Counted from the first letter of the stretch, positions 1-40,430 are shown. The stretch: 40,430 bases of DNA from Nitrospirota bacterium (GCA_016212185.1 JACRGX010000025.1:1-40430); one strand, 5' to 3'. Notes: generated from the letters alone by a model not told the origin. Numbers and translations: made by a program.

Positions 1-2
1 GG

Positions 3-38
3 CTTAAATCGGCAATAAAGGGCAATAATAAGAAATGA
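3..38 (+). CDS. C-terminal tail of an upstream gene (partial)
   Basis: An open frame enters from the left edge and ends LKSAIKGNNKK at a TGA in positions 36-38. This TGA overlaps the ATG of the next gene as ATGA. That four-base overlap is typical of translational coupling, and it is the main reason to believe this tail is real, because the next gene has no clear ribosome binding site of its own. The product cannot be identified from eleven residues. Confidence 0.35.
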   Translation, partial: LKSAIKGNNKK

Positions 39-679
39 GACAATATCTTATTGCCGTAATGCTTCTGCTTTTTATTTTCCTCCTGATAACTGGGGCAAGG
101 ATTTTTTATCTGCAAAGAAGCTATTTCATGGCGGCAGAGGATTATCTTTCAAAAAATAATTTTAAACTTGCCATGAGGGAATATGATAATTCCATGCATT
201 TTTATACGCCTTTTTCGCCTTATATTCAGCGCGCGGCAGAGAGGCTGTGGCAGACAGGCGAGATGTATGAAAAACAGGACAGGCTTGACTGGGCAGTCAT
301 GGCATACTCATCAATAAGAAGCTCTTTTTATGCCTCAAGAAGCCTCTTTACGCCGGGTAGAGACTGGATTAAAAAATGCGACGAAAAAATTGCAAACCTC
401 AATGTGAGGATTTTAATCAGGGAAGGCTCTATCAAATCAGAAGAGGCTGAAAATGAAAAAAAGAAGTTCCTGCATGTCTTAAAGATTGACAGCATGCCGT
501 CTCCTTTATGGTCTTTTTTTATGGAAGCCGGATTTATCGGATGGGTAGCATCAGTTGTCTTTATTATATTTAAGGGCTTTGATGACAAAGGCAAAATAAG
601 GAGTAAATTTGCTTTTTACGGGGTATTATCCTTTATACTATGTTTTGCAGTTTGGGTTGTGTCACTGCTTAAGGCATAA
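35..679 (+). CDS. Hypothetical membrane protein with a TPR-like middle
   Basis: The 214-residue protein has a hydrophobic N-terminal segment at about residues 5-24. A soluble helical middle (about 28-155) follows, whose alternating aromatic and small residues look like tetratricopeptide-type helices. Two further membrane segments lie at about 163-182 and 192-211. The N-terminal segment is more likely a membrane anchor than a cleaved signal, since no clear cleavage site follows. It begins at an ATG overlapping the stop of the preceding frame and ends 72 bases before a type IV pilin gene. A role near the pilus or cell envelope is suggested only by that neighbour. I do not recognise the family. 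Confidence 0.7.
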   Translation: MRQYLIAVMLLLFIFLLITGARIFYLQRSYFMAAEDYLSKNNFKLAMREYDNSMHFYTPFSPYIQRAAERLWQTGEMYEKQDRLDWAVMAYSSIRSSFYASRSLFTPGRDWIKKCDEKIANLNVRILIREGSIKSEEAENEKKKFLHVLKIDSMPSPLWSFFMEAGFIGWVASVVFIIFKGFDDKGKIRSKFAFYGVLSFILCFAVWVVSLLKA

Positions 680-703
680 TCGTTGTAAGCGATTTCCACA
701 ATC

Positions 704-731
704 TTGAACAACATTGAACAATTTTGAACAA
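704..731 (+). promoter_or_regulatory. Three phased TTGAACA repeats before the pilin gene
   Basis: TTGAACA occurs at 704-710, 714-720 and 724-730, exactly 10 bp apart, which is one helical turn, just before the pilin ribosome binding site. Exact helical phasing fits a cooperative binding site for a regulator, though simple tandem duplication is also possible. TTGAAC/GTTCAA words recur upstream of the ligase gene at 18950. Confidence 0.4.
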
Positions 732-739
732 TATTTTAG

Positions 740-748
740 TAGGAGGTA
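740..748 (+). promoter_or_regulatory. Strong ribosome binding site of the pilin gene
   Basis: TAGGAGGTA lies a few bases before the ATG at 752. It fixes that start and suggests high expression, as expected for a major pilin. Confidence 0.7.
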
Positions 749-751
749 AGT

Positions 752-1177
752 ATGCATAACAAAAAAGGCTTCACGCTCACAGAATTAATTATCGTAGTTG
801 CAATCATCGGCATCCTTGCCGCAATCGCCGTTCCGTCATATCTCGGCCAGCAGAAAAGGGCGGCAAGGGCTGAGGCCTATACAAACCTTGAGTCTTTGAG
901 ACTGCTTGAAGAGCAGTTTATGGCTGAAAATTCAGCTTACACCGCATCCGTAGGCACATGCTCGGCAGGCAATGACAACATAACCGCAATACAAGCGCTG
1001 CTCCCCGGGTTTCAGCCCGGAAGCGGACTAAACTTCAGTTACTGCATTGAGCAGAACATAGTCTTGGCAGGCACAGCGCAGACCCCCTGCTTCAGGGCCA
1101 GCGCCTTTGGAAATTCAGGCACCAGGGTCTCCGGAGACACCTTCAGGATAGACTGCACAAATAATAAGAATTACTGA
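752..1177 (+). CDS. pilA: Type IV pilin (PilA-like major or minor pilin)
   Basis: This is a structural subunit of type IV pili, processed by prepilin peptidase at the inner membrane. The leader is MHNKKG, with cleavage expected between Gly6 and Phe7. Glu11 is the conserved Glu5 of the mature protein. The hydrophobic alpha-1 helix spans about residues 7-30 and contains IIVVAIIGILAAIAVPSY. The globular part has four cysteines (about 70, 98, 113 and 135), which could form two disulphides including the usual C-terminal D-loop. At 141 residues it has normal pilin length. A strong Shine-Dalgarno and three phased TTGAACA repeats precede it. No other pilus gene is in the window. A minor pilin or type II secretion pseudopilin cannot be excluded. 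Confidence 0.9.
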   Translation: MHNKKGFTLTELIIVVAIIGILAAIAVPSYLGQQKRAARAEAYTNLESLRLLEEQFMAENSAYTASVGTCSAGNDNITAIQALLPGFQPGSGLNFSYCIEQNIVLAGTAQTPCFRASAFGNSGTRVSGDTFRIDCTNNKNY

Positions 1178-1385
1178 GATTAAAAGTTGTCTCCGCACAA
1201 ATATTGTCCGCTCCTTTGCGCTATTGCGCCTCTGCACTGGACTTCCCCCGAAATAGTGGACACACCGAAAGGTTAGGTTACAATACAATCTTAAAACCTT
1301 AGGAGGTGTGAGATGCAAGAGAGAAAAAGGCATAGAGTGGGAATCGGTGGGAATCGGGGACGGCGGTGGGAATCGGGGACGGTTC
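1178..1385 (+). mobile_element. Degraded insertion-sequence scrap with TGGGAATCGG repeats
   Basis: A possible IS terminal sequence (CCCCCGAAATAGTGGACA) is followed by a strong ribosome binding site and an ATG at 1313 that starts MQERKRHR, like a transposase N-terminus. After eight codons the frame enters three copies of TGGGAATCGG at 1338, 1348 and 1367 and is lost. I read this as the 5' end of an inactivated insertion sequence. The IS3-like assignment rests on memory of terminal sequences and is weak. Confidence 0.35.
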
Positions 1386-1388
1386 TAA

Positions 1389-1505
1389 TTAATCAACATT
1401 AACAGCAAACAGAACCCCCCTGTCCTTGAGTGCCGGATTGACGAAATGGTATATGCCCTCTACGGATTAACAGATGAAGAAATTGCGATTGTCTACGACC
1501 CATAG
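1389..1505 (+). pseudogene. 3' remnant of a type IIG/TaqI-like restriction-modification enzyme
   Basis: This frame ends in a tail containing ECRIDEMVYALYGLTDEE and closing AIVYDP before the TAG at 1503-1505. Such a tail (IDxxVYxLYGLTxEEIxIV) is characteristic of the extreme C-terminus of many type IIG restriction enzyme/methyltransferases. No start codon or methyltransferase domain precedes it, and a stop lies in frame at 1386-1388. It is therefore a decayed end fragment. A second copy of the same kind of tail lies beyond the next two genes, at 2159-2403. Confidence 0.6.
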
Positions 1506-1569
1506 GTCAGAGCGGAAGGGAAGAAGTAATCAATTTTTGGTATACTAAGGTCAAGCGGAGGTGAAGAAT

Positions 1570-1800
1570 ATGAGTATTAGTATTGAAAGAATAAAATCTG
1601 ATCCGAAGGTATGCAGCGGCAAGCCGTGTATTAAAGGCACCCGAATCCCTGCGCATATCGTATTAGATCTTCTGGCTGCAGGAGAGAGTTTTGAAGGGAT
1701 TAAAAAAGCATATCCCAATATTACCGATGAGGACATCAGGGCATGCCTGCTATATGCTTCTATTCTTGCTGATGAGGAGGCAGGGGTCACAGCAGCATGA
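1570..1800 (+). CDS. DUF433-family antitoxin
   Basis: The 76-residue protein matches the DUF433 pattern. It opens with I-x-x-D-P-x-V-x-x-G-x-P-x-I-x-G-T-R-I-P at about residues 6-24, followed by a C-terminal helix-turn-helix-like stretch (about 40-65). DUF433 proteins are usually the antitoxin partner of a PIN-like DUF5615 toxin, which is the next gene here. The ATG at 1570 is preferred over the GTG at 1561, because the GGAGG at 1556-1560 directly abuts the GTG but is well spaced from the ATG. The stop overlaps the toxin start as ATGA, so the pair is translationally coupled. Autorepression of the pair is likely by analogy. Confidence 0.85.
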   Translation: MSISIERIKSDPKVCSGKPCIKGTRIPAHIVLDLLAAGESFEGIKKAYPNITDEDIRACLLYASILADEEAGVTAA

Positions 1801-2159
1801 AGATTTTTGCCAATGAAAACCTTTTTGAGCCCATTATTGATTATTTGAGATCTCTTGGAAACGATGTACTGAGTATTAGAGAAAGTGGTCTTTCCGGCAT
1901 TTCTGATGATGAGGTATTTGAGAGAGCGTGCAAGGAAAACATGGTCATTATTACTATGGACAAAGATTTCACAAGAATATTCAGGTTTCCTCCGGAGAGA
2001 TGCGGAGGAATTGTTGTTGCTAAAATATATAAAAGAACTGTTGATGAGACACTCACGATTTTCAAAAAGTATTATCAATCTATCAAGAAAGAAGACATAA
2101 AAGGGAATTTGATTATTATAACCCCGGAAGGCGTGCGCATCAGAAGATCAACAAGATGA
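1797..2159 (+). CDS. DUF5615 PIN-like toxin
   Basis: This is the putative toxin of the DUF433/DUF5615 pair, a PIN-like fold expected to be a metal-dependent ribonuclease. The 120-residue protein has the usual acidic positions: the N-terminal FANENL segment (Asn/Glu near residues 6-7, where relatives often have D-E-N), Glu/Asp in the middle, and VIITMDKDF at about 50-58 with its catalytic-type aspartates. It starts within the antitoxin stop codon. It sits between two decayed copies of the same restriction-gene tail, which suggests that the pair arrived by insertion or recombination there. The canonical first Asp appears as Asn here, so activity is uncertain. Confidence 0.8.
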   Translation: MKIFANENLFEPIIDYLRSLGNDVLSIRESGLSGISDDEVFERACKENMVIITMDKDFTRIFRFPPERCGGIVVAKIYKRTVDETLTIFKKYYQSIKKEDIKGNLIIITPEGVRIRRSTR

Positions 2160-2185
2160 CAAACGATTCCCAGCCCTTCATCACC

Positions 2186-2201
2186 CCTGACTGCCGTCAG
2201 G
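2186..2201. repeat. Short palindrome CCTGAC-TGCC-GTCAGG
   Basis: A perfect 6-bp stem with a four-base loop sits inside the restriction-gene remnant. An overlapping palindrome, CTGCC-GTCA-GGCAG, lies at 2191-2204. Removing about 20 bp around it restores the reading frame between FIT and LVDQ, so it looks like an insertion. Confidence 0.55.
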
Positions 2202-2251
2202 CAGGCTCGTTGACCAAATCCTTGCCGCCAAAAAGCAACACACCCCTTAAT

Positions 2252-2290
2252 CCCCTCTCGGAAACGAGTCGTACCGACTTGATAGAGGGG
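2252..2290. repeat. Nested inverted repeat CCCCTCT...AGAGGGG
   Basis: The outer arms CCCCTCT (2252-2258) and AGAGGGG (2284-2290) enclose an inner AGTCG-TAC-CGACT hairpin. It lies within the restriction-gene remnant and appears to be another small inserted palindromic element. Confidence 0.5.
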
Positions 2291-2339
2291 AAACAACAAA
2301 ATAAGGCAGGCACATTATCCGGTGAGCAGAAGGCAGGAG

Positions 2340-2358
2340 CCTGCCTGCGATAGGCAGG
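2340..2358. repeat. Palindrome CCTGCCT-GCGAT-AGGCAGG
   Basis: A 7-bp stem with a five-base loop lies near the end of the restriction-gene remnant. It shares the GGCAGG core with the palindrome at 2186-2205, so the two may be one family. Confidence 0.5.
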
Positions 2359-2428
2359 ATTGAGATTGTCTACGATTCGTCTGCAATCCGAAGGGTAGAG
2401 TAGAGGAGACTTGATATCTAAAAACAGT

Positions 2429-2450
2429 TAGGCGTATAATAGGCGTATAA
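2429..2450 (+). promoter_or_regulatory. Duplicated AGGCGTATAAT before the antitoxin gene
   Basis: An 11-base unit, AGGCGTATAAT, occurs twice in tandem. Each copy contains a perfect TATAAT -10 box. It may be a promoter overlapped by a two-site operator for the ribbon-helix-helix antitoxin, whose family binds short direct or inverted repeats. Confidence 0.5.
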
Positions 2451-2469
2451 TGTAAAGGAGGTGTCTATA

Positions 2470-2721
2470 ATGCACAAAGGCAAGGTAAATATAACGCTTG
2501 ATGAAGACTTGATAGAGTATATTAAATCGTATGCTGAGGAACAGAGAACCACGGTCTCCGAAGTCTTTACACAGTTTGTTTTAAACCTGAAGAGGACAGT
2601 TCTAACTGAGCCTACTGAAATAATTCTCAGCGACCCTAATTTTAAGGAAAGCCTTCTGGATACAATTTCTAAAATCAGGACGGGCAAGATGAAATGGTTC
2701 AAGTACAATGAGGTCTTTTGA
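2470..2721 (+). CDS. Ribbon-helix-helix-like antitoxin (DUF6364-type)
   Basis: The 83-residue protein starts with a short beta strand followed by helices (VNITLDEDLIEYIKSYAEEQ at about 5-24, then TTVSEVFTQFVLNLKR). This is the layout of ribbon-helix-helix DNA-binding antitoxins and resembles DUF6364 proteins. The ATG at 2470 is favoured over the GTG at 2461, since GGAGG (2456-2460) is correctly spaced only for the ATG. Its stop TGA shares its last base with the start ATG of the RelE-like gene, a usual antitoxin-toxin arrangement. It probably binds its own promoter region just upstream, where the near-direct repeat AGGCGTATAATAGGCGTATAAT (about 2429-2450) could be the operator. Confidence 0.75.
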   Translation: MHKGKVNITLDEDLIEYIKSYAEEQRTTVSEVFTQFVLNLKRTVLTEPTEIILSDPNFKESLLDTISKIRTGKMKWFKYNEVF

Positions 2722-3047
2722 TGGAAGCGCTGTTCAGCGATATTTTTGTGAAATCCCTGAAAAAGCACAGTTCAGTAAAGAAGGCGGTACAAAAAAAAGT
2801 GGATATGATAATAGAAAACCCTATCGCCCTCGGCGAGCCGTTAAAAGGAAATTTCAGGGGATATTACAGCAGTCCTGTTAAGAAGAATTTCCTCATAATT
2901 TACCTGTATTGTAAGGTCTGCAGGACAAAAGGTGATGACAAAATAGTTCTCTGTCATGACTGCCTAAAGTGCAAAGATGAAACCGTCAAGTTCGTGGATA
3001 TGGGTCCGCACGATGAAGCATACAAGAAAAAATCATACTGGTCCTGA
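2721..3047 (+). CDS. RelE/YafQ-like toxin with a cysteine-rich insert
   Basis: The product is a 108-residue RelE-superfamily protein, expected to be an mRNA interferase or related toxin. The family signature GEPLKGNFRGYYSSPV...FLIIYLY lies at about 38-64. A cysteine cluster follows (C64, C67, C78, C81, C84; pattern CxxC-x10-CxxCxxC), which looks like a small zinc knuckle. It is followed by DETVKFVDMGPHDEAYK. Similar cysteine-containing relatives exist in the family, so this is probably an authentic subgroup. The ATG at 2721 shares one base with the antitoxin stop. Zinc binding is inferred from the cysteines only. Confidence 0.75.
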   Translation: MEALFSDIFVKSLKKHSSVKKAVQKKVDMIIENPIALGEPLKGNFRGYYSSPVKKNFLIIYLYCKVCRTKGDDKIVLCHDCLKCKDETVKFVDMGPHDEAYKKKSYWS

Positions 3048-3083
3048 TAATTCAAATGCTTCAAGAGGATAAAGCACACCCCT

Positions 3084-4088
3084 TTACTCCCTTGAATAAA
3101 CTTCTGCCAGAATTTTTCCTGCGCCTTTGGAGATTAATTCCTCTGCAAGTTTAAGCCCTAATTTTTCCGCATCTTCAGGCTTGCCCTGAATGGAATCCTT
3201 GATAATCCTGTCGCCTGAAACACTTCCGACAAGACCCTCCATAAATAGTAACTCGTGATGCGTGATGCGTGATGCGTCTGATTTTGACCCCTGACTCTCA
3301 ACTAACCGCGCATGCGCTGCGATAGGCACCTGACAGCCGCCCTCCAGTTTTTTAAGAAATGCGCGCTCCGCCCTGACGCAGATGGACGTCTTTTCATGAT
3401 TTAAAGGCGCAATAAGTTCATTTATGAATTTATCATCAGTCCTGCATTCTATCCCGACAGCGCCCTGCGCAATTGCAGGAAGGCTGATATCTGGCTCAAG
3501 TATCTCAGTAATTTTCTCTGCCATGCCGAGGCGCTTTACGCCGGCTGCGGCAACAATAATTGCGTCAAACTGCCCCCCCTCAAGCTTCCTTATCCTCGTA
3601 TCCAGATTTCCGCGCAACTGGGCAATCTTTAAATCAGGCCTTATGCTTAAAAGCTGGCACATCCTCCTTAAACTGCTCGTGCCTACGCTTGCACCCTTCG
3701 GCAGACTTTTGAAATTTGAAATTTGTCCCGACTTATTCGGGATGGAATTTGAAATTTTAGTTATGAATGCATCCCTCGGATCCTCCCGCTTTAATATAAC
3801 TGCTATATAAAGTCCTTTGGGCAAATCAGTAGGCACATCCTTCATGCTGTGCACTGCAAGGTCTGCTTCTTTTCTTAAAAGCGCATCCTCAATCTCCTTG
3901 ACAAAAAGCCCCTTGCCGCCGACCTTTGCAAGCGGAACATCCAATATCTTATCTCCTGTGGTTTTAATCTTTTTAAGGTCTATTGTCAATCCGGGATTTC
4001 TTTTTTCAAGCTGTGCCTTCACCCAGTTAGCCTGCCATAAGGCGAGCTTGCTGCCGCGTGTTGCAATAACAACTTTATTCTTGCTCAT
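3084..4088 (-). CDS. hemC: Porphobilinogen deaminase (hydroxymethylbilane synthase)
   Basis: HemC polymerises four porphobilinogens into hydroxymethylbilane in the cytoplasmic haem/sirohaem pathway. Landmarks are the N-terminal IATRGSKLALWQA, catalytic Asp84 in HSMKDVP, the TSSLRR and RGNLDTR segments (about 137-166), and Cys252 in EGGCQVPIAAHA, which holds the dipyrromethane cofactor. At 334 residues it is about 25 longer than usual. The excess lies in two low-complexity inserts. One, at about 111-128, is encoded by GAAATTT repeats around a TCCCGA/TCGGGA palindrome. The other, at about 262-279, is encoded partly by three CGTGATG heptamers. Its start overlaps the end of hemA by 14 bases. The frame is intact, so it is presumably functional. 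Confidence 0.95.
   Translation of the reverse strand: MSKNKVVIATRGSKLALWQANWVKAQLEKRNPGLTIDLKKIKTTGDKILDVPLAKVGGKGLFVKEIEDALLRKEADLAVHSMKDVPTDLPKGLYIAVILKREDPRDAFITKISNSIPNKSGQISNFKSLPKGASVGTSSLRRMCQLLSIRPDLKIAQLRGNLDTRIRKLEGGQFDAIIVAAAGVKRLGMAEKITEILEPDISLPAIAQGAVGIECRTDDKFINELIAPLNHEKTSICVRAERAFLKKLEGGCQVPIAAHARLVESQGSKSDASRITHHELLFMEGLVGSVSGDRIIKDSIQGKPEDAEKLGLKLAEELISKGAGKILAEVYSRE
3254..3274. repeat. Three tandem CGTGATG heptamers inside hemC
   Basis: CGTGATG is repeated exactly three times in frame near hemC residues 271-278, within a stretch that has no counterpart in typical HemC. The period of 7 bp and the copy number of three match the arrays at 12601 and 24428. Confidence 0.8.
3709..3757. 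repeat. Palindrome flanked by GAAATTT repeats inside hemC
   Basis: TCCCGA-CTTAT-TCGGGA at 3726-3742 is flanked on both sides by copies of GAAATTT. The whole unit is in frame and encodes an insert between DAFIT and the LPKGASVGTSS segment of HemC. The same TCCCGA/TCGGGA hairpin recurs at several places in the window. Confidence 0.7.
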
Positions 4089-5355
4089 AATTTTCCTTTA
4101 CATCAAGGTTATACAGCCTTTTGATAATGTCCACCATCACATCCTTATCCTCCATCTCGCTCTTCAGCGCAGCAGTGGGCGGATGAATAAGTTTATTAAC
4201 GATGGAATTTGTCAGGGCTTCTACAGCCTGAATTTCCTCCTGTTTCAGCCCTCCCAATTTTCTCATAGTCTTTTCAACCTCTTCTTTTCTTATTGCCTCT
4301 GCCTTTTCCCTTAATGCTACAATCGTCGGCACTGCGGACAAAGACGCCTGCCACTTTAAGAAAGCTTCTATTTCAGTCTCTACTATTTTCTCAGCCTTAT
4401 CAGCCTCCCTGTTTCTCTCCTGAATGTTTGTATCAATAACCCCCTGCAAATCGTCAATATCATAAAGATACACATTGTCCATGTCATTAATCTCAGGGTC
4501 TATATTGCGCGGTACGGAGATGTCAATTATGAACATCTGCCTGTTCTTCCTCTGCTTCATGATTTTATGCATATGCTCTTTTGTAAGAATGTAGTGAGGC
4601 GCGCCGGTTGAACAAATCACAATGTCCGTATGCACAAGCTCTTGCAGAAAACTTTCAAACTGCACCGGCTTGCCGTTAAATTCCCTCGCAAGCTCCTCCG
4701 CCCTTTCATAGGTCCTATTGGTCACAAGGACATCTTTCACGCCGTTGTTGATTAAATGTTTTGCCGCAAGCTCCGCCATCTCTCCGGCGCCGAAAAGCAT
4801 AAATGTCTTTGTGGATAAATCCTCAAAAATCTTCCTTGCCAGCTCAACTGCCGCAAAGCTTATGCTCACTGCGCTCTCTGCGATTTTAGTTTCGGTCCTG
4901 ACCCTCTTTGCAACAGAGAAGGCTTTTTTCATCAGCCGGTTAAGCAGTATGCCTGTGGATTTTCTTTTCAGCGAGAACTCGTAGGCGTCTTTTAACTGCC
5001 CTAATATCTGAGGCTCTCCCACCACCATTGAATCAAGGCTTGAGGCAACCCTAAAGATATGCCTTATAGCGACTCCGCCGTCATGCACATAAAGGGATTT
5101 ATCAAGGACTTCTTTCGGGATATTATGAAAATCAGAGAGAAATTTTTTAATGCCCTCTGTCCCCTGTACAGTGTCTTTGACAGTGGCATAAAGTTCCACC
5201 CTGTTACAGGTAGAGAGGATTATATTTTCTTTCACCTGAGGATTGGTCTTTAGGATATCAGAGGCATCGCCGAGCTTATTGCCGTCAAAGGCTACCTTCT
5301 CCCTTACCTCAACCTCTGCCGTTTTATGATTAAGGCCTACTACCAATATATTCAT
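4075..5355 (-). CDS. hemA: Glutamyl-tRNA reductase
   Basis: HemA reduces glutamyl-tRNA(Glu) with NADPH to glutamate-1-semialdehyde, the first committed step of tetrapyrrole synthesis by the C5 pathway. The N-terminal catalytic domain has GLNHKTAEVEVREK and the active-site Cys50 in STCNRVELYA. The Rossmann domain carries GAGEMAELAAKHL (about 189-202). The C-terminal helical dimerisation domain follows, including LIHPP. The 426-residue length is normal. Its ATG overlaps the ccsA stop (ATGA), and its end overlaps the hemC start by 14 bases. The three genes are therefore one transcript supplying haem and assembling it into c-type cytochromes. Confidence 0.96.
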   Translation of the reverse strand: MNILVVGLNHKTAEVEVREKVAFDGNKLGDASDILKTNPQVKENIILSTCNRVELYATVKDTVQGTEGIKKFLSDFHNIPKEVLDKSLYVHDGGVAIRHIFRVASSLDSMVVGEPQILGQLKDAYEFSLKRKSTGILLNRLMKKAFSVAKRVRTETKIAESAVSISFAAVELARKIFEDLSTKTFMLFGAGEMAELAAKHLINNGVKDVLVTNRTYERAEELAREFNGKPVQFESFLQELVHTDIVICSTGAPHYILTKEHMHKIMKQRKNRQMFIIDISVPRNIDPEINDMDNVYLYDIDDLQGVIDTNIQERNREADKAEKIVETEIEAFLKWQASLSAVPTIVALREKAEAIRKEEVEKTMRKLGGLKQEEIQAVEALTNSIVNKLIHPPTAALKSEMEDKDVMVDIIKRLYNLDVKENYEQE

Positions 5356-6173
5356 ACAAAATCATGATACCCTTTTAGAATGAGATTAACGCCGAAGAAT
5401 GTAAAAATAACTGCAATAAATCCTACAATAGAAAGAATCGCGGCCTTTCTGCCCCTCCACCCGACAGTAAGCCTGAGATGAAGGACGATGGCATATATAA
5501 TCCATGTGATAAGAGACCAGACCTCTTTGGGGTCCCACCGCCAGAACTGTCCGATAGCGGTGCTCGCCCATATTACGCCTGTTATTATGGCAAGAGTCAA
5601 AAGCGGAAAACCAATTGTTATAAGGCGGTAGTTAAGCTCATCAAGAACCTGTATATTCGGCAGTTTTTGAAAAAGCCCATTTAAATGCTTTGATTTCAGA
5701 TGCCGCTCCTGTATGAGATACATAATTCCAACGCCGAATGCCATGGCAAACGCCGCATCGCCTAAAAAAGCAAGCACAGTGTGGATACAGAGCCAGTAAC
5801 TTTGAAGCATCGGCGGCGCCTCTTTTATTTCCCTCGGAAACACGGATGACGAAAGCATCAGGACAAAAACAATTGGCATTATGAAAGACCCGAGCAGTCC
5901 TATCTTATACCTGTATTCAAGCAGTAAGAAAAGCAGTACAATGCACCATGAGAAAAAAGATGCCGCCTCGTGGATATTTGTAACAGGGAAATATCCTCCC
6001 TTGATGTATCTTACCGCAATATTTGTCGTATGAAAAAGAAAACCAATGGCAGTAAATATGAGAATAGCTTTATGAGAGATTTTTGTGCCTTTGAAAAGTC
6101 CTATAATACCGATTACAGTAGCAATTAAATATAATGTAAGCGCAAATTCAAAAAACAGTACATTCAATTCCAT
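5352..6173 (-). CDS. ccsA: Cytochrome c biogenesis protein CcsA/CcsB (HemX-like)
   Basis: This inner-membrane protein is predicted to move haem across the membrane and present it for covalent attachment to apocytochrome c (system II). About eight hydrophobic segments are visible. The tryptophan-rich WWD-type motif appears as FWRWDPKEVWSLITW at about 210-224. Histidines at about 48, 131 and 232 are candidate haem ligands. The ATG at 6173 is preferred over an in-frame TTG at 6179. At about 273 residues it has the size of the CcsA-only partner. The Ccs1/ResB partner is not in the window. It overlaps hemA by four bases, linking haem synthesis with cytochrome assembly. Confidence 0.9.
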   Translation of the reverse strand: MELNVLFFEFALTLYLIATVIGIIGLFKGTKISHKAILIFTAIGFLFHTTNIAVRYIKGGYFPVTNIHEAASFFSWCIVLLFLLLEYRYKIGLLGSFIMPIVFVLMLSSSVFPREIKEAPPMLQSYWLCIHTVLAFLGDAAFAMAFGVGIMYLIQERHLKSKHLNGLFQKLPNIQVLDELNYRLITIGFPLLTLAIITGVIWASTAIGQFWRWDPKEVWSLITWIIYAIVLHLRLTVGWRGRKAAILSIVGFIAVIFTFFGVNLILKGYHDFV

Positions 6174-6211
6174 CTGCAAAATAAATTCCCCTTTTCTGCG
6201 AGCCTTATGCC

Positions 6212-6400
6212 CTAAAAACAGCCGAGGTCGCAGTTTCTGATTTTTATCTTTAATTCATCAGCGGCATTCCCCGCCTCTTTGTAAGAAATGCCTGCCTCTT
6301 CGGCAATCTTCCTTAAAGAAGCGCAAGTAATGATTCCGCCTTTGACCTTCTTCTTAATGCTCTCGGTTAATTCTTTTTTTAACGATTGTGAGGAACTCAT
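6212..6400 (-). CDS. Small conserved-looking protein with a helix-turn-helix-like core
   Basis: The 62-residue protein starts MSSSQSLKKEL. It has a central ASLRKIAEEAGISYKEAGNAA stretch that could form a helix-turn-helix, and it ends IRNCDLGCF with two cysteines. I recall similar short proteins ending in NCxLGCF, but no function. The ATG at 6400 is chosen over a GTG at 6409. Both lie inside the 3' end of the MobB-like gene in another frame, so the two are probably translationally coupled. It sits between that gene and ccsA in the haem operon. Confidence 0.65.
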   Translation of the reverse strand: MSSSQSLKKELTESIKKKVKGGIITCASLRKIAEEAGISYKEAGNAADELKIKIRNCDLGCF

Positions 6401-6902
6401 CAATCTCACCAGTCCTTTTTTCTAAATCAATGCAAAATATCACAGCCTTATTTTTGGGCAATGCCGGAGGAGCAGTCTTTTCTCTTGAATTTATGACAAT
6501 AACATCCGCCTTTTCAAGAACCTTCATGGCAGACGGTTTAATCTCTCCCTCAGCGCCTATAATGAATATTACAAGATGCGGGTTTAAAAAATCCACAGGG
6601 CTGTTGCCTTCAACAATAATACCTTTTAAATCAGACAGCCTGCTTAATGCAATCTGAAGGGGCTCCTCCAACGCATCATAAGGACTTTGCACCCATATAA
6701 CCCGCCCTGCTCCGGACTCCAAAAAAATTGCCGTATCCTTGCCTTTTTCGCTTAATATTTTAATGTCATCCACAACTGCCGTGTAAAGCTCTGTCTTTGT
6801 AAATTTAATCGCGCCAAAGCCTTTAAGCTCCCGAAGCAGAATTGAACAGAGGGTCGTCTTGCCTACTCCGCTATGCGCCCCGGTAACACAAATGACCATC
6901 AT
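6354..6902 (-). CDS. MobB-like P-loop NTPase
   Basis: The 182-residue cytoplasmic protein has a Walker A motif, GAHSGVGKTT, at residues 8-17, and TGAHSGVGKTTLC resembles the MobB/dethiobiotin synthetase-like branch of P-loop proteins. Later segments (LKGIIVEGNSPV at about 92-103 and ADVIVINSREK at about 132-142) correspond to the Walker B-like and base-recognition regions of that fold. Whether it acts in molybdopterin guanine dinucleotide formation is unproven. No other molybdenum cofactor gene is nearby, and the genes behind it make haem and cytochrome c. It is the first gene of the minus-strand operon running to hemC. Confidence 0.7.
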   Translation of the reverse strand: MMVICVTGAHSGVGKTTLCSILLRELKGFGAIKFTKTELYTAVVDDIKILSEKGKDTAIFLESGAGRVIWVQSPYDALEEPLQIALSRLSDLKGIIVEGNSPVDFLNPHLVIFIIGAEGEIKPSAMKVLEKADVIVINSREKTAPPALPKNKAVIFCIDLEKRTGEIDEFLTIVKKRINREH

Positions 6903-6969
6903 GATATTTTAACAGAAAAACTGATTTTAAATCAGGGAAGACTTGATTAAGCGGACTGCGCCTTTGTAC

Positions 6970-6998
6970 TTGACAATATAAAGGGTTTTCTCAATAAT
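6970..6998 (+). promoter_or_regulatory. Sigma-70-like promoter before the hsdM fragment
   Basis: The -35 TTGACA (6970-6975) and -10 AATAAT (6993-6998) are 17 bp apart, and the ATG follows at 7035. The -35 box is perfect and the -10 has one mismatch. Confidence 0.6.
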
Positions 6999-7034
6999 TA
7001 AGCCTGATACTTTAGATGAGAATTAGAGAAAATC

Positions 7035-7904
7035 ATGGCAACAAATAATTTTAGGGAAAAAGCAAATTTCATCTGGTCAATCGCTGACCTTTTAAGAGGC
7101 CATTACAAGCAGGCTGATTATGGAAAAGTAATTTTACCGTTTACAGTGTTGCGGCGTTTAGATTATGTGTTAGAGCCGACAAAGAAAAAAGTATTGGAGG
7201 CTTATCAGAAACACAAAGGGAAGAAACCTGAAGTGCTTGAACCCATTCTCAACAATGCTGCCAAAGCAAAATTTCACAATCGGAGCAAGTTTGATTTTGC
7301 CGAATTAGCAAAAGACCACAACAATATTGCCGCTAACCTTCGTAATTACATCAGGGGGTTTTCAATCAGCGTACAGGAAATTATTGAATACTTCAGCTTT
7401 GAAGACCAGATAAAAAAACTGGATGAATACGATTTACTTTACATGATTGTGAAGCGTTTTGCTGAGTTTAACGGAATTTTCAAAGATGTAGACACTATGC
7501 ACATGGGTTATGTCTTTGAAGAGCTCATTCGGAAGTTTGCAGAAATTAGCAACGAAACAGCGGGAGAGCACTTTACCCCTCGTGAAGTAATCCGCCTCAT
7601 GGTAAACCTTTTGTTTGTAAATGATAAAGATATTTTACGCAAAAAAGGTATTGTGAAAACCCTTTATGACCCGGCAGGAGGAACAGGCGGTATGCTTTCG
7701 GTGGCTGAAGAATATATGCATGAATTGAATCCAGATGCAAGACTGGAGGTATTCGGGCAGGAAATTAATCCAGAATCCTATGCTATTTGTAAATCTGATA
7801 TGCTCATCAAAGGTCAGAACCCTTCCAATATCAAATTCGGTAATACCTTTACTCAAGACGGCTTGGAAGGTGAAACTTTTTCGTCATTATTTACCTCGCT
7901 TTGA
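7035..7904 (+). pseudogene. hsdM: Truncated type I restriction-modification methyltransferase (hsdM)
   Basis: HsdM is the adenine methyltransferase subunit of type I restriction systems. The 289 residues hold the N-terminal helical domain (from about residue 10), the joining region GEHFTPREVIRLM (about 179-191) and the SAM-binding motif DPAGGTGGML (about 214-223). The product ends at GLEGETFSSLFTSL just before the catalytic NPPF motif and the C-terminal part should appear; full-length HsdM is usually near 500 residues. No hsdS or hsdR lies downstream. The 3' part has evidently been lost by deletion or rearrangement, while the promoter and reading frame remain. It cannot methylate DNA without the NPPF motif. 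Confidence 0.88.
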
Positions 7905-7999
7905 ATAATTATGATATTAACTATATGATATTAAAATATAATTTGCTGTTTTGGGACACCGTTTTTTATAATTATGCCCAAACTGGTATACTTTGTATC

Positions 8000-8030
8000 T
8001 ATCTTAATACATAATTTATCTTAATACATA
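8000..8030. repeat. Direct repeat TATCTTAATACATA, two copies
   Basis: Identical 14-base copies lie at 8000-8013 and 8017-8030, in the gap after the truncated hsdM. The gap 7905-8090 holds no plausible gene. The repeat may mark the rearrangement that truncated hsdM. Confidence 0.5.
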
Positions 8031-8066
8031 GATTTCTCCTGCAACACGGAATTGCATGAGGCGGGA

Positions 8067-8084
8067 GGCTGTTTCTAAACAGCC
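8067..8084 (-). terminator. Hairpin after the epimerase gene
   Basis: GGCTGTTT and AAACAGCC form a perfect 8-bp inverted repeat with almost no loop, a few bases beyond the minus-strand stop of the epimerase gene. No run of U follows, so it is at best a weak or factor-assisted terminator. Confidence 0.35.
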
Positions 8085-8090
8085 AGCCTG

Positions 8091-9065
8091 CTAAGCCTTC
8101 CACTTTAAACTTTTCAGAAACTTCTTATTCTCCATGAACCATTTAACAGTGTTTTCTATGCCTTTTTCAAGAGGCATCTTCGGTTTCCAGCCCAGCATTT
8201 TCTTGGCTTTTTCTATGTGCGCCCATGTCGCAGTGACGTCGGCAGGGTGCATCTTCAGTCTCTTGATTTTGGCTTTTTTGCCGAGATTCTTTTCAAGAAG
8301 CCCGATAACATAATTCAGTTTGACAGGACGGTCGCTGCCCAGATTGATTATCTCATAACCTTTGGTTTTCAATGCCCTTATGGTGCCGTCGGCAATATCG
8401 TCAATGTATGTGAAGTCCCTTGTCTGGGTTCCGTCGCCGAATAGCGGAATCGGCTTGCCTGCATCCATATTTTTTACAAACTTAAAAATACTCATATCAG
8501 GCCTTCCTGCTGGCCCGTAGACAGTGAAATATCTAAGTACGGTTATGTCAATGCCGTGGAGATAATGATATGCGTAACATAATGCCTCAGCGCCTTTTTT
8601 TGTGGCGGAATAAGGGGCAAGTGGAGTATCGGTTTTTGATGTCTCCTTAAACGGCATGTCCAGCGATGCATAAAGGCTTGAGGTTGATGCAAGGATGAAT
8701 TTTTTGACTTTGTAATCCTTACAGCACTCAAGAAGATTCAGCGTCCCTTTTGTATTTGTATCAAGATATACCCACGGGTTTTCTACTGACGCCCTTACGC
8801 CTGCCCTTGCCGCAAGGTTGATAACGGCATCTATTTTGTTTTCCTGAAAAATTTTTCTGGTTTTTTTGTAATCATCAATGTCAACTTTATAGAATTTGAA
8901 GTTAGGATATTTTTTTAATATATTGAGCCGCCATATTTTGAGCGCAGGGTCGTAGTAATTGTTTATGTTGTCAATGCCGATAACTTTCTTATTTTTTTCA
9001 AGCAGGAGATGGGAAACCTTCCACCCTATAAAACCCGCGCATCCTGTAACGATAATATTTTTCAT
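8091..9065 (-). CDS. NAD-dependent nucleotide-sugar epimerase (UDP-glucuronate 4-epimerase type)
   Basis: This is an extended short-chain dehydrogenase that epimerises C4 of a UDP-sugar. The NAD-binding TGCAGFIG lies at 7-14. IDNINNYYDPALK (31-43) is the segment typical of UDP-glucuronate 4-epimerases. The catalytic residues are Ser/Thr near 128-130 and Tyr152-x3-Lys156 (PYSATKKGAE). The 324-residue length is normal. It shares the strand with a UDP-sugar 6-dehydrogenase 237 bases upstream, so a uronic-acid precursor could be oxidised by one and epimerised by the other, feeding the divergent glycosyltransferase operon. The exact substrate (UDP-GlcA or an N-acetylated uronate) cannot be read from sequence. 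Confidence 0.88.
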   Translation of the reverse strand: MKNIIVTGCAGFIGWKVSHLLLEKNKKVIGIDNINNYYDPALKIWRLNILKKYPNFKFYKVDIDDYKKTRKIFQENKIDAVINLAARAGVRASVENPWVYLDTNTKGTLNLLECCKDYKVKKFILASTSSLYASLDMPFKETSKTDTPLAPYSATKKGAEALCYAYHYLHGIDITVLRYFTVYGPAGRPDMSIFKFVKNMDAGKPIPLFGDGTQTRDFTYIDDIADGTIRALKTKGYEIINLGSDRPVKLNYVIGLLEKNLGKKAKIKRLKMHPADVTATWAHIEKAKKMLGWKPKMPLEKGIENTVKWFMENKKFLKSLKWKA

Positions 9066-9128
9066 AATTAAATATCCTTTTCTCTTAAGTCTTTACTAAC
9101 TACTAATTCCATTTTGCAATCAAGATGA

Positions 9129-9263
9129 CACCTTTGTCATTCCGGCTTGTCCGGTCGGAGCGACTCTTCGCGTAGACTCGCTTTGAGAATCTTTCTTTGT
9201 TTTCAGAAGGATTCCCGACGCACGGAGCCTGTCCCGACTTGTTCGGGGCTTGCGGGAATGACA
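9129..9263. repeat. Intergenic palindromic element bounded by GTCATTCC / GGAATGAC
   Basis: The gap between the epimerase and dehydrogenase genes is filled by an element opening TGTCATTCCGG and closing GCGGGAATGACA. Inside are ATTCCCGACGCACGG and TCCCGA-CTTGT-TCGGGG. The outer arms match those of the elements at 18265 and 30286. No gene is visible in 9066-9302. Confidence 0.6.
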
Positions 9264-9302
9264 ACTTAAACACTTGATGGAATAATTACTGATTACTTTT
9301 TT

Positions 9303-10613
9303 TTACAGCCTCCAGTAGTTGAAACCCGCTTTTACGGCCGCTTCTTTCTTAAAGACGGATTTTATATCAATAAGCACTGATTTGCTGTTGCATAGTTTCT
9401 TAAAGTATCCGAGTGTATGATTGCAGTATTCACTATGCCTTACTGCAAGGATTATCCCGTCAAAGGGTTTTTCGCTTTCAGGCCTCTCAATAAGCGAAAG
9501 CCTGTATTCTTCATAAACTTCTTCTTTGATGGCATGCGGGTCATGGATAAAGACCTTTACCCCGTAGTCACACAATTCATTGTAAATATCAATAACTTTG
9601 GTATTCCTTGTATCCCTGATATTTTCTTTAAATGTAAGCCCGAGGATAAGAATCTTACTCTTTTTGACAGGGATGCCGGAATTTATTAATTGTTTTACTG
9701 TATGCTCTGCAATATACCGGCCCATATTGTCATTAATTCTTCTGCCTGAGAGGATGACCTCAGGATGATACCCCAGCGCCTGTGCCTTAAAAGTCAAGTA
9801 ATAGGGGTCAACCCCTATGCAGTGTCCTCCGACAAGCCCCGGCTGAAATGGAAGAAAATTCCATTTTGTCCCGGCGGCCTTTAGCACCTCCTTTGTGTCA
9901 ATCCCCATTTTATTGAAGATGATTGCAAGTTCGTTGACAAGCGCAATATTTAAATCCCTCTGTATATTTTCTATTACCTTTGCAGCCTCGGCCGTCTTTA
10001 TGTCTGGAGCTTTATGAATTCCGGCTTTTACGACTGAGCCGTAAATTTTAGCAAGAAGGTTTGTTGTTTTTTTATCCTGCGCTGAGACAACCTTTACAAT
10101 GCCTGTAACGCCGTGGACTTTATCTCCGGGATTGACCCTTTCAGGGGAATAGCCCACCCTAAAATCCCTGCCGCATTTCATCCCCGAAGTTTTTTCAATA
10201 AGCGGCACGCATATTTCTTCTGTTACTCCGGGATATACCGTTGACTCATAAACAACAACAGCGCCTTTTTGAAGATTTCTGCCGACAAGTTCAGAGGCAG
10301 ACTTGAGGGGCGACAAATCAGGGATTTTGTGTTCGTCTATCGGTGTCGGGACAGCTATAATTATTATCCGGGCATCCCTTAATTTTGCGGGATTATCTGT
10401 AAAATCTATTTTTGTCCCGATGCTTCGGGATAGCTCTTTTCTTGAAAACTCCCTGTTGATATCAACTCCGGATGAGAGTTTTTTAATACGGGTCTTTTTA
10501 ACGTCAAAGCCAATGACATTAAAAACCTTTGACAATTCCATAGCAAGGGGCAGTCCTACATATCCCAATCCCACTATTGCAATTGTGTTTTTATTTAAGA
10601 ACTGCCTGGTCAT
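9303..10613 (-). CDS. tviB: UDP-N-acetyl-hexosamine/UDP-glucose 6-dehydrogenase family (WbpA/TviB-like)
   Basis: This cytoplasmic enzyme oxidises a UDP-sugar at C6 to a uronic acid in two NAD-dependent steps. GLGYVGLP at 15-22 binds NAD. YESTVYPGVTEE (about 122-133) is the substrate/lysine region. Catalytic Cys265 is in GGHCIGVDPYYL. The C-terminal UDP-binding domain contains LGLTFKENIRDTRN. The 436-residue length and PTPIDEHKIPDL segment fit the TviB/WbpA branch, which acts on UDP-GlcNAc-type sugars, better than UDP-glucose dehydrogenase. Residues 62-68 (SRSIGTK) are encoded by the window's recurring TCCCGA/TCGGGA palindrome. The substrate is inferred. Confidence 0.88.
   Translation of the reverse strand: MTRQFLNKNTIAIVGLGYVGLPLAMELSKVFNVIGFDVKKTRIKKLSSGVDINREFSRKELSRSIGTKIDFTDNPAKLRDARIIIIAVPTPIDEHKIPDLSPLKSASELVGRNLQKGAVVVYESTVYPGVTEEICVPLIEKTSGMKCGRDFRVGYSPERVNPGDKVHGVTGIVKVVSAQDKKTTNLLAKIYGSVVKAGIHKAPDIKTAEAAKVIENIQRDLNIALVNELAIIFNKMGIDTKEVLKAAGTKWNFLPFQPGLVGGHCIGVDPYYLTFKAQALGYHPEVILSGRRINDNMGRYIAEHTVKQLINSGIPVKKSKILILGLTFKENIRDTRNTKVIDIYNELCDYGVKVFIHDPHAIKEEVYEEYRLSLIERPESEKPFDGIILAVRHSEYCNHTLGYFKKLCNSKSVLIDIKSVFKKEAAVKAGFNYWRL
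10415..10430. repeat. TCCCGA-TGCT-TCGGGA palindrome inside the dehydrogenase gene
   Basis: A perfect 6-bp stem with a 4-base loop encodes the SRSIGT residues on the minus strand. It is the same hairpin family as at 3726, 12666, 30296 and 32835. Confidence 0.65.
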
Positions 10614-10656
10614 TGTATACTTACGATGCGAGCAATCATTAAGGTGTATTCTTTGT

Positions 10657-10662
10657 TATAAT
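10657..10662 (+). promoter_or_regulatory. Candidate -10 box for the glycosyltransferase operon
   Basis: A perfect TATAAT lies 26 bases before the ATG at 10688, in the 74-bp gap between two divergent genes. No good -35 hexamer stands at the right distance, so an activator may be needed or the match may be chance. Confidence 0.4.
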
Positions 10663-10687
10663 ACAGTAAAAACAAACAAAAAACAAT

Positions 10688-11851
10688 ATGAAAATAGCCC
10701 TCGTACGAAAAAACTACACGCCATACGGCGGAGCGGAAAACTATCTGAGACTTGTCTTTAAAGGACTTCAGGCGCAAGGCAATGAGGTTCAAATCTTCAG
10801 CGCTAATGAATGGGGGGCGGATATTTCAAATGTTCACAAAATAAGAACAGTAAAAAAGCCCTCCTTCCTTTCAAACCTGTTTTTTGCCTTTAACATTCAG
10901 AGTGCTTTTAAAAAAGAATTTTTTGACTGTATTTTGAGTTTTGAGCGTATACCATTTCAGGATATTCCCCACGTTAGGAAAACCCCCCCTGTCATGCTTT
11001 CTAACGGGGTTTACAGAGCAGGTGACGGCTGTCATAAGGAGTGGCTTGAGAGACGCAGGGCGGTTGAACCGTTTTATAAAGGTCTGAGTTTTTCCATAAA
11101 CCCCCATCATCTTGTCATGCTTTATCTTGAGAAAAAGTGTTTTGAAAATTCAGGGGTAATCATTGCAAACTCAATGATGGTAAAAAATGACATTATCAGG
11201 CATTACAGAATTCTTGAGGATAAGATATGCGTGATTTATAACGGCGTGGACCGTAACAGGTTCAGGCCTGTTACGGCAGAACAAAAAAATATTGCGAGGG
11301 ATTCATTGGGAATAAAAGAACACAGTATAATCTTATTTGCAGGCGCTGATTTAAAGAGGAAAGGACTTAAAACCCTTTTAAAGGCATTTTCTCTTTTGAA
11401 GATGAAAGACAAACGGCTGATAGTTGCAGGGAAAAGACCATCGCTGAAATATATAGAGCTGGCAGAAAGGCTCAAGATAAATAAAAGTGTGACTTTCTGG
11501 GGAGCTGAAACATCTCTTGAACATCTTTATACGGTTTCAGACGTATTTGTCCTGCCGACAATCTATGATCCGTTCAGCAACGCCTCGCTTGAGGCAATGG
11601 CGTCAGGCCTTCCTGTGGTGACCACAGTATATAACGGCGTCTCAGAATTAATTAGTGACGGGGCTGAGGGCTTTGCGATAAAAGACCCGTTTGATGAGAA
11701 GGTTTTTGCGGATAAAATATCTCTTGCCCTGGCACAGTCTGTTGAAATGGGGGAAAAGGCGCGGGCAAAGGCAGAGGGTTATTCCATTGACAGGGCGATA
11801 GGGGAGATTATACGTCTTATTGAAACGCAAAGAGGCGGATTTGACAGATAA
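10688..11851 (+). CDS. GT4-family glycosyltransferase (WaaG-like)
   Basis: This is a retaining glycosyltransferase of family GT4 (GT-B fold), acting at the cytoplasmic face on a lipid-linked or lipopolysaccharide core acceptor. The N-terminal domain starts MKIALVRKNYTPYGGAENY with the glycine-rich loop. The linker IYNGVDRNRF is at about 183-192. The C-terminal donor site is DPFSNASLEAMASGLPVVTT at about 297-316. That last motif is of the WaaG/RfaG type, in which the first acidic residue of E-x7-E varies. It is the first gene of the plus-strand run and overlaps the next gene. Donor and acceptor are unknown. Confidence 0.85.
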   Translation: MKIALVRKNYTPYGGAENYLRLVFKGLQAQGNEVQIFSANEWGADISNVHKIRTVKKPSFLSNLFFAFNIQSAFKKEFFDCILSFERIPFQDIPHVRKTPPVMLSNGVYRAGDGCHKEWLERRRAVEPFYKGLSFSINPHHLVMLYLEKKCFENSGVIIANSMMVKNDIIRHYRILEDKICVIYNGVDRNRFRPVTAEQKNIARDSLGIKEHSIILFAGADLKRKGLKTLLKAFSLLKMKDKRLIVAGKRPSLKYIELAERLKINKSVTFWGAETSLEHLYTVSDVFVLPTIYDPFSNASLEAMASGLPVVTTVYNGVSELISDGAEGFAIKDPFDEKVFADKISLALAQSVEMGEKARAKAEGYSIDRAIGEIIRLIETQRGGFDR

Positions 11852-13025
11852 TCCTTCTACATTTAAAAGTGTCAGAAAAATCCTTGTCATAAAACTCAGG
11901 CATATAGGAGATGTTCTTTTGTCAGCGCCGGCAATGAGGGCGTTAAAAGAGTCATTCCCGGATGCAAAGGTGTCTGTCCTTATAAATTCAGGCACAGAGG
12001 AGTCGCTTTCAGGCAATCCTGCAATTGATGAATTAATTATCTTTGACCGCTCAATAAAAAAATTGCCTTTGGTTAACCGCATTGCAAAAGAAATTGCATT
12101 TCTCAGAAAAATAAGGGCAAAAGGCTTTGACATGGCAGTTGACCTTACAAACGGGGACCGAGCGGTGATTTTATCTTATTTCTCAGGCGCAAGATACAGA
12201 TTGGCCGCTGACCCGGGCAAAAAAGGGTTTGCAGGCAAAAGATACCTGTATACGCATCTTGCAAATATTGACAAGCAAAAACACATGGTGTTTCAGAATC
12301 TTGATGTCGTAAAGCAGTTTGGCATAGATGCGAAGAATGAAGATGTGGATTTTTTTATACCGGAGGAGGCAAAGGCATTTGTAAAAAAGATTTTTAAAGA
12401 AAATAGTATAGAGGATACTGATAAAGTCGTTCATATCCATCCGACATCCAGATGGCTTTGGAAATGTTGGAAGGATGAATACATGGCAGAGATTATCGGC
12501 TGGCTGATTGAAAAGGGGATAAAGGTTATTGTGACATCAGCGCCGGATGGGAGAGAAATGGAAAAAGCAAAAAGGATTCTGTCTCTGATTTCTGATTACA
12601 GAACACAGAACACAGAACACAGACAAAATAACTCTGAGCTCATGCACATATCCGGGGACAGTCCCTCCCGAAGTATCGGGATGGGACAGTCCCCTTTACG
12701 GGTTTTAGATTTAGCAGGTAAAACCACAATAAAACAGCTTGCCGCAATCTCAGAGGCATCGGACTTGTTTGTAGGTGTTGACTCTGCGCCTATGCACATA
12801 GCCGCGGCAGTAGGCACGCCTGTGGTTGCGCTCTTTGGACCGACATTGGAAAATTTATGGGCTCCCTACAGCAGGGGGCATATTGTTATCTCAAAAGACA
12901 TGCCATGCAAGCCCTGCAAAAAAGGAAGCTGCGAGGGCGTTGAATTAAGGGAATGTATGAAGGCGATAAAACAGGAGGATGTAAAAAAGGCGGTTTCAAA
13001 GTTATTAAGAACACATAATTGTTAA
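11841..13025 (+). CDS. GT9 heptosyltransferase (RfaF/RfaQ-like) with an internal repeat insert
   Basis: The product is an ADP-heptose:lipopolysaccharide heptosyltransferase-like protein. The N-terminal ILVIKLRHIGDVLLSAPAMRAL contains the GDxLxSxP hallmark. The C-terminal LFVGVDSAPMHIAAAVGTP...LFGPT is the nucleotide-sugar site. A cluster of cysteines (MPCKPCKKGSCEG) lies near the end, as in WaaQ-type members. A TTG start at 11841, 6-8 bases after GAGGCGG, is proposed; a TTG at 11820 is also open, and no ATG precedes the domain. Between the two halves an insert of about 35 residues is encoded by three GAACACA heptamers and a TCCCGA palindrome inside GGGGACAGTCCC arms. The frame is intact. Confidence 0.85.
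   Translation: MTDNPSTFKSVRKILVIKLRHIGDVLLSAPAMRALKESFPDAKVSVLINSGTEESLSGNPAIDELIIFDRSIKKLPLVNRIAKEIAFLRKIRAKGFDMAVDLTNGDRAVILSYFSGARYRLAADPGKKGFAGKRYLYTHLANIDKQKHMVFQNLDVVKQFGIDAKNEDVDFFIPEEAKAFVKKIFKENSIEDTDKVVHIHPTSRWLWKCWKDEYMAEIIGWLIEKGIKVIVTSAPDGREMEKAKRILSLISDYRTQNTEHRQNNSELMHISGDSPSRSIGMGQSPLRVLDLAGKTTIKQLAAISEASDLFVGVDSAPMHIAAAVGTPVVALFGPTLENLWAPYSRGHIVISKDMPCKPCKKGSCEGVELRECMKAIKQEDVKKAVSKLLRTHNC
12601..12621. repeat. Three tandem GAACACA heptamers in the GT9 gene
   Basis: GAACACA is repeated exactly three times, in frame, at the start of an insert absent from ordinary heptosyltransferases. It has the same 7-bp period and copy number as the hemC array. Confidence 0.8.
12655..12694. 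repeat. Compound palindrome in the GT9 gene
   Basis: GGGGACAGTCCC and GGGACAGTCCCC flank TCCCGA-AGTA-TCGGGA (12666-12681). The unit encodes part of a non-conserved insert. It combines the window's TCCCGA hairpin with an outer repeat, suggesting stepwise insertion. Confidence 0.7.
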
Positions 13026-13042
13026 TGATGTGTTCTTAATAA
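13002..13042 (+). terminator. Perfect 15-bp hairpin at the end of the GT9 gene
   Basis: TTATTAAGAACACAT (13002-13016) pairs perfectly with ATGTGTTCTTAATAA (13028-13042) around an 11-base loop. The stop codon at 13023-13025 lies in the loop. The stem is AT-rich and no U run follows. It may moderate readthrough, protect a processed 3' end, or be an inserted palindrome, since the operon clearly continues. Confidence 0.5.
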
Positions 13043-13054
13043 AAATACGAAGAA

Positions 13055-14074
13055 ATGAAAAACCTGAAAGCCCTTAAACCCGAAATCAAAAACATTCTTC
13101 TCATACGCCGGAATAATATCGGCGATATGATTTGCGCCATTTCCGTCTTTAAATCCATACGGATGGAATTTCCCAATGCGCATATCACTGTTTTGGCTGA
13201 CAGCATAAATGCAGGGGTGGTCGCAGGCGCATCTTTTGTAAATGAGGTGCTGGTGTACAAAAAAGGGCGCGGCATTTATAAAAACAAATATTTTAATTAT
13301 TGGAGGCTTTTCAGAGAAAATAAGAGAAAATACGACCTTGTGATAGGAGTAAAAAGAGGTTTTTCGTCAACGCTTGCGGCAATCACGCTGATTAGCGGGG
13401 CAAGGATACGCGCCGGATGTATGCCGGATAAATGGCATCCGCTTCAATTTTGTTATAATCTGCCTGTAAACTCTTGTGAAAAATGGAGATCCCTCCATCA
13501 GGTTGATGCGCTCCTTGAATTTATTAAAGCCATTGGAATAAAAAACACAGTAAAAGACATAAGCATTGAAATCCCTGCTGATTCAATGAATAAAGCACGT
13601 GATTTTTTAAAAGCTTATCCGTTTACACATGGGGATAGAGGGGTGGTTGTATTTAATGTCAGCAACAATAAGCCGGAAAACACCTGGCCGCTTCACAAGT
13701 TTAAGGAACTGGGGAATATGCTTTGTCAAAAATACAATGCAGCAATTATAATTTCCTCTGCGCCTGCTGACAGGGGAAAGGCAGAGGCGCTTACAAAGGG
13801 AATAGCGGGTAATGCAGTTTATTTTGATTCACCTAAGATTATGGACTTTGCCGCAATTGCTGCAAAGTCCAACCTTCTTGTGTGCGGAGAAGGCGGGGCA
13901 ATGCATGTGGGCGCCTCTGTAAAAACTCCAACGATATCCCTGTGGGGAAGCAAAAGACCGCGTAAATGGATGCCTTATGGAGAAAGGCAGTTCACGGTTA
14001 TAAAAGGGGAGCACGTAGATTCTATATCAGCAGAGGATATGATGGAAGTAATTAAGGAGAATAACTTGCTATGA
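13055..14074 (+). CDS. GT9 heptosyltransferase-like protein
   Basis: A second GT9 protein of 339 residues, the normal length. The N-terminal LLIRRNNIGDMICAISVFKSI carries the acceptor-side signature. NVSNNKPENTWPLHKFKEL (about 203-221) is the mid-protein donor-binding region. LLVCGEGGAMHVGASVKTPTISLWGS (about 286-311) is the C-terminal motif, in which the usual Asp of VGxDS/TG appears as Glu. It has no repeat insert, unlike the GT9 gene before it. It overlaps the next gene by four bases (ATGA). It probably adds a heptose or related sugar to the lipopolysaccharide core. Confidence 0.85.
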   Translation: MKNLKALKPEIKNILLIRRNNIGDMICAISVFKSIRMEFPNAHITVLADSINAGVVAGASFVNEVLVYKKGRGIYKNKYFNYWRLFRENKRKYDLVIGVKRGFSSTLAAITLISGARIRAGCMPDKWHPLQFCYNLPVNSCEKWRSLHQVDALLEFIKAIGIKNTVKDISIEIPADSMNKARDFLKAYPFTHGDRGVVVFNVSNNKPENTWPLHKFKELGNMLCQKYNAAIIISSAPADRGKAEALTKGIAGNAVYFDSPKIMDFAAIAAKSNLLVCGEGGAMHVGASVKTPTISLWGSKRPRKWMPYGERQFTVIKGEHVDSISAEDMMEVIKENNLL

Positions 14075-15195
14075 CCAACAAAAAACTTACAATACTCCAC
14101 ACTGAGGCCTCAAAGGGCTGGGGCGGGCAGGAGATAAGGATATTTCAGGAATCCCTTAAGTTTGCTGAACGCGGGCACAAGGTTTTAATTGCCTGTCAGG
14201 AAGGCAGTAAAATTTCAGAAAAGGCAAAAGAGGCAGGGTTTTCTGTTTATATTGTCCGTATGGAATATCCCATTGCACCGCTGGGAGTCGGCAGATTTTT
14301 TAAAATAGTAAAAGATGAGAAGGTTGACATAATTCACACCCATAGTTCCAAAGACAGCTGGCTTGCGGGGATTGCAGGTAGAATATCAGGAACGCCGGTT
14401 GTGCGGAGCCGCCACCTGACGACGCCTGTAGGGCAAAACTGTCTGACGGTATTTGTTTATAGGCATCTTTGTGATATTATTATCACAAGCGGCATGCATA
14501 TAAGGAACACCCTGATAACGAGGAATAAGCTTAATCCTGAAAAAATTGTCAGCATCCCTGCCGGTGTGGATACGGAAAAGTTTAACCTAAATATCAGCGG
14601 GGATAAAATCCGAACTGAATTGCAGCTTGAAAACTCTTATCCGGTTGTTGGAACAGTCGCCATATTAAGACACTGGAAAGGGCACCGTTTTTTGCTTGAT
14701 GCAGTGCAGAGGGTAGCCGCAGTTCTCCCGCAAGTAAAATTTATTATTGCCGGTGACGGTCCGCAGTGGAATAATCTCCATGAGCAAATACGTTCCCTTG
14801 GAATAGAGAGGCATGTAATCATGACCGGTTTCAGAAATGATGTCCCTGAAATAATGTCCGCGCTGGATATATTCATCCTTCCGTCAGTTGCCTCTGAGGC
14901 TACGTCACAGGTGATTCCGCAGGCGCTTGCGGTAGGTAAGCCTGTCATAGCAACGGATGCCGGAGGGCTTTCTGAAATTATTGAAGACGGTGTGACAGGG
15001 TTGTTGATTCCCCCGAAAGATTCCGGAGCAATCGCCGATGCGATTATCCGGATGGCAAAAAACAAGGAAGAGGCTGAGGGCATGGCTTCAAGGGGAAGGA
15101 AGAAGATACTTGAAGGATATACATTTAAGAAAATGATTGAAGACACTGAAAAGGTTTATTATCAGGTTCTGAAGAAAAGGAGCGGGGCCAATTGA
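14071..15195 (+). CDS. GT4-family glycosyltransferase
   Basis: The 374-residue GT-B glycosyltransferase begins LTILHTEASKGWGGQEIRIFQE, with the glycine-rich acceptor loop. IHTHSSKDSWLA (about 89-100) is a familiar GT4 segment. IPAGVDTEKF joins the domains at about 165-174. The donor site is EATSQVIPQALAVGKPVIAT with the E-x7-A/E pattern at about 276-295, so the second acidic residue appears replaced, as in some GT4 subgroups. The start overlaps the previous stop, and its own stop overlaps the next start as TTGA. The sugar specificity is unknown. Confidence 0.85.
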   Translation: MTNKKLTILHTEASKGWGGQEIRIFQESLKFAERGHKVLIACQEGSKISEKAKEAGFSVYIVRMEYPIAPLGVGRFFKIVKDEKVDIIHTHSSKDSWLAGIAGRISGTPVVRSRHLTTPVGQNCLTVFVYRHLCDIIITSGMHIRNTLITRNKLNPEKIVSIPAGVDTEKFNLNISGDKIRTELQLENSYPVVGTVAILRHWKGHRFLLDAVQRVAAVLPQVKFIIAGDGPQWNNLHEQIRSLGIERHVIMTGFRNDVPEIMSALDIFILPSVASEATSQVIPQALAVGKPVIATDAGGLSEIIEDGVTGLLIPPKDSGAIADAIIRMAKNKEEAEGMASRGRKKILEGYTFKKMIEDTEKVYYQVLKKRSGAN

Positions 15196-16364
15196 AAATA
15201 GGCGTATTTGCCGACAAAGGCATGGGGAAATGGCTTGTGCAGTCTTTTGAGCCGCTGAAGGATTTGGCGGACATAACGCTTTTCATCCCTGAGAATAACA
15301 AACATAACCCGGCGTCGTTTGACCTTCCCAAACATATCCTCACCCACCAGCATGAGACATGGCTTTCATTAAAGCATCCGCGTTGTTCTTTTAAACGCTG
15401 GCTTAAAGATAATGAATGCCTTACACATGTTGATTTTTATCCTCATTCGCTTGAGGAACATTTTTCCGCCTGTAAATATGATGCGATTCTTACAAAGGCA
15501 GACCGCTCTCTTTATACGCTGGCATCTTTTAAGGATAGATTTGGATATAAGCTGATTTATCGTTATCCTTTCACACTGCCGTTTACCCACATATTTGATA
15601 AAAGGAACGAATTCGCATGGAGAAAATCTTTTGAAAAGATAGACCACTTTATCTGTTTATCTGAAACGGCCCGCAAGAATCTGGAGTTTGAAGGTGTTAA
15701 CCTGTTAAAGATTGATGTCGTGCATAATTCCGTTGACCTGTCATTTTTTTCCCCGTGCGCAAAAAACACCGAATTGCTGGATAGATTAAATATTTCAATT
15801 AATGATAAGGTAATAATGTTTGTGGGCAAACTCACATCATGGAAAAGTCCTTTTACCCTGCTTTATGCCGCAAAACTTTTGATACAGAAAGGACTGTCCG
15901 TAAAACTTATCCTTGCAGGGCAGGGCGCGCAAAAGGCAAACCTTCAGAAAACTGCAGAACTTCTTGGTGTGTCGGGGAATACAGTATTTCTAAATTTTAT
16001 AGAGAATACCGAACTCAGCAGATATTACAGTCTGGCTGATGCTTTTGTAATGCCCAGCTTAACGACATTAACGGTGAATGAGCAATTCCCCTTTGCAGTT
16101 GTTGAAGCAATGGCATCAGGGCTTCCTGTTGTTGTGACACAGAGCGGCGGCATGCCTGAACTTGTGGGCGATGCCGGACGGATTTATCCACAAGGCAATT
16201 ATATGGAGCTTGCCGGTCATCTTTTTGAAATACTTACTGACGGTAATCTGCAAAGAACAATGGCGGTCAAATCAAGACAGAGGGCTGAGGAGATGTTTGA
16301 CAACCGGAAAAACAGCCTGAAGATTTTTGAGGTCTTTAAAAAAGTTACTGGATTGGCCGGATGA
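15192..16364 (+). CDS. GT4-family glycosyltransferase
   Basis: The 390-residue protein starts at a TTG that overlaps the previous stop and follows AAGGAGCGG, a good ribosome binding site. VVHNSVDLSFF at about 176-186 marks the domain linker. MFVGKLTSWKSPFTLLYA begins the donor domain. EQFPFAVVEAMASGLPVVVT (about 297-316) contains the E-x7-E donor motif. The N-terminal half (YRYPFTLPFTHIFDKRNEF) is less typical and probably determines the acceptor. It is in the middle of the packed operon and so is expected to act on the same glycan. Confidence 0.83.
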   Translation: MKIGVFADKGMGKWLVQSFEPLKDLADITLFIPENNKHNPASFDLPKHILTHQHETWLSLKHPRCSFKRWLKDNECLTHVDFYPHSLEEHFSACKYDAILTKADRSLYTLASFKDRFGYKLIYRYPFTLPFTHIFDKRNEFAWRKSFEKIDHFICLSETARKNLEFEGVNLLKIDVVHNSVDLSFFSPCAKNTELLDRLNISINDKVIMFVGKLTSWKSPFTLLYAAKLLIQKGLSVKLILAGQGAQKANLQKTAELLGVSGNTVFLNFIENTELSRYYSLADAFVMPSLTTLTVNEQFPFAVVEAMASGLPVVVTQSGGMPELVGDAGRIYPQGNYMELAGHLFEILTDGNLQRTMAVKSRQRAEEMFDNRKNSLKIFEVFKKVTGLAG

Positions 16365-17653
16365 AGAATATTCTTATCCTTGACACAGGCAAAGAATGGG
16401 GCGGCGGCACCAACAGCCTGCTTGAGCTCCTGCGCAGAATAGACAAAAAAAATTATAAATTCACAGCTCTGTTTTATCATAATTATATCAAACCGGGAGA
16501 AGCTGATATAAAGACCGAGATTGAGAAATTAGGCATAAACTTCCTCTTATTAAAGTATAGAAGGCAGTCTTTATCAGCAAAGATATTGAAAGAAACTGGA
16601 AGGACATTATTATTTTTCAGCGAAGGACTGAGAAAGCTGTACGTCTTTTCTATTGAATATTTTTTCAGGATAGAAGAAGATGCAGCGCGGATTGCAAGGA
16701 TTCTTAAGGAATTCAACATAGACCTCCTTTACATGAACAACCAGCCGTCCAGCAATCTTGAGGGCATTATTGCAGCAAGAATGGCAGGCATTAAGTCACT
16801 GCTTCACGGCAGAATTGAGACAGAGCTTAATTTTTTTGAGGTCAAAGCCGTAAATAAATGGCTTGACAAAATGATATGTGTCTCAGAAGGGGTCAGGGAG
16901 AGTTTTCTGAAGCAGGGAATTGAGCCTTCAAAGTGCATCACTGTTTATAACGGGATAGATGCCGGGATAATTCCGACAGTACCGCCTGATAGAATAAGAC
17001 AGGAACTTGGAATAAAAGGGGATGAACTTTTGATTGGCTCGGCAGGCTCACTTGTAAAAAGGAAGCGGTTTGCTGATTTGATAAAGGCAATGGCAGATAT
17101 TAGGAATCAGTCTACGACTCATGGGGAGTCAGAAGCCAAAATGGAAAGTTTAGAAAATCCCCCCTTACCCCCCTTTGACAAAGGGGGGATGGGGGGATTT
17201 TCTAATAAAATTAAGTGTGTCATTTTAGGCGATGGGCCCGAGAGGGAACAGCTACAGAAAGAGATAGAGAAAAACAAGCTGAATGACTATGTTATGCTTA
17301 TAAATTTTAAGTCTGATGCAATATCTTATATGGCTGCAATGGATTTATTTATTCTGCCCTCTGAAAGGGAAGGATTCCCGCGGGTGATTCTTGAGGCGAT
17401 GCTTATGGGAAAACCTGTGATTGCATCAAGGATTGCAGGGCCTCTGGAGCTTGTCGTGGATGGCAGGACAGGATTTTTATATAACACCGGCGACACAAAG
17501 GCACTCTCAGGCTATATTACAGAACTTGTATCAGAGCCTTCCTTGAGGAAATTTCTGGGTGGTGCCGGCAGAAAAAGAGTAATTGAAAATTTCTCAATTG
17601 AAAAATATGCCGGTGAAGTAGAAAACATCATCACTGAGGTATTGGAACAGTGA
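16361..17653 (+). CDS. GT4-family glycosyltransferase with an NPPLPPFDKGG-type insert
   Basis: The 430-residue GT-B enzyme begins LILDTGKEWGGGTNSLLELL, with the acceptor loop. VYNGIDAGIIP (about 199-209) is the linker, IGSAGSLVKRKRFADLI opens the donor domain, and EGFPRVILEAMLMGKPVIAS (about 338-357) has the E-x7-E motif. About 30 residues between the donor-domain start and CVILGDGPEREQL are foreign. They contain ENPPLPPFDKGGMGGF, the translation of a 56-bp palindrome at 17150-17205. The frame is open throughout, so the enzyme may tolerate the insert in a surface loop. It overlaps both neighbours by four bases. Confidence 0.85.
   Translation: MKNILILDTGKEWGGGTNSLLELLRRIDKKNYKFTALFYHNYIKPGEADIKTEIEKLGINFLLLKYRRQSLSAKILKETGRTLLFFSEGLRKLYVFSIEYFFRIEEDAARIARILKEFNIDLLYMNNQPSSNLEGIIAARMAGIKSLLHGRIETELNFFEVKAVNKWLDKMICVSEGVRESFLKQGIEPSKCITVYNGIDAGIIPTVPPDRIRQELGIKGDELLIGSAGSLVKRKRFADLIKAMADIRNQSTTHGESEAKMESLENPPLPPFDKGGMGGFSNKIKCVILGDGPEREQLQKEIEKNKLNDYVMLINFKSDAISYMAAMDLFILPSEREGFPRVILEAMLMGKPVIASRIAGPLELVVDGRTGFLYNTGDTKALSGYITELVSEPSLRKFLGGAGRKRVIENFSIEKYAGEVENIITEVLEQ
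17150..17205. repeat. Coding palindrome translated as NPPLPPFDKGG
   Basis: TTAGAAAATCCCCCC and GGGGGGATTTTCTAA form 15-bp arms around an inner CCCCCCTTT/AAAGGGGGG stem. The same amino-acid string family (NPPLPPFxKGGxGGF) is known to me as a repeat in many bacterial genomes. Here it is inside a glycosyltransferase gene. Confidence 0.85.
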
Positions 17654-18864
17654 TATATGTAATTCTGACTTATATTTTTTCCCCTTTATTGTATTTGTTT
17701 ATTGCCTTAAAAAAGAAGGGAACCATTACAAGTATCATTGTAATCCAGACTGCCAAAATCGGCGATTTAATCTGTTCCACACCTGTGTTCTGCGAAATCA
17801 GGAAAAAATACCCGGAGGCTCATTTAACTGTCATGGTAAACCCTGTAACACAGGGGCTTCTAAAACACAACCCTTATGTGAATGAAATCATCACCATTAA
17901 GGCGGCTGACTATATGGGGTTCAGGGGGAAATTGAAATTGTCAAACCTGATATGCAAAGGCAATTATGATATTGCAGTTTGTCTTAATCCCAATGTGCCG
18001 TTTGCAGTTGCATTATTCTGGGCTGCGGTGCCGATCAGATTGTCTGTAATGCCTGATTTTGCAGGACTAACCTTCAGGCTTGCATCAGTGTTTTTTACTT
18101 CTCTTGAAAGTCATGTAGGGGGAAGGCTGGTAATGGAGACATATATGCTGATGCTGAGAGGAATCGGGATTGAAAGCAATAATTTATCAAAAGAGGTTTA
18201 TAAATCAGGGGGGGCGGATAGAAAGGTACAGCAAATTTTACAAGAGGACAAGAACATTATTAAGGTCATTCCCATGAAAACGGGAATCCAGAAAACAGAT
18301 GAACTGGATTCCTGCCTCCGCAGGAATGACAATGTATGTTTATCCTGCGGACAAACCAATAAACCCCTTATCGGCATTGCGGTAAGCAGCGGGAACAAAC
18401 TCAAAGAATTAGGGGCAGGAAAAATCGCTGAGATTGCAAATGGACTCTTAGACAATCTTGATGTTACGGTGACGCTTATAGGCTCTTATCAGGACAAGGA
18501 TGCGGCGCACAATATAATTGATTGTATTACCAAAAAAGACCGTATCGTTGATGCGACTGGCAGCTTAAATTTATCAGAGCTTCCTGCGCTTATTGAAAGG
18601 TTATCGCTTTTTATCGGCGTTGATACCGGGATTGCATACATGGCGGATGCCTTGAATATTCCCGTGATACATCTTGCAGGGCCGATAGACACCACGGAGC
18701 AGCGGCCTATTGGGGGAAAAATCACAATTATCCAGCACAAACTGCCATGTGTTCCCTGCACTTATGTTTTTAAAGCTGCATATGCTTGTAAAAGGGACGA
18801 CAGAATGTGTGTGACGTCAGTGAGTGCTGTGGAAATTGTTGAGGCTGTGAAGAAACTAATATAA
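17650..18864 (+). CDS. GT9 heptosyltransferase-like protein with a VIPxKxGIQ-type insert
   Basis: The third GT9 protein starts at a GTG overlapping the previous stop (GTGA). A hydrophobic segment at about 3-19 could anchor it in the membrane. IVIQTAKIGDLICSTPVF (about 31-48) is the GT9 signature. LFIGVDTGIAYMADALNIPVIHLAGP (about 318-343) is the donor motif. A late cysteine-containing stretch (LPCVPCTYVF) resembles WaaQ-type enzymes. Residues about 206-227 (VIPMKTGIQ...DSCLRRNDN) are encoded by a 66-bp palindromic element of the GTCATTCC...GGAATGAC family. At 404 residues it is long because of this and the N-terminal segment. Confidence 0.83.
   Translation: MIYVILTYIFSPLLYLFIALKKKGTITSIIVIQTAKIGDLICSTPVFCEIRKKYPEAHLTVMVNPVTQGLLKHNPYVNEIITIKAADYMGFRGKLKLSNLICKGNYDIAVCLNPNVPFAVALFWAAVPIRLSVMPDFAGLTFRLASVFFTSLESHVGGRLVMETYMLMLRGIGIESNNLSKEVYKSGGADRKVQQILQEDKNIIKVIPMKTGIQKTDELDSCLRRNDNVCLSCGQTNKPLIGIAVSSGNKLKELGAGKIAEIANGLLDNLDVTVTLIGSYQDKDAAHNIIDCITKKDRIVDATGSLNLSELPALIERLSLFIGVDTGIAYMADALNIPVIHLAGPIDTTEQRPIGGKITIIQHKLPCVPCTYVFKAAYACKRDDRMCVTSVSAVEIVEAVKKLI
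18265..18330. repeat. GTCATTCC...GGAATGAC palindromic element inside a GT9 gene
   Basis: GTCATTCCC is followed by GGGAATCCAG, CTGGATTCCTGC and GCAGGAATGAC, forming nested stems. The in-frame translation is VIPMKTGIQ and SCLRRNDN. The same element type appears in intergenic form at 30286-30363. Confidence 0.85.
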
Positions 18865-18866
18865 GA

Positions 18867-18935
18867 TAGTTTAAACCGTTAAAATAGTTCAAAAAGTTCA
18901 ACTTTGAACGATTTAAAACAATATTGAACTGTTTA
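18867..18935. repeat. Nested GTTCAA/TTGAAC inverted repeats before the ligase gene
   Basis: AGTTTAAAC...AGTTCAA on the left mirrors TTGAACTGTTTAAACT on the right, with a further GTTCAA-CT-TTGAAC palindrome between. The gap 18865-18949 could be an attenuating hairpin or operator that gives the ligase its own control. Confidence 0.55.
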
Positions 18936-18949
18936 AACTTGATAAAACT

Positions 18950-20242
18950 ATGCAAAAAGAAAACTTAAATGCTTTTGAATCTGTTTTAGAGAAAACTCTG
19001 CATATATCGTTATTCATTTATCTTTTCCTTATCATATTCCCCCATACGACCACCCTGCTTGAAATTGCCTTCTGGCTGGCATTTTCTTCTTGGGCAGTAT
19101 TAAGATTAAAATTTAGAAAACATGAGCCCTTTATACCTTTAAATCAAATTACCATTTCCATTTTCATATTCATTCTTATCGCTCTTATTGCCTCTCTTGC
19201 CGGAATGGACCCCATTGATAATCTAAAGCAGTTTAAAGGGGGGCTTTTGATACCGCTGAGCCTGTTTTTAATTATTGTCACAGAATATGATAACTGTGAG
19301 AAAATCAAGGAACTTCTGATTGCGCCTGTTTCTGCCTTTGCCATCTATACAATGCTGGTAGTAAATGAGTCATTTATCTGGGGACTCTCATATTACTGGG
19401 ATCATTTCCTTGAAAAATATACTGTATGGCTTGACGGCTATACAGGGAAGGGCATTACTATCTTTCCGCTTTCATTAGGCTATTTTTTACTTATCCGCAC
19501 CAATCTGCGCTTTTTATTGCTGATTTTTATTTTTTTAGAATTTGCAATTATGGTGGGCGTTAGAGATATTTCCTGCTTTGGAAGCATTGCTTTTGTGATA
19601 TTGTTAGGAGCTTTATTTGCCAGACCTGAAATCTATAGATTTTGGATTAGGGCGTTTATTCTTACGCTGTTATTTAGTGGCGCAATAGTTTTTTATATGC
19701 ATAAAGACAACCCGGTTATGGATGAATATAAAGCCAAACTATATCAGATTACAAATCTCTCCGATGAGATAAAGACAGGCGGTTTCTCCAATAGAATCCC
19801 TATGTGGAAAGCGGCTGTAGACATTATAAAAGACCGGCCGCTGTTAGGCTATGGCTGGGGCATGAAAAAATATCCTAAAATACTCGCAGAAGAAAAATAT
19901 TTAAATAAATGGAAGACCGATAAACCGGAAGTATACAACCTTTTTGCCCCTCTTAAAGGCAAATACTTTCTTCCGCCTCATAACTTTTTTCTGGAAATAG
20001 CCGTACAAGTCGGACTATTGGGACTTATATCAGGCATTGCTTTTATTGGAATTTATTTGTTTCAGTTGATCAAAATCTCTATAAGATCTAATTCTGATAT
20101 GGAGCGCAATTTTTTCATAATCCTTATTGCAGGAACAATTCTTGGCTTTATAATACCAAATCTGATGAGTGATAAATTAGGCGGTATCAGCGTAAAGATT
20201 TTATTTGTCGTTCTGGGCGCCGGCATGGCTAAAAAAGAGTAA
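18950..20242 (+). CDS. O-antigen ligase/polymerase family membrane protein (WaaL-like)
   Basis: The 430-residue inner-membrane protein has about eleven to twelve hydrophobic segments. A long periplasmic loop at about 260-345 carries NRIPMWKAAVDIIKDRPLLGYGWG and PPHNFFLEIAVQVGLLGL, the signature of the Wzy_C/WaaL family. The conserved His of PPHN is present. Such proteins join a lipid-linked glycan to lipid A-core or polymerise repeat units. As the last gene of the glycosyltransferase run, without a flippase or Wzy in view, a ligase role is more likely but not proven. Its 3' end overlaps the convergent rsmA gene by about 42 bases. Confidence 0.85.
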   Translation: MQKENLNAFESVLEKTLHISLFIYLFLIIFPHTTTLLEIAFWLAFSSWAVLRLKFRKHEPFIPLNQITISIFIFILIALIASLAGMDPIDNLKQFKGGLLIPLSLFLIIVTEYDNCEKIKELLIAPVSAFAIYTMLVVNESFIWGLSYYWDHFLEKYTVWLDGYTGKGITIFPLSLGYFLLIRTNLRFLLLIFIFLEFAIMVGVRDISCFGSIAFVILLGALFARPEIYRFWIRAFILTLLFSGAIVFYMHKDNPVMDEYKAKLYQITNLSDEIKTGGFSNRIPMWKAAVDIIKDRPLLGYGWGMKKYPKILAEEKYLNKWKTDKPEVYNLFAPLKGKYFLPPHNFFLEIAVQVGLLGLISGIAFIGIYLFQLIKISIRSNSDMERNFFIILIAGTILGFIIPNLMSDKLGGISVKILFVVLGAGMAKKE

Positions 20243-21034
20243 TGCATCTGAAAGCCTTGCAAAGTCTTTTATGCTTAAAACCTCAGGCCTTGATTTAGGG
20301 TCTATATTTGCTTTATGCACAGCCTCTTTAATCTGTGAAAGGCTGAAGGCTGAAGGTTGAAGGTTGACTTCAATTTCTACTAATGACCTGAGGCTATTCA
20401 TTATAGTTTTTCTGCGGTGTGAAAACGCAGTCCTTACAACTTTAAGGAAAAGTGTTTCGTCTTTTATCTTATAAAGCGGTGTTGGCGAAACCTCAAAATG
20501 CACAACTGCAGAATCTACTTTTGGCGGAGGGGTGAAAGAGCCGTGCGATACTGAAAATTTTAATTTCGGTTTTGTGTAAAGCTGGGTTGTAATGGAAAGA
20601 ACGCCGTAATCCTTTCCGCCGGGGGATGCAATAATCCTCCGTGCTACTTCCTTTTGCAGGAGCAATGTCATACTTGTAATCTTCTCTTTGAATTCAAGCA
20701 GCCTGAATAAAATAGGGGTGGTGGCATAATAGGGGATGTTTGCCACGACCTTAAATGTGCCGTTTATTGTTTCATACGGGAATTCCATTGCATCAGCCTC
20801 TATTATTTCTACGTTTGATTTTCCGGCAAAAACCCCTTTCAGTTCTGCGGCAAGTTTTCTGTCAAGCTCCAATGCGAGGACCTTTTTTGCGCGTTCGGCT
20901 AAAATCCTTGTCATTATGCCTTTGCCCGGACCTATTTCAACGACCGTGTCCGCAGGTGTTATACCGGCGCAATCAACGATTTTCTTCAGTATCCGCGGGT
21001 CAAAAAGAAAATGCTGTCCAATGGGACGTTTCAT
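20201..21034 (-). CDS. rsmA: 16S rRNA dimethyladenosine transferase
   Basis: RsmA (KsgA) dimethylates two adjacent adenines in the 3'-terminal hairpin of 16S rRNA during small-subunit assembly. The N-terminal RPIGQHFLFD, the SAM-binding VVEIGPGKGIMT (31-42) and the catalytic NIPYY (99-103) are present, as is FTPPPKVDSAVV further on. Residues about 216-235 (VEIEVNLQPSAFSLSQIKEA) contain an unusual insert encoded by four 7-bp units, GGCTGAA/GGTTGAA, at 20341-20368. The tail SHAGAQNDK runs into the convergent ligase gene. It lies alone on its strand after an AT-rich palindromic gap that should hold its promoter. Confidence 0.94.
   Translation of the reverse strand: MKRPIGQHFLFDPRILKKIVDCAGITPADTVVEIGPGKGIMTRILAERAKKVLALELDRKLAAELKGVFAGKSNVEIIEADAMEFPYETINGTFKVVANIPYYATTPILFRLLEFKEKITSMTLLLQKEVARRIIASPGGKDYGVLSITTQLYTKPKLKFSVSHGSFTPPPKVDSAVVHFEVSPTPLYKIKDETLFLKVVRTAFSHRRKTIMNSLRSLVEIEVNLQPSAFSLSQIKEAVHKANIDPKSRPEVLSIKDFARLSDALLFFSHAGAQNDK
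20341..20368. repeat. Four degenerate heptamers inside rsmA
   Basis: GGCTGAA, GGCTGAA, GGTTGAA and GGTTGAC follow one another without gaps and are read in frame in rsmA. This is the same 7-bp architecture as in hemC, the GT9 gene and addA. Confidence 0.8.
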
Positions 21035-21064
21035 TTAAGTTTTAGTTTTCAATAATGGTTTAAA

Positions 21065-21091
21065 ATTTGATTTTTTAGCTAAAAATCAAAT
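21065..21091. terminator. AT-rich hairpin between rsmA and the preceding gene
   Basis: ATTTGATTTTT and AAAAATCAAAT form an 11-bp stem with a five-base loop. Further TTAGCTAA-like words lie at about 21150 and 21170, and AATGGTTTA/TAAACCATT near the two ends. The gap 21035-21209 contains no gene. It could stop transcription of the 21210 gene and hold the rsmA promoter. Confidence 0.4.
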
Positions 21092-21209
21092 GGCAAAGTA
21101 ATTATTTATTAATGGGTTATACGTATTTATTGCTAAATTTACAGCTTTTTTAGCTAATTATCTAAAATTAAGCTAAAACCCATAAACCATTTCAATGGTA
21201 CGTATCCTA

Positions 21210-21746
21210 TTACTTGAATTGAGGAATATCTATAGGCAACCCTACTCTCATAAAGAATCGGGCATATGCCTGTGAAAGGTGTTCTCTATAAGGGGGAAGC
21301 AACCTTAATCTTTTAGCCTGCTTTTTTGAGATATCGTTTATAAGATCAAAATGAACACTATAAGTATTCCTAAAATCAGCAACCATGTATTCTCTCTGAA
21401 AACCATTAATCACACATTTGTTCAACAAATGGTATCCCGGCATATTTCCCTGTCGTAAAGTCTCTTTCCCTTTGCTACTTTTTATAAAGGCTTCTCGAAC
21501 TTCGAGATCACTCAACTTCCATAAGGGACAAACGAGAACTAAATCAAGTTTCTTGGAGGCAAGATCACATGATTGGCTCATGATAATGACATCATATTCA
21601 ACAATTTCAAAAGATGGCGTTGCTCCTTCTTTCAAAACAGCATCGTATACTGGTGCAAAAACAGGGCAAGATAATAAAAAGTCACCTTGTAACACAGGTT
21701 CATCATTATCAATAATTTCGTACCACGGGAATTCTCTTTTTGGCAT
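21210..21746 (-). CDS. Unrecognised protein of the TIGR04255 module (178 residues)
   Basis: I do not recognise a named family. The protein appears soluble, with VLQGDFLLSCPVF (about 17-29), EYDVIIMSQSCDLASKKLDLVLVCP (a hydrophobic strand then a Ser-Gln-Ser-Cys-Asp motif at about 48-72) and a conserved-looking C-terminus, RLLPPYREHLSQAYARFFMRVGLP (about 147-170). The MSQSCDL segment following a buried strand could be an active or metal site, but this is speculative. Its start follows the 118-residue gene by four bases and is the last of three packed genes. Its lower G+C feel suggests acquisition together with them. Confidence 0.75.
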   Translation of the reverse strand: MPKREFPWYEIIDNDEPVLQGDFLLSCPVFAPVYDAVLKEGATPSFEIVEYDVIIMSQSCDLASKKLDLVLVCPLWKLSDLEVREAFIKSSKGKETLRQGNMPGYHLLNKCVINGFQREYMVADFRNTYSVHFDLINDISKKQAKRLRLLPPYREHLSQAYARFFMRVGLPIDIPQFK

Positions 21747-21750
21747 ACCT

Positions 21751-22107
21751 TCAACTTCCTGTATAGGGATATTCGGGGATAACTATTTGTGGCTCGGCCT
21801 TTCTAACGCAAACTATCTTTGCTTTAATAGTATATTTTTTCTTTGGAGGCATTTTCACAAAAATATCGTGCTCAAGCATCTCTTCTGGAATTATTTCTTT
21901 ATATTTGTATGTTTCATTTTCAGGAATTAATGCCGTGCTTCCTGAATAACTTGCAATATCAAATTCCGGATAATAGCCAGACGTGTAACTCCCTTTTACT
22001 ATAGGATAATTAAGATTCCAGGCTCTATCTTCGCCATCTGTGGAACTGGAACCAAGCCTGATAAAATTTACTGGTTCAATTCTGTTTGATGATATTGTAT
22101 CTGGCAT
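21751..22107 (-). CDS. Unrecognised protein of the TIGR04255 module (118 residues)
   Basis: This is a small protein with no family I can name. It has a polar N-terminal half rich in Ser, Tyr and Gly (KGSYTSGYYPEFDIASYSGS at about 38-57). A C-terminal half follows with PPKKKYTIKAKIVCVRKAEP, a probable beta region. There is no signal peptide or membrane segment. A strong AAAGGAGG ribosome binding site precedes the ATG at 22107, and it starts two bases after the stop of the TIGR04255 gene. Fixed position between the other two genes suggests a common function. Confidence 0.7.
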   Translation of the reverse strand: MPDTISSNRIEPVNFIRLGSSSTDGEDRAWNLNYPIVKGSYTSGYYPEFDIASYSGSTALIPENETYKYKEIIPEEMLEHDIFVKMPPKKKYTIKAKIVCVRKAEPQIVIPEYPYTGS

Positions 22108-22109
22108 TA

Positions 22110-22871
22110 TTATTCAAACCTCCTTTCAAGTTCACCTGCAATTAGTTTAAAAAACCAGTCATCTGTCAAGTTATGGGCATCGTTCAACCAATCGGCAATT
22201 TTCATAGAGACTTGCTTATTCGTAGATTGAACCATGGTTTCCCATATTAAAGCATCTGCATTTTCTTTCTTTCCTCTCATAAATCGTAAGTGAATCACTC
22301 CATCCGGTTTAGTACAAGGATATGAAAATCGCCAGTCAAGAGATATCGGAACGGAATCAACACCTGTATCACTAAAAAGTACATTATATGGTCGTACAGT
22401 AGTTTTCATCTTTTCTGCCATGAAATCGTAAATATTGTTTTCTTTAAAATCAAACTCAACTGCATCAATATATCTAAGAAGGAGACTGTTGAAATTGAGA
22501 TTCTTAGATTCAGGATACATTTCTAAAAGTGTAGTTACAGCACGACGGACTTTATATTCGAACTCCTCCCAAATATAACCATCCGTATCATTTACGGTGA
22601 GAATACCCGGGCCTATCTGGATGAGTGGCCATTGATTTTTGTCTTTTCTAAATCTGTGCTGAATCACATGACCTGCAATATCGTCAGGTAATGAAGATGC
22701 GGGTAAAGGCTCATGATAGGGGTAGTCTTCCTTTAGTTTCGAATATAGACTACCAACAAGGATTTTATAGTGAGGGTCTACCTTGATACCTTGACTTATT
22801 TCCTTTAGCTCCCATTTTACTTCAAAAATAGCTTCAATAAGTGGTTTGTTTGTCAGAACCTTTCTCGGCAT
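22110..22871 (-). CDS. TIGR04255-family protein
   Basis: The 253-residue protein begins MPRKVLTNKPLIEAIFEVKW, matching the N-terminal L-x-x-x-P-x-x-E-A-x-x-E pattern of the sporadically distributed TIGR04255 family. Other family-like features are LIQIGPGILTVND (about 84-96), the aromatic EEFEYKVRRAV and the Y-x-D-A-V-E segment (YIDAVEFDF). The function of the family is unknown; its patchy distribution is typical of accessory or defence islands. The ATG at 22871 follows GGAGGGAGGATTG and is preferred over a TTG at 22874. It heads a packed three-gene operon on the minus strand. Confidence 0.8.
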   Translation of the reverse strand: MPRKVLTNKPLIEAIFEVKWELKEISQGIKVDPHYKILVGSLYSKLKEDYPYHEPLPASSLPDDIAGHVIQHRFRKDKNQWPLIQIGPGILTVNDTDGYIWEEFEYKVRRAVTTLLEMYPESKNLNFNSLLLRYIDAVEFDFKENNIYDFMAEKMKTTVRPYNVLFSDTGVDSVPISLDWRFSYPCTKPDGVIHLRFMRGKKENADALIWETMVQSTNKQVSMKIADWLNDAHNLTDDWFFKLIAGELERRFE

Positions 22872-22950
22872 CAATCCTCCCTCCTGATAATATTATCATA
22901 ACATTTAGGTTTTTAGTTGGAAAAGTATTAAGTGCTCATGATAAACACTA

Positions 22951-23298
22951 TCAAATCGTCGCAATAAAATATTCCATTCCCCTCTGTTTACACCACATCT
23001 CCGCCGCCTTGCGTTTACGCTGCACCTCGTTGGAATCAATGCGGCTCGGATCTTTAACCTCAATAAGCGCTCTTCTTCCGTCTGAATACTCAACAATAAA
23101 GTCAGGCACATAACGCCGCTGGTGTTTCTGTCCGTCTATCCACGGGATGGAAATACCGTGACGCTTCATCCATTTTTTTACATCGGGATCAGCATCCAAG
23201 CGAGCCATCATTCTACGCTCTAAATCGCTGTCATAGCGTTCAAAGTTATATGGACTTTTATTCGGATTTAAAAAATTGCCATGTTTACTGCTTCGCAA
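22951..23298 (-). CDS. TnsA N-terminal-like PD-(D/E)XK nuclease domain, possibly a fragment
   Basis: The 115 residues hold a restriction-endonuclease-like core: Glu in YDSDLERRM (about 22-30), Asp in YVPDFIVEY (about 63-71), and Glu-x-Lys in ALIEVKDPS (about 77-85), followed by KAAEMWCKQRGMEY. This is the arrangement of TnsA N-terminal endonucleases and stand-alone relatives. No TnsB, TnsC or transposon end is visible. The start is unclear: a TTG at 23298 without a ribosome binding site is given, and the frame is open back to about 23325. It overlaps the end of the small zinc-ribbon ORF, so a one-base indel may have separated the two. Confidence 0.65.
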   Translation of the reverse strand: MRSSKHGNFLNPNKSPYNFERYDSDLERRMMARLDADPDVKKWMKRHGISIPWIDGQKHQRRYVPDFIVEYSDGRRALIEVKDPSRIDSNEVQRKRKAAEMWCKQRGMEYFIATI

Positions 23299-23447
23299 TG
23301 ATACGTTCTGATGGTAATCGTTTCAATCTCTTCGTCCCGATCGCAAGTGAACTCAAGTTTAATGTTTTCAGCGAGGTTGACAACAGTTTTGCAATGGGGA
23401 CAAAAACCAGTTGACACAGAGGGTATGTTAAAGAGAACGTTGTTCAT
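23268..23447 (-). CDS. Small CPxC zinc-ribbon-like protein (59 residues)
   Basis: A 59-residue frame starts at ATG 23447, which overlaps the stop of the RelE-like gene as ATGA. It contains FCPHCKTVVNLAE (Cys16, Cys19), FTCDRDEE (Cys35) and RTYHCEA (Cys51). TYHCE usually continues with a second cysteine two or three residues later in such short proteins. Here the next residues are VNMAIF and a stop, so the last ligand may have been lost by a frameshift. The frame coupling to RelE argues that it is translated. It has no known function. Confidence 0.55.
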   Translation of the reverse strand: MNNVLFNIPSVSTGFCPHCKTVVNLAENIKLEFTCDRDEEIETITIRTYHCEAVNMAIF

Positions 23448-23731
23448 TTTTCTCTTTGCAGGAGTTTTAGGGTTTCTTCATATATAGTCTTTCTGGGTCC
23501 TATGGCTACAACGTTAATAATACCCTTGTCTGATGCAGTGTTATAAATCACTCTGAATTTACCGACTTTAAAACTTTGCAGTCCCTTAAGTTCATCCTTT
23601 AATGCCTTGCCTGACAGGGGGTCATTTAAAACCGTCTGCAGTGCGGCTTTAATCTTTCGTTTTAGATCCGGGTGCAGGGTGCGGACTAATTCCGCTGTTT
23701 CATTAGATATTTTCAGTCTGCGGATGTTCAT
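23444..23731 (-). CDS. RelE/ParE-family toxin
   Basis: The 95-residue protein has the RelE-fold pattern. An N-terminal strand is followed by two helices (ETAELVRTLHPDLKRKIKAALQTVLNDP), then GKALKDELKGLQSFKVGKFRVIYN (about 40-63) and NVVAIGPRKTIYEE near the C-terminus. The basic residues in FKVGKFRVIY and GPRKTIYE are those expected for mRNA cleavage or gyrase-directed relatives. It starts directly after the Phd-like antitoxin gene ends. Its stop overlaps the start of a small zinc-ribbon ORF, so a third gene may belong to this operon. Confidence 0.87.
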   Translation of the reverse strand: MNIRRLKISNETAELVRTLHPDLKRKIKAALQTVLNDPLSGKALKDELKGLQSFKVGKFRVIYNTASDKGIINVVAIGPRKTIYEETLKLLQREK

Positions 23732-23992
23732 TTAGCTGAACAGTTCCTCAAGCGTATAGAGCTTTGCTTTGCCTTTTCTCAAAGCCGCCAAGCCTTTTTT
23801 AATCTCATCCATAAATACAGCGTCAGAACGTATAGCGACCGTCTCTTTCCAACCCTCAAACTCATCGGGGCTGACAAGTACGGCGGCTGGAGAGCCGTTT
23901 TTTGTTATGACAACCTCCTCATCGGTTTTGTGAACCGAATCCACCAGACTGCTCAGTTTCATCTTTGCCTCAGAAAGCGATAATGTTTTCAT
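23732..23992 (-). CDS. Phd/YefM-family antitoxin
   Basis: The 86-residue antitoxin has the N-terminal DNA-binding segment MKTLSLSEAKMKLSSLVDSV followed by EVVITKNGSPAAVLVSPDEFEGW (about 26-48), a Phd/YefM hallmark. The C-terminal tail (about 50-86) wraps the toxin. The ATG at 23992 has a strong AAAGGAGG nine bases upstream. A longer frame back to 24187 only translates a palindromic repeat and is rejected. The toxin gene follows immediately. Confidence 0.88.
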   Translation of the reverse strand: MKTLSLSEAKMKLSSLVDSVHKTDEEVVITKNGSPAAVLVSPDEFEGWKETVAIRSDAVFMDEIKKGLAALRKGKAKLYTLEELFS

Positions 23993-24095
23993 TGAATCAA
24001 ACCTCCTTTCTGGTTGACCAGAATTAAGACTAATATAACATAAATCTGCCGCTTTATCAATACAATTAAATAAATGAAGAAAGTATTGCTGCACT

Positions 24096-24177
24096 GTCAT
24101 TGCGAGCGACCGAAGGAAGCGCGGCAATCTCGTTGTAAAGTCAGAGATTGCTTCGTCGCTCCGCTTTTCGCAATGAC
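24096..24177. repeat. GTCATTGCGA...TCGCAATGAC palindromic element
   Basis: An 82-bp element has 10-bp terminal inverted repeats and inner mirrored parts (GAGCGACCGAAGGAAGCG, GCAATCTC, GAGATTGC, TTCGTCGCTCCGC). This is a widespread intergenic palindrome whose reverse translation reads CHCEKRSDEAIS. It lies between addA and the antitoxin gene. It may terminate addA transcription or simply be a mobile repeat. Confidence 0.85.
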
Positions 24178-24191
24178 ATAAAAGCACTTGA

Positions 24192-27100
24192 TCAACAGAC
24201 TTCTTTCACCTCTCCTATATGTGTAAAGACAATAAATGACTTCACATTTTTTGTCCCAAAAATCTGGCTCACTGCCTTTTTATATATGCCGAGCTGGAAG
24301 GAATATTCTTTGAGCAAATAATCAATCTCATTTTCTTTCACAGGGAAGGTCTTGTAATCATAAACATTGTAACAGCCGTCTTTAACTATAATTCTGTCTA
24401 TCCTTCCTGAGTAAACGACGGTTTTTAGCGTTTGGCGTTCAGCGTTCGGCGATAGTTCCAAAACAAAGGGAAGCTCTGCAAAGGAATTTTTCTGAGGCAT
24501 GATGATATCCTGCCATATGCCCTTTTGCTTAAGAAGGGCAATATCCCCTTCAATAACTGAGAGCAGGCTTTTCTGCTGTTCTTTTAAAATTACATCAGGC
24601 ATAAGCAGTTGTTCAGCCATGCGCCTGATGTTACTTTCTGTAAATAACTTTTTTGAAATTCCTTCAAAAATCCTGTGGATTACATCACCTAAAATCAGCC
24701 AGTCTTTGCCATGCCTGCGTTTTACAGTTACAGCGTCGGCAACCTGCATCCAGCCGGGACTTTCCGGAGTGGAAGCTGTGTAAGTGTCAAAGGGTCCAGT
24801 TGCATAAGCACCCATGCCTTTTCTTAATTCTTTGACACTTTGATACTTTAACGCTTTGATACTTTTTATATTTTCGCCTGCATATTCTTTTTTATACAAA
24901 GCAGTAAACTCTTCCTCTGACATTACGGACAGCCCCTCAATCTGTGCGTTCATTTGATAACTGTCGTTGTCCCTGCAGAGCCCAAGCCCCTGTTTAAGAA
25001 ACATGAGAAAACTATGATTACCTGTCTCATTCCAGCATCCTGTGAGAAAGAGCGCATCTTCAGCCCTTGTGACAGCGACATAGAAAAGCCTCTTTTGCTC
25101 TTCTATCTCTTTTTCAAGATGCTCCATAAAATCAGCATCCTGTTTTCTGATTGCTGATTCAGGCTCGTATATGAAAAAGAGCCGTCCGTTTTTTTCAGAT
25201 ACAAGGCTGTCGGCTGTCTTTAATTTGAACTCTTCTTCAATGCCCGGGACAAAGACGACGGGGAATTCAAGCCCTTTAGATGCATGAATGGTCATTATCT
25301 TCACTGCATCCATGCCCTCTGTATTGACATTTGCCTTAGGCTCATCGTCTTTGTCATATGTGTGCTGAAGGAAATCGCGCAGTTTAATCAGGGATCTGCC
25401 GTCTGCCTCCAGTTCCTCTATTATCCGAATGAACTTTTTAATATTTGCCCTTCGCTGAGGTTCATGAAAATATTTCCAGGCCCCTGTCTTGGAAAGCGCT
25501 GTTTCTATTAATTCCGCAACTGGCAAGTGCGGGAGTTGTGAAAGTAATTCCTGCAAAGATGCCCCGGTAGCTTTTGTCTCATCTGCAGTCATTAATTTTG
25601 AAAACAGGCAGTCCCCTTCTGTGCGCATTGCCTTTATAATTACAGCTTCATCAAGCAGAAAAAGAGGGCTCTTTAAAAGGACATAAAGGCTGTAATCGTC
25701 CTTTGGATTTGAAAGAAAATAAACGAGCGCCCTCAGCATTGCCGTTTCAGGCTCCTGATAAAATCCAATGCCCTTGACAGCGACAAATGGTATGCCGTAA
25801 TGCCTGAGCGCCTCCTCGTATTTCTTCAAATGGGTTCTTTTTCTTAAAAGGACGGCAAGGTCTATGTATTTGCAGGTCCTCTGGGCTTTTGTCTTTCTGT
25901 CAAAAATCACATGGCTGTTTATCAAACACTGTATTCTTTTGGCAATGAGTTCAGCCTCGCTTTTTTTTGTTTGTGATATAGGCTCCTCTTTGTTTTCAAG
26001 CAGTAACAGCTCTACCTTTCCGCTCTGAGACGGCTCCAGTCCCTCTGTGAAACGGGCAAAATCCAGACGGCTGTAACCTGTCTTCCAAAAGGGGCTGTCT
26101 TCCCGTGCATCCATTAGCTTTGGAAAGACATGATTTGTGAAATTTATTATTGCAGGAAGGCTTCTAAAGTTTTCCTTTACCTCTTCATAATAAAACTCTT
26201 TGCCGAGCCATGCGTTCAGTTTTTCTTTCGCCCGGCTGAAAAGCTCAACATTCGCGCCCCTGAAAAGATATATGGACTGCTTCCCGTCGCCTACAAGGAA
26301 TATTGTCGGTTTTATGCCCTCTTCCCTTTTTGCGCCGAGACCGGAGCGCCACTCTTCTGTAAGGCTGTCAATTATTGCCCACTGAAAATTGTTTGTATCC
26401 TGAAATTCGTCAACAAGGATATGGTCTGTTTTTTCATCAAATGCATAGAGGATATTGGCCCACTCAGGATTTTCCATAAGCAGTTTGTATGCAAGATATT
26501 CAAGGTCGCTGAAATCAAGAATTCCCCCCAGCCGTTTTTTATTCCTGTATGTCTCATTGCATTTCATAAATATGCTTTTTATTCTCTGCGCCCTTTCTGA
26601 ATGTTCTTCAAGTTTTCTCCCGGTCCAGTACAAATACATTTTTAGCGCCCAGCCCTGATAATCTGTAATGTTTTTAAAGCTTGCGTGCGGGCGCTTCCTC
26701 GGCTCTTTGCTGCCGGTTAAAAAATATTCTTCTGACATGGCAAGCCTGCCGCTGTCTTCAAAAACTTTATCATAATCTTCACTTGCCGTCCCGGCGCCGG
26801 GCCAGTTTTTAAGTTCTTCTATCAGCGAGGCGGGAACGGGCAGGGGACATACAAGTTCAGCCTCTATGGAGAACGGCCGCTTTTCATAAAGATAATTTAT
26901 TATACCTTTCAGGTCTGCAAGCCCTTTGAAACCTTTTTCACTGATGGTCTGAAGGATCAGATTATAGTCATCATCTTTTTTCCGGCTTCCTATGCCCATC
27001 AGGATTTCATAGATGATTTCTTCCCATGCAATACGCGAGTTGAGCGCTTCTTCTATCCTGTAATTGGGGTCAATCTCCGCTTCAAAAGAAAAACGCCTGA

Positions 27101-27380
27101 GCAGTGTGCCGCAGAAGGAGTGTATGGTTGTAACCCTCATTAATGACACCCTCTCAATTAATTTACTGAATAATTCAGTTTCTTCATCTTTCAGTATCCT
27201 TAAAATCCTTTGCTTCATCTCGGCAGCGGCCTTATCTGTAAAGGTAATGGCTAAAATCCGCTCCGCCTCAACGCCGTTTTTAAGCAGGGAGATATAGCGC
27301 CTTGCAAGCTTCTCTGTCTTTCCCGAGCCTGCAGGCGAGGAAATGATGACGCTTTTAGTTATGTCAAGATAGTTGTTCAT
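24192..27380 (-). CDS. addA: AddA-like helicase-nuclease (UvrD/RecB family)
   Basis: This is the helicase subunit of a double-strand-break resection complex. Superfamily 1A motifs are in order: Walker A SSPAGSGKTEKL (14-25), ITFTDKAAAEMK (about 44-55), HILVDEFQDTNNFQW (about 308), GDGKQSIYLFRGA, TIHASKGLEFPVVFVPG and RLFYVAVTRAEDALFLTG. The C-terminal PD-(D/E)XK nuclease has His in LGDVIHRIF, Asp in YSGRIDRIIV and the DYK of VYDYKTF. At 1062 residues it is of AddA size. Two repeat arrays are embedded in frame: octamers at 24830-24869 (residues about 837-850) and heptamers at 24428-24448 (about 977-984, just before GRIDRI). It follows addB after 139 bases. Confidence 0.9.
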   Translation of the reverse strand: MNNYLDITKSVIISSPAGSGKTEKLARRYISLLKNGVEAERILAITFTDKAAAEMKQRILRILKDEETELFSKLIERVSLMRVTTIHSFCGTLLRRFSFEAEIDPNYRIEEALNSRIAWEEIIYEILMGIGSRKKDDDYNLILQTISEKGFKGLADLKGIINYLYEKRPFSIEAELVCPLPVPASLIEELKNWPGAGTASEDYDKVFEDSGRLAMSEEYFLTGSKEPRKRPHASFKNITDYQGWALKMYLYWTGRKLEEHSERAQRIKSIFMKCNETYRNKKRLGGILDFSDLEYLAYKLLMENPEWANILYAFDEKTDHILVDEFQDTNNFQWAIIDSLTEEWRSGLGAKREEGIKPTIFLVGDGKQSIYLFRGANVELFSRAKEKLNAWLGKEFYYEEVKENFRSLPAIINFTNHVFPKLMDAREDSPFWKTGYSRLDFARFTEGLEPSQSGKVELLLLENKEEPISQTKKSEAELIAKRIQCLINSHVIFDRKTKAQRTCKYIDLAVLLRKRTHLKKYEEALRHYGIPFVAVKGIGFYQEPETAMLRALVYFLSNPKDDYSLYVLLKSPLFLLDEAVIIKAMRTEGDCLFSKLMTADETKATGASLQELLSQLPHLPVAELIETALSKTGAWKYFHEPQRRANIKKFIRIIEELEADGRSLIKLRDFLQHTYDKDDEPKANVNTEGMDAVKIMTIHASKGLEFPVVFVPGIEEEFKLKTADSLVSEKNGRLFFIYEPESAIRKQDADFMEHLEKEIEEQKRLFYVAVTRAEDALFLTGCWNETGNHSFLMFLKQGLGLCRDNDSYQMNAQIEGLSVMSEEEFTALYKKEYAGENIKSIKALKYQSVKELRKGMGAYATGPFDTYTASTPESPGWMQVADAVTVKRRHGKDWLILGDVIHRIFEGISKKLFTESNIRRMAEQLLMPDVILKEQQKSLLSVIEGDIALLKQKGIWQDIIMPQKNSFAELPFVLELSPNAERQTLKTVVYSGRIDRIIVKDGCYNVYDYKTFPVKENEIDYLLKEYSFQLGIYKKAVSQIFGTKNVKSFIVFTHIGEVKEVC
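24428..24448. repeat. Three degenerate heptamers inside addA
   Basis: GCGTTTG, GCGTTCA and GCGTTCG run in tandem, in frame, just upstream (in protein terms) of the nuclease aspartate. They encode part of SPNAERQTLK. Confidence 0.75.
24830..24869. repeat. Octamer array inside addA
   Basis: CTTTGACA, CTTTGATA, CTTTAACG and CTTTGATA, followed by a more divergent CTTTTTAT, run in tandem with an 8-bp period. They are read in frame within the linker before the nuclease domain of AddA (IKSIKALKYQSVKE). Confidence 0.75.
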
Positions 27381-27403
27381 AAAAAACTTTCGTCAGGTTG
27401 CGA

Positions 27404-27511
27404 TATGCGCAGGATGTTTTCCTTAAGCGGATTTTTTCGCTGATAGGCGAAAACCTCGGAGTCACGAGACTTCGGGACGAGAATGAGCGAAAGGAATATA
27501 TCCTGTGCATA
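27404..27511. repeat. Inverted repeat in the addB-addA gap
   Basis: TATGCGCAGGAT near 27404 and ATCCTGTGCATA near 27500 are inverted copies with one mismatch. They enclose GCGAAAACCTCGG and a half TCCCGA-type site (CTTCGGGACGAG). The gap 27381-27519 has no gene and appears to be another palindromic insertion. Confidence 0.5.
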
Positions 27512-27519
27512 TACATTAC

Positions 27520-30261
27520 TCACGCTCCGCCTCCTTTACACAGTGCCCGGTGCTGACAGTATCTGCATTTATTTTCTTTAACCTCTGAAGGCATAAACAT
27601 TCCCTCTCTCATTTTTTGCACAAGCTCCTTAGTAATCTGTAATGTATCCTGTATGAACTCCTCCATACCCTGTTTTTTTGCAGGATACCATGCAATGCCG
27701 CCGTCTTTTAAAGAATAAAAGCCTGCCTTCTCCACTATGCCTTCATTTTCTTTCTGCCACATGGCTGAATAAAGAGGAAGCTGGAGGCTGTCTTTGTCAA
27801 TCCCGCCGGTCTTGTAATCCAGAAGGATAAAAGAACAGGGTTCAAGGGTTCGTGGATTCAAGGATTCAAGTGGTTGTTTTTTTGACCCCTTGACCCCTTG
27901 ACCCCTTGACCCCTTTATATCAACCCTGTCTATTTTGCCCTTAAGCCTCAGCCCGTTAATCTCTGCTTTCAGTCCCTTCTCAGATACATGCGGCATAAAG
28001 CCCTGCATTTTAATTTCCGCCTCCTGCGCTTCAATCATCGGTATCAGCCGCTGAAATATTTCCCCTGCGACCTTTGACCAGAAATCGCCGAGCGGGAATT
28101 CCGCAAGCGTTAATTTAAGTCCCTGCATAATCCGGCTATTTATATCATTAAGTCCGATATCTCCGTCTTTATATAAATATTCCATCACTTTATGGGCAAG
28201 CTTTCCCCAGAGCATTGCCTCTACTTCAAACTTAGGCGGTTTTTCAATTTCAAGCCTGAGGACTTTTTCAATATAGAATCTAAGCGGACATTTCCTATAT
28301 GCCTCTATGTCAGTAACGCTTATAAAGACATCCTGCCCGAAGCGTTTTGACAGCAGGTTTTTTATTTCTCTTTTTTCCGGCAGTTCTCCGTTCCATAAAA
28401 TCCCTGTAAACTCTTTTTGCTCAGAGAAACCCTCTGCAATCAGGCGCTCTTCATCCGATGGGAGATTTAATTCCGGCATTGCAAGGCTCTGCCCCCAGTC
28501 AAGAAACGGCGATGGAAGAAAGGGCTTGTCGCCTTCGGCAGAAGGACATGAAAAATAAGGCTCAAGGAGCGGTAAGTTCATGAGCCGTTTGAAATACCGC
28601 TTCTGCCTGTCCAAATAATATTCAAGAAACGGCAATCCAAGCGCCTTTTTGACTTTTTCAGGCAGTATGGGGTCAATACTGGGTTTGGACGGGAATTCGT
28701 CTTCAACCATGCCTCCCAAAAACAGCGCTTTTGATTCATGCCCTGCCGCAACTTCATATGGCACAACCCTTACACCGTCTTTGTCAATATCCGCGCCGCT
28801 TAATCCGGTGAACAAATGCCTCAAATAAATTCCGGCTTCTTTACTGCCTGCGCCAGCGCCAGATATTCCGGAGAATTGCCTTAACTCTGAAAATAGACTG
28901 TTTATAGCTTCTGACAGGGACTCATCAAGAGACTCCGGGAAACCGAATTTGTTCAGGGCATTTTCCATATTGTCTGTATAAGAAGCGAGGTCTTTTGCAG
29001 ATTTTATTTCATCAAGAATCTCCATAACTGACCGTATTCCTTCCTGAACTTCAGCAATCAGGCTTTCCTCTTCTTTTGTGAATTGCTCACCGCTGAAATC
29101 AAGCAGGACTATTTTCATTGAAAGCCATGCTTGTTTCCCTTTTAAAATACCCGCCTTGTTTGCATATGCAACTGTCCACTCCTTAACAACAGCGGGAATT
29201 TCAGGGAAATGCGCTGAGGTAAGAAAGGAAAGAAACTCATTCCTTGGATAGTCGTCTTCAAGGCATGTAATCATATCTTTAACCGTTGTAACTGGAGCTG
29301 AATTTGATAAATCATAGCCTTCAATGCTTAACGTTAGCCCGTATTTTTTAAAGACCCTTCTGAGCATCGGCAGATACTTTTGAAACGCCGGGAAGGAAAT
29401 AATTATCTCCTGCGGACTTGTGCCTTCAAGGATTAAGCCCTTTACCCCTTTTGCAATTCCCTCTACCTCATCCTCCATTGAGGGGTATGTGAAATAACCT
29501 GAACCTCTTTTTGGGAGGCCTGCCTTAATTGTATGCATCTCAGATAGTTCTGGGTTTTGTTCAAAGAACTTTAAAAATCCGGCGTCTTTATCCAGAAGCG
29601 CAATAAATCTGCCTGTCTTCCCGATGAGCGCTTTTATAATTGCAAGTTCCAGAGGGGTTGGATCAAAAAAACCATCAAGCACAAGCAGGGAGGGATTTAA
29701 ATTCTCATTTATAAGAGGAATGCTTTCTTTTGCCGCTGACTCATAATTAATAAGCCCTTGTTCTTCAAGCCGCTTCTCATAACTTTCAAGAATCTCCATT
29801 GCATTTACGGCGCGTGCCATTGCCTTTTCTTCAAAGATAAGTTCCTTTATTTCCGCTTTAATCTGAGAAAGGTCTTTATCCGTGATGTAGTGCCTGATTT
29901 TATAAAGAAGCTCTGATAAAAGAACCGCATAACCGATATTTTTTTCTTTGAAGGATTCACCTATCAAAAGAGGTCTTATGCCGCTGGAGATGATTTTTTT
30001 TCTGCCGTAGGTTTCATAAAGATTTATGTACAATTGTTTTAAAGGGAAAGACTGGAAAGGGATATAGGCAGTTTTTTTGTGTACGGTCTTCAGATAAGAG
30101 AAAAACCCTTTTTTTGCCTCTGCCTGGCTGAAAGAATTAGGCGTAATGTACAGGACGCCGGAATAATTACCCGCAGGGCAGGAATCAACGATTTTATTGA
30201 AGATGTTTGCCTTTTTATCCCTTGCGCCCGGAGGGGCGATAAAGACAGTTCCCTTTTTCAC
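27520..30261 (-). CDS. addB: AddB-like subunit (inactive helicase plus iron-sulphur nuclease)
   Basis: The 913-residue partner of the AddA-like gene is much shorter than Bacillus AddB but similar in layout. The N-terminal GTVFIAPPGARDKK replaces a canonical Walker A, so ATPase activity is doubtful. The C-terminal PD-(D/E)XK nuclease has HKVMEYLY, the GKIDRVD aspartate and ILLDYKTG. Cys in YRKCPLRFY together with Cys899, 902 and 908 (CRYCQHRALC) form the 4Fe-4S pattern of AddB-type nucleases. Between GKIDRVD and LLDYKTG is an in-frame insert (about 780-810) encoded by eight 8-bp repeats. It splits the catalytic motif region, presumably at a hairpin loop. It is the promoter-proximal gene of the pair. 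Confidence 0.87.
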   Translation of the reverse strand: MKKGTVFIAPPGARDKKANIFNKIVDSCPAGNYSGVLYITPNSFSQAEAKKGFFSYLKTVHKKTAYIPFQSFPLKQLYINLYETYGRKKIISSGIRPLLIGESFKEKNIGYAVLLSELLYKIRHYITDKDLSQIKAEIKELIFEEKAMARAVNAMEILESYEKRLEEQGLINYESAAKESIPLINENLNPSLLVLDGFFDPTPLELAIIKALIGKTGRFIALLDKDAGFLKFFEQNPELSEMHTIKAGLPKRGSGYFTYPSMEDEVEGIAKGVKGLILEGTSPQEIIISFPAFQKYLPMLRRVFKKYGLTLSIEGYDLSNSAPVTTVKDMITCLEDDYPRNEFLSFLTSAHFPEIPAVVKEWTVAYANKAGILKGKQAWLSMKIVLLDFSGEQFTKEEESLIAEVQEGIRSVMEILDEIKSAKDLASYTDNMENALNKFGFPESLDESLSEAINSLFSELRQFSGISGAGAGSKEAGIYLRHLFTGLSGADIDKDGVRVVPYEVAAGHESKALFLGGMVEDEFPSKPSIDPILPEKVKKALGLPFLEYYLDRQKRYFKRLMNLPLLEPYFSCPSAEGDKPFLPSPFLDWGQSLAMPELNLPSDEERLIAEGFSEQKEFTGILWNGELPEKREIKNLLSKRFGQDVFISVTDIEAYRKCPLRFYIEKVLRLEIEKPPKFEVEAMLWGKLAHKVMEYLYKDGDIGLNDINSRIMQGLKLTLAEFPLGDFWSKVAGEIFQRLIPMIEAQEAEIKMQGFMPHVSEKGLKAEINGLRLKGKIDRVDIKGSRGQGVKGSKKQPLESLNPRTLEPCSFILLDYKTGGIDKDSLQLPLYSAMWQKENEGIVEKAGFYSLKDGGIAWYPAKKQGMEEFIQDTLQITKELVQKMREGMFMPSEVKENKCRYCQHRALCKGGGA
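27839..27870. repeat. Four octamers (GGTTCAAG type) inside addB
   Basis: GGTTCAAG, GGTTCGTG, GATTCAAG and GATTCAAG run in tandem. They form one half of the insert between two nuclease catalytic residues of AddB. Confidence 0.8.
27882..27913. repeat. Four perfect TTGACCCC octamers inside addB
   Basis: TTGACCCC is repeated four times without change, 12 bp after the previous octamer array. It is read in frame as part of a Gly/Ser/Lys-rich insert. Confidence 0.85.
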
Positions 30262-30285
30262 TTGAACTTGTTATTCCCTCATCTT

Positions 30286-30363
30286 CGTCATTCCGTCCCG
30301 ACGCATCGGGAATGCGGAATCCAGAAAGTCGTTTTCCTGGATTCCCGCCTTCGCGGGAATGAC
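30286..30363. repeat. Intergenic GTCATTCC...GGAATGAC palindromic element
   Basis: CGTCATTCCG opens and CGGGAATGACA closes the element. TCCCGA-CGCA-TCGGGA (30296-30311) and GGATTCCCGCCTTCGCGGGAAT hairpin sequences lie inside. It is the intergenic form of the repeat found within the GT9 gene at 18265. Confidence 0.85.
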
Positions 30364-30389
30364 AACATACAAAATAGTTATTTTATTTT

Positions 30390-30423
30390 GGATACCCCGC
30401 GGCAAGCTGCGGGGAGGTTCATT
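30390..30423. repeat. GATACCCCGC...GCGGGGAGGTTCATT element
   Basis: CCCCGC (30395-30400) and GCGGGG (30409-30414) form a hairpin flanked by GATAC and AGGTTCATT. A related copy with a different loop lies at 32826-32866 (GATACCTCG...GCGGGGCAGTTCATT). The gap 30262-30525 contains only such repeats and no gene. Confidence 0.6.
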
Positions 30424-30525
30424 GCCTCAGCGTTATTTTATCATTATAGATGAAAACTATGACAGCAGGATGTCAGCGCAGGTTAGAGAGAGGAGATTTT
30501 TTGTAAGAGGTCTTTATTCATTGTT

Positions 30526-31548
30526 CTAATATTCATTAAGTAAATTTGTAATTAATGCTGTCATGGTTTCTTTTTCTTTCGGTTTGCTCTCAGCAATTAA
30601 AAGGGCTATGGCTACCAGAGTATTATCATTGATTTTAGCCTCGCCGGTAGATTTCAGCAGGTAATTATTCTTGTGCAGGAACAATATAAACAGAAACGAG
30701 CCTATGCGTTTATTGCCGTCAATAAATGGATGATCCTTTATTATGAAGTAAAGCAAATGGGCTGCCTTTTCTTCAATGCCGGGATATAATTCTTTCCCTC
30801 CAAAGGTCTGATATATTGTAGATAAAATGCTTTCAAGTCCTTTTTCCCGTTCAATCCCGAATAATTCTGAAGCTTCTTTTTTGTCAATCAAATCCTTTTT
30901 TAATGATTCAATAGCTTTTTGAGCCTCTACATATTTTATATGTCCGGCAGGTTTTGATATGCCTTTGGAAATGAGATTAATATTTTTATTGTCATACTGC
31001 TGTAAGAGTATCCATGACTTTGCATAGCCTGTAATAATCGCCAAAAGCCCAACAGCTTCTTCTCTGGTAAGGACAGTATCAGCAGTTTTTTGCAAAAGAG
31101 CCACAGCCTTTTCAAGTTCTTTTAGTCTGGTCTGCTGTTGTTCTGTTAACCTTTTTTCATTTAACGAAAAACCCTTAACGATATGTTCCTTTAAGACCTT
31201 TGTCGCCCAGATGCGGAATTGAGTGGCGCGCCTTGAATTGACTCTGTAACCGACCGAGATAATAACATCAAGGTTGTAATATTTTGTTTTGTAGATTTTT
31301 CCATCTGCGGCAGTATGTGCAAAAATTGCACATACTGAATTCTCCTCTAATTCTCTATTCTTGAAGACATTATTAACATGCTTGGTGATGACACTTCTTT
31401 CGGTCTTGAAAAGTTCCGCAAGTTGCTTCTGTGTAAGCCAGACCGTATCCTGCTCCAGTTTTACATCAAGCCGGGCTTCCTTGTCATCAGTTGCGTAGAT
31501 GACAATTTCGCCATGCTTGGGTGAGATGTTTTTATTTTTCTGGGTCAT
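30526..31548 (-). CDS. RhuM-Fic/Doc fusion protein
   Basis: The N-terminal two-thirds (about 12-130) matches the RhuM 'virulence protein' family, with a winged-helix-like DNA-binding portion (VWLTQKQLAELFKTERSVIT) and the YNLDVIISVGYRVNS signature. A helical stretch (about 130-160) follows. The C-terminal Fic/Doc domain has HPFIDGNKR at 273-281. Asp-Gly-Asn-Lys-Arg follows the Doc form (HxFx[D/N]xNKR), which phosphorylates targets, rather than the Fic form HPFxxGNGR, which adds AMP. Its target is unknown. It appears as a single gene without an antitoxin partner, and its DNA-binding domain may regulate its own promoter, where an inverted repeat is found. Confidence 0.88.
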   Translation of the reverse strand: MTQKNKNISPKHGEIVIYATDDKEARLDVKLEQDTVWLTQKQLAELFKTERSVITKHVNNVFKNRELEENSVCAIFAHTAADGKIYKTKYYNLDVIISVGYRVNSRRATQFRIWATKVLKEHIVKGFSLNEKRLTEQQQTRLKELEKAVALLQKTADTVLTREEAVGLLAIITGYAKSWILLQQYDNKNINLISKGISKPAGHIKYVEAQKAIESLKKDLIDKKEASELFGIEREKGLESILSTIYQTFGGKELYPGIEEKAAHLLYFIIKDHPFIDGNKRIGSFLFILFLHKNNYLLKSTGEAKINDNTLVAIALLIAESKPKEKETMTALITNLLNEY

Positions 31549-31601
31549 TTTATTTTAGACTCACAGGATAATAGTATTTGAGCGACATATTTCATTTTTT
31601 C

Positions 31602-31622
31602 TTAATACAATGAGTGTATTAA
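31602..31622. promoter_or_regulatory. Inverted repeat TTAATACA-5-TGTATTAA upstream of the RhuM-Fic gene
   Basis: A perfect 8-bp inverted repeat with a five-base spacer lies about 55 bases before the ATG on the minus strand. Its size and symmetry suit an operator for a dimeric regulator, possibly the RhuM domain itself. The gap 31549-31782 holds nothing else that I can identify. Confidence 0.5.
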
Positions 31623-31782
31623 ATGGACTTGCCTCAGCATTATAACAGAAAAGAGCACAGGCATAAAAGTGGAAGCAATTTTTTTCATCGCTAAAACCAA
31701 TATTGCTACGTTTTGTGTTTACGTAAAGAATTGTAATTTGTGTAACACTATGGTTAAATTCTTCCCTTGAAGCTGAAGAATG

Positions 31783-32004
31783 TCACAGCCTAAACCTTCC
31801 CCTTTTCCCTGCTGAAAATCTTGCTTTTATTAATCGCAACTGCTTATCAATTTCACTGAAAATTTTATTCACCTCATCTTCTGCATATTCATAAGAACTT
31901 TTGTTGGAGCAGTTGCCGAGTATCCGGATTTTTTCAAGAATCTCATTTGTCCTTTTTGATGCCACCCGCTTAAAACGCTCGTGCCTTGTTTCTTCTGTTT
32001 TCAT
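31783..32004 (-). CDS. Small helical protein of the nucleotidyltransferase trio (73 residues)
   Basis: This is a short, charged, all-helical protein (FKRVASKRTNEILEKIRILG, then EDEVNKIFSEIDKQLRLIKARF). I recall similar short proteins next to nucleotidyltransferases in other genomes but no proven role. Its start overlaps the end of the nucleotidyltransferase gene (ATGA). It could be a binding partner that controls the enzyme, or a truncated HEPN-like protein. The R-x4-6-H HEPN active motif is not visible. Confidence 0.7.
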   Translation of the reverse strand: MKTEETRHERFKRVASKRTNEILEKIRILGNCSNKSSYEYAEDEVNKIFSEIDKQLRLIKARFSAGKRGRFRL

Positions 32005-32459
32005 TCTTTTTTCTTTTCGTGTTTTATTTTTTTAATTTTATGTAAATTCTTAAGGTCTTCTAAATCTTTATTCCTACCGGCAGCCTTCTTCATAGTTATG
32101 AGATCATCAAGCGAGGCAAAATAAACAAATGTATTGCCGAATTTTGCTTTTACTTTATTTTTCCATACCTGTTCAAAAGTAATGCCTTTAACAAACGGAT
32201 GAATATCAGATTCAACTGCATACTGCCGGATCAATAATTTTCTCCGAAGCAAATCTTCAATCTCAACATCTGTTACATCATATCCAAATTTTTTCAATGC
32301 ATGCAAAGCTCTTTCTGCATTTAATCGTTCAGGTTTTATAAAAATATCAATATCAAGAGTTGAACGGGCATACCCGTGGACAGGAAATGCGGTTGCGCCA
32401 ATAACAACAAAATCAACTTTACTTTCTTTTAATAATTTCAAAAGGTTTTCTGTGACCAT
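32001..32459 (-). CDS. Nucleotidyltransferase-fold protein (MNT/AbiEii-like)
   Basis: The 152-residue protein has the nucleotidyltransferase signature FVVIGATAFPVHGY...STLDIDIFI at 17-41. Asp36 and Asp38 are the metal-binding pair, and the usual G-S/G motif appears as Gly21-Ala-Thr-Ala. The family includes toxins that modify tRNA or partner proteins, and minimal MNT antitoxins. GGAG six bases before ATG 32459 fixes the start. It overlaps the upstream 61-residue gene by 41 bases and the downstream 73-residue gene by 4 bases, a packed three-gene unit. Toxin-antitoxin function is inferred from context. Confidence 0.78.
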   Translation of the reverse strand: MVTENLLKLLKESKVDFVVIGATAFPVHGYARSTLDIDIFIKPERLNAERALHALKKFGYDVTDVEIEDLLRRKLLIRQYAVESDIHPFVKGITFEQVWKNKVKAKFGNTFVYFASLDDLITMKKAAGRNKDLEDLKNLHKIKKIKHEKKKE

Positions 32460-32604
32460 GCTTCTCCAATAATTCTCTTGTTTCTTTTGATTTTTGAAAC
32501 ATCATTTCAAAACGCTGGCGGGTTGAAAGAGACAGCAGGTATCTTAATTCAAACTCCCTCTCTTTCTTTTCGTTATGCTGATTTAATTTTAATATTGGAC
32601 TCAT
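32419..32604 (-). CDS. Short protein heading the nucleotidyltransferase trio (61 residues)
   Basis: This helical 61-residue protein contains FELRYLLSLSTRQRFEMMFQ (about 18-37) and ends EKHGHRKPFEIIKRK. Similar short proteins with the L-S-L-x-x-R-F-x-M-M-F pattern occur before nucleotidyltransferase genes in other genomes as I recall; their function is unknown. AAGGAAAA and a good promoter (32636-32664) precede it. The 41-base overlap with the next gene argues for coupled translation. Confidence 0.7.
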   Translation of the reverse strand: MSPILKLNQHNEKKEREFELRYLLSLSTRQRFEMMFQKSKETRELLEKHGHRKPFEIIKRK

Positions 32605-32635
32605 AAAGTAACTTTTCCTTGCATTATTTACATTT

Positions 32636-32664
32636 ATCTTAATATATTACTGCGTAATTGTCAA
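32636..32664 (-). promoter_or_regulatory. Sigma-70-like promoter of the nucleotidyltransferase trio
   Basis: On the minus strand the -35 TTGACA (32664-32659) and -10 TAAGAT (32641-32636) are 17 bp apart. They lie about 30 bases before the ATG at 32604. Confidence 0.6.
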
Positions 32665-32825
32665 GAAATAATTTTATATATTGTAAATAGTAATGATATT
32701 TATACGTTATTTAGCGTTTAATTTAGTAAACATATTGTTTTATAAAGTAATTATTTGTACTTCAACCAACTCAGAAAGATTCTGAACAAGTCAGAATGAC
32801 ATAATGAAAAGTTGTTTTCAATTTT

Positions 32826-32866
32826 GATACCTCGTCCCGAAATATCGGGACTGCGGGGCAGTTCAT
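32826..32866. repeat. GATACCTCG...GCGGGGCAGTTCATT element with TCCCGA hairpin
   Basis: TCCCGA-AATA-TCGGGA (32835-32850) is framed by GATACC and GCGGGGCAGTTCATT, a relative of the element at 30390. The rest of the gap 32605-32871 is AT-rich, with an AGAAAGATTCTGAACAAG-type repeat near 32770 and no gene. Confidence 0.6.
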
Positions 32867-32871
32867 TAATT

Positions 32872-33537
32872 TCAATGAGGAATCTTTTTCAGCGGGCACT
32901 TTTCGCACTTTGGTTTGGGCTTGCAGTAATCTTTCCCAACTATTACAAATAATGCATGGTATTCGTTAAATAATTTTATGTCCTCCGGGAGGTTTTTGTG
33001 AAAGAGTTCCTGAATTTCATGGTAAGTCGCCTTCTCAGGGATAATTTTATGCCTTGAAAGAACTCTTTTTGTGTAGGCGTCAACGACAAAGACGGGCTTA
33101 TTTAGGGCATAAAGAAGTATTGAATCCGCCGTCTCCGGCCCTATGCCGTTTACCTCAAGAAGCTGATGCCTTAGTTCATGCGCATCTTCTTTCTCCATTT
33201 TTTTCATACTGCCTTCATAATGATTTAAAAGAAACTTTAAAAACTCCCTGAGCCTTTTTGCCTTTATATTGAAGTATCCGGCAGACCTGATAAGTGCTGT
33301 AAGTTCCTGATGCGGCATATCATGAAGGGTTTTTGCGTGGAGGGCGTTTTGTTTTTTAATATTATTTATTGCTTTTTCTACATTTCCCCAGTTTGTGTTT
33401 TGCGTAAGTATGGCGCCCACTGCAATCTCAAACGGCGTATCCCCGGGCCACCAGTGCTGGGGGCCAAAGGCGCGGTAGAGGGTGTTGTAGATGCCGGTGA
33501 GGTTTTTTTTATGGTTAATTTTTATTATTTTTTTCAT
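32872..33537 (-). CDS. Endonuclease III-like HhH-GPD DNA repair protein
   Basis: This is a base-excision repair glycosylase/lyase family member of 221 residues. AVGAILTQNTNWGNVEKAI (about 39-57) is the substrate-pocket region. The helix-hairpin-helix is LLEVNGIGPETADSILLYA at about 126-144. Catalytic Asp153 lies in FVVDAYTKR. A glutamate stands where endonuclease III has its catalytic lysine (GIGPETAD), as in the archaeal/thermophile branch of monofunctional relatives. The C-terminal iron-sulphur loop has Cys205, Cys211 and Cys214, but the expected fourth cysteine is missing. The chain ends CPLKKIPH right beside a palindromic repeat. Confidence 0.85.
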   Translation of the reverse strand: MKKIIKINHKKNLTGIYNTLYRAFGPQHWWPGDTPFEIAVGAILTQNTNWGNVEKAINNIKKQNALHAKTLHDMPHQELTALIRSAGYFNIKAKRLREFLKFLLNHYEGSMKKMEKEDAHELRHQLLEVNGIGPETADSILLYALNKPVFVVDAYTKRVLSRHKIIPEKATYHEIQELFHKNLPEDIKLFNEYHALFVIVGKDYCKPKPKCEKCPLKKIPH

Positions 33538-33540
33538 ACA

Positions 33541-33660
33541 TATATTTCTGTCATTCTGGCTCTTGTCCGCCTCAGGCGGATAAATCCAGAATCTTTTTTA
33601 AGAAAGATTCCGAACAAGTCGGAATGACAAGTCCGACAAGCGGGAATGACGCCTTTTCCA
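33541..33660. repeat. Cluster of GTCATTC/GAATGAC palindromic elements
   Basis: GTCATTCTGG, TCCGCC-TCA-GGCGGA, TTCCGA-ACAAG-TCGGAA and GGAATGAC words fill this gap between the endonuclease III-like and HIT genes. They match the repeat family at 9129 and 30286. No gene is visible in 33538-33712. Confidence 0.65.
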
Positions 33661-33712
33661 CAATAACTTATAACTGTTAACTGTTAACTAAATTTTGGCA
33701 ATTTGCCAAAAT

Positions 33713-34051
33713 TTACCCCGGCGGCCAGTGCATAATCCTTCCGCCCAGAAGATGCAGGTGTATGTGATATACGGATTGCCCTGCTTCGGAATTACAGTTT
33801 AGCACAAGCCTGAATCCGCGTTCGGCGATATTTCTGTCGCGCGCAATTTTGTTTGCTGCCTGAAAGAGCCGTCCGATTAATTCATTATTATCAGGCCCTG
33901 CCTCAAGCATGGTGGATATATGCTTTTTCGGCACGACAAGTACATGCACTGGCGCCTGCGGATTTATATCCTCAAAGGCAAACACATGTTCATCTTCGTA
34001 AACAAATTTTGATGGTATTTTCCTGTCAATAATTTTGCAAAATAGGCACAT
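33713..34051 (-). CDS. HIT-family (HINT-type) nucleotide-binding protein
   Basis: The 112-residue protein has CLFCKIIDRKIPSKFVYED at the start, typical of HINT proteins. The histidine triad is at 96-98-100 (VYHIHLHLLGG), with His96-x-His98-x-His100 as the nucleotidyl-hydrolase site. Cys2, Cys5 and a histidine may hold zinc. HINT proteins hydrolyse adenosine phosphoramidates such as AMP-lysine. The length is normal. It is separated from the neighbours by repeat-filled gaps, so it is probably transcribed alone. Confidence 0.93.
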   Translation of the reverse strand: MCLFCKIIDRKIPSKFVYEDEHVFAFEDINPQAPVHVLVVPKKHISTMLEAGPDNNELIGRLFQAANKIARDRNIAERGFRLVLNCNSEAGQSVYHIHLHLLGGRIMHWPPG

Positions 34052-34090
34052 TATTTTATCTCCTTATAGTTAACAGCGTATTGTCAAAAT

Positions 34091-34215
34091 TAACCACAGA
34101 GGACACAGAGAAAATATAAACATCATTTACAATGTTTCTTCTGGATTCCCCGATTAGATCGGGGAATGACATCTATTTGAGAGCACAGAGCAGCACTCAG
34201 TGCTCTCTGTGGTTA
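34091..34215. repeat. TAACCACAGAG...CTCTGTGGTTA element with another palindrome nested inside
   Basis: The outer 11-bp arms are TAACCACAGAG (34091-34101) and CTCTGTGGTTA (34205-34215). Inside is a different palindrome, ATTCCCCGAT-TAG-ATCGGGGAAT (34145-34167), flanked by TCTGG and GACA as in the GTCATTCC family, and AGAGCAC...GTGCTCT beside it. The gap 34052-34279 contains no gene. Confidence 0.7.
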
Positions 34216-34279
34216 TTTTCTGTAGAAAAATCTGTGTAAATCTGTGGTTAATTTCAGTTTTATTTTCCGCTGTTGTTAA

Positions 34280-34600
34280 CTATCTGCCGATGACTTCTGT
34301 GTTCAGCCACTTAAGATATTCCTCAGATCCCTCAACGATTGGCAGGGCTATTATCTCAGGCACGCTGTAGCTGTGAAGCTCCTTAACTTTTTTTGCAAGG
34401 GCATTAAATAAATCTTTTTGTGTTTTTGCTATCATCAGCGCCTCAGCGTCGTCTTCTATTTTATCCTCCCACCTGTAGATTGAACGTACGGACTTAACTA
34501 TGTTGACACATGCCGCGAGCCTTGCTTCCACAAGCGCGCGCGCAATTTTAACAGCCGCCTCTTCGTTAGGCGCAGTGATAAATATAACAATTTCGTTCAT
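34280..34600 (-). CDS. cutA: CutA divalent-cation tolerance protein
   Basis: The product is a small trimeric ferredoxin-like protein of the CutA1 family, about 106 residues. IFITAPNEEAAVKIARALVE, then LAACVNIVKSVRSIYRWEDKIED (about 28-50) with the conserved Cys-Val-Asn and Tyr-x-Trp, then SYSVPEIIALPI, are all family hallmarks. The ATG at 34600 sits five bases after GGAG and is preferred to a GTG at 34606. The role in metal tolerance is inherited from E. coli CutA and is not well established across bacteria. Confidence 0.93.
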   Translation of the reverse strand: MNEIVIFITAPNEEAAVKIARALVEARLAACVNIVKSVRSIYRWEDKIEDDAEALMIAKTQKDLFNALAKKVKELHSYSVPEIIALPIVEGSEEYLKWLNTEVIGR

Positions 34601-34673
34601 AATCACTCCTTTTCATAATTTTACAGGATACAATAATTTTAACACAAGAATTTTTACATTAAGCTGTTTAAAA

Positions 34674-34783
34674 GGGTGCGACATTTTTTGCACCCAGTAG
34701 GTGCTGCAATTCACGCCTACAGCCTTTATTCCCAGACTTTTGCAGAGATTTTAAAAATTTTGCTATAAAAATTTGTCGCACCC
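34674..34783. repeat. 110-bp element with GGGTGCGACA inverted ends
   Basis: GGGTGCGACA (34674-34683) and TGTCGCACCC (34774-34783) are perfect inverted ends. Inside are GCACC-CAGTA-GGTGC and GTAGG...CCTAC stems. It may be a small non-autonomous mobile element or a structured RNA. No clear target-site duplication is visible. Confidence 0.6.
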
Positions 34784-34893
34784 ATCCTAATAAATCCAAA
34801 AAAAGTTTTTAATTTTCTATGACATTGATTTTTAAAAATAAAATTAAATTCATATGCCTTTATTATTTTCATTAATAAGAATATATATTTTGC

Positions 34894-34922
34894 TTGATTT
34901 TTTTTACTTATGTGTTTATAAT
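34894..34922 (+). promoter_or_regulatory. Strong sigma-70-like promoter for the fatty acid/polyketide cluster
   Basis: TTGATT (34894-34899) and a perfect TATAAT (34917-34922) are 17 bp apart in an AT-rich tract. Transcription would start near 34929, leaving a leader of about 260 bases before fabG. In the rest of the gap 34607-35188 I see only the element at 34674 and a doubtful 55-codon frame at about 34931. Confidence 0.6.
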
Positions 34923-35188
34923 TTTTACATATGCAGGTTTTTTGTATTCTGCGAAAAGGAGTTTATAAAGCAATAAAGGATAAACCCCTTAACAAAGTCA
35001 GGATTTCATTCTCACCAGTCAGGATACTTTTTTTTCAAAATCATCATCGCAGTATAATCCAAATTCTATTTCAACAGGTACGGACACCTGTTTCATGATA
35101 CATATTTATAAGGTTAAAGGTTTTAATGCATAGAATTTCTATGGGTTATTGTATACCCGCGCCAGTGAATTATGTATAAAAAATTTTC

Positions 35189-35941
35189 ATGAAAAAGTTG
35201 CTTGAAAATAAAGTGGCTGTCATCAGCGGCGCTGCAAAAGGGATAGGCCGGGCTGTTGCTATAGAATTAGCCGGTGAAGGCGCGAATATAAGCTTTAATT
35301 TTCTAAAAAGCAATAAAGAGGCAATGGATATGGAGAAGGAAATAAAGGATTTGGGTGTGAATGTTAAATCATTTCAGGCGGATATTAAAAACTATGATGA
35401 TGTGAAGTCATGGGTGGATAATACAAAGGAGTTATTTGGAGGCATTGATATTGTAATTAACAATGCCGGCATAATCAGGGACAGGGCGCTGGCCCTTATG
35501 GCTCCTGATGACTGGCGTGAAGTGATTAATACTAATTTAGACGGGACCTTCAATCTTACGAGGGCGGCTATTGTGACATTAATAAAACAGAAGAACGGCA
35601 TTATAGTCAATATCAGTTCAGTAAGCGGCATTACGGGCATGCCCCGGCAGACTAATTATGCGGCTTCAAAAGCAGGAATAATCGGGTTCACCAAATCTCT
35701 TGCCAAAGAAGTTGCGCCTTATGCGATCAGGGTTAATGCGGTAGCTCCCGGTTTTATTGAAACGGATATGCTTAAAGATTTAAAAGAAGAATACAAAACT
35801 CAGATGATAAAACACATACCACAGGGCAGATTAGGCAAACCAGAAGAGGTGGCAAAAGTTGTAAAATTTTTGGTTAGCGATGATGCGCGTTATATTACCG
35901 GGCAGACAATAATTATAGACGGCGGCATGAGTACGGTATAA
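35189..35941 (+). CDS. fabG: 3-oxoacyl-ACP reductase (FabG family)
   Basis: This is an NADPH-dependent short-chain dehydrogenase reducing the 3-keto group of acyl-ACP. The cofactor motif is SGAAKGIGRA (13-22, an S variant of TGxxxGxG). NNAGIIRD is at 91-98. The catalytic set is Ser143/144, Tyr157 and Lys161 (NYAASKAG). RLGKPEEVAKVVKFLVSDDA and ITGQTIIIDGGMS near the end are FabG hallmarks. The 250-residue length is normal. It opens the plus-strand cluster with two to three ketosynthases, an ACP and a dehydratase, and so provides its ketoreduction step. No clear ribosome binding site precedes the ATG. Confidence 0.92.
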   Translation: MKKLLENKVAVISGAAKGIGRAVAIELAGEGANISFNFLKSNKEAMDMEKEIKDLGVNVKSFQADIKNYDDVKSWVDNTKELFGGIDIVINNAGIIRDRALALMAPDDWREVINTNLDGTFNLTRAAIVTLIKQKNGIIVNISSVSGITGMPRQTNYAASKAGIIGFTKSLAKEVAPYAIRVNAVAPGFIETDMLKDLKEEYKTQMIKHIPQGRLGKPEEVAKVVKFLVSDDARYITGQTIIIDGGMSTV

Positions 35942-35945
35942 GAGA

Positions 35946-37178
35946 ATGAGCAAGAGAAGAATTGTAATAACAGGGCTTGGGGTAATTGCGCCTAACGGCA
36001 TAGGGAAGGAACAATTCTGGGGCGCATTGAGAGAAGGCCGCTCCGGGATTAAGCCGATTAGCCGGTTTAATACAAGCAGGTTTAAATGTAAATCTGCAGG
36101 TGAGATATCTGATTTCAAACCAACGTATTTTCTGGGTCATAAAGGTTTAAAGGATATTGACAGGACTACAAGGCTGCTGTGTTCTGCCGCAAAATTAGCC
36201 ATAGAAGACGCAGGATTAAATATTAACTATAAAAATACTGATGATTTCGGGGTCTGCACGGGAACTACTTTGTCTGCGCTCTGGAATATTGTTGAGTTTG
36301 GTAAAGGACTGATAGAGGATGGTCCGCTTTTTACTGATGCCGCGCTTTTCCCGGGAATGGTAATAAATGCAGCTTCAAGCCAGGTTTCAATCCGGTTCAA
36401 TATACAAGGGTTTAATACGACTGTTTCTACAGGATACAGTTCAAGTATAGATGCATTGAAATATGCAATAGATTTTATCAGATTGGGACGGATTAAGGCG
36501 GTTTTAGTAGGCGGGGTGGAGAGTCTTTCTCTGGCAAGTTTTACAGGGTTTTATCGTCTGGGTTTTTTTGCCGGGATAAATGGCGAGGAATTATCCTGCC
36601 CATTTGACAGACGGCGAAATGGAATCATTTTAGGTGAAGGCGCGGCAGTTATAGTCGTGGAAGATGAGGAGTATGCGAGGGAAAGAGGGGCCAGTATTTA
36701 TGCTGAAATTAAAGATACAGGCAATTGTTTTGATTCCTACAGGATGGGTAAGTACGAACCCGGAGCAAAAGGATTAAAGGAAAGCATAAAAAGGGCAATA
36801 GAAAATTCCGAATTGGACATTAAAGACATAGATTATATAAGTGCAGCGGCAAACTCTGTGCCTATGCAGGATAAGTTAGAGACAAAAGCCATAAAGGATG
36901 TTTTCGGCAAATATGCTTACAATATCCCGGTGAGCTCCATCAAGTCAATGATAGGCGAGACATTCAGCGCAGGCGGTTTGTTCCAGATGGCCGCTGCCAT
37001 AGGCAGTACGGTTTATGGTTTTATACCGCCTACTGTTAATTACAAGGTAAAGGATAATGATTGCAATCTTGATTATGTAGCAAATAAATCCAGAACAGTC
37101 AGGGTAAGAAATGTATTGATTAACAATTGCGGACCCGGCGGAAGTAATGCGTCGCTAATCATATCCAAATATCAATAA
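35946..37178 (+). CDS. Ketosynthase-like protein lacking the catalytic triad (chain-length-factor type)
   Basis: The 410-residue protein has the FabF-type ketosynthase fold along its whole length (RIVITGLGVIAPNGIG at the start, NNCGPGGSNASLII at the end). All three catalytic residues are replaced. The active-site Cys is Tyr164 in STGYSSS, the first His is Ala301 in SAAANSV, and the second His is Glu338 in KSMIGE. Lys333 is kept. Full-length, coherent loss of activity is what one sees in the KS-beta or chain length factor of type II polyketide synthases, which pairs with an active KS. The active partner is probably the gene at 37893. It follows fabG by four bases. Confidence 0.85.
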   Translation: MSKRRIVITGLGVIAPNGIGKEQFWGALREGRSGIKPISRFNTSRFKCKSAGEISDFKPTYFLGHKGLKDIDRTTRLLCSAAKLAIEDAGLNINYKNTDDFGVCTGTTLSALWNIVEFGKGLIEDGPLFTDAALFPGMVINAASSQVSIRFNIQGFNTTVSTGYSSSIDALKYAIDFIRLGRIKAVLVGGVESLSLASFTGFYRLGFFAGINGEELSCPFDRRRNGIILGEGAAVIVVEDEEYARERGASIYAEIKDTGNCFDSYRMGKYEPGAKGLKESIKRAIENSELDIKDIDYISAAANSVPMQDKLETKAIKDVFGKYAYNIPVSSIKSMIGETFSAGGLFQMAAAIGSTVYGFIPPTVNYKVKDNDCNLDYVANKSRTVRVRNVLINNCGPGGSNASLIISKYQ

Positions 37179-37200
37179 AAAGGAGATTGTAAATCAAGCT

Positions 37201-37440
37201 ATGCCAAACAGGTTAGAAGAGGAATTGAGGCAATTAGTTTCAAATGTTACTGAGGTACCGGTAGAAAAACTGACGCTTGATGCAGACTTTTTCAAAGATT
37301 TAGTGATTGATTCATTAAAGGCGATTGAGATTGTAGCCGCCTTTGAAAAAAAGTACCGGATTATTATCCCTGAAAAAGATATCCCTAATATCAGAAATCT
37401 GAGACAGATAATAGAATATACTAAGAATATAAAGCTATAG
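37201..37440 (+). CDS. Acyl carrier protein
   Basis: The 79-residue carrier protein has the phosphopantetheine attachment site at Ser38 in LVIDSLKAIEI, the D-S-L motif. Four helices are visible in the usual spacing and the overall charge is acidic to neutral. The acyl chain grows on the arm of Ser38. The predicted ribosome binding site (GGAG near 37182) lies rather far upstream of the ATG. It is placed between the chain-length-factor-like gene and the dehydratase, so it is dedicated to this cluster rather than to general fatty acid synthesis. Confidence 0.93.
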   Translation: MPNRLEEELRQLVSNVTEVPVEKLTLDADFFKDLVIDSLKAIEIVAAFEKKYRIIIPEKDIPNIRNLRQIIEYTKNIKL

Positions 37441-37456
37441 TCCGAGGGTTGGTGTA

Positions 37457-37900
37457 ATGATTTTTGATAAGGAAAAAATCAAATCTATTTTGCCGCATCG
37501 GGAGCCGTTTCTTTTTATTGACGGGGTTATTGAGATTAATGGCGCTGAAAAGGTTGTTGCAGTCAAACACATAGAGAACGATGAAAGCTTTTTTGAAGGA
37601 CATTTCCCCGGCAGACCTATAATGCCGGGTGTTTTAATGATAGAGGCCATGGCGCAGGCTTCAATAATCCTTTATTACATTGCCAAGCCTGAAATAGTTA
37701 AGACGAACCCTGATTATTATCTCGGCAATGTCAAGGCAGAGTTTATTTTACCGGTATATCCGGGGGATAAACTCATTATAGAAGTACGCGGTGTAAAGAT
37801 TCTGGACTATGCTGCAATTACGGATTGTGTGATAAAGGTGAAGGATAAAATTACGGCTAAGGCAAATCTTGTTTTTGCCGTTAGAAGTAAGAATGAATAA
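37457..37900 (+). CDS. fabZ: 3-hydroxyacyl-ACP dehydratase (FabZ family)
   Basis: This hotdog-fold dehydratase removes water from 3-hydroxyacyl-ACP to give the trans-2-enoyl form. ILPHREPFLFIDGV (11-24) and the catalytic GHFPGRPIMPGVLMIEAMAQ (48-67), with His49 and Glu63, are complete. The 147-residue length is normal. No enoyl reductase is seen in the window. If the cluster truly lacks one, the products would keep conjugated double bases of the polyene kind (that is, double bonds), but the reductase may lie downstream or elsewhere. It overlaps the next gene by eight bases. Confidence 0.93.
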   Translation: MIFDKEKIKSILPHREPFLFIDGVIEINGAEKVVAVKHIENDESFFEGHFPGRPIMPGVLMIEAMAQASIILYYIAKPEIVKTNPDYYLGNVKAEFILPVYPGDKLIIEVRGVKILDYAAITDCVIKVKDKITAKANLVFAVRSKNE

Positions 37901-39104
37901 CAGAAGAGTTGTAGTAACGGGAATCGGAGTTGTTTCGTCTGTGGGAATAGGCAGAGATGAGTTTTGGAAAGCCGTAATAAACGGCAAATCAGGGATAACA
38001 AAGGTTGATTCATTTGACACCAGTGAATTCAGGTGTCACTATGCCGGTGAGATTAAGGACTTCAGACCGGAGGATTTTATTGCAAGGAGGAAAGTGCAAT
38101 TCCTTGGCAGGACCTCACAATTAGCCATATCTGCCGCTGCCCTGGCGTTAGAAGATGCCGGATTATCTCCGAAGGATATTAATAAAAAAGGGGCAGGCGT
38201 TATTATCGGAACAACTATGGGTGAAAAGCCTTTGGAGGAATCCATTGATATCTGGTTTATGGCAGGGGCAGACAATATGAGCAAGACAAAAATACTTCAG
38301 TCTTCGGCGAATAATATACCTGCTAATGTTTCCAATTATTTTAAACTTTTGGGACCTAATTATCTTATTCCAACGGCATGTGCGGCAGGCAATTATGCCA
38401 TAGGTTACAGCTTTGACTTAATAAGAAAAGGGGATTTGGACTATGCTGTAGCAGGCGGCGCTGATTCATTCTCCAAGCTTGCATTCAGCGGCTTTCACCG
38501 CATCTATGCAATGTCCCCTGAAAAATGTCAGCCGTTTGATAAAAATAGAAAAGGCATGATGGTCGGCGAAGGAGCAGGAATTCTTATCCTTGAGTCGCTG
38601 GAGTCTGCATTAGAAAGGAACTCAGGCATATATGCAGAAATAGCCGGTTATGGACTTAGCTGTGATGCCTATCATATGACTGCCTCTCAGGTAGATGGTA
38701 TTGAAAAGGCAATGCGCAAGGCTTTAAAGGATGCAGACGTTGAAGAAAGAGAAGTTGATTATATAAACGCTCATGGAACAGGCACTCAGGGCAATGATAA
38801 GAATGAATGTGCTGCCATTAAGAGGGTTTTTAAGCAAAAATTTAAAACAGTTCCTGTGAGTTCTATAAAATCAATGCTGGGTCATCCTATGGGCGCTGCT
38901 TCTGCGATTGAGGCGCTGACCTGCTGCCTTGCAGTTAAAGAAAATATCATTCCGCCGACTATAAATTTTGAAAATACGGATCCAAACTGTGACATAGATT
39001 GCGTTCCCAACAAAGCAAGAGTAAAGAAGGTGAATATCGCATTAAATAATGGATTTGCTTTTGGAGGCAATAATTCTTGCCTGGTGATTAAGAAGTTTCA
39101 TTAA
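37893..39104 (+). CDS. Active 3-oxoacyl-ACP synthase (FabF/KS-alpha type)
   Basis: This is a decarboxylating condensing enzyme. The ATG at 37893 starts MNNRRVVVTGIGVVSSVGIG and overlaps the fabZ stop. Catalytic Cys163 is in TACAAGNYAI, His294 in NAHGTGTQGND, Lys326 and His331 in SIKSMLGHPMGAA, and the C-terminal FGGNNSCLVI closes the fold. At 403 residues it is standard FabF length. It is the likely active partner of the residue-less ketosynthase at 35946, whose N-terminus is very similar in layout (FRCHYAGEIKDFRPEDF versus FKCKSAGEISDFKPTYF). Such similarity suggests they arose by duplication. Confidence 0.92.
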   Translation: MNNRRVVVTGIGVVSSVGIGRDEFWKAVINGKSGITKVDSFDTSEFRCHYAGEIKDFRPEDFIARRKVQFLGRTSQLAISAAALALEDAGLSPKDINKKGAGVIIGTTMGEKPLEESIDIWFMAGADNMSKTKILQSSANNIPANVSNYFKLLGPNYLIPTACAAGNYAIGYSFDLIRKGDLDYAVAGGADSFSKLAFSGFHRIYAMSPEKCQPFDKNRKGMMVGEGAGILILESLESALERNSGIYAEIAGYGLSCDAYHMTASQVDGIEKAMRKALKDADVEEREVDYINAHGTGTQGNDKNECAAIKRVFKQKFKTVPVSSIKSMLGHPMGAASAIEALTCCLAVKENIIPPTINFENTDPNCDIDCVPNKARVKKVNIALNNGFAFGGNNSCLVIKKFH

Positions 39105-39130
39105 TAATATTAGTTATACAACTCAAAATT

Positions 39131-40430
39131 ATGACAAGAGAAAGAAGAGTGGTGATAACAGGGATAGGTCCTATAGCTTCCACAGGAATCGGGAAGGATG
39201 TGTTTTGGGAAGGGATTTTAAAAAAAAGGGTCGGTTTAAGATTAGAGGAGATTAATATTGACGGGGAAGAGTGGGATAAATTTTATTTTCATAAGGTAGA
39301 GGATTTTGATATTGAAAAATTTAGTATTAAGAAGGATATAATTGAGAGCATCCAGACATGGAAAAAAGGGAAGGAAGACAAAGACCTTTTATATTTATTG
39401 GCGGCAGTTAAATTAGCCATTGATGATAGTAGAATTTCTTACGATGAAGAGAATAATGATATTGGATTATTCTTAACAGCTGAACATCCCGGGTTTGAAC
39501 CTTTCTGTGAAGCAATAATCAAAGAAACTACGGCATATCTGGAAAAAAATCCATTTAATAGTAATTTTTCTAAGCATAAATTGTTTAGGCATGTGTTTGA
39601 GCATTTTTCCATAAAAGGTTACGACCTTCAAAGCTTTATGTATCTTTATTTCGTTGCCAGGGCATTTGGGATTCACGGATATTCTTTATTTAGCAACAAT
39701 GCTTGTGCGTCGGGTTTATTTGCTATGGAATCCGCAGCAAGACAAATTAGATACGGCGGAAGTAACATTATTTTGCTTGCAGGGGTAGATGTCGCTAATA
39801 CCATGTTTAAACATTTGTGGTTTAAAGAACAGAACCTTTATGCTGAGGATGGAAGGATAAAACCTTTCTCAAAAAAAGCCGATGGTATAGTTCTTGGCGA
39901 TGGAGCTTCAGCACTGGTTTTAGAAGAAATGGACTGTGCGTTAAATAGAAAAGCACATATCTATGCAGAATATCTTGGTGGGGGATTTTCACTGGAGGGC
40001 TGGAAAGTGACTGTGCCAATGATAGGAAGCTTATCGTATCAGGATGCAATAAAAGGCGCTTTAAAACAAACTCGTTTGAAGCCGGAGGATATTGATTTAA
40101 TAGTTCCCCACGGAGTGGCGATTAAAGTAACCGATGGATATGAAGCAAAAGCCATTACAGATATTTTTGGTAAAAACAATCAAAAGCCTTTCATAACGGC
40201 ATTTAAACCGTATGTGGGGCATAATCTTGGAGGAAGCGCTATTTTAGAAAGTATTATTCTTTTGCTATCTATGGAGAAAGATTTAATTCCGCCGGCATTG
40301 AATTGTGATGAGGTGGAACCGAAGTATAATATTGATATAGTAAGAGACTTTGTTCCGTATTCTTTAAATACAGCAATGAAGTTATCCTGCGGCTTCGCAG
40401 GGTATAATGCCGCGGCAATATTCAGGAAAC
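39131..40430 (+). CDS. Third, divergent ketosynthase (runs off the right edge)
   Basis: The frame is open for 433 codons from ATG 39131 to the window end, with no stop. It starts MTRERRVVITGIGPIASTGIG and has NNACASGLFAMES with catalytic Cys192, VPHGVAIKVTDGYEA with His327, and KPYVGHNLGGSA with Lys359 and His364. SCGFAGYNAAAIFRK near the edge is the normal C-terminal motif, so only a few residues are missing. The second His context differs from classical HGTGT (PHGVAI), and residues about 35-160 are unusual and highly charged. It is probably active but with a distinct substrate, such as a starter- or chain-length-specific role. Confidence 0.85.
   Translation, partial: MTRERRVVITGIGPIASTGIGKDVFWEGILKKRVGLRLEEINIDGEEWDKFYFHKVEDFDIEKFSIKKDIIESIQTWKKGKEDKDLLYLLAAVKLAIDDSRISYDEENNDIGLFLTAEHPGFEPFCEAIIKETTAYLEKNPFNSNFSKHKLFRHVFEHFSIKGYDLQSFMYLYFVARAFGIHGYSLFSNNACASGLFAMESAARQIRYGGSNIILLAGVDVANTMFKHLWFKEQNLYAEDGRIKPFSKKADGIVLGDGASALVLEEMDCALNRKAHIYAEYLGGGFSLEGWKVTVPMIGSLSYQDAIKGALKQTRLKPEDIDLIVPHGVAIKVTDGYEAKAITDIFGKNNQKPFITAFKPYVGHNLGGSAILESIILLLSMEKDLIPPALNCDEVEPKYNIDIVRDFVPYSLNTAMKLSCGFAGYNAAAIFRK

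Follow-up and report, generated by a model that had tools for sequence, protein, structure and literature searches.

Results

Gene content of the locus

The window (the whole stretch of DNA analyzed, 40430 bp) is the complete contig C25 of a Nitrospirota genome and closes with an operon of six genes in the order KR-CLF-ACP-FabZ-KS-KS3, all on the plus strand (35189-40429) and with intergenic gaps of -8 to +26 bp:

35189..35941, plus strand: KR, FabG-type 3-oxoacyl-ACP reductase, 250 aa (TIGR01830, 304.8 bits, cut-off 297.75)
35946..37178, plus strand: CLF-like KS partner, 410 aa, with Tyr164/Ala301/Glu338 at the catalytic Cys/His/His sites
37201..37440, plus strand: acyl carrier protein (ACP), 79 aa (PF00550), with phosphopantetheine Ser38
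37457..37900, plus strand: FabZ-type 3-hydroxyacyl-ACP dehydratase (DH), 147 aa (NF000582, 131.3 bits, cut-off 113)
37893..39104, plus strand: active ketosynthase (KS), 403 aa from ATG, with Cys163/His294/Lys326/His331
39131..40429, plus strand: KS3, divergent ketosynthase, 433 aa to the contig end, with Cys192/His327/Lys359/His364

Pfam and NCBIfam agreed on the family assignment of all six genes, which confirmed the positions and families of the tight plus-strand KR-CLF-ACP-DH-KS-KS set described in a first-pass annotation of this DNA; the gene content also bore out its remark that the operon holds no enoyl reductase (ER). The KR scored far under the cut-off of the flexirubin SDR model FlxB. 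For KS, the ATG at 37893 was preferred over the TTG of the ORF list at 37869, which lies upstream. KS3 is present without its last few codons and, the window being a whole contig, the right edge of the cluster is the end of the assembly and not that of the cluster.

An Rfam search of the window returned no matches, and the matches of a promoter scan were no more numerous than in shuffled sequence. Upstream of the KR gene, an intergenic inverted repeat, GGGTGCGACA ... TGTCGCACCC, with arms about 100 bp apart, lies at 34674-34783. Elsewhere, the window carries a surface-glycan cluster (9303-20242; UDP-glucose/GDP-mannose-type dehydrogenase, glycosyltransferases and O-antigen ligase) and a protein with RhuM-family and Fic domains (30526-31548), which adjoins a UvrD-type helicase (24192-27380) and a PD-(D/E)XK nuclease protein (27520-30261).

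CLF and its relation to the active ketosynthase

The losses of Cys, His and His reported earlier for CLF (Tyr164, Ala301 and Glu338) proved exact to the residue. The CLF family was aligned in 78 rows, from 77 loci and PDB 9s5h_C. Of these rows, 76 have another residue, most often Tyr or Phe, in place of the catalytic Cys, none has His at the first catalytic His site (one has a gap), 77 carry Glu at the second and the remaining one carries Asp, and all 78 retain the Lys, with KSMxGE as the family signature. The catalytic KS rows of the same alignment keep Cys-His-Lys-His without exception (74/74). Since the pattern is fixed across the CLF family, the losses are not due to chance or sequencing error. 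At two loci (L131 and L132, CLF at about 9995-11230), the active-site Cys is kept and both catalytic His are gone, with Ser and Glu in their place.

The active KS adjoins a KS homologue without the catalytic Cys, the arrangement by which a KS-CLF type II synthase is recognized. Best PDB matches of KS and CLF were 9s5h_B (1.5e-143) and 9s5h_C (1.8e-109), respectively, which occur in equal numbers within a single entry; the second KS match was the ishigamide KS 6kxd_A (1.9e-106), and both KS matches ranked above every FabF. The path distances of CLF and KS co-varied over 18 pairs with r=0.875, a value as high being obtained in 0/5000 permutations. The match of both proteins to one solved complex and the co-variation of their distances strengthen the earlier proposal that CLF is a structural partner of the active KS, and we infer that it would be the non-catalytic partner of KS in this organism.

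Phylogeny and separation from primary fatty acid synthesis

CLF, KS, KS3 and FabF formed four separate groups in a quick tree of 158 rows and in a careful tree of 56 rows, the latter built without the very long rows held by the former (Streptomyces CLF-like proteins and aryl polyene (APE) KSs). In the 56-row tree each group took one side of a branch, with supports of 100/100 (CLF), 95/98 (KS), 100/100 (KS3) and 100/99 (FabF). The first-pass annotation had named a KS phylogeny as a check, with a placement of all three ketosynthases among ordinary FabF as the adverse outcome; that outcome is excluded, since both trees separate CLF, KS and KS3, and all three fall outside FabF.

KS3, which the first-pass annotation listed as a third KS, is no plain second KS but belongs to a separate deep clade of its own (100/100) on a long stem. 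The protein carries additional residues ahead of the catalytic Cys, and its Cys-His-His is intact. Its motifs are altered (EGWKVT for DAYHxT, PHGVG for AHGTS and KPYVGHNLGG for KSMTGHLLGA) and its homologues measure 428-463 aa. The AlphaFold2 model of KS3 (pLDDT 85.2, pTM 0.90) has a regular KS fold; compared with FabF and with ketosynthases from KS-CLF pairs, it gives a TM of about 0.8 and 23-27% identity.

The host genome (2.33 Mb, 97.6% complete) carries housekeeping fabG-acpP-fabF genes followed by rnc on contig C74, a single FabD-type acyltransferase and a single KASIII, which is FabH (TIGR00747, 452.6 bits, above the curated cut-off). An additional KS on contig C57 scored above the FabF cut-off. 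The operon itself has neither a FabF-clade KS nor the usual neighbors of fatty acid synthesis (FAS), and the earlier claim of a dedicated system apart from ordinary FAS is upheld by the trees and by the separate fabG-acpP-fabF, fabH and fabD genes. All operon proteins belong to FAS-type families, as would a spare copy of primary FAS left by gene duplication, but the separation of all three ketosynthases from FabF, the fixed pattern of residue loss across the CLF family, the location of an FAS set elsewhere in the genome and the patchy distribution described below make this disfavored reading highly improbable.

Distribution and conserved neighborhood

CLF homologues with 44-82% identity were collected from 80 loci, nearly all in Thermodesulfovibrionia (Nitrospirota) and Omnitrophota. 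Across the phylum, 37 of the 346 genomes carry CLF and six carry KS3; five of these six also carry CLF and, in the sixth, KS3 stands at the start of a contig. The distribution of the operon is patchy, CLF being absent from the genus and family mates that were sampled (84-87% complete).

In relatives, the genes follow the order KR-CLF-ACP-DH-KS, then KS3 or a thioester reductase, often a phytoene-desaturase-like flavoprotein, and then genes for a 7TM histidine kinase (HK), a second kinase and a response regulator with an HD domain; Omnitrophota operons have the same kinase linkage. The nearest KS3 relatives (L076 and L123) have no phytoene desaturase beside KS3. In the host genome, contig C32 ends inside a 7TM-HK gene whose fragment aligns from residue 257-259 of the HK of relatives, and it continues with a 691-aa GAF HK and a response regulator with an HD domain, in the order seen in relatives. 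Reversed, C32 thus appears to be the continuation of the operon from C25, a join made by synteny and not by overlapping sequence. The downstream kinases and the HD-domain response regulator probably control the operon. The 7TM kinase is PrsK-like, with a score below the cut-off; binding of a retinal-like polyene aldehyde was considered for it and rejected, as its membrane part has no conserved lysine.

Other arrangements of CLF genes were also observed. A CLF-KR-DH trio occurs at 14 Omnitrophota loci (including L082, L085, L088, L094, L100, L101, L104, L126 and L133), nearly always without a neighboring KS or ACP, beside riboflavin genes and nusB, and the four sites in its CLF read Phe/Asn/Lys/Glu. 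Another Nitrospirota lineage of CLF, with 46-54% identity (L087, L098, L102, L114, L118, L131 and others), has a PAS hybrid kinase downstream and, upstream, a SAM methyltransferase of about 430 aa with an unassigned N-terminal half and no NCBIfam match. The CLF of L107, from a record titled Planctomycetales, is nested among those of Omnitrophota and its neighbors match Omnitrophota loci; the record is probably a mislabelled MAG.

Relationship to the anammox ladderane locus

In FabF numbering, 9s5h_C carries Val163, Asn298, Tyr300, Gly302, Lys328, Glu333 and Gln342, the residue row that PMC2649909 prints for kuste3606 in Table 2. On the strength of this published signature, 9s5h was taken as the KS/CLF of the anammox ladderane locus, being by inference the kuste3605/3606 pair or a close orthologue. 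The window CLF groups with 9s5h_C (100/100) and the KS with 9s5h_B (95/98), that is, with the proteins so read. The best PDB matches of the ACP were 7qv0_D, 9s5i_E and 7auf_A, and the top matches of FabZ include 7qv0_A, from the same entry as the best ACP match.

The genes kuste3603-3608 encode ACP, FabZ, FabF, a non-canonical FabF, a phytoene desaturase and a radical SAM protein (PMC4790861). Among the recurrent annotated neighbors in the loci of relatives, no radical SAM gene of the kuste3608 type was found. The ladderane-type affinity proposed in the first-pass annotation stands as kinship of KS, CLF, ACP and FabZ (matches to 9s5h, 9s5i and 7qv0) but does not extend to the radical SAM gene, and ladderane as the product is not supported, given the lack of such a gene among the annotated neighbors. 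Ladderane biosynthesis outside anammox bacteria would accord with the structures taken as the anammox set ranking first or among the first for these four proteins, and with the phytoene-desaturase-like genes that follow KS3 in many relatives. Against it, besides the missing radical SAM neighbor, the host genome sequence, in which the C25-C32 gap could still hold one, yielded no operon-type phytoene desaturase, and Desulfotalea, which has a syntenic cluster, makes no ladderanes; we consider ladderane biosynthesis here very unlikely.

KS3 and the position downstream of KS

The slot after KS may hold either KS3 or a thioester reductase (TIGR01746/PF07993) in relatives. Among the Nitrospirota operons closest to that of the window, no locus was seen with both. 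Complete loci comprised one with both genes, 13 with KS3 only, six with the reductase only and 11 with neither (Fisher p=0.09, the loci not being independent), and the single locus with both is from Omnitrophota. Mutual exclusivity of KS3 and the thioester reductase is hence suggestive but not proven. Path distances of KS3 against those of CLF and KS gave r=0.47-0.58 over 13, below the CLF-KS value, and in the careful tree the L060 KS3, from Nitrospirota, falls among those of Omnitrophota; both are as expected for an exchangeable part. At L071 (13131-14562), KS3 and a methyltransferase lie in the opposite orientation to the other operon genes, which is consistent with a movable chain-end cassette.

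A joining role for KS3 would fit an anaerobic hydrocarbon pathway in which the head-to-head joining of polyunsaturated fatty acids, with decarboxylation, yields a C31 polyene. PMC2649909 suggests such a route for the syntenic Desulfotalea cluster and reports that Desulfotalea makes C31:8/C31:9 hydrocarbons, and the FASII clusters of this hydrocarbon maker are related to the present operon. The likeness to the Desulfotalea cluster is drawn from published description, however, and the only KASIII-type protein in the 97.6%-complete genome is FabH, which makes this pathway a rather doubtful candidate. The known OleA-type hydrocarbon route was rejected as absent, since the genome has no second KASIII.

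KS3 could otherwise serve the first rounds of an aryl polyene or other polyene pigment pathway, with the KS-CLF pair in charge of the main elongation, like ApeR beside ApeO-ApeC. APE clusters likewise hold a KS-CLF pair and a second KS (PMC8358021), KR, DH and ACP are common to both, and Iga11, a polyene KS, is related to the KS of the window. The aryl polyene type put forward by the first-pass annotation was nevertheless not sustained by comparison with the E. coli APE locus, the conserved neighborhood having no aryl-CoA ligase, acyltransferase, MMPL/LolA protein, thioesterase or second ACP around KS-CLF. In addition, the FabZ is not ApeI-like (PF22818, 21.8 bits, cut-off 28.5) and the E. coli APE KSs joined none of CLF, KS and KS3 in the 158-row tree, where their branches are long. 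A pigment of this kind is thus an unlikely product.

Discussion

Proposed pathway

We favor, with a probability of about 0.6, a reading of the operon as a dedicated type II synthase for a polyunsaturated or polyene chain that stands beside primary FAS and has an exchangeable chain-end enzyme. The active KS would pair with the Cys-less CLF, which would shape the chain pocket, and the growing chain would be carried by the ACP. The one housekeeping FabD would presumably supply the malonyl units, and FabH or the FAS pool the starter. Each round would involve both the FabG-type KR and the FabZ-type DH and, since the operon has no ER, the double bonds would be retained, giving a polyene or polyunsaturated acyl-ACP; an unusual or polyunsaturated acyl chain, as first suggested from the sequence, is a plausible product. 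KS3 would be a catalytically equipped, separate condensing enzyme at one end of the pathway, most likely for release or chain joining, a role suggested by the thioester reductase that holds the same slot in sister operons. Against this dedicated polyunsaturated-chain synthase, a housekeeping ER could still act despite the lack of one in the operon, E. coli expressing kuste3603-3608 made no new fatty acids (PMC4790861), and the exclusivity of KS3 and the reductase is weak over all complete loci.

A bolder extension, which we regard as speculative and improbable as a whole, would see in KS3 the founder of a novel class of ketosynthases that terminate type II chains through C-C bond formation, as a cassette interchangeable with the thioester reductase. 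The elongation core would be shared with anammox ladderane loci, and the whole would form an anaerobic system under sensor-kinase control that makes membrane lipids of polyunsaturated or polyene type across Nitrospirota and Omnitrophota.

To our knowledge, the enzymes that build ladderanes are unknown and anammox bacteria are not genetically manipulable. The kindred KS-CLF-ACP-FabZ core found in non-anammox phyla, which has a KR of its own and lacks the radical SAM gene, offers a simpler system for assaying the basic chain product. The slot for KS3 or the reductase opens chain release to direct testing, and the conserved linkage to kinases suggests environmental control of the lipid.

Comparison with known systems

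The anammox locus kuste3603-3608, with structures 9s5h and 9s5i, shares with the present operon ACP and FabZ in the gene set (the window ACP matches 9s5i_E) and a CLF that has the Lys328, Glu333 and Gln342 of kuste3606 and has lost Cys and the first His; with relatives of the operon it shares a phytoene-desaturase-like gene. The CLFs are only about 40% identical, however, and the window operon differs in its own KR, the KS3 clade, the linked two-component genes and the absence of a radical SAM neighbor. Broadly similar clusters outside anammox bacteria have been on record since 2009 (PMC2649909). Those of Desulfotalea and Geobacter, compared by description only, have divergent FabF and phytoene-dehydrogenase-like genes, whereas KS3 and kinase linkage go unmentioned in the accessible text of that article.

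APE clusters (ApeO-ApeC plus ApeR) resemble the operon in KS-CLF plus an extra KS, KR, DH and ACP, but the operon is without APE-specific genes and the KSs are not kin beyond the superfamily. The highly reducing (HR) type II PKS (ishigamide Iga11/Iga12 and Streptomyces kin) likewise combine KS-CLF, ACP, KR and DH without an ER. The window KS groups with Iga11 and a Streptomyces HR-type KS (95/98), so that a polyene-group KS stands here with KR, DH and ACP and no ER, as in that class. The window CLF, in contrast, lies on another branch, loading and amide-forming genes are lacking, and KS3 and the kinases are extra.

Earlier catalogues already list KS-CLF hits for Omnitrophica and Nitrospirae and, for Omnitrophota, 'ladderane' calls (PMC10132072, PMC9902471). 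As far as their accessible text goes, these catalogues cover the same phyla and KS-CLF-type hits but list hits and expression, leaving the operon, KS3 and the neighbors undescribed. New, as far as searched, are the KS3 clade and its alternation with the thioester reductase, together with a CLF family that bears the Glu signature in two phyla and the link to two-component genes.
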